Assembly (NCBI RefSeq): GCF_041381155.1
Contig: NC_091137.1
Span: 23,667,655 to 23,731,654 of the forward strand
DNA from: Argopecten irradians
Taxonomy: Eukaryota; Mollusca; Bivalvia; Pectinida; Pectinidae
Direction of reading: 5' to 3'
DNA: 64,000 nucleotides
A program made the position numbers and the translations under genes. Below are positions 1 to 64,000 of this stretch, piece by piece. The first letter of the stretch is position 1. Each line of letters starts with the position of its first letter. A model generated the notes under the pieces. That model made no database searches. It saw only the letters and a program-made list of their open reading frames with translations, and was not told the origin of the DNA.

Positions 1-720
1 ACTATTTGGCGATAGGGCATCTATTTTCGGCTCTGGATCAAAACTCTGCTTTTCCTTCTCAGGGGTTTTCGCAATTCCAAGGGAAATACGATCAGGTGTG
101 TTAAGGTTACACTGGGGAAGTTTACCTTCTTGGGTTATTGTAACACTGACAGGAGTTTGTCGCTTTTTGGAAAGGACCCTAATTGGAGTATCCAGATTTT
201 TTGACATTCTATCAGGTGTATTCAGCTGATTCGCTTGGTCCTCAGTGTTGATGGTTTGCCTCACCACAATAACATCCTCATCACTGTTATCCAAGTACTT
301 AGCAACTAAAGGTGACAGAGATTCCAATTCCTCCTCATAATCGTCTTTGAGTTTCTTGACAGAAGATTTACCAGGCATTTTCACTACCTTAGGAACCACA
401 AATTCTGCAGACACAGTCGTTTCCTCAGCTGGTTTGATAGGGGTGATGTGGCTCAGTCTGATGTTAGAATCAAGGCATTCACTCTTCTCTTCATTTGGTA
501 TCAAGGCTTGCTTTTCTTTTAGATCAAAATCACCCTGTTTCTTAGCTTGTGTCTTTTTGATTGGTGCTTTGTTTTCTCTTCCCTTGGACAGTCTTCTGGT
601 TCCATCGCCACTCCTTCTTGCTCCTTTTGTTGGGCTGTAAGATTTGGCAATGTTGGCAAGGTTGGGTGTCTGTATGATAGCAAATGGTTTCTTTGTAGCT
701 CTGCCTAACAAGCCTTTCCT
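1..720 (-). CDS. ASPM: ASPM exon 2 (linker), runs off the window
   Basis: The acceptor is a poly-T tract plus CAG at 721-723 read on the minus strand. The phase-0 frame starts RKGLLGRATKKPF and is open for 240 codons with no stop. It is rich in Lys, Ser, Thr and Pro, with two 'NTPDR' motifs and an 'LDTPIRVLSKKRQTP' stretch. No globular domain is visible. Confidence 0.8.
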
Positions 721-3700
721 CTGAAAAAAAAAGGAAAATTATTATGTTATTGAAAAGAGAACACACTATAAAACTTTTTACATCTATAGATGTTAACATT
801 TGTCTTTGTGGGAGTCTGAGTATGCTACATGGTCCTGACTTGTACACCACACATGCAATACTGACAGATCTAATAGAATTTTATAAAGATCCCAATCATT
901 CAAATTAAGAATTTGGCTTTCTACTTATATAAGTATGTATGACACCATTAATAATGATAGTCTATTCACTGACTTGTCAATGCATTTGTTTTGGCTGAGA
1001 GAACTTTCTGTCAGCCATCATGATCATTTAATAGATTATATGTACACTTGAAACTTTTGAACAAGGAATTAAATATACAAAACAATGGTGAATTAATTCA
1101 TGTACCATGTGATACCTGATAATGTTTGTGCGGTACTAGTATCTCCACAGGTGATGGAATGTAAGTCTTTGTTATCTTCCTGCTGAAATGACTTAAGTGC
1201 TGGATATCATCTTTCAGCATCATTCCATTACCAAAATACCATGAGAAACAATAGTCCCGCAAACACATGATCAGGTATCATCATGTGGTGAATTAGTCCC
1301 AATACATGACATTAATGTCTGATATAGTACTGTAAACATGGACATTTTCCGCAGGTGGTTGATATCGCGATTTCCTTCAGTAAACTATATGTGTGGGGGT
1401 TATTTTTGCGATGTAATGACATTTGCGTAAATTATAAAAATCTTCTATTATGGCCCTTTCCAGTAGAAACTGTTCTCATATAGTGTTGTCTGGGGAGGTA
1501 TAGTCCCCGAGTCGAAGAACTGTCCCCGAAGGGCCACAATAAATTTAGTATGTCACATGATATTCATTATAATGTCATATGGGTTGCATGTTCTTTCCTG
1601 GGGGAACATACAGTTACTTTGATACTATAGACTAGTTCCAGTAGTCAGGTATAGTCTTCCGTATTCAATAAGGACATGGAACTGTTGCAAAATAGACCAT
1701 TGCTGTTATCCAATTGCATTCCTAGTAATTATCATGTGATAGTCTGACCAATTTGACCTGTCCTTTTGTACATACCTGACGTGCAGCAACCCATGAATAA
1801 TTGGACATGAGAGAGGCTATCAGTCTTTTGTTTTCTGATGGTTTGACGGGGATAGTTTAATTATCAGTCTTTTGTTCAAAAAGGTTCAAGGTATTATCCA
1901 TATATATCTGTTGTTTGTTTGCTAATGCAAAGTGTTTTCCTACGATCTGTTATTACTGTCAACATGAAATCATTGTATGTCGACGGAGATAAAAGTCTAG
2001 ATTACAAAAAATAATTGTATCATAAATCGAAACATTTACAAACCAAATTAATAAATCATTCTTTCAACGTTAAATTTGGTTCCTACCTGTCATTAATTTA
2101 GTGCTTGATAAAGAAATGCAATAAATCGGAAGGTGTTTCTAATCCGCCTTTGATTTAATTTGTCATGAAGTTTATAAAATATTGTGCTTTGGGGGGAATT
2201 TTCGCTATCTAGTGAACTTTGCATAATTATAGTAAATTTTCCACTCATGTAAGTTTCCATGTTAATAGTACCACACTGACTTATTCAAATTAAATTATGA
2301 GCATTACTTTCAATATCTTTTGGGTTTATGAAGTCAAAAGCAAACAACGAACCAACATTGACTCATTTTCATAGAAATGAATCTATGGAAACTGTCCTTC
2401 ATATACCCAGCTAGCCTGATATAATATTGCCCTGACACCAGACTTAAAATTTCTCTCCATTTATTCATTGTATGCAAATCACCTCTAATCATGACAGATT
2501 GCTATATTTGGGTAGATTGATTATTAATTTGTTGAAAAGAATAAGATAAGTGGCGCTTCTTGGTGGTCATTCTGAATAGATGACAGGGTTCAATACCAAA
2601 TGCCACAAATGGTTTCAACGAATTCCACGATCTGATATAGAAGTACACTCTAGCCGGTATCAGGTCGTTTCGGTGACAAGTCATTTTGGTAAAGCTGAAG
2701 TCGTTTCGGTACAAAGTACGGTCGTTTCGGGACACGTAGAAATGTCGTTTCGTTACTTTTATGTAGTTTCGGTAGGGTTATTTTATGACGAAATGATGTT
2801 ATTTCTACCAGAGATTTACAACAAACACATATTTATTTTACAATTATTTTGCCTGTATAAGTGATATAGATGTATACTGCCTTTGGAACAATAAGAAAAA
2901 TGTAGTTTTTTCAAGATCTGTTCATAATTTTCACTATGAATATACTTGTGTTTAAAAAGCACCCAAGTGTGTCAATTTATGATATTTATATATATATATA
3001 TATATATACATAAAATAGCAACAAAATACTAGGGCTGTCACGGGTACTAAATTTTGTCCCCGGGTACCCGAATTTTAGTACCCGACCCGTACCCGGGTAC
3101 TCGACACAGATGTCTTTGAACATGCGCAACCGGAAACCTTCCGGTCATGTGACATAGTCTTCATTTGGACGGTCTCTAGTGTTATCCGATATGACTATAG
3201 TATGACCTATTTAAGTGCACATGTCCGTCAAGTAGATTGTTCTCGTATCAAAAGACGGTCATGAGAAATAAAAATTGGAACAATGTTGCATGTGAAAATG
3301 TTGTGAAAAGATAAGGTGTCATCCTAGCTTGGTGAGTGAAAATAAAACAAATGAGTCGGATTTTGTTATACTCTTGATATAAGTTCAAGACTTGTTTACA
3401 TACAACCAGACGAATTTTCCTATTTTGACGGGTACCCGGGTACACATTTTTTGACCCGGTTACACCCTAAACCCGACCCGTAACCGGGTACTCGTAACAG
3501 CCCTAATATATACATAAAATATTCACGTAGCAACAAAAAAGCATGTTAAAATATATATGGACTAAATCCCGATCTAAGTAGAAGTACTAGGTAAGAGAAT
3601 GCAAAATGCTTAAATTTCTTGATTTCAGCGTTTTTAAAAAAGATAGACTGCAATTCATTTTTCTGATAGTCCTATTTATAACTGGAATATTTGCGACATA

Positions 3701-5122
3701 TTTATCATTATATCGCTATAGGTTTATAACAACAAGATTAAAAGGCAGTGTATTTGACACGCACATATGCAATATAAGTATGGCTTTTGCGATACGGTCG
3801 CTGTCACCGGATATAATTGACAAGCACCTGACGACAGAGGCCATGCCCCTGCCATATCATTGGCTACTAGACTTTATGTTTACGTGTCAGTCAATTATAA
3901 TTACCACCTGATTGGCGAGGCGTGTTCCTTATTGGTTACTGAATCTGTGCTCCATGCGATTATGCTTTCAATTTTATACTTAAATAATGTCATTTGAAAG
4001 CTTTATTATTTGTACTGATAATGGAAATAAAATGCAAATTTGCATGATTAAAAAACTCTGTTTATAAAGAAATTTACGAGTGTTCTGTACTAGAATTTAG
4101 AGAGGAGAATTTGGTTGCCGATTGAAATCGATTACACAGTATGTTACATTAATGCCATTCGTTGATGCAAAGAAAGTCATGAATATGTCATGAAAACACA
4201 AATAAATAAAGACATAATCAGTAAAGCCACTAAAAAGTTTGTACCAATTTTTTTATATCTATGTACCGAAAAATCTGGCGTATATACCGAAACGACCGCA
4301 AGACTTTTCGATACTCCTGTAATGACTTGTTACCGAAACGTCTAGAATTCCTCTGGCCCTACACCTGACATCTATCTGAATATGTCCTACAAGTCTGATG
4401 TCAGGGCCAGAGTATCTGAGTCTCGGGCTAATACCCTTCACAATGACTTCATAAACCTAAAATACTTTGAGAATAAGGCTTTAAGGATTTTATCTAAAAT
4501 ATGGCATTCATTACATATAATTATCTAACTGCTGCAGAAGTAAACACACCACTTTTTTCTTAGGTGCAGGTTTCTCCACGCATCCAAATACAAAAGCTTG
4601 AAGCCTGTAGGATCCATCAACTTGAAGAAGAATCATCTCTCTAAAATTACCCTCCTCTTCTGGTGACCATGTTATCGTCAACACCAAGGTGTCCTCTGCT
4701 TCCACTGTAAACTTTGTCTTGTCAATGTCGAAATGTTTTTTGAATGGAAATTTCTCCACTTTAACATCTTGTGGATATTCATGGGGATTTTTTATCAACA
4801 AACTTCGTCTTTTTGTTATTCCAGGTTTTGCTATCCCAAACCCAATTCTTGGGGGATTTGTAAAATGAGTTAATATTAGAGTTTCTACTTCATCTTCTTC
4901 ACTTTTTCTACGGGAAGCTGACCGTGTCTTCACCGTTTTCTCAACTGCAATCTCATATTTAGTACCTTTCCCCGTGTTCCCAAAATTATCAAACCATGAT
5001 TTCCTTCCACTTCGACGAGTTGGGTTGCTCGGTGTTGAAGTTGTGAAGGCGATGGTGCCGAAGTTTTCCGTTTCAGCACCTTGATGAGGAGAGAAAATAC
5101 CTGTCTGGTTGCTGATATCCAT
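1..5122 (-). CDS. ASPM: ASPM (abnormal spindle microcephaly-associated) homolog, 5' part, partial
   Basis: Spindle-pole and microtubule minus-end protein needed for spindle organisation. Two exons are visible: 4553-5122 (codons 1-190) and 1-720, which stays open to the window edge (240 codons). Residues about 81-183 form an ASH (ASPM-SPD2-Hydin) domain; the segments HFTNPPRIGFG, KNPHEYPQDVKVEKFPF and TWSPEEEGNFREM line up, from memory, with the human ASPM N-terminus, as does the lysine-rich end of the domain. The second exon encodes a basic, Ser/Thr/Pro-rich linker with repeated 'NTPDR' motifs, probably CDK-type phosphosites. The donor at 4552 and the acceptor at 721-723 are both phase 0. The calponin-homology and IQ parts would lie left of the window. 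The gene is divergent from the copper transporter at 5439. Confidence 0.85.
1094..1296. mobile_element. Palindromic MITE, family A copy 1
   Basis: Starts TTCATGTACCATGTGATACC and ends in the imperfect inverse (CAGGTATCATCATGTGGTGAA). A second copy lies at 6404-6599 with the same ends and a similar core. Non-coding, about 200 bp. Confidence 0.6.
2990..3010. repeat. (AT)n microsatellite
   Basis: About ten TA dinucleotides directly upstream of the hAT-like element. Confidence 0.8.
3030..3505. mobile_element. hAT-like non-autonomous element
   Basis: 476 bp. It begins TAGGGCTGTCACGGGTAC and ends GGGTACTCGTAACAGCCCTA, and the arms carry multiple GGGTACCCG-type motifs. Flanking 8-mers CAAAATAC and ATATATAC match at 5 of 8 positions, possibly a decayed 8-bp target duplication as expected for hAT. 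Nested in the element at 2664-4342. Confidence 0.65.
4553..5122 (-). CDS. ASPM: ASPM exon 1 (ASH domain)
   Basis: Start ATG at 5120-5122; 570 nt, exactly 190 codons. The frame stays open past the donor for 13 more codons, but homology stops at the KPAPKKK end. Two phase-0 donors are possible, at 4552 (GTGGTG) or 4549 (GTGTGT), differing by one codon. Confidence 0.85.
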
Positions 5123-5438
5123 CGTGTAAACGATGGAAACTGTTTCAGCCTATCTTTCTTTCAATGATGGTCACTCCATCATCGATGGAAAAATGTAAAC
5201 ATCGATGACCATCTTCCTTTGAATCCAAATTTCGAGCCGTTCCACGATCGACCAATCAAATTACGTTTTACAAAATTTAATTTACCGGAAGTCAGAAAGT
5301 TCTCGTTCTATATTTAGATGTCACATGACAATAAAATGGTTGACAGGAAATCTACAAGATTTTAAGAACTATTGTTAACACTTCATAACTAGTTTTATAA
5401 TTGTTTCACAGATATCAGCCGTGAAACTTCGCCTAGGG
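5123..5438. promoter_or_regulatory. Bidirectional ASPM / SLC31 promoter region
   Basis: Only about 316 bp separate the two start regions. A CCAAT box (5252-5256, ATTGG in ASPM's orientation) and a TTTGAA motif (5218-5223) are about 33 bp apart centre to centre. This resembles the CCAAT/CHR layout of mitotic gene promoters. The motifs are visible; their function is inferred. Confidence 0.4.
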
Positions 5439-5461
5439 ATGAATCTTTTTGCATTGGAATG
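5439..5461 (+). promoter_or_regulatory. Upstream ORF overlapping the SLC31 start codon
   Basis: ATG at 5439-5441 opens a seven-codon frame (MNLFALE). After splicing of 5461 to 6981, its TGA overlaps the main ATG as ATGA. The main ATG ends exactly at the exon edge, followed by donor GTAAGT. Whether the mRNA includes 5439 depends on the transcription start; an acceptor-like site at 5409-5410 suggests the exon could begin at 5411. Confidence 0.5.
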
Positions 5462-8326
5462 GTAAGTATTTTAAATACACCGGTTTCGTGTAATGAAAAT
5501 CATCTTGGTTTTTCATACCATATGCCAGACTGACAGACTTCCACATTTCTGTTTTCTCTTCGTTCCAGCAAAATTATTTTTGAGAAAATCAATGTCAAAA
5601 TTCTGTTTTAATCAATTTTTCTTTACATATAGTGTATACTCTATGTTTTTTGGAGCACAATAATAGAATGACATGCATGTACTATGAGTTAGGATGAAAT
5701 GGAGCCTGTCTCTGACTACTGACACAGCAGTGTCTACACTCTACAGACAGACAGTCTGTCTGCCCGTCTGACTCTTGCTGGTAATAGGATTTTAAAACTT
5801 ACCAAACTGAAAAAAATCCTTGGCTTTTTGGATCTACTCCAAGGGCTCCATGCCTAGAGTAGAGCATCCTCGATACTCCAGGGGTTCCGCTCACTTACAA
5901 CCACTACACCCATGGTTAGCCTGGACTTTCTCATAGTAAAATTGGAGGCAACAGAGCAGAACTGGTAATTCAGTCTTTTGATGTGCATTAAAAGAGCCGT
6001 GTAACGGTACACTGTGATTGGCTGTGTGGCTTTGATGTTGGGTGTCGCTCTCTCTGTAGCCTTAAAAGGAAATCTTTGCAGGCCTGAGATTGGTTCAGCT
6101 GTTTTCCGCTGAGCTGCCTCTAATTTTACTGCGAGATAGTCCAGGGGTTTAGAGATTGTACCAGTAAGTGATCGGAACCCCTAGAGTATCAAGGATGAGA
6201 GAAGAGATGTCTATAAAGTTCTATTTCACAGGATTTTTATCAGTTATTATTTAACATCACTTTCAATAGATCTTTATGTTTATTATTAAATTGCTTTTAA
6301 ATGTTTAGTCAAATACTCAAAAATGCAGTCTTCTCTTGAAATTTCTTTTTGATTTACCAAATTACTTCACAAAATCAGTCAAGAAAACCTATTTAAAAAG
6401 GAACTATTCATGTACCATATGATACCACATTACATTTGTATGTTACTAGTATCCCCAGTGATGACTGAACGTAATGCTTTGTAATCTTCACACTGAGATG
6501 ATGTTAGCGTGGGGTGTCATCTTTTAATGCCATTCCATCGCCAATAGAAACAATATTCCTGCACAAATTTTAACAGGTATCACATAGTATATGAATGAGT
6601 CACATTCCATTGCAATTGAGTAAAAAAACCATGGGATAAACATTAATTGAATTCAGCAATACAAATAGAGGCACAGTACAAGTACAAGTTTATGGTATAT
6701 GCTTAAATGTGATTACTACCAGGTAATTGTTTATTTCAACAGATGCTATATACATTCATGTATAGAATGACTGGGTATTTGACATACATTCTGTAGAACC
6801 TTTTATTGTAACAAACAATTGGCTTACTTTGTGTAATAATTTTATGAAAGGCTAGTCCAAAATTTGTTCTATTAAGGGTCCCCTTATTTTTTTTCAAATT
6901 TTTAAGCAATATTGGCGCTTGTTGAGTCAAATACAGTATATGCATGATTTTAGTAAGCGAACTGTTACTCTTTCTTTCAGAAGGACCATTTCAATTTTGA
7001 TGTTCCTCTGAAAAACTTCTTTTTCAAGGACTTAAATGTTGAAACTACAGGTGGTAAGTTTCATTTTACCTACCCCCATATTAGGCATTTATTTGTTTAT
7101 AAAAAACAATGAAATATTGATTGTTCACAATATAATAATAAATTTTGAAGGCATTTAACAGATTGAAAATTCTATCTTTTTGAATGCCGTTTTTTCAATA
7201 GGTAATTTTGTTGAATCAAAATAACACAGTAATGCACACATACCATACTTGAGTTGTATTTTATTTAAAGTAATTTATTATATGTATATACAAGAGTTGT
7301 TTCCCTTCATCTAATAAAATAGCATTATATTTTAGGTTTGGTTGGGACATGCCTTGTGGTAGGAGCCATGACCTTCCTTTTGGAAGGGGCTAAGATGCTG
7401 ATGCTGTACTGGTCAGCTCGCATCAAACAGAACCCTTTGACCTATGGACTTACTGATTTTGAAGATGACAATGATCGTGATGATCTGACAGCCTCTTTGA
7501 TGATTCCTGCAAGTTTAGAGCAAATCAGATCAAGAAGGTATTTTCAGCTTTTTTTATCTCAATAAATCTGAATTTTCTTACATCGTTAATGATTGATGTC
7601 ATGTTTTAGTTGCATTTCTGATTTAAACATTAATTCTATTTCAATAAAGCTAAAATTCTTGATGCTTATATTTTTTGTGTAGATACAATAATTTCTACAT
7701 CTAAAAAATCCTTCTAATGTTATTTGATCATAAGTTCTCTGAAAACAATGTAATCTAAAATCAGACTTTAACAGTTATGGAGTCCACAGTGTTGATAACT
7801 ATATCTACGCGCTTATTTAAATACTTTGATCATAGAGCTTGAATTATTGTAATCTTTCAGGGTTCACCTCTAGTTCAGGGTAATGTTTTTATAATGCTAA
7901 TTATGTCCCTTTATGATTGTCTCCCTTGATAATAACCTCCCTCGAAATTTATCTCGCTTACAGGGTTAAGTACCACTGCCTAGGTCTGCTGACACACATC
8001 ATTAACCTCCTCATGGGATACATCATCATGCTGGCTGTAATGACGTATAATGTATGGATCACCATTGGGGTCATTGCTGGTATGTATGACCTTGTTATTC
8101 ATACATGTGACTTCTATTCACCAATCAAATCATCTGTTAGTAAATGAGATGCAGATTCAATTAACATTGATCTTTTCCATTTGTTTTAGGATCAGGAATA
8201 GGTTTCTATATATTCGGTGCCTTAGGAAGCAACATGCAGGCAAAGTATGCAGGACTGACTCCGTCGTTAGAAGAACCATCTAACTTCCAGATAAATCTAG
8301 CGGTGCCTGAGGAACAGCATATCTAA
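5439..8326 (+). CDS. SLC31/CTR family copper transporter, CTR2-like
   Basis: Trimeric membrane copper(I) transporter. Coding exons: 5459-5461, 6981-7053, 7336-7537, 7964-8079, 8190-8326; 531 nt, 176 residues, phases consistent. The mature start is the ATG at 5459-5461, the last codon of exon 1; 5439 marks an upstream ORF. TM1 is about residues 27-45; the cytosolic loop is acidic (FEDDNDRDD). TM2 holds the diagnostic MxxxM (M115, M119) in YIIMLAVMTYN; TM3 has glycine-packing motifs (GVIAGSGIG). The short N-terminus (MKDHFNFD) lacks Met-rich clusters, and the C-terminus lacks the HCH end of CTR1, so it is closer to CTR2. Head-to-head with ASPM. CTR1 versus CTR2 orthology is not settled. Confidence 0.85.
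5862..6212. mobile_element. MITE with ~90-bp imperfect terminal inverted repeats, family B
   Basis: The left arm ATCCTCGATACTCCAGGGG is mirrored on the right (inverse ATCCTTGATACTCTAGGGG), and similarity continues inward through a shared AGTAAAATTGGAGGCA-type block. Non-coding, about 350 bp, in SLC31 intron 1. Confidence 0.7.
6404..6599. mobile_element. Palindromic MITE, family A copy 2
   Basis: Ends CTATTCATGTACCATATGATACC and GGTATCACATAGTATATGAAT are near-inverses of each other and match the copy at 1094. It lies in intron 1 of the SLC31 gene. Confidence 0.6.
6981..7053 (+). CDS. SLC31 exon 2 (ectodomain)
   Basis: Acceptor TTTCTTTCAG and donor GTAAGT at 7054. Encodes KDHFNFDVPLKNFFFKDLNV and leads into TM1. 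A weaker donor at 7051 would drop one glycine. Confidence 0.8.
7336..7537 (+). CDS. SLC31 exon 3 (TM1 and cytosolic loop)
   Basis: GLVGTCLVVGAMTFLLEGAK is TM1 with the family's 'xxEGxK' exit. The loop then runs to QIRSRR. Donor GTATTT. Confidence 0.85.
7964..8079 (+). CDS. SLC31 exon 4 (TM2 with MxxxM)
   Basis: Encodes VKYHCLGLLTHIINLLMGY then IIMLAVMTYNVWITIGVIAG, the family's most conserved segment. Phase 2 in, phase 1 out. Confidence 0.88.
8190..8326 (+). CDS. SLC31 exon 5 (TM3 and C-terminus, stop)
   Basis: GSGIGFYIFGALG (TM3), then a polar tail ending PEEQHI and TAA at 8324-8326. Confidence 0.85.
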
Positions 8327-9503
8327 CTTACATAACACGGGAGTACAGTACATAATATAAATAGAAAGAAGTCTACCCTAAATTCATGAATGGATGGAAA
8401 TGTACATAGAAAAGCACATCAAAAAATTCTTTAGTGATGGAATTTAGCAGCAACCATTGTTATATTAAAATTCAATTATTTTGTAATCAAAATTAAATTA
8501 ATAGGTGACCTTGAAAACATCATGCTGTGTAATGGCTTAAATTGAGAAATGTTCATTTGTTTGTTTTAGTGCTATGCCTTATATTTTGGGTAAATTCAAA
8601 GTAAGAGAGACATTACATGACAATTTGTTTTGTAAATAGATTACAGCATCATATTCTTTTATTGTTTTGCACTCATTATCTCCATTAAACATACTTTTCA
8701 TTCCAACATAAAGAGAAATATTCTATTTTATATAGAATTATTAAAATCAAACACCAGAATTAGTTTCAGAATGATAATTAAATCTAGTCTTATTGTAATC
8801 AAAATGTATAACATATGTATACCTTTGTTGCCTATATATTCTGCCAATATTATAGTACACAGTAAAATGTGCATCAGGCTCATGGCAGTAATATCACATA
8901 CATGTTATGTGTATGGATGTGTAAACTTGCAGAATGGTTGAGTTTTTCAGGAAAGTATTGCCAGAGTTTTCTGAATGGCAGTTTTTGATTGTTACATCAT
9001 CATTTTGTGTGAGAACATCACACAGTTACCTCAGAAAATGATGAATCACAACTTATGTATAATCAACATCTGCTAACTAAAACAGATACCAGCAATACTA
9101 ACTATGGAGATGAGAGGTACATGTTTTCATTGAAATTTGTTGTATATAACTTTAAAAGTGAAATTTTTATTGTCTTCCTTTAGTTTTACCATTTTTCATC
9201 TGTGCTAATCTAGTGCAAGCACATCGTGCTCGTATATAATAATTATAATGTCATCAATATTTCTTGTCTGTTAAAAGTAGAAGAGTGTTCATTTTCAACA
9301 TTGACCGCCCCAGGACACGAGGTTTAGTTTATCACACATATTGTTTGTACATCAGACAAAAGACATTGTAGATTGAGTTAAGAAATACATAAAAATGTTT
9401 GTTTTTTAGTCAGAGGGTTAGGTCAATAACATTGCTGAATAGTCATCAATCACAAAAATGTGGTAAATATACTGGTTTTCTAAAGTTGAAATGGACAAAA
9501 GTA

Positions 9504-9513
9504 AATAAATAAA
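9504..9513 (+). terminator. Possible poly(A) signals of SLC31
   Basis: Two overlapping AATAAA hexamers about 1.2 kb past the stop codon. A nearer variant signal may be used instead; cannot be decided from sequence. Confidence 0.25.
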
Positions 9514-9905
9514 ACAAACACAAAATAAAACAGAAAATATCATATGAAATATTTAAAGGTTGTTGTTTTAACATTATATTTATACATTCAATTTTGATGC
9601 TTGATGAAAATGATAATTTTTGTTATTTTTATTTTTGCTTCACTTTTGTTTTTAATGCATTGTAATTAATAATTGTTATTTTATGTAATGATTGCTCTCA
9701 AAAATTGCAATGATCACTTGTTTTAAACTTTTCCACTTTACAATTTTCACAATTTAAAATGATTAATTTTATCTAAGTTACCTTTTAAAATCACATGAGA
9801 TTATTTTAACATACATTCAAACCTTATGTTAAAGTATACTTCTATCCAACACTAGTCTATTACAAGCCAATTTTTCAGATTCACTATTGTGCAATATTCT
9901 GTGTT

Positions 9906-10071
9906 TGCATATTACAGAGTCATCTGCTCTTGCAGGTAGGTATTGATTGTGATGTCATGTGTGTTGCGGAAAAAAACCCCCGAGAAAACAATGTGAATTG
10001 TGACGCACAAAATAATGACGTCACAATGGATATGATATCTACTCGCAAGGGAGCTAACTCTGTAATATGCA
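9906..10071. mobile_element. MITE family C, copy 1
   Basis: Inverted ends TGCATATTACAGAG / CTCTGTAATATGCA, then GCAGGTAGGTAT on one side and its counterpart on the other. The core has facing TGATGTCA and TGACGTCA. Two other copies occur at 21451 and 49346. Confidence 0.75.
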
Positions 10072-10200
10072 TGGACAGAAGACATTATTATTAGGTTCTG
10101 TATAAAGGACACCTGTATATAAAGGACCCCTCTGAATGAATGGCTGATAGTGTAAAACATCTTTTATACTTTGAGGGCTGAAATCATATGAATTCTTTTC

Positions 10201-10570
10201 CTTAAAGATGCTCCACCGCTGACAAATGGTATTTTTTCTCTATCAAAAACAGGAGCAGCCGAATAAGCATTTTTCTTCATTTATAAATGTTACTTTACAC
10301 TATTACCCATTATAACCATTGGCTTCTAATTAAGTAAATACTTCTAATTAAGTTTTAGCTTCTAATTTTCCTTTAAGATGAAAATATTTAAAAATAATTA
10401 ATTGCGTCCTGAACAAATTCCGTGGTACTGTGGTATATGGAATGAAGTACTGATTGTGCATGCACCAAAAGCAAAATTAATTATCTTATTTTTTTGTGTT
10501 AATTAGACAGCAATTATTGTTCAAATGATGAGTATCGTTCATGTCCTGTCGGTGTTAGAGCATCTTAAAG
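10201..10570. mobile_element. MITE family D, copy 1
   Basis: Begins CTTAAAGATGCTCCACCGC and ends in the inverse (GAGCATCTTAAAG). A second copy lies in opposite orientation at 31500-31853 and shares internal blocks, including the 'AAATGGTATTTTT' stretch. Confidence 0.75.
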
Positions 10571-10662
10571 AGAGTTGAGACTGTAGCTTCTGGATGATCA
10601 AGAATATTTAAGGAAACATTATTATACATTTGTGATATTCAACAAGTGTGCACTGTAATTTT

Positions 10663-11042
10663 CATCATTGTTTGCTGTTATATTCACCAGTCTGGTGTAA
10701 TATTCACCTGTCTGGTGTAATATTCATCATTGTTTGCTGTTATATTCACCTGTCTGGTGTAATATTCATCATTGTTTGCTGTTATATTCACCAGTCTGGT
10801 GTAATATTCATCATTGTTTGCTGTTATATTCACCAGTCTGGTGTAATATTCATCATTGTTTGCTGTTATATTCACCTGTCTGGTGTAATATTCATCATTG
10901 TTTGCTGTTATATTCACCTGTCTGGTGTAATATTCACCTGTCTGGTGTAATATTCATCATTGTTTGCTGTTATATTCACCTGTCTGGTGTAATATTCATC
11001 ATTGTTTGCTGTAGTATTCACCTGTCTGGTGTAATATTCATC
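10663..11042. repeat. 42-bp minisatellite, about 8 units
   Basis: Unit is a 20-bp block TATTCACCTGTCTGGTGTAA plus a 22-bp block TATTCATCATTG...TGCTGTTA. The 20-bp block is sometimes doubled. Because 42 is a multiple of three, long reading frames stay open on both strands, but they are repeat artefacts. Confidence 0.9.
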
Positions 11043-12616
11043 TGTCTGTGCCGTTATTGTCATTTTTAACAGAAATGTTGTGTCTCATCTGTGAAATATA
11101 ATGTATCACACGTATCTTTTTTAGGTATTTAGTGTTTTTAGTGTTTTAAGTTATACAGTATCAGTTTAAACTTGTTATAGGTAAAAAATATCATTGTGCT
11201 GTTCAATTTATAATTTACTAAGTGCCTTTATATTACCGTATGAATGCATCCGGTATGATAAAATCTGTGAGTGATTTTGCCCAATGATGTATATATGAGA
11301 AGGATAAGTCACACTGGGTTCGGGGCAAGAACGGCCCAGGAGCTTTTGTGTTTGTGCGCTGGCGGTGACGTTGGGCGACAACTGATTTTCCTTTGATATC
11401 TGCCGGCGCAGCCTTTGATGTAGCTTGCGGGTGCGAGGGTTACCGTCTTACTTTCTGAAGCGTGCTGTTATTTCATGAGCTGTCATTTCTTTTTAAACGA
11501 AAATTTAAGACATTTCCTCTAAATCTTCCATCCTTAAAGCAAGTGGTAAACGTTGTGAAATTTTATTAACTTTAAATTGGTGTTTCGTTTGATTCAATAA
11601 ACAAGCATTTGTTGAGAAAAACGGCTTTTATTCCCAGTACATAGACATCTCACATGGTGTTTAGTAGTGTAAAGAGACAGTGACGAATCCTTCTCACTTA
11701 TAAATCCTTGTTTTGCTAAACAATATTTGCATAGTCCAGTATGATAAATACCTTTAAATATAGTAATTATTCCACTTATCATATCATTCAAATTGAATTT
11801 ATTTGATAATAGAGATCTCAGTTCTTCTCACAATATAAACCTAAAATGTTATAAACTTTTTCCATAACATTTTTTTTTGTAAAATATGCAATTGTATAGT
11901 TGTTGATCTCATTAAGATTTGCTTTTGTCGTCTGTTTATATAACATTGTCAGTAGTGAAGTGGAGGAGAATTATTATTAGTCAATACTAGATGACTTTAT
12001 ATTGATACATGAGTGACGTAATTAGGGTATGATGATAAAAACAGATCTGTGGACTGTCGAATATGACCAAGATTTTATACCCAAGAATTTTCTTTGAAAG
12101 TCTTTTGAAGAGGTTATGGATCACATTATATGACAAGATGTTGCCAAAATATGCATGCGAGATATTAGATATAGGAAGTAAAGGTTGTTTTTACATGTTG
12201 TTTGTTATAAATGCAAACTTTCAAAAGGTAAAGGTATCTTTGTACTTTTATAAATTTTAAAAAGAGTTTCATTGTTATTTCTTATTTAATTATTGTGTTA
12301 CTATCATACATTTGTATTTGTATACTATCCACCTTCAAAAGTTAAGAACATTAAAAGTTTTTCCCAATTTAATTGAACCTTAACTAAGATAATATTGTAG
12401 TATTATTTATTACTCTACATTTGTCCCCGTTTTGGGGATTATCTTAAACATCATAACATTCAGGATTTTTTGTTGTATAGGTTTGTTAAGAATAGGTGCT
12501 ATACCGCAAAGTATTTTATCATTAAAAAATGAAGGGACATATAATTTTTCTGCAGGTCTATTAAAACTCACAAACTTCACACTTTTATTACACTTGAACA
12601 GTTGGAGCTTTTCATT

Positions 12617-13360
12617 TATTAGGTCATCATACCCGAAGGGTCAGGATGACCTATTGTCATCATGCACCGTCCGTCATCGTGCGGTGTGCGGCGTGCGTAA
12701 ACTTTTCATTCAAACGACTTTTTCTCAATTTCCGAAAGGCCCAGGGTAATGATATTTGGCATGTAGCATGCTGGGATGAAGGCTACCAATTTTATTCAAA
12801 TAAATGACCTTGATCTTCTTTCAAGGTCACAGAGGTCAAAGAGGCTAAAATCTTTAAATGACTTCTTCTCAAGACCCAGAAGGCCCAGGTTACTGATATT
12901 TGGCCTGTAGCATGCTGGGATGAAGGGCTACCAAGTTTGTTCAAGTGAATGACCTTGACCTTCATTTAAGGTCACAGGGGTCAAATAGGCTTAAAATCCT
13001 TTAAACAACTTCTTGTGAATAACTAAGAGGCCTAGAGACCTGATATTGGGCCTGTAACATGCTTGGATGAAGGGCTATCAAGTTTGTTCAAATGAATGAC
13101 CTTGATCTTCATTCAAGGTCACAGGGGTCAAAAAAGCTAAAATCTTTAAACATATTCTTGTCAAGAACCAGAAGGCCCAGGGTACTGATATGGGGCATAT
13201 AGTTTGCTGGGATGAAGGGCTGCCAAGTTTGTTCAATTGAATGACCTTGATCTTCATTCAAGGTCACAGGGGTCAAAGAGGCTGAAATCTTTAAACGACT
13301 ACGTTGTATTGTGCTAATAGTCAGATGACCGTTAAGGCCCATGGGCCCCCTGTCTTTTAA
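12617..13360. mobile_element. Tandem-repeat-bearing interspersed element
   Basis: Starts near TTAGGTCATCATACCCG and ends ...CAGATGACCGTTAAGGCCCATGGGCCCCC. Inside are about four diverged ~165-bp units carrying 'CAGAAGGCCCAGG', 'AGCATGCTGGGATGAAGG' and 'AAGGTCACAGGGGTCAAA'. The GGCCCATGGGCC palindrome near the end would form a hairpin, as in Helitron-like 3' ends; that class assignment is inferred. No protein is encoded. Confidence 0.6.
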
Positions 13361-15689
13361 ATACAGATTGGATATACACCAATAGTATAAATCCCTCGAT
13401 CACACCTTTTATCTTTACTGAGTATTGTTCAAAATTCTGATTTTGTTCTTTAGGTGGTGTACTTAACAATCTATAAATAATTGTTGGTAATGGTTAATTA
13501 CGAGTTATACATGTTATAGGTTTAGATAAATATGCGAATTTATATCATTATGTATTGCAGTGAATATACACTTGAAGTATGATATTTGTTGCAAGATTTC
13601 TTGTTAATTAATAATTGACAGTTTGCCAGCCGTCATTTAAACCACATGTGACTTAACGTTTTGTATTGTGTTTGCTACGATGTTTGCTCCGATGTTGAAT
13701 AGTTACATGTGTGTTTGCAAACACAAGGCATGGCTTTATTACACCTAGCGATTGTGAGAATTAACATAACTATTTGAAAATTCTTTTCATAAAGTAATAA
13801 TTCCTGTTGATATTCCATTTTCATTTGTTTGCTAAATTCACCATTCATGTGGATTTTACAATTTTATTTCTCGTTATCTTTATTCACATAAAACTCACTT
13901 GAATATGAATTTTTGTTTTCAATACAATACATTGCCAATCTGAATATGATTTTGTTTGTTTATGTATTCAGATTTTGTTTTTGTGTGTTTATATATCGAA
14001 ATTGATAGTATTTATATTTTTACAACACTACTTAAGAATGTTTAAACTGTTACGTTGAGTAACGATTAACAAACTTCTTGCACATTTGACACAGAAATTT
14101 TCCCGTTTCATATGTAATTAGTTTTATATCAAACAGATCGCTATTTCGATCACTAAGTATCAACGGCAAGATATTAAAGATAACAATAGCAAAAACATTG
14201 ATTCTTTTAATAATTTATAAATGTATCTGAACCGTCTTATCACAATCTAGTATAACTAAAAATGATAAAAATAACAATAACATTATATTGTATTATATTA
14301 TAATACATTATATTATATTATATTAAACAGTTATAATTCAGCAGTACAACATAGAAAAACAAGCAAAAATAACAAGGAACAAGCCTTTAACATTCACCAA
14401 AGGTTTGTTCTAGTAAATGTTGCATGATATAACATAAAAAATGTCTTTTTGACATTTCAAATATATATTTATTAATTACTATTAACCAAACTGTATTATT
14501 CACACTTTTCGAAAAACTACCGGCTCAATTAAAATCGACCAAATTCTGCATTAAATAACAGATTTAATTTACAGATTCATGTCTTAAAATAGGAAAATCA
14601 TGTAACTGCAAGAAGACATCAGATGTTTACGTATTGAATGTAAGTTACCGTAAGATTATGCTGAAGTTGGTTGGCAGAATTTACGTATATATATATATCT
14701 AACCTGTAAATTATGCTTATAAAGAAAATGCTTGGCAATGTCAATTATACCGTGTGACAACACAAACAACTATTGAACAATAAACACTGAGTATTGACTT
14801 GTATCGCATGAAAGCTAAAATATATAGCAAGATAAACATATAACAAAAACTATAATGTTATAACTGGTCATGGTACAGTAAATAGCCTTTTCACGAAGAC
14901 ACATGTATAGTAGCACCGTGACTATATTTATACCATGTAGCTATTGTTTTATTATATATAATATATAAACACTAGTAAAATTCGATATAAAAGATTCACT
15001 GTTAGTGTAGGACACGTGGCATGTCATCTCATTTACGATTCAGATTGTAAGAATTCTTAGACGCATAATCAATTAATCTCGTATATGAAGTTTTCGTCCT
15101 CTAGAAAATGTTCAATATCTTAATACAATAAGCATCTACTGGTAAATATATTTCACTACCTGTTTCCTTTATGGTGTTAATTTTTCATGCGTTGTGGATT
15201 AATACCATACTAAATAGAAAATGATTTTAAATTACATATATTACGAGATGATTAATTTTGCATTAAAACAAATACAATATTTTTTGCGAAGATTGTAATA
15301 TTTGTTTCGAGAAATCGGATCCTGGAGAGGTTTCTTAAAAAGAAGTCTTACAGTCGCAATTAAGAGGCCAAGTAAAATATTGGAATACAAGTGATACAGC
15401 GGGATATATGGAACATTTACATTTGTACCGAGGCTGTGTAACTTTTCACTGTAAAATATACCAGTTCTTATGACATATAGCCTGCTATATTGACGTTAAC
15501 GACATATACACCATGGCAATCTGATAACGATTAATTTACATGCATGACTTCAAACATTCGTCCTGATCAGCTAAACGAAATATTACTGTAAACCGAATAC
15601 TTTCGCGTGCGATTTATTTTCTCGTAATTCGCAACCAATCAGAAATCGCGAAAATGAATTAATTAGAAGTGCCCATATACAATTAAATC

Positions 15690-16135
15690 GCTGTTATTGC
15701 CATAAAAACGCCAAATAAAGTCATGTCGTGAAATGTAGTTGGGCATAAATACGCCAAATAAAGTCATGTCGTGAAATGAAGTTGGGCATAAATACGCAAA
15801 GTAAAGTCATGACGTGAAATGTAGTTGGGCATAAAAACTTCAAATTAAGTCATGCCGTAATATGGGCATAAATACGCAAAATTAAGTCATGCCGTGAAAT
15901 GTAGTTGGGCATGAATACGTAAATTAAAGTCATGACGTGAGATGTAGTTGGGCATAAAAACGGAAAATTAAGTCATGCCGTAATATGGGTATAAATACGC
16001 AAAATTAAGTCATGCCGTGATATGTAGTTCGGCATAAATACGCAAAATTAAGTCATCGTGAAATGTAGATGGGCATAAAGACGCAAAATTAAGTCAACGT
16101 GAAAATGTAAATGGGTATAAATACGCAAATTTAAG
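15690..16135. repeat. 43-bp minisatellite with TTTCGCG-type leader, array 1
   Basis: About ten units of GGGCATAAATACGC...AAGTCATG...GTGAAATGTAGTT. The preceding 15585-15660 has TACTGTAAACCGAATAC and GATTTATTTTCTCG, the head of a common bivalve-type element. The same unit is reiterated at 27240-27540. Confidence 0.85.
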
Positions 16136-16420
16136 TCGACGCGACCACATGTTATTTTACAGTCTTACATTATCTTGCCAAAGTAATCTATACTTGTTTA
16201 CTCCGAGGTTAATTTGATGTTTACTGTGTAAACTTACTTATACATATTGGCGAATCCAAACATTAGTTTACTAGCACGTCTGGCATTGATGATATATATA
16301 ACGTCAGCACAGTCCCGATGACATGCAGAAATTACACAAGATTTTGTCGCATCATTAAAGACATAAAAAAGCAATAAAATAAGGTTACCTCTAAAATATG
16401 TTTACAGGAATTTCTGACGA

Positions 16421-16563
16421 CTAAATAAAAACAATTTGACGTTCCTCAATATTTTGTCTACATATGTGGCATATGCGTAGCGAACTGGCGCAAACCCGAC
16501 AGCACGTGTGTCCGCATGGGTGTAGCCTGGTGTCTCTGGGGTTCATCATACAAATGTTACACT
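16421..16563 (-). CDS. Claudin-RING exon 8 (C3HC4 RING finger, stop)
   Basis: Spacing C-x2-C-x11-C-x-H-x2-C-x2-C-x6-C-x2-C in CNICMMNPRDTRLHPCGH followed by TCCRVCASSLRICHICR. It ends EERQIVFI then TAG at 16421-16423. This resembles the C-terminal RINGs of IAP/MDM2/Neuralized-type ligases. The acceptor lies at 16564-16565. Confidence 0.85.
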
Positions 16564-19500
16564 CTGGAATATAATAAATACATAAATAAATATTGCATTA
16601 TGCACAAACAATAATTCATTCAAATAAGGACAATTACGTGGGCAAACGAGAGATAATACAAAATATTACACGTTACAAGGACATATAGCAATAGATTACA
16701 CTAAAGTCCTGTAAAAGATAAATACATATACAATAGATTCTATATTCAAATGATTGGCAAAGGATAGATAATACAAATATTACGCATTTAAAAAGAAACA
16801 GATTACTAATATTAAATGTTCACTAAAAAGACAAATAAAACAAATATAAATATATTGTACTGTTGCAATATTACGCCCTGAAACGATCGGGAATGTGTCT
16901 GGATGCGTATGCGTGTACGTGCAGACATGAACGTTTGCGAATTGGTACGTGTGCGTTTTTATGTACAGGATGGTGATAATAGCGAATGAATGCATGCATT
17001 TTATAAAGTTGTCAGAATGACTGCTTTCGTTTGAAATTAGCCTTAATGCTGATGTGTTCTTAAGACAACTAACTTAAATAGTATACAAACCGAAAGTAAA
17101 AACATCATCTGAAATTCGAAAAATTATGGGTGTATTGCGTTTTAATTCTATTATAACACTAGACAGAAATAACAAAAAGATTCAAATATCACAAACGACA
17201 AGATATAGCGATTCAAAAGTGAAAAGTATTGTAATCCTTTGATCTAATATGTATTCAAAATTCACGGTAAACATGCATAATATTAAGCATGCATACAATG
17301 GATAATATGGAAACAAACGCGAATGTACTCATGCTTAGTACATCTCATCAACTTATTTTAATAGCTCACACAGCATATGTACCACATTTACTCAATCGAG
17401 ATAATAATCTGATAAGTAATGAATATAATCAAATTTCTAAACAAGAATACGCTTTAGGAAAGTTAAAGAAATGAGGAAGAAGGAAGTGATGAATAAAACA
17501 AGAGGTATGTTAAAGCTATATCTTTAAATCAAATTAACGCAAATCAAACCTCATCAAGTCAGACTAAAACCAAACAATATCGACAGCAGGGACAAATCAT
17601 CTAGGACGGAAGATGTACTAATTCTAGCAAATTCGTCAGGAACAAACAGCATTGATATGCCATAGTCAGGTTGAGAGTGTACTGACGGGAGTGTGAATAA
17701 GAATGATAAAATGTTTAAACCTGGTTGGATCACGGGAGTTGTGGGTTCTGTTTGATTACACTCTGAAGAACAGAATTTTCAATGCATTTACAAAACAACA
17801 TTATCTTAGAATCATATCTTTCCTCGCCGATTTGTTTTCATTTCTGTAACTGACAACTATTCATGTGCTTATTTTCGGTTTTGAGGTGTAAGCAAAAAGT
17901 AGTTTTGTGATCCTTATTAATTCACCGGAAAAAAAGTGTTACAACCAACTAATTCCTTTCAAAGTACATAAAGAAAATGTCTACCTGGCTCGTCCACTTC
18001 TTCATTCACAGGAATTTGAGCCCCTCTACGAGATCTCCCTACAAATAAATCATGAAAACAACACATACTACGTGACACGAAACATTCGTTAAGTCGTTGT
18101 GTGTCAACCTTTGTGTTTGGATAATGTTCTTTTGAATTGCAGTTATGAATACATTAATGCTTAGCCAACATAATTTGAAAATCCAATGCTCTAAAATATT
18201 TCCCCTTTTGTTCATATTATGTATTTATTTAGCTATTGCCACACTTTCAGTAAGGAATCTCTACAATCTAATCCACTGATATTGGACTTTGATACTCTAT
18301 CTTGAAATTCGGTCATGTATGAATAGCTTTTTATTTCTCGATGAATTATTTTTAGAATGATATTATGCAGCATTTGCAAAACAATAATCTCTTTAGGTTT
18401 AGACTTATGTCTAAATTGGTTAACAGTGGAAGCTACATGCTTATTTTACATCATATTTTAGAAGCTATAAAATACTTTATTTAAAACTAAAATATCATTA
18501 TGTATTGATCACACACTACACTTAATGTAAATAATAGAGATAACTTATAAAACCTAGATAGTAAAATTCATTTTTTATGAGCACATCATACGATATAACT
18601 GAAGCACATTTATAGGTTCTCATGGAATTTATTACATCCGTAATATACAGTCGTTATTACAGAAACGGTGTAATGTGTAGGTGTGCGTACACATGTTAAC
18701 CATTCTTTATAAAATCAAGTCTTACTATGAAAAGTTAGCAGATACATTCGCTCTTTCAAGGATATCAAACTCTGCCGCAATGCTTGAACATATGTTGACG
18801 GTCTTTCTTCGTCTGCAAGAAAAGTGTGAAATAGTCGTTGGATAAGAGAATCGAAGGAAAGGCTAGTGTATATCTACTTATCTCTGGTGAAGTGACCACA
18901 TTACAGTAATAGAAATTTCACTACTAGATTTGGATTTCTAAATATAACAGATCAAATAGAAGACTCTACAAAAACTTCTGAATCCGGAATAACTCTAATT
19001 AATATGCAAATACATACTTCCTTTTCTTTACATATTATAAAAGTATCTTTTTAATGTGAGTAATACCACATGATGTTTTTAAAGCTATTTGCATTCCAAT
19101 ATAATTATTGCTAATAAGACTTGAGTTACGCTTTATAGAAACGAGCCTTTGCTGTTTAAGGTTTTCAATGTGCAGTCTATATGGATCATTTATGCACGTC
19201 TGCAACAATGACTATGGAAACATTTTTGTTTTAAATATTTCATGACATCTGTATAATTGTTACAATAACAATTCTATTTCATTACCGGAAATGTTCTTCA
19301 TTCAGATTCTAAAACATAAAAGTTGATTTTATGACATTGACCTGTATTCGTACCTATTCCGGACAATACAAACCTGTACGAATGGTTGATTCGTTTTCGT
19401 TTCCGATGCTGTTTTCCGATAGGACTTTTGCACACCCTAAAACAACGATTATTCTATAACTAAAATATTTCCGTATGTTCTGTTTGTAACGATAGCTATA

Positions 19501-22500
19501 TACTGCGAATCAATTATATTTAACAGGATATCTATTTTCGCGTTACTTAGAAATGTTATCAATAAGAAAATCATATCTCGTATAATTGGTTCCATAAAAT
19601 TGATTATAGACAACGGCGTATCAATTCAATTGAGATGGTTACTTATAAAAAAAAGTTTGCAAAATCACGTTTTCATCGATGTGTCGAAATTCTTTCCTTG
19701 ATGTAAAGTACAAAATACTTTGAATAGATGCAGCGTTACTTACTAAGTGATCTTATGCTAAACGTATTAATGCTTAATAAATTAGCCATTTACTAATTAT
19801 AGATAAGTCTTGACAAGTTAACAACTATATTATCCCGAATGTAAGTATGGAGAACACTTACGTTTTATTACGAATTCCATGATGAATAATACAATCATGA
19901 CAAAAACAACAACACTCAAGATGAAAGCATCCTCAAAATGGGAATGTACGCCTGGCTCCTTTTTCACGTTGACAACATACATAGCAATGTTTGTCACCAG
20001 CAAAATACCTTAAAGCAGTCAAATTAAAAGAAAGTATCGCTGATATATTAATGTCTTCATTCATGATATAAAATGGCACCACATGTTTGCCTTTGGATTG
20101 AAAAAAATACAAATTAAGTTGGCATTTTCCACACTCTGTTTCACTTATTAACATAGTATAATGCACAAAATGTAAATATGAATGTTATTCACTTTTATTT
20201 TTTCCAGTTATGGTCACCTGCAATAAGAAATACCTTGGGTACGCATGGTCACAAATGACAAATGGTTATTTTTTTTATTATTCACTGTTTTTGTAATATT
20301 TATGATAATACAATATATTGTGCGGAAAGTCATTGGCTTGGTTATCTTCATGCTAGAATAGAACGTACCTGTAGCTATTTGAGTGATCAAAAGAGGGGCT
20401 CGAAACGTTCGAAAATAAAGGTGAAGAGTACAGAAAATCACTGCAAGCAAACAGGTGGCAAAAGCCATCATAGTGACATCACGACAGGTGAGAAACCAGC
20501 CTGTAAATGTGAGGAAATAAAATACAAACTAAACTATACATATAAACGAAGGACAAAGCTGCATATAAAGGACACCAGCTTACTAAAATGTCCTATATAT
20601 ACAGGTGTCCTCTATATAGAAGTTAAGTATATATTACGACTGATGGTTCTGTTATCTATAGCAGGTTTGACTGTAGTTAAGTAACTTAACTTTCACGGAT
20701 GTCGCGACTTTGACTTAAAAAAGAAATACTTTTAACGAAATCAAGTCCCATGTACACGGTATGAGTGTCTGTGGTGATTGGGGTATGTTTTGGGAGATAG
20801 CGGTACACTTCATGCTGTGTCCCATTGTGCTAGCGAGATCTGTCAACGTTATAGCGCTACCTTACAGATACTTACCTGGTATATCTGCGTAAAAGTATGT
20901 AATACCACTGCAGCAGGTGAGTGAGTCCTGCTGACGACACTGGGACCACATTCCCATCCGTACGATCACGTTTGAGTAGTGTGTACTGACCACGCTGAAC
21001 CACAAAGAACTAAAAATCGCAACACTAAACAACACAAACATCAGGAGATGTAGAAGCCAGGTGACCACGTAACGTGCGCGATTTTCCTCTGGTACTGCAT
21101 CATATACTTGACAAATAATTTTCGGAAGACCAATCCCTATTATAAAAATGAATGTCTTCCCTAAGTTCAACAATTTTCCATCGCACACAATAACAGGAGG
21201 AATGCCAAACAGCACTACAGTTATAATCATTACATAAAAAGCACCTGAATCATTTTCCGACACTATCTGGTAGCCACCTGTATTGATACTACCATATAAT
21301 TTATTTTGATGCAGCAATGTCGCCGACAGTACCAAAGTCCCTGCAAGAAAAATGAATAAAATACGTTTTAATTATTGAATAGCCGTGTAATTAAACCATT
21401 CATAAATTAAGCGGCGAATGTATTTTAAAACACTTATTTCGTCTTTTCACATTACAGAATTAGCCCCTTGCGGGTAGGTATCGATTGTTACGTTACTATT
21501 TTGTGAGCGTAATTCACGTCGTTTTCTCGGGAAAGTATGACGTTAATCCCGCACACACATGGCGTAACAATCAATACCTACTTACAAGAACAGATAACTC
21601 TGTAATATAAACATACATTTAATTTATAGAGTTACAGATGATGACATATGCTTAGATAAATAAACACAACAGAATTACCTATCTATACGTTCGATGGTAT
21701 GGTCATTAATGTATCGTAACTAAGTTGTTGATGTACTTATTACAGAGAAAACGTAGCACCATACATCCTCGGGGGAGACAGCAGGAGATCGTAACAGAAA
21801 ACTTCCATACTTTCTTCATGAAATCATTGAAAAGTCATAGAGTTGGCATCGAAACAATTTTCTTCAAGGTACAAGGCCCTCATTAGAGCCTTTTCTAGAA
21901 TGGACGAAGAGTTTTGACAATAATTGGAGGAATTGCATCAGGGTCACTTCAAAAGGGAGTCCGACCAATGCAGTTTTGAGAGAAGACATCAAACATGTTG
22001 AACTTGGAGAGATATCTACACGATATAAACACGTTTGACATATTAAGCAAACATATTATCGTGAATAGAAAAAAAAAATGGAAAAAAATGATAACAAATA
22101 AAGATATTATCGAAAATTAACTTTGTTCTTTTACTTACAGTTAACGACCATAACGAAAGACATTGCAACACATCCCATGTTGATACATCTCTCATCAGCG
22201 TCGTCATCCCGTGAGCATTGCTTAGCTGTACAAATCACTAGGAGTAGGACTGAAATTCCTAAAGCAACGCCGAGTAAATTCCTCACCACATGAAGAGTGT
22301 GTATGGCCTGAGGGTCTGAAGTAAAACACAGAAACAAATGGACATGTATTTTGGTATATTTTACTATTAACCTTTTTTGGATACAATATTTAGCCAATGT
22401 CAGTTTTGAAACACTTTTTTTTTCGCTCAAAGTCCATCACAGTAAATTGCTATAAATTATTTTATTCTTAGATATTACCTTTGAAGTCATGGACAAGGAG

Positions 22501-23348
22501 CAAACAAATCATCATATTATTTTGTCTATATGGCTGGTTATTTACACGGGTAATCATTTTCGCGATTTGAACAAAAATGAGAGTTAAGGCTAAAGCTATG
22601 CAGCCAAAAATTTGGAGCACTACATGAATATTATATTATGAATATTGTAAAAATGATAGAATTGAATTTTAGCAGGCTATAATTTTCACGATCTAGCTTT
22701 AAAGGTTTATATTTCTCAATATTTCGCGAAAAATATCACCCCCGCGAAAATAGCTAGATATACTTTATATGTTAGAATGTATAGAAAACTTACAAATTTC
22801 ACCATAAAATGTAATTTACATGAACACTAAATGCACCGAGGACATACAATTCGTGGATGGTCGACGGAGCGATATAATGGAATTATATCAAACTACATTC
22901 AAACCTGTAATTTTAAGCTTTTGAGGTGATGAAGTTATTTGTTACGTTACGATACATCAGCATTAAGTCTTACTTAAAACGAAAGTAGTTACTCTGATAA
23001 CTTAACATTTCCAATCAGCAATGCATGTACACATTCACACATTCATCCGAAAGCTCGCTCTTGCTTTACTTTTTGAGATATATCCCTATAAAATCGATTT
23101 CTCTCAATGATGTCTGACAAACCGTCATGTGAATAGCCTTACTCACCCGTCTCCAGTCCGAGGCCTCCGCTGCACGATACACTGTCGTTGTACAGATATT
23201 GATGCCATAGCCCCTGGTGTCCGTTATATGTTATATTATCAGAACTATACACTGTATAAGACTTCCAAGTTGGGGACGAAAATCCGGCTATAAGAAGTAT
23301 AACCCCTACTGTGAATAAGTTTGAACGTATATAATTGAGGACCGACAT
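16421..23348 (-). CDS. Double claudin-like membrane protein with C-terminal RING finger (predicted E3 ligase)
   Basis: Eight exons: 23147-23348, 22139-22315, 20876-21340, 20369-20500, 19862-20008, 19374-19436, 18726-18812, 16421-16563. All seven introns are phase 1; 1416 nt give 471 residues and one stop. Module 1 (about 11-179): TM1, an ectoloop with claudin-style GLW (46-48) and C59, TM2 80-98, TM3 115-136, TM4 159-179. Module 2 (about 219-373): TM1', an ectoloop with GMW (256-258), C261 and CC269-270, TM2' 292-311, TM3' 317-338, TM4' 353-373. A charged linker leads to a C3HC4 RING: C426, C429, C441, H443, C446, C449, C456, C459. Eight spans put both termini and the RING in the cytosol. Substrate unknown. 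The claudin kinship rests on motif and topology, not on an alignment. Confidence 0.75.
16566..18725 (-). other. Intron 7 of the claudin-RING gene
   Basis: AT-rich, about 2.2 kb. Short plus-strand frames at 17289 and 17907 have no support. I see no further exon, though a small one cannot be excluded. Confidence 0.5.
18726..18812 (-). CDS. Claudin-RING exon 7 (linker before the RING)
   Basis: Acceptor CTTTTCTTGCAG, donor GTAAGA at 18725. Encodes DEERPSTYVQALRQSLISLK, likely helical, then ERMYLLTFH. Joining to the RING exon forms the Lys just before C426. An earlier donor-like GTATCT would put a stop in the RING frame. Confidence 0.65.
19374..19436 (-). CDS. Claudin-RING exon 6 (linker)
   Basis: 63-nt exon, acceptor TTGTTTTAG, donor GTTTGT. 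Encodes CAKVLSENSIGNENESTIRT, a polar cytosolic linker. Small, but bounded by good sites in the right phase. Confidence 0.6.
19862..20008 (-). CDS. Claudin-RING exon 5 (TM3', TM4')
   Basis: Acceptor TGACTGCTTTAAG, donor GTAAGT. Encodes GILLVTNIAMYVVNVKKEPG, then FILSVVVFVMIVLFIMEFVI. Phase fits both neighbours. Confidence 0.72.
20369..20500 (-). CDS. Claudin-RING exon 4 (TM2')
   Basis: Acceptor CACATTTACAG, donor GTACGT. Encodes GWFLTCRDVTMMAFATCLL and a TM span, then RTFRAPLLITQIAT. A plus-strand 140-codon frame here is antisense noise. Confidence 0.75.
20876..21340 (-). CDS. Claudin-RING exon 3 (TM3-TM4 and start of module 2)
   Basis: Largest exon, 465 nt, acceptor TTTCTTGCAG, donor GTAAGT. 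It completes module 1, adds a hydrophobic stretch (TFIFIIGIGLPKII) that may dip into the membrane, then TM1' and the GMW-C-CC ectoloop. Confidence 0.8.
21451..21607. mobile_element. MITE family C, copy 2
   Basis: Same ends (ATTACAGAATTAGC and CTCTGTAAT) and the same GCGGGTAGGTATCGATTGTTACG arm mirrored on the right. Lies in an intron of the claudin-RING gene, between exons 2 and 3. Confidence 0.75.
22139..22315 (-). CDS. Claudin-RING exon 2 (TM2, start of TM3)
   Basis: Acceptor TTACTTCAG and donor GTAAGT. Encodes DPQAIHTLHVVRNLLGVALG, TM2, an acidic loop (SRDDDADER), then the start of TM3. Confidence 0.75.
22540..22760. repeat. TTTCGCG-type interspersed element fragment
   Basis: CATTTTCGCGATTTGAAC near one end and ATTTCGCGAAAAATATC plus CCCGCGAAAATAGC near the other, in inverted arrangement. 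Intron 1 of the claudin-RING gene. Confidence 0.5.
23147..23348 (-). CDS. Claudin-RING exon 1 (start, TM1, first ectoloop)
   Basis: ATG at 23346-23348; a GTG in frame just upstream is not used. Encodes MSVLNYIRSN, TM1, then the W-GLW-C ectoloop with an NIT glycosylation site. Donor GTGAGT at 23146. Confidence 0.75.
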
Positions 23349-24589
23349 ATTCACAATGTCTGTCAGCTATACATTCCTAGCTTTCAGTTTCGATTTTCGC
23401 TCCCAGTGAGTAAGCAGAAGTTGTTTACTGAAAAAGATATGTATAACTCGGTCAGGTGTTCGCTATAACATTACGCAGCTACAGAGCTCCCGGCATGGGT
23501 TCAGTATTCAAAAGCAGCTAAATATCATTCCACAACATTATTTTGAATTTGATAACTTGAAGAAAAGTGTAGTAGTTACAACGAAAATAGCACATTGGTT
23601 TTATTTTCAAGCTGGTGATGCTGTTTAGCAACCAGTTTGTTATAACATCAGAAATTCACGCATCTAGCTACATAATACATAAATACTTGACATAAATATA
23701 TTAACATACCCATCCAGAAAATATTTTCTTTTGACTTCGGGTTGTCTAATGACCCACCAGTTTTCCTTCTATTTTGTATGATCCTTATCTTACTTTGCAT
23801 TTGAATCCTTTCTGCTGTTTCCATTGTTTGTTAAACTGATGAAATGATTTGTAGCATGGCCCACAAGCAGACGATATTTAATAACCATGGCACATATATG
23901 CAACATCTCACAAACGTGTGCTACACATATATATATCTCACATTGCACGTAATACTACACACAATATCCATTTATGGCTAATCAGGATTACATTCATGGA
24001 AATGGCTGGTACCGTGTCTTTTTCTGTTACTCAACATGTACACTTAACAATGGAGATATGTGTAAATGTTCTGGTAGGAAACCAGTGGCACTTTGGTTTT
24101 AACACAAATATAACTTCTTTGAGTGTTTTGATGGTTCTAAATATCGTGTTAACAATAACATGGTTTTGTGATTAAAATACACACAAAAACATAAACAGTA
24201 CAGACAATATTAATCAATCAACATCGCTGATTATCTTAAATTCATATTACTCTAAAACCAGAGAAGCTAAATAGCTGTTGTAATTATAGAATATCCAATT
24301 CAACAGACCTATTTATAATCACAATATAATCGTCTATATAAATGCATTTTCCTACCCCTGGCAATGGAAAGGGAGGTAATATATCACTAGTTACCGTAGT
24401 CTGGTGCTCACACGATTATCTTTATTGTCAAATAGGATTACATGACTATGTCAGGGGCTACACATGTGTGTACAATGAGGTGTGGTGATAAATGCAGTAT
24501 ACCCATTTGGAACAGCTAGGAGGAGAGATAATCGTATATTTACCTTGCTGACATGATAAGATTAGCCAACATGACACGAATATCATACC

Positions 24590-25530
24590 TGTGTTTCTAC
24601 TAATGGGTCTATTAATAATTACATTATAGAATCAGCATTTTTTATCTTCACGAATAGTATTACTGTATAATTATACACGACTAGTTTAAGGTGATTTCCA
24701 CTGCGTATTTACTTATATATTGGAAATACCTGGAGAATTGTTACGGCCCAATGATTTCACACACAAAACACTTAATATTATATCGGAGCAGATGTATTTC
24801 TACTTTTGGTTTGAGTATAAAAAGGAAGCCAGAATCACAATTATACCTTGTGGTATAAAAAATTGTATTAGGATACATTGTGAAAGTTAGCAATACGACA
24901 TGAATATCATAATTGTGTACCTTACCTATTGTTTCATTAATTATTACATAATATAAACGGCATGCAGTGGTTTTCATCTTCACCGTGTAGGGCTGTACCT
25001 AAAATGTAGCTACGCAGTAAGTGTTCTCTTACAGCGTATTTAGTTATAATGGAATTCCCAACACAGTCACGGCTTGTTATAACTCAGTAATTTCGCACAC
25101 AAAGCAGTTTTAAATGTTGTATTGAAACAGATGCATTTCTACTTTTGGTTTGCGTATACAAAGTAGGGGAAAAGAGAGTGGAGGATAATTTCACCTTGCT
25201 GACATGACAAGTAGATCAGATGTCAAAGTTAGACAGATTTCAGCAATGTAAATATTATAATTGTTTCCATAATATTAATGCCTTTTAATTACCACATAAT
25301 AGAATTAGGGCTCAGTTTTTATCGTCAATTACAATGTTATAATTACATATATCATAAAATAGTTATTGTTGTACAAGTAACTATATAGTTAGTAAAGCTG
25401 ACTAATATTAATATCACTGCGTATAATGGAAATCCGAGGACAATTGTTACGGCTGAATAAAACCGCACACAACGCAGTTGATGTATTGGAGCAGACATAT
25501 GTCTACTTTTGGTTTACATATATGTATCAT
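24590..25530. repeat. Three diverged tandem copies of a ~330-380-bp unit
   Basis: Each unit carries, in order, an 'ATTA...TTACATAATA' block (near 24600, 24920, 25265), a 'GTTACGGC...TTTC(A/G)CACACAAAGCA' block, and 'GATGTATTTCTACTTTTGGTTT' (24793, 25130, 25495). The copies differ by many substitutions and small indels, so the triplication is old. Confidence 0.65.
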
Positions 25531-25554
25531 AACTGATCGACACGTCATAGGAGA

Positions 25555-25630
25555 CTTACCTGTATTTATAAATACTTCACAGATGCAAGTCACGTGGTAT
25601 TTATAATCGAAAGAGGAAGGAACGCAGTTG
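25555..25630 (+). promoter_or_regulatory. Candidate promoter of the CaaX-box gene
   Basis: A perfect E-box CACGTG (25591-25596) is followed by TATTTATAA (25598-25606), about 50 bp before the ATG. Another TATA-like TATTTATAAATA lies at 25563. Weak by itself; placement is suggestive. Confidence 0.35.
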
Positions 25631-25654
25631 ACATTTTGATACCAAAACTTAAAT

Positions 25655-26299
25655 ATGACTGCTGCAGTAGTAGGAAGTACTGATGTGGATGTGAAGGAGT
25701 TTGGATACGATGTTAATGTAGCTGAGGTTCCCCAGGCCAAATTGATGTATTATCTAGATAGTATATGCTACGCTCTCAACCTTGATAAGTCAGAGTCGGG
25801 GGTACGGAAGTTGAGAGACCACAGAAAATACAGAAGTCTCACCAGTGATGATATTGATGAACTTTTGATACTCTGCTCAATATTCTCACCAGACGCTTTG
25901 CTGGGCAAATGCCTCTTTATGGATGATGAGATGTGTGGAGACAGTTTAAACAAGTTTTACGAACTTAACGCCGTATCGAAAAGACTGTTAGTCACAGAAG
26001 AGATCGTCATTGGTGGGCAAACTCGAAAGGTGCTGAAGATCCTTTGCTTCAGAAAAATATGGTTGGAATGCTTTTACATAGAACCTTTGAGTCAATTTAA
26101 AGAAAGGCTTGAACGTATTGCTGGTCGTATTTCCGGGCGACAACGCCAAGGTCCAGGGCAACAAAGAAGTATGCAATCGGCCGGTCAAGGCCGACCACGT
26201 CCACAGACACCGAGATCGACACCAAGACCGGCCCCTACCCCTGCTAACTCACCGCCTGCTCCTGCCAGCAACAAAGAAAGTGGATGTTTGCTAATGTAA
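25655..26299 (+). CDS. Intronless gene, 214-residue protein with C-terminal CaaX box
   Basis: Single uninterrupted frame, ATG at 25655 to TAA at 26297-26299. Residues about 15-155 look globular and mostly helical (KLMYYLDSICYALNLDKSES, TSDDIDELLILCSIFSPDAL, LNKFYELNAVSKRLLVTEEI). Residues about 156-209 are disordered, rich in Arg/Gln/Gly then Pro/Thr/Ser. The end is CLLM, a CaaX prenylation motif, implying membrane attachment. No membrane spans or signal peptide. I do not recognise a characterised family. Absence of introns in an intron-rich region suggests retrocopy origin or a naturally intronless family. Confidence 0.7.
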   Translation: MTAAVVGSTDVDVKEFGYDVNVAEVPQAKLMYYLDSICYALNLDKSESGVRKLRDHRKYRSLTSDDIDELLILCSIFSPDALLGKCLFMDDEMCGDSLNKFYELNAVSKRLLVTEEIVIGGQTRKVLKILCFRKIWLECFYIEPLSQFKERLERIAGRISGRQRQGPGQQRSMQSAGQGRPRPQTPRSTPRPAPTPANSPPAPASNKESGCLLM

Positions 26300-27179
26300 G
26301 GAAACCACATATAATCACATGACAGACACAATGGATGATAAACGTGAAAGTACCGTAAAACAATTCTGCACGATTTCAATCCTATTTTACAAATCGAACT
26401 TATATTTCCACGCATCATGATGAACTGCAAGATAAAATATTTATACTTCGTTTAAGAGTAAGAGCGAAACAGCGAATATTGATATAATGGTGTTTACTGT
26501 TTACAAATGACAATATCGATGTTTAAATGAACGTAATGATAAGTTATTGATTTTTTGGAACATAAGAATTCTATCGGTGTGTAATGTTTACAGCGATGAA
26601 CTTCAATGACGGTGCAAGATTCCAGCGAAACAATGGTTTCAAAATGGATTATAAATACCCGGTATTGTTATTAAACAAAACATATGCATGTGATTTTAAT
26701 TTTTCATAATACAGCCAGTTTTTTTTGCAGTCGGACTGTTATCATTTCGAAGAGATAAGAACAAATTGAAGCGGATTTAATATCATTTTATTGTTATATG
26801 ACCTAGATATTTCATTTATTCGGATATTTTGCATTGTGGTGTTGGTTTATCATAAGGTGTTTGGTGACGTCGTGTTTGTTCCTCTTGAATTGATATTAAT
26901 TAATATCAATCATTAACTGATTTACAAAATGAATAATACGAGGGTACGCCGTACATATAAAATAGGCTTATAACGGGATTATTATCGCAACCTTATTATC
27001 CATTCGTTCATTTCATAATAAAATACAATTAGTTATCAACAACAATAGACATTTTACTCTGATATGACATTGTGTTTATCACCATGATTACAATATAAAC
27101 AAATCGCAACTTCTGTTGAAAGTTGTAAAATGTAAATGTAAAGCATTCCGTATTTTCCTTTTAGGTGAAATAGCAACTA

Positions 27180-27545
27180 ATTTTCCAGCACGATTTATTT
27201 TCGCGGTAGAACGTTTTACCTGTAAATCGCGAAATTATGTCGTCATGAAAATGAAGTTGGGCATAAATACGCAAAATTAAGTCGCCATGAAAATGTAGTT
27301 TGGCATAAGTACGCTAGAATTATGTCGCAATGAAAATAAGTTGGGCATAAATACGCAAAATTAAGTCGCCGTGAACAGGTAGTTGGACATAAATACGCAA
27401 AATTAAGTCGCCATGGAAATGTAGTTGGGCATAAATACGTTAGAATATGTCGCCATGAAAATGTGTTTGTGCATAAATACGATAAATTAAGTCGCCGTGA
27501 ATATGCAGTTGGGCATAGATACGCAATATTACGCTGCAATGGAAA
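27180..27545. repeat. 42-43-bp minisatellite with TTTCGCG-type leader, array 2
   Basis: About seven units of GGGCATAAATACGCAAAATT-type sequence, after a leader with GATTTATTTTCGCGG at 27190. It is a close relative of the array at 15690. The 98-codon minus-strand frame across it is an artefact of the ~42-bp period. Confidence 0.85.
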
Positions 27546-28734
27546 TAGTTGATTTACAATGACATAAAAGTAATAAAATCAAGAAAATATAGTATAGTAT
27601 AGTCCATTAAATCGACATAAATCTGGCAAAGAAATGCGATTTGATAGGTGGTAATATAATTTTACATATTGCTTTTTAATCAATGCCGATTATCTTGTAC
27701 GGAATTCTAATATTTTGTATTTTATGTATAAGTTGCAATGTTATGTGTAGAATTATTTTACATGCTAGTATGCTTTCATGTAAAACTCCCGATAATCACA
27801 TATACAAATGTACCCATTTTTTCCAGTATGTTTTAAACATTAGATGCTTAACATATAGTGATACAATTAACCTAGGGCATATTTCTCAGGTTGTTTAATT
27901 CTATATCAACCTTAACTTAAGACGATATAGATATATTTCAGTCATTAATTAAATAGGAAATGATATATGAGCAGTAAGAAATGTTCGTAAGATAAATTCA
28001 GATTTGTAGGTACCAAGATATATCACATTGGTGTTTGACTTTATACTTTATAGTTTTAAGATTGTTAATTAGAAGCAAGTAGCAGATAATTTTCTGGATA
28101 TTTTATTTGACAAATAAAGGGCATTCACAATGGTCGTATAGTTTACTTATTTTATGCTTACATTTTCCCATTAAAATTATATATACGTGTACATGAACTC
28201 GTGTAAATTGATAATATAGGTTTTTTTCAAAATCGATAATTTATACGTGGACGTCTATTGAAACATTTGAAGAGTACGGTATTATGGTATTTATAGTAAC
28301 AAATTGTTTGCTGCTCTTAACGGCAATGGCAAATGATTCCCATTGTGTCATGTTTATGATAAGAAAATCGATGGAGCATGACTGTTTTCTCTGAATCAAT
28401 GGCGCCTGACTGTTTTCCCTTACAAGAACACTTTGTAAGACTGGGGTATCAGTAAAATATGTCATTACAACGAAAACATGTGGTTATGTAGAATTATCTG
28501 GTACGACAGATTTGTCTGCTGGATACCCTATTGCTGTACATAAGAAAATAATGTCCTTTTTCTTAAACAGTAACAGTCTGAGTCTCAAAAATAATGGCAA
28601 ATTGCAGAAACTTTCATTGATAAATAAAATATAAGTAACATACGAGTAAGTTTGCTATATTAGGAATTATTCGTGTTTATTGAAATCTTATTATCTTCAT
28701 ATTTGTTTTCTTGATCATATTTCGCGGTTTCATG

Positions 28735-28862
28735 TTTTGTTGTTTTTGTACATTTTTATGGGTTTTGTTTTTTGGGGCTGGATAAAGGCCCTATGGGCCT
28801 TTTCCAACCCTTTTGGGATCGTTGGCATTTGGGAGACAATTTTATCACAAACCTACAATAAA
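28735..28862 (+). repeat. Candidate retroelement 3' tail
   Basis: GGGCTGGATAAAGGCCCTATGGGCCTTTTCC contains an AAGGCCC/GGGCCTT hairpin, and the segment ends AATAAATGAAATG. It looks like the non-coding 3' end of a LINE or Helitron-type repeat. Family uncertain. Confidence 0.35.
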
Positions 28863-29323
28863 TGAAATGTTACGAGGCAAGATATAGTTCTCTTATTATA
28901 GTTTTCCTCTTTGTGCTAAATACACATTTTAACCGATTGTCAGGTATGCATCATAAACAATATCATAATAAATTAATATTGAAATGATTTTTCCGTTTTG
29001 ACCCATTTATACACATCCTATAATTTTGTAACACGTATTAATGTATTTACGCGCTAAGTACAAAATGTACATGTGTAACGTATCACACATGTAGTTACTA
29101 TGGTCGGATTATCTTATATTACAGTTAGCTGTAATGCCATGTGTTTAATTTTGTTTGTTCTAGAAAGTTGGTCCATATTTACATTTACTACATGAAATAT
29201 TTTCAAATAATTAGTACATACATGTGCATGAAAGCGGTTTACATGCCGTTATATGAAATATTCAAAGTGTGACTCAGGTTTTGCCACAGGTGCGCTGTAA
29301 CATTCTCGCAGCATGGCCCTTAT

Positions 29324-29975
29324 TAGTCCGTTAAAACTGACCATAATCAAAGGCTCAAAAGTCTGACTGATCGCCTGTTTATGGTCAACTACCTACTGCT
29401 CATGAAAAGCCCGGGATTGTAGTACAAATCTGGCGACAGCGATATTAGGACTTCTGTAGATTTAATTGGGGCCAAAGAGGTCTTGGCAGTTAAAAGAAAA
29501 CATTTTGCACTCACTTTAATACATGTCAAATACAAACTCATCACTTTAATGATGCTATGTCATTAGTTATGTTCGAGACGTCCTAGAATCAATGTTTGGG
29601 TAGCCATCTTTGAAGACTGAAAGTTAATTTTAACACCCAATCACACAGTTTGGATCGATTTCCAGTGAAATTTGGCGATTCTGATTGGTTGTTAAAAACA
29701 ACTTTTGGTCTTCTGAAACACTGATTCTTGGACGTCTTGAGCATAAATAGGGACATAGCATCTTTAATGTGATTCGTTGGGATGTGACATGTATTAAAGT
29801 GATTGCCAAACGTTTTCTTTTAACTGTAAAGGCATATTTGACCCCAAACAAACATGTAGAATTCGCTAGTTTTGTACTACAATCCCCGGCTTTTCAAGAG
29901 CAGTAGGTAGCTGACCATAAACAGGCGATCAGTCAGACTTTTGGGCCTGTGATTATGGTCAGTTTTAGCGGACTA
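29324..29975. mobile_element. Fold-back element, ~650 bp, nearly a full palindrome
   Basis: Begins TAGTCCGTTAAAACTGACC and ends GGTCAGTTTTAGCGGACTA. The outer ~115 bp of each arm match closely (shared GTCTGACTGATCGCCTGTTT). Inner parts still pair (AGTTAAAAGAAAAC, ATCACTTTAATACATGTCA-like, GATGCTATGTC, GACGTCC...AGAATCA). No coding potential. The arms meet near 29645. Confidence 0.75.
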
Positions 29976-30948
29976 GACCCTTCACTGCAAACGGCACCTA
30001 TACAGCACGGCAGTGCGGATATAGCTATTTAGGTACAGGTCCCTTATAAGGTCTAAAATGCATCATATGCCATAATACGGTCGAAACAAAAACATAGTAT
30101 GTAAATAAATAAATAAAAATAAAATTACTTCTGTATATCGTTTAATTCCCTTGTTTTATAGTGATTCTCTTTTGGCAATCCTCATTATATTTATATACAT
30201 ATCTAGAAATAGCATCCCACAGTAAAAGTTCAGGGCTTCGTCACACGCGTGAGGAATTCCCATACGTGTAGGAACACGCTGTCGCTGTGTATGGTGAACC
30301 CAGATTGCTAGGTCCAAGGTTATGTTAAGACTTAATTTGTCAGGTTTACATAGAGTATACCAATGAATGACAGAGACTAAAAGGCAATGTAAATGTGTAT
30401 GATAGATAATTATTAAATATATTTGATAATGACTCAATAGGTATAAGTATAGGCCCTTCCGTATACATATTATACCTGTAATTACCCCATTTACCTATAA
30501 ATGGATGTGATTAATGACCTTCTCAACTTCCGCCACATACGTCTCAGGTCAATGAATCCCTATCTAGGCATAGGTGGATACATACACTGGGAAAAATGGA
30601 AGGGGCCATAAATACTCACCTAATTAAAGCACAGAGACCCAAGATAGGAATCCTATAGAACAACAGCCAATTGGTGGCTTTAGAGAGGGGAGGTGATTAA
30701 GAAGTCACTACTAAATAGAAGCCTTAGACTTGACTAGAACTAACTGGAACAGACCATTTACACCCCTACCCAGGTACAGAAAGGTACAGAACTTTGGTTT
30801 ATTGAAGGTTATTTTTCCACTCAGATATGAGAATATTAAATTTTAATGTTAGCATTTCCAGTTTTTTCCATCAAAAAACATTGAAGTTGATACAGTAATA
30901 CAAATTGATGGATGAGGTATGCCCAAGAACCATTCACACTAGGTATAT

Positions 30949-30968
30949 ATATATATATATATATATAA
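30949..30968. repeat. (AT)n microsatellite
   Basis: Ten or so AT dinucleotides. Confidence 0.8.
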
Positions 30969-31499
30969 TACACAATATACCTCAAAATTAATGATTTACG
31001 AATATGTGTTGCATTTAAATTTTAAAATGATTTGTGAGCATATGTATTACTGTAACGAATTTTACCATCAATTTGGTAACATAAATCCACATTAACAGTT
31101 ACATCGACTGCTCAACTTTAAATAGAAATTATTTAGTTTTAATAACAACATGATTGTCATCGCACCGTTTTCCTAAATTGTCTCTTTAAAAGGCACACCA
31201 AAAACATGTCTGTAGTTGAATACATGTAACTAAATTCTTAAAAAATACTGAATAAACTCTAAATTCTGAGATAATTGTGTCAGAAATGGGTGTTCAATTC
31301 ACATCAATTTTCAATCGGATAGGTGGAAATAGTTTTGAAAAAAACGAATTATTTCTTTCTGCAAAATCCAACAAGCACTTCAGAAGTTCCAAAATAGTTC
31401 ATAAGTGTTTGATTTCAAAAGCACTTTCTTTTGGTAAAACTAAATTTGGTTCAATAACTTTTGAATGAATTCTATGATTTTTGGTACTGTTGCCTTATA

Positions 31500-31853
31500 C
31501 TTAAAGATGCTCCACCCCGACAGGGCATAGACTCATCATTTGAACAATTATTGGTGTTTAACCGTGTATATACATGTCTAATTAACACAAAAAATAATAT
31601 AAGATAATTAATTTTGCTTCTGGTGCATACGCAATCAGTACTTTATTCCATATAGGACATAGTGCCAGGGAATCTTTTCGGGATGCAATTAATCATTTAC
31701 AATATTTTTATCTTGAAATAAAATAAGAAGCTCAAACTTTTCAATTGTGGTAATGTTGTAAAGTGATTTTTGAAAAAGAAGAAAAATACTCATTCGTCTG
31801 TTCCTGTTTTTTATCAAGAAAAATACCATTTGTCAGCGGTGAAGCATCCTTAA
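31500..31853. mobile_element. MITE family D, copy 2 (inverted relative to copy 1)
   Basis: Begins CTTAAAGATGCTCCACC and ends GGTGAAGCATCCTTAA. Its right half is the reverse complement of the left half of the copy at 10201. Confidence 0.75.
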
Positions 31854-32358
31854 CCTACTGTTTTGTTTCGGTTAAAAATTCTACTGCATGAAGCCATCAA
31901 ATTGAAAAGAAATATAAAGACTGCGTCTTTCTGTGCCAAAAATCGATTAAAAAAAATAAGCACATCTGTAATATGGAAAATGTCATCCAACCATTTCAGT
32001 ACTTGCAGTACTTTGATTCCACTTGTATCTATCATCCTTGTAGACGTTACAGGAGTCACTATAAAAACCTATTAATTATCATAATAAAAACAACTATTAA
32101 TTGCTATATTTAGAGGTATTTTAAAACAGAAAGCGAAACTCGTATTGTAATCCACATAGTAATAATACACCTTGGGTTGAGAGATCTGGAGGCATTCTGA
32201 TGACCTAGACAATAATCACTATGATATTAACTAAAACGTATTCCGGCGGTATCGCTTTAAGTGTTACTTTTTACTCTCGTGAAGGACGTTTCTCCTTAAC
32301 TGTTGTGTGTTTAAATATGACATTCTTTACATTATGCACATATACAACGTGGCTCATC

Positions 32359-33424
32359 ATGGCCCCGCTCAGACGACATTGTATAGTCCTCCTTTGTCTG
32401 AATTTGTTTTCCTCTATAAATTGCAACCAAGACGAATCTAAGGATCCACGTGATGATGCCGACAGTGTCATGAAAAACTGGCTTGATGTGTACGAAAATA
32501 AGTTTAAATTGATGGAAACCGAAATTGGAAGCACCTTCAAAACTATTGAAAATATGATTAGACGAGGACTTGGCTTAGAAAGCAATGATGGTGACATCAA
32601 GAATGGGAGTAGACGAATGGACAATTTAACGAAGGAGGTTTTGCAGTTGGCGGAGGAAATCCAATACCTGAGGATTAATGCTACTAAGTTGTCGGCAGTC
32701 CATAATGACTTCGAGGAACAAAGCCTTTCCAGCTTAGACAACGGGGAGTTAGAACAGCACCAACAGATGTCAGCTTTTTCTGATACTCTAAATGTGGTTT
32801 CCATCAAATTAGTATGTTTCAATCAAACATTGTCTAATTTGTCCGATGTATTGAACGGAACACCCATTAGTACAAACATACCTACTACTGTTGTTACAAC
32901 AAGCAACACCTTACCGAGTACAAAACCGATAACAACGACCACGCCTACTACAACGACCACGACAACAACAACAACAACGCGTACCACAACGACCACGCCC
33001 ACTACAACGCCAACTACAACGACCACGCCCACTACAACGACAACGCCAACTACAACGACAACGCCCACTACAACGACAACGCCAACTACAACGACCACAC
33101 CTACAACAACAACCACGCCTACAACAACGCCCACTACAACGACTACGCCTACAACAACGCCCACAACAACGACCACACCTACAACAACGACCACGCCTAC
33201 AACAACGACCACTACAACGACCACGCCTACAACAACGCCCACAACAACGACCACGCCTACAACAACGACCACGCCTACAACAACGACCACGCCTACAACA
33301 ACGACCACGCCTACAACAACAACCACGCCCACTACAACAACCACGCCTACTATCACGACCACGCCTACTACAACAGTTATTCCAAGCAGTACCATTATCA
33401 GTGATACAACCACAGCAGAAACAG
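32359..33424 (+). CDS. SRCR/mucin gene exon 1 (signal peptide, coiled coil, mucin tract)
   Basis: MAPLRRHCIVLLCLNLFSSI then a leader with NWLDVYENKFKLMETEIG. The mucin tract is made of 18-nt units, mostly ACN codons plus CCN (TTTPTT). Donor ACAG|GTAACC, phase 1. Long antisense frames rich in Val/Gly or Cys/Arg are mirror artefacts. Confidence 0.8.
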
Positions 33425-36400
33425 GTAACCCAATGCGGGGTTTTGAAATCCCAACACGACGTGGGTAAAGTACAATTTATCGTCAATTAGTCGTAACCCC
33501 GTGAATATGACGTAAGAAAACTTATGCTAAATGATAATGTCACGATCACCGGAAGGTGTGACTAATCGACAATATATTGTACTTTACCCACGTCGTTTTT
33601 GGAAATCGCCGTATTAATGATCGGCATAATGAAATGGACCAGAATGTGCCTTCTACATTTTCCCTTTGATGATATTGATATTTTCTTTGATGAATTCTAT
33701 ATAAGATGATTTATAACCTAATTTAGAATTCCAATCCTAAACACTACATATTATTTTTCGATCTGAACTGAAAATATGCCATGCATGAATATTATTCACA
33801 TAAACAATATGACTAATTTTGATACTCGTAGTGTATATTCACATTATGATATTATATTGTATTCAATTACTTTTAATTACACTAACCATGCATATTAAAC
33901 GCATGTAAAGACTTATTTGTTCGAAATATTTTCCATAGAATTTCAGTTATATTATCACATTTGATATTCACATCTGATGACGGATGTAATTACAGATTTC
34001 AAATATTTTTGAAATTACGTTTTATTGAAGATGAAACAAATACGAAAACTGCTATAATATACAACGAGTAACGTTATAATGACAACACGTTAGAAAACAA
34101 ATAATATTTAAATATGATGAGTTCCCGTATATTTGTACTTAATCTTCGTTCTCCGGAGACATGTTTTTTACTTATTGTTTATATCATGAGCTCTGTGTTT
34201 ATACAAAATAGCTGGTTAATAACTAATTACTTATTGCGGGTTTGAAAAAAAATTGTTTGTAAATTCAAAGTACTTTATGTTGTTGGTGGGTTAAAGTCCG
34301 ATACAATCCAGATGAATGAAAGAAAAGAAGTTAATCTGAAAAAATCAGAATTGAGCGCAACAATGCGGAAACCCATATTTAAATTTCGGTGTGACAAAAT
34401 CAAACAATTAAAAAATGAGAACAAATAGAATAATGGAATCGTCCTCCTGATTTGATAGTTTAAAGTAAAACAACCTTAAAAGGTCTTAATGCATTTCATC
34501 TGAGTTTCCACTTGTATCATTCCTGTACACTTTATACGCGCCCCTGTAAAAATATAAATTGCATCTGAAATGAGCGTGTGTACTCGCTTGTATAATTTCG
34601 TGTAAATATGTTTGCTTATATAATAGTGATGCCTATTGCAGTAATTGACCTTTCACGGGTAAATCGCTTACTGTTCTCATATGACAATAATGAAATAATA
34701 ATATTCAACCGCATTAAAGATTTTTTTTTTAATTTTAATTAATTCTATATAGACTCACTTAAAACAATCATTAAAGCTCTGGGGTTCCTTGTCAGCATCT
34801 ATCAGTTGAAAACACATTTGAGGTCAAATGTCATTCACGCGTGGACTGTGGCCTCAACAATGCGAAATTAACGGATTTCAGGTATTCATCTTTGTTCATT
34901 ACAAACATAATTATCACTGCATTTTTAAATAACTAGTTTCGTAATAAGGATATAAACACTACTATTAGACAATGTGTTCGCTCAGACGAAATTCTGTAGT
35001 CTTTCTTAGTCTGATTTTGTTTTCCTGTGTCAATTGCAACCAAGATGAATCTAACGATACACGTGATGATGCCGATACTCTTATGAAAAACTGGCTTGAT
35101 GTGTACGAAATCAAGTTCAAATTAATGGAAACTGCAATTGGAAGCGCCTTCATAATTATTGAAAATATGATTAGACGAAGGCTTGGTTTAGAAAGCGATG
35201 AAGCTGACGTCAAGAACGACAGTAGACGAATGGACAATCGATCGAAGGAGGTTTTGCCGTTGGCGGAGGAAGTCCAATAATAGGGTTAATGCTACTAAGT
35301 TGTCGGCAGTCCGTGACGACTTCGAGGAACAAAGCCTTTCCAGCTTAGACAACGGGGAGTTAGAACAGCACAAACAGATGTCAGCTTTTTCTGATACTCA
35401 AAATGTGGTTTCCATCAAATTAGTATGTTTCAATCAAACATTGTCTAATTTGTTCGATGTATTGAACGGTACACCCAAAAGTACGGTCATACCCTGTAGT
35501 GCGGTCACATTAGATAGTACAAACATACATACTACTGTTGATGCAACAAGCAAAACCTAACCGAATACAATACCTATTACAACGACCATGTCCACTACAA
35601 CGACCACGCCTACTACAAGGACCACACCTACTACAACGATATTACCAACTACAACAATCACACCTACTACAACAACCACTCCTACTTCATCGACCACGCC
35701 TACAACGACCACGCCCACTACAACAACCACGACTACTACAACGACCACGTCCACTACAACCACCACGCCCACTACAACGAACATGCCAACAACAACGACC
35801 ACATCTACTACAACGACCACGCCCACTACAACGAACATCCTACAACAACGACCACATCTACTACAACGACCACATCTACTACAACGACCACGCCCACTAC
35901 AACGAACATGCCTACAACAACAACCACATCTAATACAACGAACATGCCTACAACAACGACCACATCTACTACAACGACCACGCCCACTACAACGACCACG
36001 CCCACTACAACGACCACGCCCACTACAACGAACATGCCTACAACAACGACCACATCTACTACAACGACCACGCCCACTACAACGACCACGCCCACTACAA
36101 CGACCACGCCCACTACAACGACCACGCCCACTACAACGAACATGCCAACAACAACAACCACATCTACTACCACTACAACGAACATGCCTACAACAACGAC
36201 CACATCTACTACAACGACCACGCCCACTACAACGACCACGCCTACTACAACGACCACGCCCACTACAACGACCACGCCCACTACAACGAACATGCCTACA
36301 ACAACAACCATATCTACTACAACGACCACGCCCACTACAACGACCACGCCCACTACAACGAACATGCCTACAACAACGACCACATCTAATACAACGAACA

Positions 36401-39400
36401 TGCCTACAACAACGACTACATCTACTACACCGACCACGCCCACTACAACGAACATGCCTACAACAACGACCACATCTACTACATCGAACATGCCTACAAC
36501 AACGACCACATCTACTACATCGAACATGCCTACAACAACGACCACATCTACTACAACGACCACGTCCACTATAACGACCACGCCCACTACAACGAACATG
36601 CTTACAACAACGACCACATCTACTACAACGACCACGCCCACTACAACGAACATGCCTACAACAACGACCACATCTACTACAACGACCACGTCCACTACAA
36701 CGACCACGCCCACTACATCGAACATGTCTACAACAACGACCACATCTACTACAGCGACCACGCCCACTACAACGAACATGCCTACAACAACGACCACATC
36801 TAATACAACGACCACTCCTATTACATCGACCACGCCTACAACGACCACTCCCACTATAAGGACCATGCCTACAACAACGACCACGCCTTCAACAACGACC
36901 ACACCCACTATAACAACTACGCCCATTACAACGACCACTCACAGTTCAACGGTCATACCAAGTACTACCATAACAAGTAATATGACCAGAGCAAAAACAG
37001 GTATCATAGTAAATGATATTTATTATGGAACAGTGGATAATGTTAATTAATGCATTTAAATACGTGGGCAATATGAAAAAGACCAGAAATCGCTTTCTTC
37101 TAATTGTTTTGCATATTGTGTAAATGTTATCATTAATTAATTTGATATAAAAACAATTTCATATTGATATTGATTAATTAATGGGGCCGACGAGTGCTAA
37201 CATATTATTACAGGCCCTCCACCTCTGGGTTGCAAGTTCGAATTCCATATGGGGTACTGACCGCTGGTTGGTGGTTTTTCCGGCATTCCTTCACTAACAA
37301 CCCTGGCAATTCCTCAAATGATTTGGGCTGTTGTCATTAAACTTACAAAATTTAAAAGATTAATTTTATCAACGATATGATTTGATTTCTAAATAATCTA
37401 GAACTCCGTTGTTGTGCATCATAAATTGGTCGCGATGCGGTAGATTAGCCTTTGGCTTAGCATGTTATCCTTGAATTTACAAATAAAGAAATAAAGCAGA
37501 TTCTTTGTCAGTCTGAATTTTATATTAATAAAGATTAATAAAGATGAGTTCCCGCATATTTGTTCTTAATTTTCGTTCTCCGGAATAATATTTTATTTTT
37601 TAATTTGCAGCATGGATATGTTAATTTTTGTTAACACCCCATTTATAAATGATCGTATAGTATGAATACAAAGTACCTGATTAATAATTTGAAAGATACA
37701 TATTTGTTTGTAAATTCGAGGTACTTGATGGGTTTTGTTATTAACGCAAAGGAGAAGGTACGTTAAGACTCGAATATGGCCTCAAAATTAATTATCCAGT
37801 AAAGAACAAATTATTTTGCCATATAACAGCTGAATACATTTGCTTACACATTAGATCTCGAAAATATCCCGCATGTGCCAATTATGTTTACTATGACGTC
37901 ATCAACATGCAGTTTCCCGCCATTTTTCACAAAAATCCTTAAAAAATTATACTTTTTGAGTGGTTTTCTCTAAAAATGAATGTGGCCGCCTTCGTGGAGC
38001 AGAAAGAGATTTTCACACGTTGTGTATCGTGTATTTACACATATCCATGCAAAATATATAGTTGTTCCAAGGTGCCGGCCAAATCCATTTCAAGCCTTTT
38101 CTAACCTAAAGATGATGAATTTCAAGCAAAATTTGGTGAGAAGAGGAAAATCATCAATTTGATGACGTCAAAGGTGGGACACATCGTGTACATGGTTATA
38201 AAAATATGTTTTGATGAATGGCAAGTATGAGAGTATTTATTGATATGATATTGATGGGGATCAGAGTTAATATTTTTCGGCCTGAAAAATTAAGGCCAAA
38301 TACTGGTCCTATCATATCTACTCCTTTTGCACAATCCAGAGAGAAATAAAACAAAAAAGAAAGTTAATTTGCGAAATATTTAGAATTATTCTCAGTACGG
38401 AAGACAAAACACCAGATTCCCTACAGTTAGTATTCATACAATTAATTATTTTGAAATTAACATGATAAACTTTATCTTTGAAGCGTATTAACTATGACAA
38501 ACATGTGGATTTATTAAGATGGTATTTATAATTAAGGGCCTGGGAATTTGAAGTGTCAATTATCAGGAAGAAAATAATACAGTTTACATTTTGTACAAAT
38601 ACATTATCACACATCACACGTGTTCCGGTCACAAAACTCTACACACTTGACATAGTGCTTAGCACTTAAAACTTGAATTGCCTTCTCGACTATAGTCTCT
38701 TTTCTATATATTCGCATGATGCAAACAATAAAAATTATATTTTTATATAATTGTTAACTCTAAACCGATTTATTTTCGCGTCGACTTAATTTCGTATTTT
38801 CACACATAGCGGTGTTTTTCACAATTTAATTTCGTGATCAAGACCTATTTAGTTATACATATAACCGTATTTAAAACATTTTAAGGGCGAATTATTTTCG
38901 CCATTTGTCTTTGCCGACGAAAAACGTGAAACTTAATTACACGCAAAAATACGTGGAACCACAGTATAAACTAAATTTGCTTATCTATCAATTATTACAA
39001 CTTATGTAAGCATTAAAGTTATCAGCTAAATATCCTTTGTAAAAGAATGTCAAAACTCAAAGATAGTTCCGTTTTTGCCCTTTGTATGGTTTAGTATCGC
39101 CACAACTTATGAACACATTTGTTCATTGTTATTCTGAAAGCTAGTATATAGACTTCTTTGAAAAAGAAACCTCTACGGATTCCCTTTGATAGGAAATATA
39201 TGCAAATGGTGCCGTTGTTAACTTCCAATACACCATAATTAACAGGTATATGCAAATTGTAGCAAACTTATCATGAGCTTTGTTTTTAGTTTGATTATGT
39301 ATAATTTGTTTCTAAATAATTTATCCTTGGATCCAACTTATTGCACACAAACTAATTTCTGCTTATTATTTTCATCTCTAAATACCTTGATTTAAACGTT

Positions 39401-42400
39401 CGGTTAGAAGGAGGGACTAGTGAACTTTGTTTTTAGTTCAATGATATATAACTTATTTCTGAGTAAATGTGTCATCAGTTGTAACTAATTCATCGCACAA
39501 AAGCTAAATACAACAGTATACTTAGTATTTTTATTTCTAAATACTCCTGACCCTTGACCTTTTAACATGCAGGAGACGTCCGATTGGTGGGAGGTCCGTC
39601 TAGGTCGGAGGGCAGGCTAGAGATCTACTACCATGGACAATGGAGTGCTGTTTGTGACGACGATTGGTTTTCCGAAACTAACACCGTGGTCGTATGTAAT
39701 CAGCTAGGCTACAGGTATATCATATGTTATCATGTCAATTAACGTATACTGTAAATGTGTCAAATTTCACGAGGAGAAAACTTTGCTATTTTCTCTTATA
39801 TAGTTGTTCGAGGGAAGAAATTTTCGCATCTTTCTATTGTATTTGCGGGACTTTTATGTACAAGTAGAAATAAACTTGACAATGATATAGCGAAAAGAAA
39901 TCCTTTCTAAAAATATCAACAATGCAATAGGCTTATTACCATATATATGAGTGTTACCATGTCAAATTGGTAATGGTTTGACGCCATGACAATCAGGTTA
40001 CAGATATAATATAAGCGCATTGATTTCATGTAAAAAAATAGTACCAAACTGATTTGGATTTTAAACATATTTTCCACAACAGATTTAATTATAAAGATTA
40101 ATTTAAATAGATGTGTTTATGTTATGTGAATATAACATAAAAAATCTAGGTGTACTCTCACCATGAAATGCTTTGTAGTTTATCAAGAGTATAATCCGAT
40201 GTTTGTGTTATATCTCCATATCAAAATAAATTTCGAGTTAGTCCTTAAATACATGATCGGAAAGTCCATTATATTAAGTATAAATGTAGAAGAGAAATTT
40301 CAATACAAATCGTCGTCCAAATAAGTATTTTTTATTTTTACTCTACTTGCGGTATATGTAGAAATGTGATTAGTTGTGCTATGTTACGATCTTTCCAATT
40401 ATTGATCCTCGAAGGGGAGGACGGCATCCATCCAGTTACTACGGCGACAGTGACGTTTCTTACTGGATAGACGATGTGATATGTATTGGGACAGAGGAAC
40501 GTCTCAGTGACTGCAGGTTTAGCGAGAGGGACTATGAAACGTGTTCTGACAGAGCAAACGGACAGGTGGGAGTACGATGTGATACGGACACCGGGCAGTC
40601 CGGCATGGAAGGTAGTTTTCTAGTATGTCAAGATAAGTTATGTAAATTCATCTATGCATAGTATAACGAGTGTGTTGAAGAACGTTTCAGATGATTTCAT
40701 TTAAGTTCGTCTTCGGGTACAATAGTATATACCATATACTATTTTTTTTTTAAAGTTTAATGAAGTATACGTCCACTTTACACTCACAGCTTGTATCAAT
40801 ACATTTCCTATGGCTCAACAGTTGATAAATTGATAAATTATAAAATTTTGAAAACAATTATTTTCTGGATGGACACTATTACACATACATGTAATTATTT
40901 AATGAATTAATAAAATAAACAAAGGTATTTTTGGCATGAAATAACTAAAGAATCACACTAAAAAGTAATAATTTTAGTTAGTAAGATCATACCACACAAG
41001 TTCCTTTGAATACACTTATGAAGTGTCGGTTATGTTGTGTAGGGGAGATACGACTGTTGGGCGGACCGACTGACCTAGAGGGACGATTGGAGATATATCA
41101 TGATGGGCAGTGGGGCGTGGTGTGTGACAACAACTGGAACTATACTACTGGTGGGGAAGTCGTTTGTCGTCAGCTCGGCTTCGGGTATGTAGAACTGACT
41201 GATCAAAAGTTTCAGTATGTATATTTAAGGAATCCCTTAACTTAAAATTCTCCATGGGAAAACATTACAGATTTTAAGGAAGTCTCCTTGAATTAAGATT
41301 TTTTCCTTAACTTTTGTAATGCTTTGCTATGAAGAAATTTATGAAATTTTCGTGAAATTGGGCTCTGATTGATAGATGATTAATGTTGAAGAAAAATCTG
41401 AACAGTACATCAGCCGTAATATATCTTATATGGATGTAGAGGCCGACAACCCCTGCATCCATTACCTAACTATGAAACTCATATTTATGTGTTTGCTATT
41501 TCACTTTAAATAGTTTTAATCTGTCATATGGCTGATTGCATACAAATCCTTTCTTTTAGTTTATAATTTCTAATTTTATAAATATCGTAAATACATGACT
41601 AAGCAGAACAGTTAAGTATTTTTTTATATGTTTATTTATCGTTTGGAGAAAGACCTCATGGCCTGTGAGGTGACCAATATAATTTTAGTCCATTTCCCAT
41701 CATCAGTAAAAGTTGATTATTTTATTAATATACCACCCGGTCACTTTCCATTATGTCATTGCGAAAGTGAGGCTACCAGTGTAGCATTTGTAAAACCATA
41801 ACAAATATCGACATTAGATGGTTTTGACCGGAAACATGGTAACAATGTTAATGGTCCATTGCCTTTCCGATACAACAAATAATAAAATGTTCCTAAGAAA
41901 CAATAATAAATTAAGAAAAGTTGTATCGATAGCCTAAGCTGAGGTTAAAGCCCACAGAAATAAAGTTTACCAGTGTAATATATGTTAACAGTGAAGATTC
42001 ATCTCGTTATTTTGCCGTCTGAAGCAGTGATAGCCAAATAACGCGCGGTAATTAGGACGGCAGTGGGATCTTATGAATAATGACATAAATGGCGTCGTCT
42101 TGATTGTATACGTTAGAAACTAGAAATACGTGAGACCTTTATGTCGACAGAGGCGTAATATGGCCCGATTCAGATACCTGGTATGGCACAAGTTACAGCA
42201 AGTATTGGATAACCGACGTTGTTTGTGACGGAACGGAGAAGAGCTTGACCGATTGTAAATATAGTGAGAGTTACAGCCAACCCTGTTCAATCCGGAGTAA
42301 CTGGCAGGTGTCAATCAAGTGTACAAAGAAAGAAATGACAACCACAACAATGAGCACACCTACTTCTCCAGAACCATCTAAAGGTAATGCAAAAAATCAC

Positions 42401-45400
42401 TTTATTGATGAAGTGAATGATATCATATATTTTATTCCTCCTTGGTAGGTTAAGATATAAAGCATTTTAATACCATATTAGTTAGAAATTACTTGTTACG
42501 ATAGCCCTAATAGACACAGAAAATGACAAATTTTTAACGAAATTGAAAAAGGACTTTTACCTTGTTTTGCTAAGATACTTATTTCGATTTGTCGAACCAT
42601 CACGACGAGATAGTTGGTATCCATCCTCTTTTTACTAACTCGAGTTTTTGTACCGTGATATTAAATTCCATGATTTCAGAAATATGCCATCAAATACATG
42701 TACATAATAGAACCACGTGGCCTTATAGAATGAAGCAGAATATAAACGATGCAATGGATAAATCGGGAAAATTGAAATGATTTCAATGGGAGCTCTGCAT
42801 GGCGATAACAAATTGAGAAACTATAATGCTGAATTTCACATCTAGACACTTTCGTGTTTAACAACTGGTCTCATATCGTCAGCAATATCCTTGGCATATA
42901 AGCACGCCTGACATTATGTCACAAGTATTTATCAAATATTTCCCTATTCACCTAGAAAATCAGCCAAAAAGCTTTCACGTAGTCTTCATCGACGTGCATC
43001 CCTATAGCTTCTTATTTCGAAGTAATTAGATTGAATGAACATGTATCATAATCATAAGTATTATATTTCCAGGTCGATATGTATTCTAGAATAAAACAAT
43101 AATTTAGTCAACAATTTAAAAACATGTATAACAAAATTTGCATTTTTATGCAGCTCTACTACCTCTTGAAAACGTGCGACTGTTACGGTTACCAATAGAC
43201 ACGGTCACGTTGACCTGGGACATTCCTAGTGATGACATGTTGGCCGTGCATGTATATTACACAACCGTAACGGACACCTCCATGGAAAAATGGCAACAAG
43301 AACAGTTATCAGGGAACGTAAGGACAGCAATGATCACAGGACTACTTCCGTCATATTCCTACGCCTTCCGGGTTCAAGCGATATACCATCAGGGTGGCAG
43401 TGAGCTGTCCGACGTATTGGAAGTCTCTAATATAAGTAATTATAATGCATACATACATGTTTATTCTTTTCATAACAAAGTATGAAAGATATTTAGAAAT
43501 TATTAAGTATCTTAGTAAAACAATGTTTATCTTTTACACCAAAACAATTTGATATGCTGTAGTAAACTATATCTTTCATCTTTCGTGACCACTATTGCAG
43601 TCAACTTTGAAAAATATGAATATAGCTTAGACTGCAGCATGCATCTTGAATACAGGACTTCCAATGCCCTGATAGTGTTTATTCCTTCTATGCATATTAC
43701 AAAGTTACATACTTGTTTCTGTTAAGGAAACATCCGTCTGACGAATGGTGCCACTCCTAACGAAGGACTAATTGAAGCCTTCCACGACAGTACTTGGGGA
43801 CACGTTTGTGACAGTCACTGGGACGTTCGGGACGCAGTGGTCGTCTGCAGGCAAATAGGCTTAAGGTAGGTCCCAGTTAGAGGAGTAAGGCACTATCCCT
43901 CCCATACTTCACAGAGTCATCCCGTGGTTGCTAGAGAAACGATAAGTCTATCTTACTCAGTGAGATTGAAGACAGCTCACACTTGCTGTACAATTGCGTC
44001 ATTAATATAATTTTGATGTATAACGACGGTTCTGTGATAATGACGCGGTAAACACGTTTCAAAAGGATATATGTGTGTATCAAGTGGACAGAGATATCTC
44101 ATTCGTCGTGTCTAATACCTTGATATTCCAAGTTCTAAGCTTAAAGTGTTCCTAAGTAGAGGCATACTATATACTGTACATCTCAATTATAGCCATGCAA
44201 TGCATGCCACGGTATATCCAAGTAATATGCGTAAGGTTTGTGATCCAAGTAATATGCGTAAGGTTTGTGATAAGTATAGACACCGTCGTCGGAATGTTTA
44301 AAATTCATTTCAGTTTAAAATGAAAGGCTTCAGTTTTCTCCTTTATTACTATGTGTTAAGATTTCAGTTGTCCCTTCTCAATGATGAAAATAGTAAGTTA
44401 TGAAGTAATATACATGTATTTAATAGGTATTTATATCATAGTGTTTCATTGACATCTCGCAAAACCGTTTTCACATCCCGAAATGGACAGCTTTGCAATG
44501 GAAACAGGTGCTGCATATCATTTAAAAGAAATTACAAATGCTTTGATAAGTGATATCAGAATTTCAACCGCAATTAAAATGAAAGGCCGATATGGTTTTG
44601 AAACACCTGTCACCTTGTATATAGTGCACTACTGCAGCAAACAGCGGGGGCGGGAGTTTAGCGTCTGGAATTATCAAGTTCGGTAACCTACTGTAAAGTG
44701 GTTTCATATTTCAAAGATCGCCATTCGGTGCTCGCTCTAACTGTGTTGGTATTGAGTCTATAAAAAATGTATATATTAAACTATAATGGAAATATTCTTG
44801 GTTGTAATTCTCATTCGGCTAATCAGCTTTTACATATCTTTTCTTCGACTTTGTTACGGGCTGTAACTAAACTAATTACGACCACTTGTATTAATGTAAG
44901 TGAACGTATCATTTATGTTCCCAATTTGATTTATTGTTGTTTGAAGATCATACTAATGAATGCGTGAAATGTATGAATAAAGCTCTTTGACACGAATTGC
45001 AGTGATTAAAAGTCAAGAACAATATGAACAACATTTTAGGTCAGATGAGACGAAGTCTCATGTAACCTATTCCTCTGACCTATTCTAATCGCCTTTTGTC
45101 CGACGTCGTGCGTTTCGTGGCACTGGGATCTCAGATTTTCCCCTGGTCAGGTGGTCAAAGTTTCTATAGTTTATACAGGAAAAACACATTTATGAGCATA
45201 AAGAAGTTTTTAGAAAATGAGTCAAAATTGGTAAGAATTTTTAGCCTTAGATAGCAGTTTAACATTATATGCATATAGATCCTGGCTGATCCCCAGGGGC
45301 CAGAGGGGCGGGGCCAAAAGAGTCAAAATGGCTAAAATTTCAAAAATCGTCTTCTCCACTCGCAGATGTAGTAGAATCAAATACTCTTTATATATTGGAA

Positions 45401-47216
45401 GGACTTAAGGATGAGTTCCACTGTCGCAAGGAGACACAACACGGGTATACTGCAGTCTCCCAAAAACCGAAGACATTCACACGCGCATCAAATTACATAT
45501 GTGAAAGACCGTCCATAAAATACCTCAGTTATTAACAGGATGTGATGTCTATTATACCAAAACTATATACGGCTATAGGTTGTACTACGGTCGTGGCCTA
45601 GTCTAATGAGTGTTATTTTTGCTTTTTTTAGCATGGCGTATCAAGAAAAAGAAAGGAGATATGTTAGTAGCAATTTATATTTTGATTTCGCGGGACATTG
45701 ATGTAGTGGCGAAAAAAACCCCAAACACAGATATTGAGGAATTGATGAAATATATATATACTCTAACAGCCAAATTACGAAATTTCTAAACCAATGAAAT
45801 ATACTTTTTCCAGTTTGTAATTGTAAATCCAGACAACATTGACCTGTACAAATAACCGGCTATACGATATGCTGTGGTATCAATGGTAATACCTAAAGGT
45901 GAAACTATTCAATCTGCTGTTTTTGTTTCCATGTAGCGGAGGAGAACCACTCATTGGATCCTACTTCGGGAAAGGGCTGAGTCACAAAGTGTTGGTGAAC
46001 GTCTCCTGTACGGGCAAAGAAGAGGAATTCGAAAAGTGTCCGTTTGCTGTCGTGGATATGACGACATGTGGAAATAGCGAGAGTGCCGGTGTTAGATGTA
46101 ACCCGTTCGTCCCAGAAATATCGTCCAAAGGTGAGGGTACACCTTCAGAAATTCAAAATAGTTTACTCAACAGGTAAACTATCGAGGTGATCTTGAAATA
46201 CAGATAGATGACGAATGTATATTTTACCGTCATGATATTTAAAAAATATATATATAAACGTCTATGTGTCAGTCTAAACATTCCCATAGTCAATATGCGC
46301 TGTATGCTTACTTGATATGAAGGGTATAGGTATATGTCCAGTTAATTGTTCCAAAGATATTTGAACATTTAGTTTTTATATATTGTTTAATTACACGCGA
46401 AATACTTATTTACTTAAATATTTGTAGATTTTATTTCGTCTCCTCAACCAGAACATGTTTTTAGATTTTAATGATGTTTATAATGTTTCCAATCATCAAT
46501 AACATTTGTGCATGATATCATTGATGATACTTTGCAGGTAGTTCCAAATGTAAACATCTTGTTTATCTTTCGTTCTTTGCATGTGTTCACCGATTTATTT
46601 ATATGTATATATGATACCAATATCTAGATAATCTCCAGAATTATTTAGTGATTTGTTACATTTAAAACAGATGAGACGGATAAGGAGATGATTTGTAATC
46701 TAGCTGATGTGAAGAGATGTTCAGAAATTGTCGCCCACATTAATGATGTGGTTACCGGAAATACTAAAGCGGATGTACACTCCTGCGAGTATGTACTTGT
46801 ACCAATCGATAATGTTGTGTTTAAAATATACAAGTATCAAAGTTTCCTTTCTCGGTCAAGGCCTTTTTTCTTAAATGATCTCAGATTAAAATTGAAACTA
46901 AATGAAATAAATAAGGTTTACAAATTGTTCATTTAAGCTTCCTTTTCTTAAAGTATTCAATAAGGAAATTGTCCACTACAAATTTCTTTAATTTGAAGCA
47001 GCTTTGCATTGAATCAAAATATGAATTTGTCAAGATACGTGTTTGTAGTATATGGTTTTATAAAAGTGATTATTCAATGTGTTTATTTACAGACACACAT
47101 ACCCCACGTTTGCCAGCTGTCTCCACGACCTTTCCCCCGGATGTAAAAGCACAGATAACTTTGGCCCTTTGAAGGCGATGCATCAACGTTTTCGCAAAAA
47201 ATGTCTAGAAATTTGA
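32359..47216 (+). CDS. Secreted mucin-like SRCR/FN3 protein, ten exons
   Basis: Exons: 32359-33424, 39573-39714, 40415-40611, 41043-41184, 42151-42383, 43154-43435, 43727-43865, 45937-46130, 46671-46788, 47093-47216; 2637 nt, 878 residues, phases consistent. Signal peptide 1-22; coiled-coil leader to ~175 with several N-glycosylation sites; Thr/Pro mucin tract ~190-345; SRCR1 ~357-460; SRCR2 ~469-572; FN3 ~594-687; SRCR3 ~688-785; six-Cys C-terminal domain ~799-878. Each SRCR has six cysteines (group A). No transmembrane segment, so secreted. Start chosen by homology to the copy at 34972 (both continue ...SLRR/PLRR), not the in-frame ATG at 32221. SRCR proteins often bind microbial or self ligands; the role here is inferred. 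The intron between exons 1 and 2 contains a second, broken exon 1. Confidence 0.75.
33456..33596. mobile_element. Short MITE with perfect 21-bp terminal inverted repeats
   Basis: Left ACGACGTGGGTAAAGTACAA(T) at 33456-33476 is perfectly mirrored at 33576-33596. Similarity continues inward (CAATTAGTC / GACTAATCG). It sits 31 bp after the exon-1 donor and is absent from the duplicate copy of the exon. Confidence 0.85.
34100..34310. repeat. Intron sequence shared with 37540-37745 (duplication footprint)
   Basis: GATGAGTTCCCGTATATTTG, TTCGTTCTCCGGA and TTTGTTTGTAAATTC appear in the same order in both places, about 3.43 kb apart. The duplication therefore included exon 1 and about 1 kb of the following intron. 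Confidence 0.7.
34972..37000 (+). pseudogene. Tandem duplicate of SRCR/mucin exon 1, frame broken
   Basis: MCSLRRNSVVFLSLILFSCV leader with NWLDVYEIKFKLMETAIG is a clear paralog of 32359. At about 35275 it has two fewer bases than the paralog (CCAATAATAGGG versus CCAATACCTGAGG), giving TAA at 35278-35280. A TTA-to-TAA change lies near 35558. A one-base loss near 35833 (GAACATCCT versus GAACATGCCT) returns the frame. The mucin tract (~35580-36960) is about three times longer than the parent's and has NMPTTTTTSTT sub-units. The donor GTATCA at 37001 is intact and in phase 1. As read it cannot encode the full leader plus mucin; use as an alternative or silent exon is possible. Confidence 0.7.
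37183..37350 (+). mobile_element. tRNA-derived SINE with conserved tail
   Basis: A B-box-like GTTGCAAGTTCGAATTCC is followed by TACTGACCGCTGGTTGGTGG, CCGGCATTCCTTCACTAACA and CTGTTGTCATTAAACTTACA. The latter part resembles the tail of V-type SINEs widespread in molluscs. The 5' tRNA-like head is degraded. It is inserted in the duplicated intron. Confidence 0.6.
37351..39572 (+). other. Remainder of the intron before SRCR1
   Basis: Holds the duplication footprint (37540-37745) and a TTTCGCG-type element (38755-38965). A 60-codon frame at 37980 is unsupported. Otherwise AT-rich with nothing recognised. Confidence 0.5.
38755..38965. repeat. TTTCGCG-type interspersed element
   Basis: TAAACCGATTTATTTTCGCG on the left; AATTATTTTCGCC, AAAAACGTGAAAC and GGAACCACAGTA on the right. 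Ends are partly inverse. Confidence 0.5.
39573..39714 (+). CDS. SRCR1, first half
   Basis: DVRLVGGPSRSEGRLEIYYH, then GQWSAVCDDDW and VVVCNQLGY: textbook SRCR N-half. The split after the QLG motif is in phase 2. Confidence 0.9.
40415..40611 (+). CDS. SRCR1, second half
   Basis: Begins GGRHPSSYYGDSDVSYWIDD, then VICIGTEERLSDC and VGVRC. The phase-2 acceptor fits; leaves in phase 1. Confidence 0.88.
41043..41184 (+). CDS. SRCR2, first half
   Basis: EIRLLGGPTDLEGRLEIYHD, GQWGVVCDNNW, EVVCRQLGF. Same length (142 nt) and phases as the SRCR1 first half. Confidence 0.9.
42151..42383 (+). CDS. SRCR2, second half, with Thr/Ser/Pro tail
   Basis: GVIWPDSDTWYGTSYSKYWI, DVVCDGTEKSLTDC, IKC, then TTTTMSTPTSPEPSK as a spacer to the FN3 domain. 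Donor GTAATG. Confidence 0.85.
43154..43435 (+). CDS. Fibronectin type III domain
   Basis: One symmetric 1-1 exon. Hallmarks: VTLTWDIPSDD, YYTTVTD, ITGLLPSYSYAFRVQAIY. Donor GTAATT at 43436. Confidence 0.85.
43727..43865 (+). CDS. SRCR3, first half
   Basis: NIRLTNGATPNEGLIEAFHD, WGHVCDSHWDV, VVVCRQIGL. Donor GTAGGT. Confidence 0.85.
44216..44269. repeat. Perfect 27-bp tandem duplication
   Basis: ATCCAAGTAATATGCGTAAG... occurs twice back to back without a mismatch, in the intron splitting SRCR3. Confidence 0.95.
45038..45420 (+). repeat. Diverged interspersed repeat related in layout to 12617-13360
   Basis: Starts TTAGGTCAGATGAGACGAAG (compare TTAGGTCATC) and carries GATCCCCAGGGGCCAGAGG and GGGCCAAAAGAGTCAAAATG. 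Lies in the intron within SRCR3. Confidence 0.45.
45937..46130 (+). CDS. SRCR3, second half
   Basis: GGEPLIGSYFGKGLSHKVLV, VSCTGKEEEFEKC, TTC, AGVRC. Donor GTGAGG, phase 1. Confidence 0.88.
46671..46788 (+). CDS. C-terminal cysteine domain, part 1
   Basis: Encodes DETDKEMICNLADVKRCSEI and VAHINDVVTGNTKADVHSC. Acceptor TTAAAACAG, donor GTATGT. Phase 1 in, phase 2 out. Confidence 0.65.
47093..47216 (+). CDS. C-terminal cysteine domain, part 2, and stop
   Basis: Encodes HTYPTFASCLHDLSPGCKST and ends QRFRKKCLEI, TGA at 47214-47216. With part 1 it gives six cysteines spaced as in small helical secreted invertebrate domains; the family is not identified. AATAAA follows at 47241. Confidence 0.65.
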
Positions 47217-47240
47217 AAAAAATCTACATAAATCCTTATG

Positions 47241-47246
47241 AATAAA
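47241..47246 (+). terminator. Poly(A) signal of the SRCR/mucin gene
   Basis: AATAAA 25 nt past the stop codon; another lies near 47420. Confidence 0.45.
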
Positions 47247-49345
47247 AAAACCCAGCTGTGGCAATGAAATACCAAATGCTGTATGATAGGTTTCGTGAAC
47301 AAATGAAGTACTTTGTTCTAAAATGTCTTTAATGTGTTATTTTATTAATCTTTTCTCGATTGAATATTCATAAAGGGCAACATAAAAAATGTTTTGCTTT
47401 TGCACTGCAAAATATGTAAATAAATCTTTGCTTTGCCTTTGGTGTAAAAAGCTTTGATTTCCTGTTTTTATTTAGTTGACATTCCCCAGAAATAAATTAG
47501 TAATCATTACCGTATTCTAATTATTTCTGTTTTAAAGAGTTCTAGTCCAAAGCAGGGGTAGTATGCAGTACTAAATTCATGGAATCAATATGGCAAAGAT
47601 ATGTCATTCTTTCTTGTGATTTTCAGAAAACAATAGTAAGTTTCCACATACCCTCGCATTGACCTTGCAGACATATTCGTTGAACCAGATTTTGTGGCGC
47701 CCAGGGTAAACGTTGTGTGTACGTAAGCTTATTTACAACTCATATGTTAGTGTAGTTATGAGGTATATCAATGGACAGAAATCGTACAGGAAAAAAAGAG
47801 AAGCTATTAGAGAGTTATTATCTAAGAAGACATTTGTATCGGGCATATCTTATAATATGTTATTTTTTGTAAGTGCATATTAAAAACCAACAAAAAATCT
47901 CTAATATTTCTTAAATAACTTCAGATGCGGTTTGAAATTGTGATGAACATATATGATATATACAACTTTGAAATAAAAGGGAAGTAACTACGTATACCTA
48001 TTGGCTTAACTGAATTCACAAATGGAGTTTTATCTCAATAACAAGCTTAAATTTACACCTTTTCACATTGACCATCATACAGTTATTACATGTTGGTAAT
48101 CCTTCCCCTGAACATAATGATGTAGAATTAAATGGTTTTACTATTGAAGCCTCGCTGTTGGTCTCCACATACTTTGCTAATGATTTTCCCGGTACAGGGT
48201 CGTTCCTAAGGAAAGTAAACCGAGTGGGCGTCCTCTGAACGGAGCTAATTGGAGGCTAGACCTAGTATATAAATAAACACAAAACTTTCTCACGGATTCA
48301 CCAAGCAGTGAAAGGCTTCAGACTGGAGCAAGAATGGTGTTTTAATAAGGTTTCATTTGATAATGTATCTTATGTAATTAATTTTAAAGCATTTTTGAAC
48401 GTCAAGTGCATTTGAATCGTTACAAGAAGGATATAAAATAAATGTGCATGCTTTTGCTGTCATTTAACAGATATAACGTAAATATCGATCTTTATTGTGG
48501 AATAGTTGCATAGTAACATTCTTTAATATTACACTTCAACTCATGATAAGGACAATTAAACTATCACAATTGAGTAGAAAGTGTAATATGTTCCTAGCCT
48601 GGACAAGGAAGACGACTTATAATATGATATATGATATCAGCTGTACCACTCAGAGAGGCGTTTCTTAAGTGTGACTAAGTGACATTGAGTACTTCAAATC
48701 AACAAATGGAAATCAAAGAAACTCAAATCAAATTATCGTATGCCTTTAAGCTTTATGCTGCATGGTTACATTTTGTTTTATTCTCCATACGAAAATACTA
48801 CAAAGGGTGTTAAACCTTTTATTGAAGCATTACTCAAATCTACATCAATGTTACTTCTGCAGAGCTTGCTTTAGGATGATGAATTTACATGTGCATTTCC
48901 ATCGTCTAAATGATAAACTGTCGATTTGTTACAGCAGTTATGTTGTTAACATTTCATCAAAATATTAATGAGTTTATACTCGATTAGAGGATAAAATAGC
49001 CATTTTACATTTGTCATAGTAACAGTATGCACAATAAGTGAATTTTAATCTAAAATAGCATTTTGCTTATTCTATAATGTACTTGGGTTATGAAACAAAT
49101 TATTTCTACGGTTGTGTAGATGTTTTTGATATGATTGCTCAATATAAACAGAATTTTCATCATAACACGATACTCACCTTTTATACTGTTTTGTTATGAA
49201 ATATAAATCAAAGGTCCCGTTTTCTCAAAATGTGACGTAATTCTTGCATATAAATGACGTTAAAATTAATACTTGTTCAATTGGGAAGATTACATATTGA
49301 AAAGACTTATCACGTATATGACTAACTAGACACTTCTTTTGTATT

Positions 49346-49492
49346 TGCATATTGCAGTTATCAGTCCTTGCGGTTAGGAATTAATTGAGACATGTGTTTG
49401 CAAACGTAAAGTCGAAAACGTCAATGATGTCCACAGAATAATTACGTCACACTGGCTACCTACCTGCAAGTGAGCTAACTCTATAATATGCA
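49346..49492. mobile_element. MITE family C, copy 3
   Basis: Ends TGCATATTGCAG and CTCTATAATATGCA with CTTGCGGTTAGG / CCTACCTGCAAG arms. More diverged than copy 1. Confidence 0.7.
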
Positions 49493-50779
49493 ATGCCTGA
49501 AAAGCTTTGCGGGAGGCGTTGATACTAATGTCAATCATGTAAAGTTTACCTCCACGTTTCGTGCCTGACTGATTCAAAGGTTATATATCCTGCGACATTT
49601 AGGCTGTATTTTGGCCATTTTAATGTGACAAAATGACAATTGAGAACAGGGGATAAACGTGTCAATTTATGAATTCAAGTTTAACCAGATGGCTCTCATG
49701 TGTCGTATTTGTTGGCATATCGCTTAGAAAATGAATAAATTTAAACACCCTTACAGTGAGGGTAATATGTAGAATGTCATCAGTGCAAAATGAAGCTAAC
49801 AAATCTGGCTACATGTCAACTTCGTCTGGAAATCCGCTATTTTATGAAAGATTAGGGGTTTTGAAAATATGTTAATACGTAAAATAAGATAATTTATATG
49901 GTTATAGAAAAATAATGTAATAACGCATAAACGCTGATGCGTAAGACATAAGCGGATGAAAGTGTTTTTAAAATTCGTTCTGTGGTAATTAGTTATCAAC
50001 CACATGCCGCATGATGGTTAATGTCAGTCTCCAGATTGAGCAAATACGACTGGTATACACAATGTAGTGACGTTCAAAACATAACCATTTCATCACTAAA
50101 ATGAAAAATTTACCAGATAATTTACCGTGAGTATCTAATATACAAGCCATGTGGATTTCTGATATCATGCAAGTGGTATTCAGTTTTATTATATGAAATC
50201 TACCGACGCACCCTAACACTAAGAGTCTACAGCCCTGGATTAAATGTACAACAGCCATATGAAGCTTGTTAACCTGTCGAGGAGGTTGATAGATGCGGGG
50301 GTGGAGGCCGGAGGGTGAGGGGAGGGCGTTTCTGTTGTTCAAACAAGGAATGGAATATGCTATAAAACATCTCCGACAATTAATGTAATTATTAAAAAAA
50401 TAGTCAGTATATGGTTTGTATTTTGTGTCATATGTTTCGACGTCTGATATGCAAAAATTAATGGTTATTTATGAGGATGAAGCCGAAATCGAGATAGAAA
50501 GTTCGCCAACATGAAATCTGCCGATTTATTGATACTTACTGTAGTTACTCCCACATATGTAACGTATAGCAAGGAATCAATATATTAATATATTAATTAG
50601 CAGAACAAATCTATAAATACACCTGTTTTGAATATCAGAACCAAAACATCTTTTTTTTATAAATATACAACCCAAATACTTTCTGATAAGCTTTGTTGAA
50701 ACTTGTAACCCCCTGTGTGTCTGTGAGGACAGGCATTGTCAGCATTGTGTATTAATATATCAGGTGGCTGTATGGAGTG

Positions 50780-50787
50780 TTTATAAG
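50780..50787 (+). promoter_or_regulatory. TATA box of the downstream leader gene
   Basis: TTTATAAG about 140 bp before the ATG at 50928, leaving a 5' UTR of roughly 110 nt. Confidence 0.4.
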
Positions 50788-50927
50788 GAGGGCTTTCCTG
50801 GCCTGTGTCAGCGTACTTAGGTCTAGTTTAAAGCGTCCCGTCGACTGCTTCCAGCTTCATACCGTTATCAAACGGTCTCGGAGGAGGGAGAGCGTAGTAC
50901 ATTAGCAGCTGCCTGCACCTTACGGCA

Positions 50928-51477
50928 ATGGCAGGGCTATGTTTTGGTGTTTTACGGTGGGTTGTTTTAGTGACATGTATATGGGGTGCAATCTCGAAAC
51001 CTAGAAGCATTGCTAATGAAAAGCCACAGAAAGATGCGGTCACAGCAAACTGGTTTAGAATGTTTAATGCTAAATTCAGGCTTTTGGAACGAAAGATAGA
51101 TTTGGATTTTAAGATCTTAGGCCAAACTCTTAGAGAAGAATTAAAGGGAAGAATAGGTGGCGGAAATATACCCCGTCCACCGATACCGAATACTGATGGA
51201 ATTGAGGAGGCGATATCTCAGCTAAAGTTTGAAATTCAAACTCTTCAAATGGATATGAAGCAAATGGCATCGAATCAACTAAGGTTTGAAGCGAACTTTA
51301 TGTCAGCTTTGGAAAATAGTACCGCTACATTACAGAACAAATTCAACGATGTATCCGAGGTTCTGACGGCCGTGTCGGACAACGTTGACAGTTTGAACAA
51401 TTCCATTGTGGCCTTGACTGAGACAATCGACAACCTTTCCATGGAACCCAAGGTCACCACACCAGCACCAACACCAA
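50928..51477 (+). CDS. First exon of another secreted coiled-coil leader gene (SRCR/mucin family paralog), partial
   Basis: MAGLCFGVLRWVVLVTCIWG is a signal peptide. The following TANWFRMFNAKFRLLERKID aligns with KNWLDVYENKFKLMETEIG of the gene at 32359. A long coiled coil with N-glycosylation sites follows, ending VTTPAPTPS and donor GTAAGT at 51478, phase 1, exactly like its paralog. It has no Thr/Pro tract. I see no SRCR, FN3 or cysteine exon in the remaining 12.5 kb, so intron 1 is very long or the gene is incomplete. Confidence 0.7.
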
Positions 51478-53753
51478 GTAAGTTCTCCTCCTCAAAATTG
51501 TCATATCTATATAAAAATGGACCACGTGATGAAATGGTCATGCTGTGAAACTCCTTGATCTATATCTCTTTTATCAACCTTGAACTTCGAAGCACTTAAG
51601 AATGCCGTCAACTATAAGCATGTGGAAGAGCGATCATGTTTCACGTTCTATTCTTTATATTGCATCCACTTATGTTAATTGATCATAGATGTCTATAACG
51701 TTAGCGTTTGATACCAGACACCAAACATTGATACCATCAAAATTATCTTAACAACGACTTTTTTTTACAGGTCGATGTGAGAGTGTTATTTTCCTAAACC
51801 TTTGATTGTTTCTTGTTCTTTTGCGCAATATTTCTTTTATAGTATTCACGACTGTTGTTTTATATAGTGCATTCAGCAGATAAAGCTACATACAATGTAT
51901 CAAATGTCTATGCATGTCGATATGTATTGCACGGTACTGCATGGATAACAATAATATGCTTATACTCAACATAAATAGCTTAAATAAACGATGTATAAGT
52001 TCAACACTTACAGGTATTTAAGTGTTATGTAGGCACTTTTGCTCTCTTTATTGACACAAATGTGAATGACAAATTGAAAACCATTCAAAACATCTGTTTC
52101 AACAAGTTAAGTAACATTTCATAAACTATCAAATCGACAGATTGCAATAGCATAAGTCAGTCATTTTTGTCTTTAACATGACTAAAATGTAAATTAAGTT
52201 AATAATAAAAAGTGAAAATTGCTCACAATGTCTGTACCACAGATACCGTATTTAGCACAAAATTTGCCTCCAAAATCTTTTTTGAATGCAACCTAAAACA
52301 CCTTGAATCCTTTCCAATACTTTATAACTTTGACGAAAGAATTGATATTTTTCGATCCCAATAATTTACATAACAACGGACGTGTATGTCCTACGTGTGT
52401 GGTTCAGTGTTTAAATAACATTACCACCACAAAAGGACTTCTATAACTGACAACCCCATTCTATAGTGTGTCTTTCAGATAATCTTACTGCAGTATTTTT
52501 AGTTGAAGAATAGAATGATATGTCGATATGTGAGGTCATTATCTTCATGGCCAGTGTGAAAGGTCACTCCATTGGGCAGTTTATTTATAAAAAGATGTGT
52601 AATGTACGTATCGCGAGAGAGGTATCAAAGCTATATTAACAGTAAGAGAAAAGTGAATAACATGGAAGCGGGATACCTTATCTAGCGAAAACAGTTGGTA
52701 TATATGAAAAACACGAAAAGATGTGTAAAGCAACAGGGAGTCTTCATGAAGTGTCTGGTTAAGTAGTGACCGGTAGAAAAAGGCTTATATATCAAACGAT
52801 GTACGTACATTGTATGTATCGGTGAAAACGGCCATCGCACGGAAAATTTTAATGTTTAAACATTTTATCTGATCTAAATAATTAGAGATATGCTTTAAGT
52901 ATCTCGGTGTAACACATTTTATATATGTAGTAATATCAAGGGGAAATGTTTATCGATCAAAGCGATCTTTGGTTAAATTTCTGAATTGCGAAACTTCAAA
53001 AAATAAAGATTAAACACTACAATTATGACGTCAAAGGGCAGGGGAATAATGTTACGGATCTGTGTCAGCGAACTCGTTCAGTACAAAGATGTCACGGGTA
53101 CTAGTTGCCGCAGTTGAAATACAATTAGTTCTGGAAGGTAGTGAATGTCACTTACAAGTTTTAGAGAAAATAAAAAAGGAATTCACTCACGCATGAAGAG
53201 CCTGGTTTAACATTATTGCATCAATAATGACACCCAAGCAGTCGTTACCATGGTGCAGCTTTAAATTATTTATATAGTTGCTTTACAGACATGGTGGCAT
53301 TGATGAATAAAGTATTGGATCTATAACACTGTGCTATTCTGTTTGTGTGCATATATGAAGTGTTATTTGAAAAGGAATTGTTATTCAATTCTAAAAGATA
53401 TTGCATGTTTGGAATACTTTTGCATGTCAACATGTGATACTTATGTGCATTTCTTTATTCAATACCGTTGAATATCACCATATGTATATGATCAAAGGTT
53501 TTTTATTTAAAATATTCGTGTATGAAATTCTTAATGATTTCGTATACTATTTACTAAAATAAATTTATTAACAATTTGATTTTAGCAACAGGTTTTTGAG
53601 AATATACGATGATTTTATCTTGACACTCTACGTCTTTGTAGATTTATGTTTTATCGTTGATTCTACTTTCTTCCTTTAAGCTTATCTAGATATGTCGTCT
53701 TAAGGGTTTGTGGCTGCTGAACCATGCTTACTATCTTATTTAAAATGAAGAAA

Positions 53754-53965
53754 TACTGTGAACCGGCTACTTAATTTCGCGATTTCCATTTCAAAACAAA
53801 TTTGCGAAGATTAACATTAGCTGATTTTGAAAACTGACTGTAAATTCCTATTAGAATCAATGGGGTGTATGTTATTGTTCGCGGAGATAGCATTTCGCGA
53901 ATTTACCTAGATTGCAAAATTAGCGAAAGTAGATTGCAAGCGAAAGAAAGTTGGTTTACAGTACC
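53754..53965. mobile_element. TTTCGCG-type MITE with TACTGTAAACC ends
   Basis: Begins TACTGTGAACCGGCTACTTA and ends TTGGTTTACAGTA. Inner TTTCGCGATTTCC and GCATTTCGCGAATTTACC. About 210 bp. Confidence 0.65.
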
Positions 53966-54867
53966 ATACAAACCATATTAAACAGCATATTCATATTTGC
54001 AGCATTACTGTGAGATAACGTATATTAATGTTAATAATGGGATCGGCTTTCATATACTGTATCTGTACATTATGATTAACAAACCCACGGAAATTTTCTC
54101 TGAAATACATTTGGTATAATCGTTTTAAGTGTTGACTCAGATTGCACTTAGTAGCTTAGTACTTTAACATGCCATCAGGATTAAAATAAGGTTTATAGTC
54201 ATATCGTGTTTATCATCTCCGCTTTCTCATTTAAATCCACATCCCTTATTTATGTTTGAAATATTACAGATTCTAGGGTATACTAATGTACTTAAAAGTC
54301 ATCTTAAAATCCTTCGAAATTGAGATTAGGAAATCCTGTTTCACCTCATCATTATATTAATCAATATCCGAATTGGTCTATGAATCCATCCCAAATATGA
54401 ATTACATCAAATTCAATTTATCCGATGATTCCTATTATAAGAAGGTACTTGCTGCACAGCTGCAGAACCGTGTGATATCCGGATAAGCGAATCCTGTATA
54501 TGATAAATTTCATAGAAAAAAGCCATGTATTACAAACACCACCGACATTTATATGACCTCATCCCATCTATGTGTCGTAGTCCAGTTAGATCACTGGAAT
54601 GGGGATTTTTATACTCTTATTGGTGCAAAATAAGTGATTATAAATCTTAAATATCTTATGTGTCTGAAATATGCAAGTAGGTAAAGGGAGGAATCATTTT
54701 CTCTTGATTTAAAAACTGACGTTAAAATGGGATGAGCCTGATCATCGTTTGAACAACTGGACCCAAATACTTAAAATAACAATTATCAACTGAAGATAAT
54801 CCTCAGGTTTACAATGATGGGAGGATTAGAGAATTTCGTCATGAAGGTTCCGTTACGTTGTAGTTGT

Positions 54868-55060
54868 AACATTTCGCGGAAGTGGAATGGAATTTATTCG
54901 CGGGCAATTATTTTCGGGATTTTACTATACAACCTTTTTGTGTTGTAAAACTAAGCATCTGGAAAAATGTCGCTGGTATTCCCGAATATGGGTGAATCCG
55001 CAAACTAAGCGAAATTGAAACCCCGCAAATATTAGTCATCCCGGTATTTGTCGCTCAGTA
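54868..55060. repeat. TTTCGCG-type element, diverged
   Basis: ATTTCGCGGAAGTGGAATGG, TATTCGCGGGCAATTATTTT, then CGCAAACTAAGCGAAATTG. Same compositional family as 53754. Confidence 0.45.
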
Positions 55061-58000
55061 CACCCTGATCAATTGATTTCCTTAACGTCGTAGTCTTTAC
55101 CTTTCCAATACTTTTGTAAATTTTCACTGAGAGCGACCTAAATAACATATGTGTTTGTATGCATTATTTTTTATTATTATTTTAAATTTTGCCCTGTGAC
55201 TTATCGCGGCAATACAATACGCTACTTCTGCATAGTGTCATATCAAGTATATAAAAACACACTGTATATAATGTGCTGGATGCTGATCGGATGCTATGAG
55301 CCCTTCTGTGGTATGCTTCAGCTGGATAACGCTATAATTTGACCATATGTGAACTAGCAACAGGGGAAAAACACACACGATACCACCATAGTATCTAAAA
55401 AAGCATATCAGTACCATTCATATGTATAAACGATCTTAGCTCTTTACAACACGTTAAGGAAAACAAAACAAAACTAAACCAATTCATTTTAGTTGCTGCT
55501 GGATTTCGGTGATTTCTGTAGATATTCCGACATTACACTCATCTGTCTAGCACAACATTGTTTATATATAAATCAATAAATACCCTATCATGATATCAAA
55601 AGCAGGTTTGAGTGATGCTTTTAGATTTGGTTGGTACAATTCCCAAACGTACGCCTTGCATAGTGTTAAACGATATGATATGTCGATTTGTATCATACGA
55701 ATTCTCCTATCGAGTTTTAGAGACTTGCTGAGTGACATTTTACTATTACAATTTCAGTATTAGATCCAGCTAGAAAAGGTTTCAATTGTTTGTTCACCAA
55801 ATCAGTAGCAACACTGTCTGAAAGCTGAGTAATAAGATATAGATAATGCAACAGCTATTACTTGTTTTTCTCTAGTGCTTTGGAAAAATATATACTTTCG
55901 CTCCTATCACATGTCATTTCATGGTAAGAAGAACGTTGCATTGAAAACTGATATTTTGATAAAACTCTTTTTATTATTTTTCTTTCGCTCAATACTAGGA
56001 TAAGGCTCCAATCAAGAATATTTCTGTTGTGATATATAGCTATTTGTTGTGCTCTTCTTAAGTAACTGTTTTTCCGAATGAGCCATTTAAAACATTGCAA
56101 GTCTTTTAGTTGTTTAATGTGTGTGTATTTTCCTGAAGATAGGTGATTGTCTATACAGTTACGGATTGTTGAATACTTTAACAGTTTTCAACCTTTGTAA
56201 TCTTAAGTAAGTTCAGACATACTGCAGTGATTTATTATATTAGTTTAGAACCCACACCAGTATCTAAAAAATATTCCGAATAATTGTGCTGTTCATTCGT
56301 CTTTTTGTATAGGCATTGATCTGTACGCTCGATTCAAGACCTATATAAAAAGACGACAGAACGACAGGATTACTCGGCACAAATGTGCCATTTATTACAA
56401 ATTCTCATGAATGCATATTTATTATCATTTTTTAATTTTGTTAGTATACATCGGTAACAATCGATTTGGAATAAAATTGTTCAATCCACTAAAGGCAAGA
56501 CATTTGACATTATTTAGTCCCTTGTTTGTCACAGTATCAAAGTGTTTATCCATTTGACATATTTTGCTGACGCCAAGCGAGCGCCCCCTTCCGGTGACCT
56601 ATTTAAGTTCTACTTGACATACTTGACAGAAGATTTCACGTCCATTTACCGGATTACTGGTACTCAAGATAACACATTTTCTCACAAAGCATCGTGGCTA
56701 AGAATATAACTGTAATGACACATCATAATATGGTAATATAAGTATTCGGTAAATTCAGTTTTGCAAACGTTATATGTAAAAAGAACCACTTTGAAATTTA
56801 GAAGTTACTTGATACAAGAACACGTAGTTATATGCTAATTTAAAGCTTTAATACATCTCAACACATACTTTTATTATGTACAAACTTTCCTAGGTACATT
56901 GGGATTACACACGTGCTGCCCTCATCGTAGATTGATAGATAATATCTCCTTTCTAAGTTAAACAAATCCATGTATTGTCAAGACAAAAATAGATTCAACA
57001 CAACATAAATATGAGGAAACCATTACCGATGAAATATTCATAAACTTCGTTAGGAATTAACAAAGAAGTTTTCTGAAAATATGCAACGTGGATTAGAACC
57101 AGACACTCCGGTAGAGTGAGGGTTGTCTTCTTAACCTATATCACTCCCACACCAATGTTTAGATATAACGTTTGTCACTCTTAATATCTTGTAACCGATA
57201 ACTTGTCATCTTTGGAAATCATTTTTTGCTACGTTGTTATTGAAAACAGATGATATTTTCGCATATTAGCGGTTTTCAATGTTCAGAATATGGTTTATAC
57301 ATATATAACCATATATCAATATGTCGTGGATCGAATGGAAGCACATGTTGGACTCGATCGAAAAATAAAATGTGCTAGCACATATTTTAACGCAATCGGA
57401 CCAAATGCTCGCGATCAAAGCCATGTCCTATCACAGAAAAAAGAACACTATGCAAGTGTTCTAACATATTGCAGCTACTATCAAATAACTTATGATTAAT
57501 AGTTATCAAATTCTAACGACAAGGAGGTAATAAAAATCGTAGTTCGAACATTAAAGATAAGTTTTTTTAAGTTGTACAAAATTTTCGCTCTGTATTTATT
57601 AACGATGTAGGTCCATACTTTTTATTTATACTTTTGTATTTCGTTCTGTAATAACGGATTCACACACATGCCAAAACATATAAACTAAATAGTTCTGTAA
57701 AACATATGTTATACGCTGTATAGAATCTCAGTCAGAAAACGTTCTTTATATTTATAAAATGATAAAAAAAACTTCCTTTTTCAATCTATGCATGTTCAGA
57801 TATGCAGGATAAGCACACTGAATGATATTTGTTTGTCTTTTGATAACCGGAGCGAATTAAAAGAAATGATATATCCGGTTTCTATGGGAATTCCTATCTT
57901 TGCTATAACTTTGCCTACCACACACCATTGGTTTTTCCGCTATTGCGAAAGTTTTCCGAGAGCTGACGTCCTAAATATTAGAATTTAGGTATTGCGCTAA

Positions 58001-59171
58001 TATTGCGAAATATAGAGTCAGCCCAGACTCTTTTGTAATACCACATATAGACCATGCCAACAGACTTCCAGCATGCTTACCTTGTTATCATGGGTTTCGA
58101 TCGATTCGTAATATTCCGTAAGGATGTGTAGATATACATTTGTACATATATTCTATTTAAAAAAGTGAAACCACATACCAAACACTCCAAGTATTATATA
58201 ACAATGATAATATAAAGTAACGCCATAATATAAAAACTAGGCCATTTGTAATTAGTATTACCATATATACGAAAACTCGTTGCCAATTACTTACTCAAAA
58301 TATACGATTTAACCCTTCATTGTAATAATTTTAAAGCGTTTTTATAATTCAAATATAAAAATCGAATAAAAATGGAGCAAAACAGACTTCTGCTAAATTC
58401 ACCAAATCTTCTGTCTACTTACTCCAGTGTGTCATTATGGAATAAACATTGTCAAAAGTGTCTCTAGTCGAAACTGATTTTCAATTTTGAAGAAGCAGTT
58501 GCAACCATTGTTCATCATATTCCTTTTGCTGATAAATAGTGACTTTTAGCGTATACCAATTCTCTAGGGTTTCAGGAAGTAGTATTACGATAGTAGATGT
58601 GAAGAAACTCCATCCCTAAACGAACACTTTAGTTAAGCAATTTGCTATGAACTCATGTCGTAGTAATTAGCATAGTTGAGATGAACGGTGATAATTTACA
58701 TGTACTTTTTACCACGGTACTTCGATAATACAAAACTACGAAACGGGACTCTTATATATATATATCTATGTCTATAAAGGATGAAATGAATATTTTTTGT
58801 GAACAGACATCTGTCCTATATCTATGCATATAGGTCACTTAACAAAGTGAAGTCCAAGAACGTGTCTGAACAGTCTGACTGACCCCGTGTTTTGGTCATA
58901 TAAGGTCACAGATACTTGTGTCTTGGTAAAGTGTTTAGTCCCTAAAGTACTTCATATCCGTTGAAGTATCAGACACCAACACATTTAGCTACATGTAAGT
59001 ACGTTAAATACAGTTCAAGGTTATAGTTATTGTACTTTGAATTATATTAGCGTCAGCAGAAAGTGCCAGTCACTTCTGTAAATAAGTGCAACTAGGTAAC
59101 AAATACATTCTTCGGAACTCCTAAAAATAATTATTGTGCAATTATTGTTTTTTCGTTATTTATATCTTTTT

Positions 59172-59252
59172 CGGGGTGTGGGAGGGGGAGGGGGAAGGGG
59201 GAGGGGTTGGGGGAGGGGGTGGGGGGAAGGGTTGGGGGAGGGGGGTGTTGAG
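59172..59252 (+). other. G-rich, G-quadruplex-prone tract
   Basis: About 80 bp of almost pure purine/G with more than ten runs of four to six G, such as GGGAGGGGGAGGGGGAAGG. The reading frames across it are compositional. Confidence 0.9.
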
Positions 59253-59566
59253 AGGGTCGCTAGTTTCCAAAATATTCTTTATAGTTCTATTGTCAATTAC
59301 CAGTTCTTGTTTGGGATTTTATATTTGAGTTTGGATCACTGTATGTGTAATAAGTATAGTCCATGTGACTGAGATAATTCGTTCCTTTTTTCCAGTGATA
59401 TTCCCTGATTCAAAGATATACATATGAACTGTTTTTTGTTGTTGTTGTTTTTTGTTCTGTTTTTGTTTTAAGGACATTGAATTCGGATATGATTTGGTTA
59501 TATTGCCCGTGTTTATGCTATGGCAATAGAGATCAAGGTAGTTTTTTGAATTTCCACATTGATCCA

Positions 59567-62500
59567 AGTGTTCTTTCATTTTTTATATGATCATCGTTTA
59601 TCATCACTATGTGGGGTACAAGTGTTCTTTCATTTTTTATATGATCATCGTTTATCATCACTATGTGGGGTACACCCTTACATTTTTTATATGATCATCG
59701 TTTATCATCACTATGTGAGGTACACCCTTACATTTTTTATATGATCATCGTTTATCATCACTATGTGAGGTACACCCTTACATTTTTTATATGATCATCG
59801 TTTATCATCACTATGTGGGGTACACCCTTACATTTTTTATATGATCATCGTTTATCATCACTATGTGGGGTACACCCTTACATTTTTATATGATCATCGT
59901 TTATCATCACTATGTGAGGTACACCCTTACATTTTTTATATGATCATCGTTTATCATCACTATGTGAGGTACACCCTTACATTTTTTATATGATCATCGT
60001 TTATCATCACTATGTGAGGTACACCCTTACATTTTTTTATATGATCATCGTTTATCATCACTATGTGAGGTACACCCTTACATTTTTTATATGATCATCG
60101 TTTATCATCACTATGTGAGGTACACCCTTACATTTTTTTATATGATCATCGTTTATCATCACTATGTGAGGTACACCCTTACATTTTTTATATGATCATC
60201 GTTTATCATCACTATGTGAGGTACACCCTTACATTTTTTATATGATCATCGTTTATCATCACTATGTGAGGTACACCCTTACATTTTTTATATGATCATC
60301 GTTTATCATCACTATGTGAGGTACACCCTTACATTTTTTATATGATCATCGTTTATCATCACTTATGTGAGGTACACCCTTACATTTTTATATGATCATC
60401 GTTTATCTATACTATTGAGGTACACCCTTACATTTTTTATATGATCATCGTTTATCATCACTATGTGAGGTACACCCTTACATTTTTTATATGATCATCG
60501 TTTATCATCACTATGTGAGGTACACCCTTACATTTTTTTATATGATCATCGTTTATCATCACTATGTGAGGTACACCCTTACATTTTTTTTATATGATAT
60601 CATCACGACACCTTTATTTTCATCACTATGTGAGGTACACCCTTACATTTTTTTATATGATCATCGTTTTTATCATCACTATGTGAGGTACACCCTTACA
60701 TTTTTATATGATCATCGTTTATCATCACTATGTGGGGTACACCCTTACATTTTTTATATGATCATCGTTTATCATCACTATATGAGGTACACCCTTACAT
60801 TTTTTATATGATCATCGTTTATCATCACTATGTGAGGTACACCCTTACATTTTTTATATGATCATCGTTTATCATCACTATGTGAGGTACACCCTTACAT
60901 TTTTTATATGATCATCGTTTATCATCACTATGTGAGGTACACCCTTACATTTTTTATATGATCATCGTTTATCATCACTATGTGGAGTACACCCTTACAT
61001 TTTTTATATGATCATCGTTTATCATCACTATGTGAGGTACACCCTTACATTTTTTATATGATCATCGTTTATCATCACTATGTGAGGTACACCCTTACAT
61101 TTTTTATATGATCATCGTTTATCATCACTATGTGGGGTACACCCTTACATTTTTTATATGATCATCGTTTATCATCACTATGTGGGGTACACCCTTACAT
61201 TTTTTATATGATCATCGTTTATCATCACTATGTGAGGTACACCCTTACATTTTTTATATGATCATCGTTTATCATCACTATGTGGGGTACACCCTTACAT
61301 TTTTATATGATCATCGTTTATCATCACTATGTGAGGTACACCCTTACATTTTTATATGATCATCGTTTATCATCACTATGTGAGGTACACCCTTACATTT
61401 TTATATGATCATCGTTTATCATCACTATGTGATGTACACCCTTACATTTTTATATGATCATCGTTTATCATCACTATGTGAGGTACACCCTTACATTTTT
61501 TATATGATCATCGTTTATCATCACTATGTGAGGTACACCCTTACATTTTTTATATGATCATCGTTTATCATCACTATGTGAGGTACACCCTTACATTTTT
61601 ATATGATCATCGTTTATCATCACTATGTGAGGTACACCCTTACATTTTTTATATGATCATCGTTTATCATCACTATGTGAGGTACACCCTTACATTTTTT
61701 TATATGATCATCGTTTTTATCATCACTATGTGAGGTACACCCTTACATTTTTTATATGATCATCGTTTATCATCACTATGTGAGGTAAACCCTTATTTTT
61801 TACATTTTTTATATGATCATCGTTTATCATCACTATATGTGAGGTACACCCTTACACATTTTTTATATGATCATCGTTTATCATCACTATGTGAGGTACA
61901 CCCTTATCGTTTATCATCACTATTTTTTATATGATCATCGTTTATCATCACACCCTATGTGAGGTACACCCTTACACATTTTTTATATGATCATCGTTTA
62001 TCATCACTATGTGGGGTACACCCTTACATTTTTTATATGATCATCGTTTATCATCACTATGTGAGGTACACCCTTACATTTTTTATATGATCATCGTTTA
62101 TCATCACTATGTGGGGTACACCCTTACATTTTTTATATGATCATCGTTTATCATCACTATGTGGGGTACACCCTTACATTTTTTATATGATCATCGTTTA
62201 TCATCACTATGTGAGGTACACCCTTACATTTTTTATATGATCATCGTTTATCATCACTATGTGGGGTACACCCTTACATTTTTTATATGATCATCGTTTA
62301 TCATCACTATGTGAGGTACACCCTTACATTTTTTTATATGATCATCGTTTATCATCACTATGTGAGGTACACCCTTACATTTTTTATATGATCATCGTTT
62401 ATCATCACTATGTGAGGTACACCCTTACATTTTTTATATGATCATCGTTTATCATCACTATGTGAGGTACACCCTTACATTTTTTATATGATCATCGTTT

Positions 62501-63331
62501 ATCATCACTATGTGAGGTACACCCTTACATTTTTTATATGATCATCGTTTATCATCACTATGTGAGGTACACCCTTACATTTTTTTTATATGATCATCGT
62601 TTATCATCACTATGTGAGGTACACCCTTACATTTTTATATGATCATCGTTTATCATCACTATGTGAGGTACACCCTTACATTTTTTATATGATCATCGTT
62701 TATCATCACTATGTGAGGTACACCCTTACATTTTTTATATGATCATCGTTTATCATCACTATGTGAGGTACACCCTTACATTTTTTATATGATCATCGTT
62801 TATCATCACTATGTGAGGTACACCCTTACATTTTTTATATGATCATCGTTTATCATCACTATGTGAGGTACACCCTTACATTTTTTATATGATCATCGTT
62901 TATCATCACTATGTGAGTACACCCTTACATTTTTTATATGATCATCGTTTATCATCACTATGTGAGGTACACCCTTACATTTTTTATATGATCATCGTTT
63001 ATCATCACTATGTGAGGTACACCCTTACATTTTTTATATGATCATCGTTTATCATCACTATGTGGAGTACACCCTTACATTTTTTATATGACATCGTTTA
63101 TCATCACTATGTGGGGTACACCCTTACATTTTTTATATGACATCGTTTATCATCACTATGTGGAGTACACCCTTACATTTTTTATATGACATCGTTTATC
63201 ATCACTATGTGGAGTACACCCTTACATTTTTTATATGATCATCGTTTATCATCACTATGTGAGGTACACCCTTACATTTTTTATATGACATCGTTTATCA
63301 TCACTATGTGAGGTACAGTGATACACCCTTA
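59567..63331. repeat. 50-bp satellite array, about 75 units
   Basis: Unit: ACATTTTTTATATGATCATC, GTTTATCATCACTATGTGAG, GTACACCCTT. Every intact unit carries TGATCA. Variants: GTGGGGTAC versus GTGAGGTAC; T-run of 5 to 8; a block near 63080-63300 lacking TC in TGATCATCG. The first two units have GTTCTTTC in place of the ACACCCTTAC part. Scrambled units lie near 60395, 60590 and 61790-61975. No unique spacers, so not CRISPR. Confidence 0.97.
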
Positions 63332-64000
63332 CTCGAGGTTTTCGTATTTATTTACGCCTGGATGTAAGAAAAGGAAAACTCACGAGAAAAACCATTTATC
63401 ATCTCCGACGTTAATGTAAACATGTTCTAGAGAAAAGTGTTCGATGTTCATGTGGTTTTTTTGTAATGTTTACATTGTAACCAAAACATTACGGGGTGGG
63501 CGACTTTTTTTTCTATTATTCGAGTAATTTAGTAAACGATGTATTTTCTGTGTTAGGGTAGACTTCACCATCGACGGGTTTATATTTTATATATGGTATT
63601 GATTTATTTTAGTGTCAGATTCTAGCAGCTAATGTTTTATAACTCTCGATTTTAATTTTAATTAACAAATAACATGTCAAGTACTTTCTAGTCTTATATC
63701 CTTATTTTAAACATCAAAATAATAACATTTATCATCAAAAGACTACTTTAAAAGATTAAAGAAATCTTTTCAAACAACTGACGTTTGTCATATTTAGTAC
63801 ATATTTCGACATAGATTTGTAAAGTTGCAGTAACGACAGTTGTCTGATAAACGATCTAATGTGATTGATGTTCCTTTAAAAGGGCGAAGCTTAGACATTA
63901 AATTTGTGTATGTAAATGTATTGTAATCACAATTTTAAATCATTAATCTAAACAGCGTTAAAGCATATCCATTAAAAACCGGTTGTATATTCGACCTCTT
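63332..64000. other. Right flank of the satellite
   Basis: AT-rich unique sequence with no gene or repeat recognised. Confidence 0.5.

Follow-up and report, generated by a model that had tools for sequence, protein, structure and literature searches.

A candidate membrane RING ligase with two tandem claudin-like modules encoded in the Argopecten irradians genome

Introduction

The ectoloop of claudins carries the motif W...GLW...C...C, which is also present in the claudin sequences that we examined, and claudin genes generally have introns of phase 1 at two places, behind ectoloop 1 and within the third transmembrane span (TM3). The RINGs of IAPs dimerise through their C-terminal tails. The RING-PDZ ligases LNX1p80 and PDZRN3 are not known to span the membrane. 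The transmembrane RING proteins RNF43/ZNRF3 and MARCH, as well as MGRN1 working with membrane adapters, are reported to combine membrane attachment with a RING acting on membrane cargo; to our knowledge, their membrane parts are not claudin-like.

In the accessible text of PMC7765395, LNX1p80 and PDZRN3 are reported to ubiquitylate claudins, which leads to claudin removal from junctions, and to locate claudins via their PDZ domains. The same text gives YV as the C-terminal end of claudin-1, -2, and -4. Among the open-access matches listed, compared by titles and abstract openings, no claudin-RING fusion is described. The phrase "double claudin" occurs in PMC9411157, the abstract of which opens on claudin meshworks. 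A term search of the review PMC4021871 found none of the words claudin, tetraspan, and PMP22 in its text.

Here, we describe a locus of Argopecten irradians that appears to join claudin-like modules to a RING finger. The first module resembles claudins in its W, its G-L-W ectoloop, and its sequence match to claudin-18. In contrast to claudins, the predicted protein has two modules per chain, of which module 1 lacks the first ectoloop Cys and module 2 is strongly diverged, and it ends in a RING instead of the YV of claudin-1, -2, and -4. Whereas LNX1p80 and PDZRN3 use PDZ domains, a claudin-like domain would here be part of the ligase itself. The predicted protein shares membrane attachment and a RING with RNF43/ZNRF3, MARCH, and the MGRN1 systems.

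Results

Gene model

The analysed window comprises 64,000 nucleotides of contig NC_091137.1 (positions 23,667,655-23,731,654), and the gene occupies positions 23348-16421 of the window on the minus strand. Eight minus-strand exons combine into one 471-residue frame that opens with the ATG at 23348 and closes with a stop codon whose last base is 16421. This model had been proposed by a first-pass annotation, the coordinates, frame, and uniform phase 1 of which we reproduced; it had overlooked a ninth exon of 54 nucleotides at 18038-17985, the addition of which extends the protein to 489 residues. The acceptors at 20008, 19436, 18812, and 16563 proved correct. All introns of the gene model are GT-AG and phase 1. 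Residue numbers below refer to the 489-residue model, and all splice-site scores were calculated with manually entered weights.

23147..23348, minus strand: exon 1, start codon (ATG), followed by TM1 and ectoloop 1 of module 1; donor GTGAGT, score 11.9
22139..22315, minus strand: exon 2, TM2 to the first half of TM3 of module 1, including the cytosolic loop; acceptor 8.0, donor 6.4
20876..21340, minus strand: exon 3 (465 nt; acceptor 12.6 and donor 12.8 for the whole exon), first part, remainder of module 1 (end of TM3, ectoloop 2, TM4)
20876..21340, minus strand: exon 3, second part, linker followed by TM1 and first ectoloop of module 2
20369..20500, minus strand: exon 4, module 2 from TM2 into the first part of TM3; acceptor 9.8, donor 10.7
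19862..20008, minus strand: exon 5, remainder of module 2 (end of TM3, second ectoloop, TM4); acceptor 5.4, donor 7.2
19374..19436, minus strand: exon 6, cytosolic linker; acceptor 5.9, donor 5.9
18726..18812, minus strand: exon 7, cytosolic linker; acceptor 8.7, donor 4.3
17985..18038, minus strand: exon 8 (54 nt, phase 1 on both sides), linker, basic then acidic; acceptor 5.8, donor 6.2
16421..16563, minus strand: exon 9 (last), complete C3HC4 RING and stop codon; acceptor 7.4
17721..17762, minus strand: doubtful optional exon of 42 nt outside the model, open and in phase; acceptor 7.1, donor 0.2

The 42-nucleotide exon at 17762-17721 was dropped because its donor is poor (score 0.2).

The G+C content of eight of the nine exons is 0.39-0.52, compared to 0.285-0.371 across all eight introns. 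That of exon 5 (0.361) is higher than in both flanking introns and lower than in intron 3. Exon 3 connects the two modules as one open exon, without a splice, and lies within an open frame of 169 residues. Reading through the exon 5 donor reaches a stop codon after 10 residues. The open frame of the RING exon has no ATG ahead of the RING, and an upstream exon is therefore required.

Claudin-like modules

Module 1 contains W28, the triplet G46-L47-W48, and a single C59 in its ectoloop. In the alignment to the claudin profile, the position of the first claudin ectoloop Cys is occupied by Y51, so that the two-Cys form of the motif is incomplete. The better of two PDB matches of module 1 is claudin-18 (E 0.0059, chain residues 15-119). 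A claudin profile was assembled from sequence fragments of claudins 18, 19, 3, and 4, all of solved structure, drawn from the best five of 12 claudin sequences found and covering approximately the first two spans only. None of 2000 shuffles, 1977 of which returned a score, equalled the score of module 1 against it. The hhalign comparison gave E 6.3e-05 and probability 65, a value without a shuffle control. Pfam Claudin_2 scored under its cut-off (14.4 versus 29.1 bits, E 0.034), and was surpassed by a sub-threshold COX1 match (E 0.0044). The claudin-like nature of the first half, proposed in the first-pass annotation, is borne out by the claudin-18 match and the shuffles, with Claudin_2 staying below its cut-off; by its sequence, module 1 may be placed, if weakly, in the claudin superfamily. 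In module 1, sequons N38, N54, and N156 lie in loops predicted to be outside; of two further sequons, N126 is located inside TM3 and N389 in the tail.

Exon 1 encodes 67 residues plus one base. In the accessible portions of PMC11464258 and PMC12384651, human CLDN18 isoforms diverge chiefly within their first 69 residues, the product of exon 1, and the first intron of the gene described here falls approximately within six residues of the end of that exon.

The ectoloop of module 2 contains G256-M257-W258, C261, and C269/C270 (G-M-W-x2-C-x7-C), and thus has the G-x-W and two Cys of claudins. However, the claudin profile misses module 2, as 1789 of 2000 shuffles score equally or higher, and the module has no claudin match in Pfam and no match in a PDB sequence search up to E 10. 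After module 1 was added to the claudins in the profile, 48 of 2000 shuffles still equalled the score of module 2, and hhalign against the four claudins gave E 0.05 and probability 1. Module 2 does resemble module 1: BLASTP aligns the two over the G-x-W/Cys signature (E 0.001 in a single comparison), with a similarity matched by 5 of 2000 block shuffles, and hhalign retains W, C, R, and CT in order, at E 0.008 and a probability of only 4.9. Phase-1 introns are positioned 20 and 24 residues past the G-x-W tryptophan in the two modules, and also within TM3 of both. The shared phase adds little beyond the shared positions because every intron of the gene is phase 1.

The G-x-W ectoloop with a following Cys, noted in both halves by the first-pass annotation, was expressed as the motif G-x-W, x2, C/Y/F, 6-9, C, 14-22, R, composed after inspection of both halves; among 20000 full shuffles of each half, it occurred in 3 for half 1 and 7 for half 2. 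The motif Arg aligns with the claudin Arg in half 2 only, since half 1 carries His 73 at this position, with an Arg six residues further on. Half 2 may be a diverged second claudin-superfamily module, as indicated indirectly by its similarity to half 1, the motif, and the intron positions. The proposal of two claudin modules is supported directly for half 1; half 2 is missed by the claudin profile and by Pfam, and for it the proposal is supported by this indirect route.

A search for paralogues elsewhere in the 64-kb window (tblastn of four pieces) gave a best E of 1.4. An IMG/VR search with exon 3 returned 10 pattern matches and no relative, and the prokaryote-oriented NCBIfam gave one weak match far under its cut-off.

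Topology and fold

Hydropathy, computed as a simple sum on a manually entered membrane scale, is compatible with eight spans plus a ninth, moderately hydrophobic stretch at residues 189-208 between the modules. This stretch scores 7.3; the eight spans range from -3.0 to 4.4, and a window in the second ectoloop reaches 7.7. We favour eight predicted spans, as a preference rather than a proof, and the stretch 189-208 could upset this topology. AlphaFold models of exon 3 alone, which holds part of each module, and of the RING exon alone have mean pLDDT of 52.8 and 52.0, respectively, too low for a fold search.

RING finger

The last exon encodes all eight zinc ligands in C3HC4 order: C444, C447, C459, H461, C464, C467, C474, and C477. 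Pfam zf-C3HC4_3 scores 39.3 bits in the whole protein, above its cut-off of 27, and E 2.5e-11 with the tail alone, in agreement with the complete C-terminal RING described earlier for this locus. The nearest RINGs by sequence among PDB chains are those of BIRC3, BIRC7, BIRC2, and MYLIP. The Pro inside the last Cys pair of the BIRC and MYLIP RINGs is replaced by His, giving CHIC in place of the CPIC or CPVC of the aligned relatives. An Ile two positions past the first Cys and an Arg directly behind the last one are retained, and the tail can be aligned to BIRC7 and MYLIP through a last aromatic residue; roles of these three residues in RING function are presumed here. As in the clam and mammalian IAPs covered by the accessible text of PMC7831173, the RING resides in the last exon, a likeness of exon position. 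In contrast to IAPs, the RING is preceded by a membrane domain, and the Pfam matches listed to E 10 include no BIR domain, which would place the protein outside the IAP family.

Alternative interpretations

The exon chain might merge two genes, one for a double claudin-like protein that stops within exons 5-7 or beyond them, the other a RING gene with its earlier exons in 19374-16564. Gene prediction is reported to create false domain fusions (accessible text of PMC4967905), no intron is as long as the last (1421 nt), and the linker exons are all symmetric phase 1, so that the frame alone demands none of them. Between exon 5 and the RING exon, splice-score thresholds of 3 and 3, chosen low enough for the linker exons of the model to pass, yield four open phase-1 candidates, comprising the three linker exons plus an extended form of exon 6. 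Chance produces a mean of 1.42 and a maximum of 8 such candidates in 100 first-order resamples of the region. At thresholds of 5 and 5, two candidates remain, compared to 0.18 in the resamples. The donor of exon 5 and the acceptor of the RING exon, however, are both phase 1, the gap is bridged by three exons with fair splice scores, and the linker is hydrophilic by hydropathy. We regard a merger of two genes as improbable.

It is somewhat easier to imagine, yet still rather unlikely, that only half 1 belongs to the claudin superfamily, and that half 2 is another four-span unit or an unrelated membrane domain with a convergent G-M-W-C-C. The failure of the claudin profile, Pfam, and the PDB search to detect half 2, together with its poor hhalign result against the four claudins, would be explained in this way. 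The BLASTP alignment to half 1 over the signature, seldom reached by block shuffles, the intron positions common to both halves, and the order of W, C, R, and CT in the low-probability hhalign alignment speak against it. The RING might also serve as a dimerisation or binding tail without ligase activity, in a junction or signalling tetraspan. The CHIC sequence is in line with this function, but the presence of all eight zinc ligands, the retained Ile and Arg, and the alignment of the tail with BIRC7 and MYLIP up to the aromatic residue make it unlikely.

Discussion

From its sequence, we infer that the locus may be a single gene for an eight-span membrane RING E3, in which two tandem claudin-superfamily modules, of which the second has diverged strongly, are joined through a short cytosolic linker to an IAP/MYLIP-type RING at the C-terminus; we consider the chances of this interpretation to be evenly balanced. 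The protein would be translated from a single transcript. The claudin-like modules would anchor it in the membrane and bind laterally to tetraspan or junction proteins next to them. The RING, which probably dimerises via its C-terminal tail as IAP RINGs do, would recruit an E2 and ubiquitylate the bound partners or its own chain, and the ubiquitylated proteins would proceed to endocytosis and removal. The first-pass annotation suggested a membrane ubiquitin ligase acting at junctions or on membrane cargo. A ligase is a sound deduction from the domain anatomy; action at junctions is the more conjectural part of that suggestion.

We speculate, at slightly less than even confidence, that the locus represents a family in which a claudin module was copied inside a single gene and an IAP-type RING exon was captured behind it through matching phase-1 introns, giving rise to a self-contained junction-membrane ubiquitin ligase. 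If so, the gene would be a clear case of domain capture through matched intron phases, and would fit the RING-in-last-exon pattern of bivalve IAPs found in the accessible text of PMC7831173. A claudin-like protein with its own RING would provide a direct route to remodelling junctions or clearing membrane partners. If transcripts confirm the gene model, a single molecule would combine a membrane domain of junction type with a signal for protein removal.

Gene model

Nine minus-strand exons between 23348 and 16421 join into an open frame of 489 residues, encoding two predicted four-span membrane modules, the first of them claudin-like, and a C-terminal RING finger. The exons referred to below are:

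20876-21340, minus strand, exon 3, spanning the junction of the two modules
19862-20008, minus strand, exon 5
19374-19436, 18726-18812 and 17985-18038, minus strand, linker exons 6, 7 and 8
16421-16563, minus strand, RING exon

The eight-exon chain of the first-pass annotation is also open and yields the 471 residues reported, and it lacks exon 8 (18038-17985). Each of the eight introns has GT-AG ends and phase 1. Acceptors (n = 8) score 5.4 to 12.6 and donors (n = 8) 4.3 to 12.8. The G+C content of eight of the nine exons (0.39-0.52) is above that of every intron (0.285-0.371, eight introns); exon 5 (0.361) exceeds both of its flanking introns and is below intron 3. The union of the two membrane modules is independent of any guessed splice, because their junction lies inside the single 465-nt exon 3.

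Membrane modules

The best PDB match of module 1 is claudin-18 (E 0.0059, residues 13-116), and the other of its two matches up to E 10 is LytE (E 4.9). Pfam Claudin_2 (E 0.034) and COX1 (E 0.0044) both match below their cut-offs, the latter probably through common hydrophobic helices. Against a profile made of partial sequences of four solved claudins, module 1 obtains 18.6 bits, a value that none of 2000 block shuffles reached (1977 yielded a score). The ectoloop has W28 and G46-L47-W48 in place; C59 aligns with the second claudin ectoloop cysteine, and Tyr 51 occupies the position of the first. Three N-glycosylation sequons (N38, N54 and N156) are located in predicted outer loops; of two more outside these loops, N126 belongs to TM3 and N389 to the tail.

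For module 2, direct tests against claudins fail; indirect ones come out positive, though modestly so. The claudin profile gives -7.2 bits, equalled or exceeded by 1789 of 2000 shuffles; hhalign against claudins gives E 0.05 and probability 1, and PDB sequences return no match up to E 10. Module 2 matches module 1 over the signature region (BLASTP, E 0.001), a similarity equalled by 5/2000 block shuffles and 4/2000 full shuffles. hhalign between the modules gives E 0.008 and probability 4.9, and the score of module 2 against a profile of claudins plus module 1 is equalled by 48 of 2000 shuffles. Module 2 retains G256-M257-W258, C261 and C269/C270. Both modules have an intron shortly before TM2, 20 and 24 residues past the tryptophan, and another within TM3. 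Their common phase 1 adds little in a gene whose introns are all phase 1; the intron positions are what add to the likeness. Exon 1 of human CLDN18 covers roughly the first 69 residues. Most probably, module 2 arose long ago by duplication of module 1, and we do not claim its membership in the claudin family.

RING finger and its proposed connection to the membrane part

With the tail as query, the RING finger matches Pfam zf-C3HC4_3 at E 2.5e-11; with the whole protein the match reaches 39.3 bits, above the cut-off of 27. Among 58 PDB sequences with E values up to 0.1, BIRC3, BIRC7, BIRC2 and MYLIP rank best; they have a proline at the position of the histidine in the last ligand pair, CHIC here. 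The protein ends one residue past a phenylalanine that is aligned with an aromatic residue in the tails of BIRC7 and MYLIP. RING tails of this kind serve RING dimers. The RING lies in the last exon, a layout also described for clam and mammalian IAPs (PMC7831173).

The RING exon's own frame contains no ATG upstream of the RING, so splicing must join the RING to upstream sequence. At score thresholds 3 and 3, the interval from exon 5 to the RING exon contains four open candidate exons in phase 1, namely the three linker exons and a longer version of exon 6; 100 first-order resamples of the region gave a mean of 1.42 and a maximum of 8. The counts were 2 against 0.18 in resamples at thresholds 5 and 5, 1 against 0.1 at 4 and 6, and 0 against 0.03 at 6 and 6. 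The exon bridge is thus better than chance, but not proven. Gene-model errors can produce false domain fusions, as reported in PMC4967905, and we therefore gave weight to two separate genes, a double claudin-like gene and a RING gene, having been read as one. We consider this unlikely, and favor a single gene.

Neighboring features

15701-16137, 10.5 tandem copies of a 43-base unit with 82% matches, located downstream of the RING exon at a distance of a few hundred bases
25640-26299, plus strand, 219-aa open frame adjoining the gene on the opposite strand, without Pfam matches at E 0.1 or below
4511-5149, minus strand, ASH (ASPM-SPD-2-Hydin) domain, Pfam E 6.5e-22
32209-33468, plus strand, open frame continuing into long Thr-rich repeats
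34969-35280, plus strand, open frame, followed by a Thr-rich frame at 35542-37050
50898-51548, plus strand, open frame
42134-42448, plus strand, SRCR domain, Pfam E 1.5e-06
43132-43485, plus strand, fibronectin type III domain, Pfam E 6.5e-10

ASH domains occur in centrosome and cilium proteins. The open frames at 32209, 34969 and 50898 have a common stretch by eye, clear in the first two and weak in the third; Pfam matches of the first and third are all below cut-off and mostly coiled-coil. The SRCR and fibronectin type III frames, both on the plus strand, are about 0.7 kb apart.

Proposed function

Among the open-access matches listed, titles and abstract openings describe no claudin-RING or double-claudin protein, which is not proof of absence. 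The first-pass annotation raised a possible lophotrochozoan origin. The predicted eight-span topology, with both termini inside, would place the RING in the cytosol. From this architecture we infer the activity, partners and cellular location of a putative membrane ligase. Its likeliest job would be to hold partners through the claudin-like part and ubiquitylate them through the RING, leading to their endocytosis. The predicted outcome may be comparable to that of LNX1p80 acting on claudins, as reported in PMC7765395.
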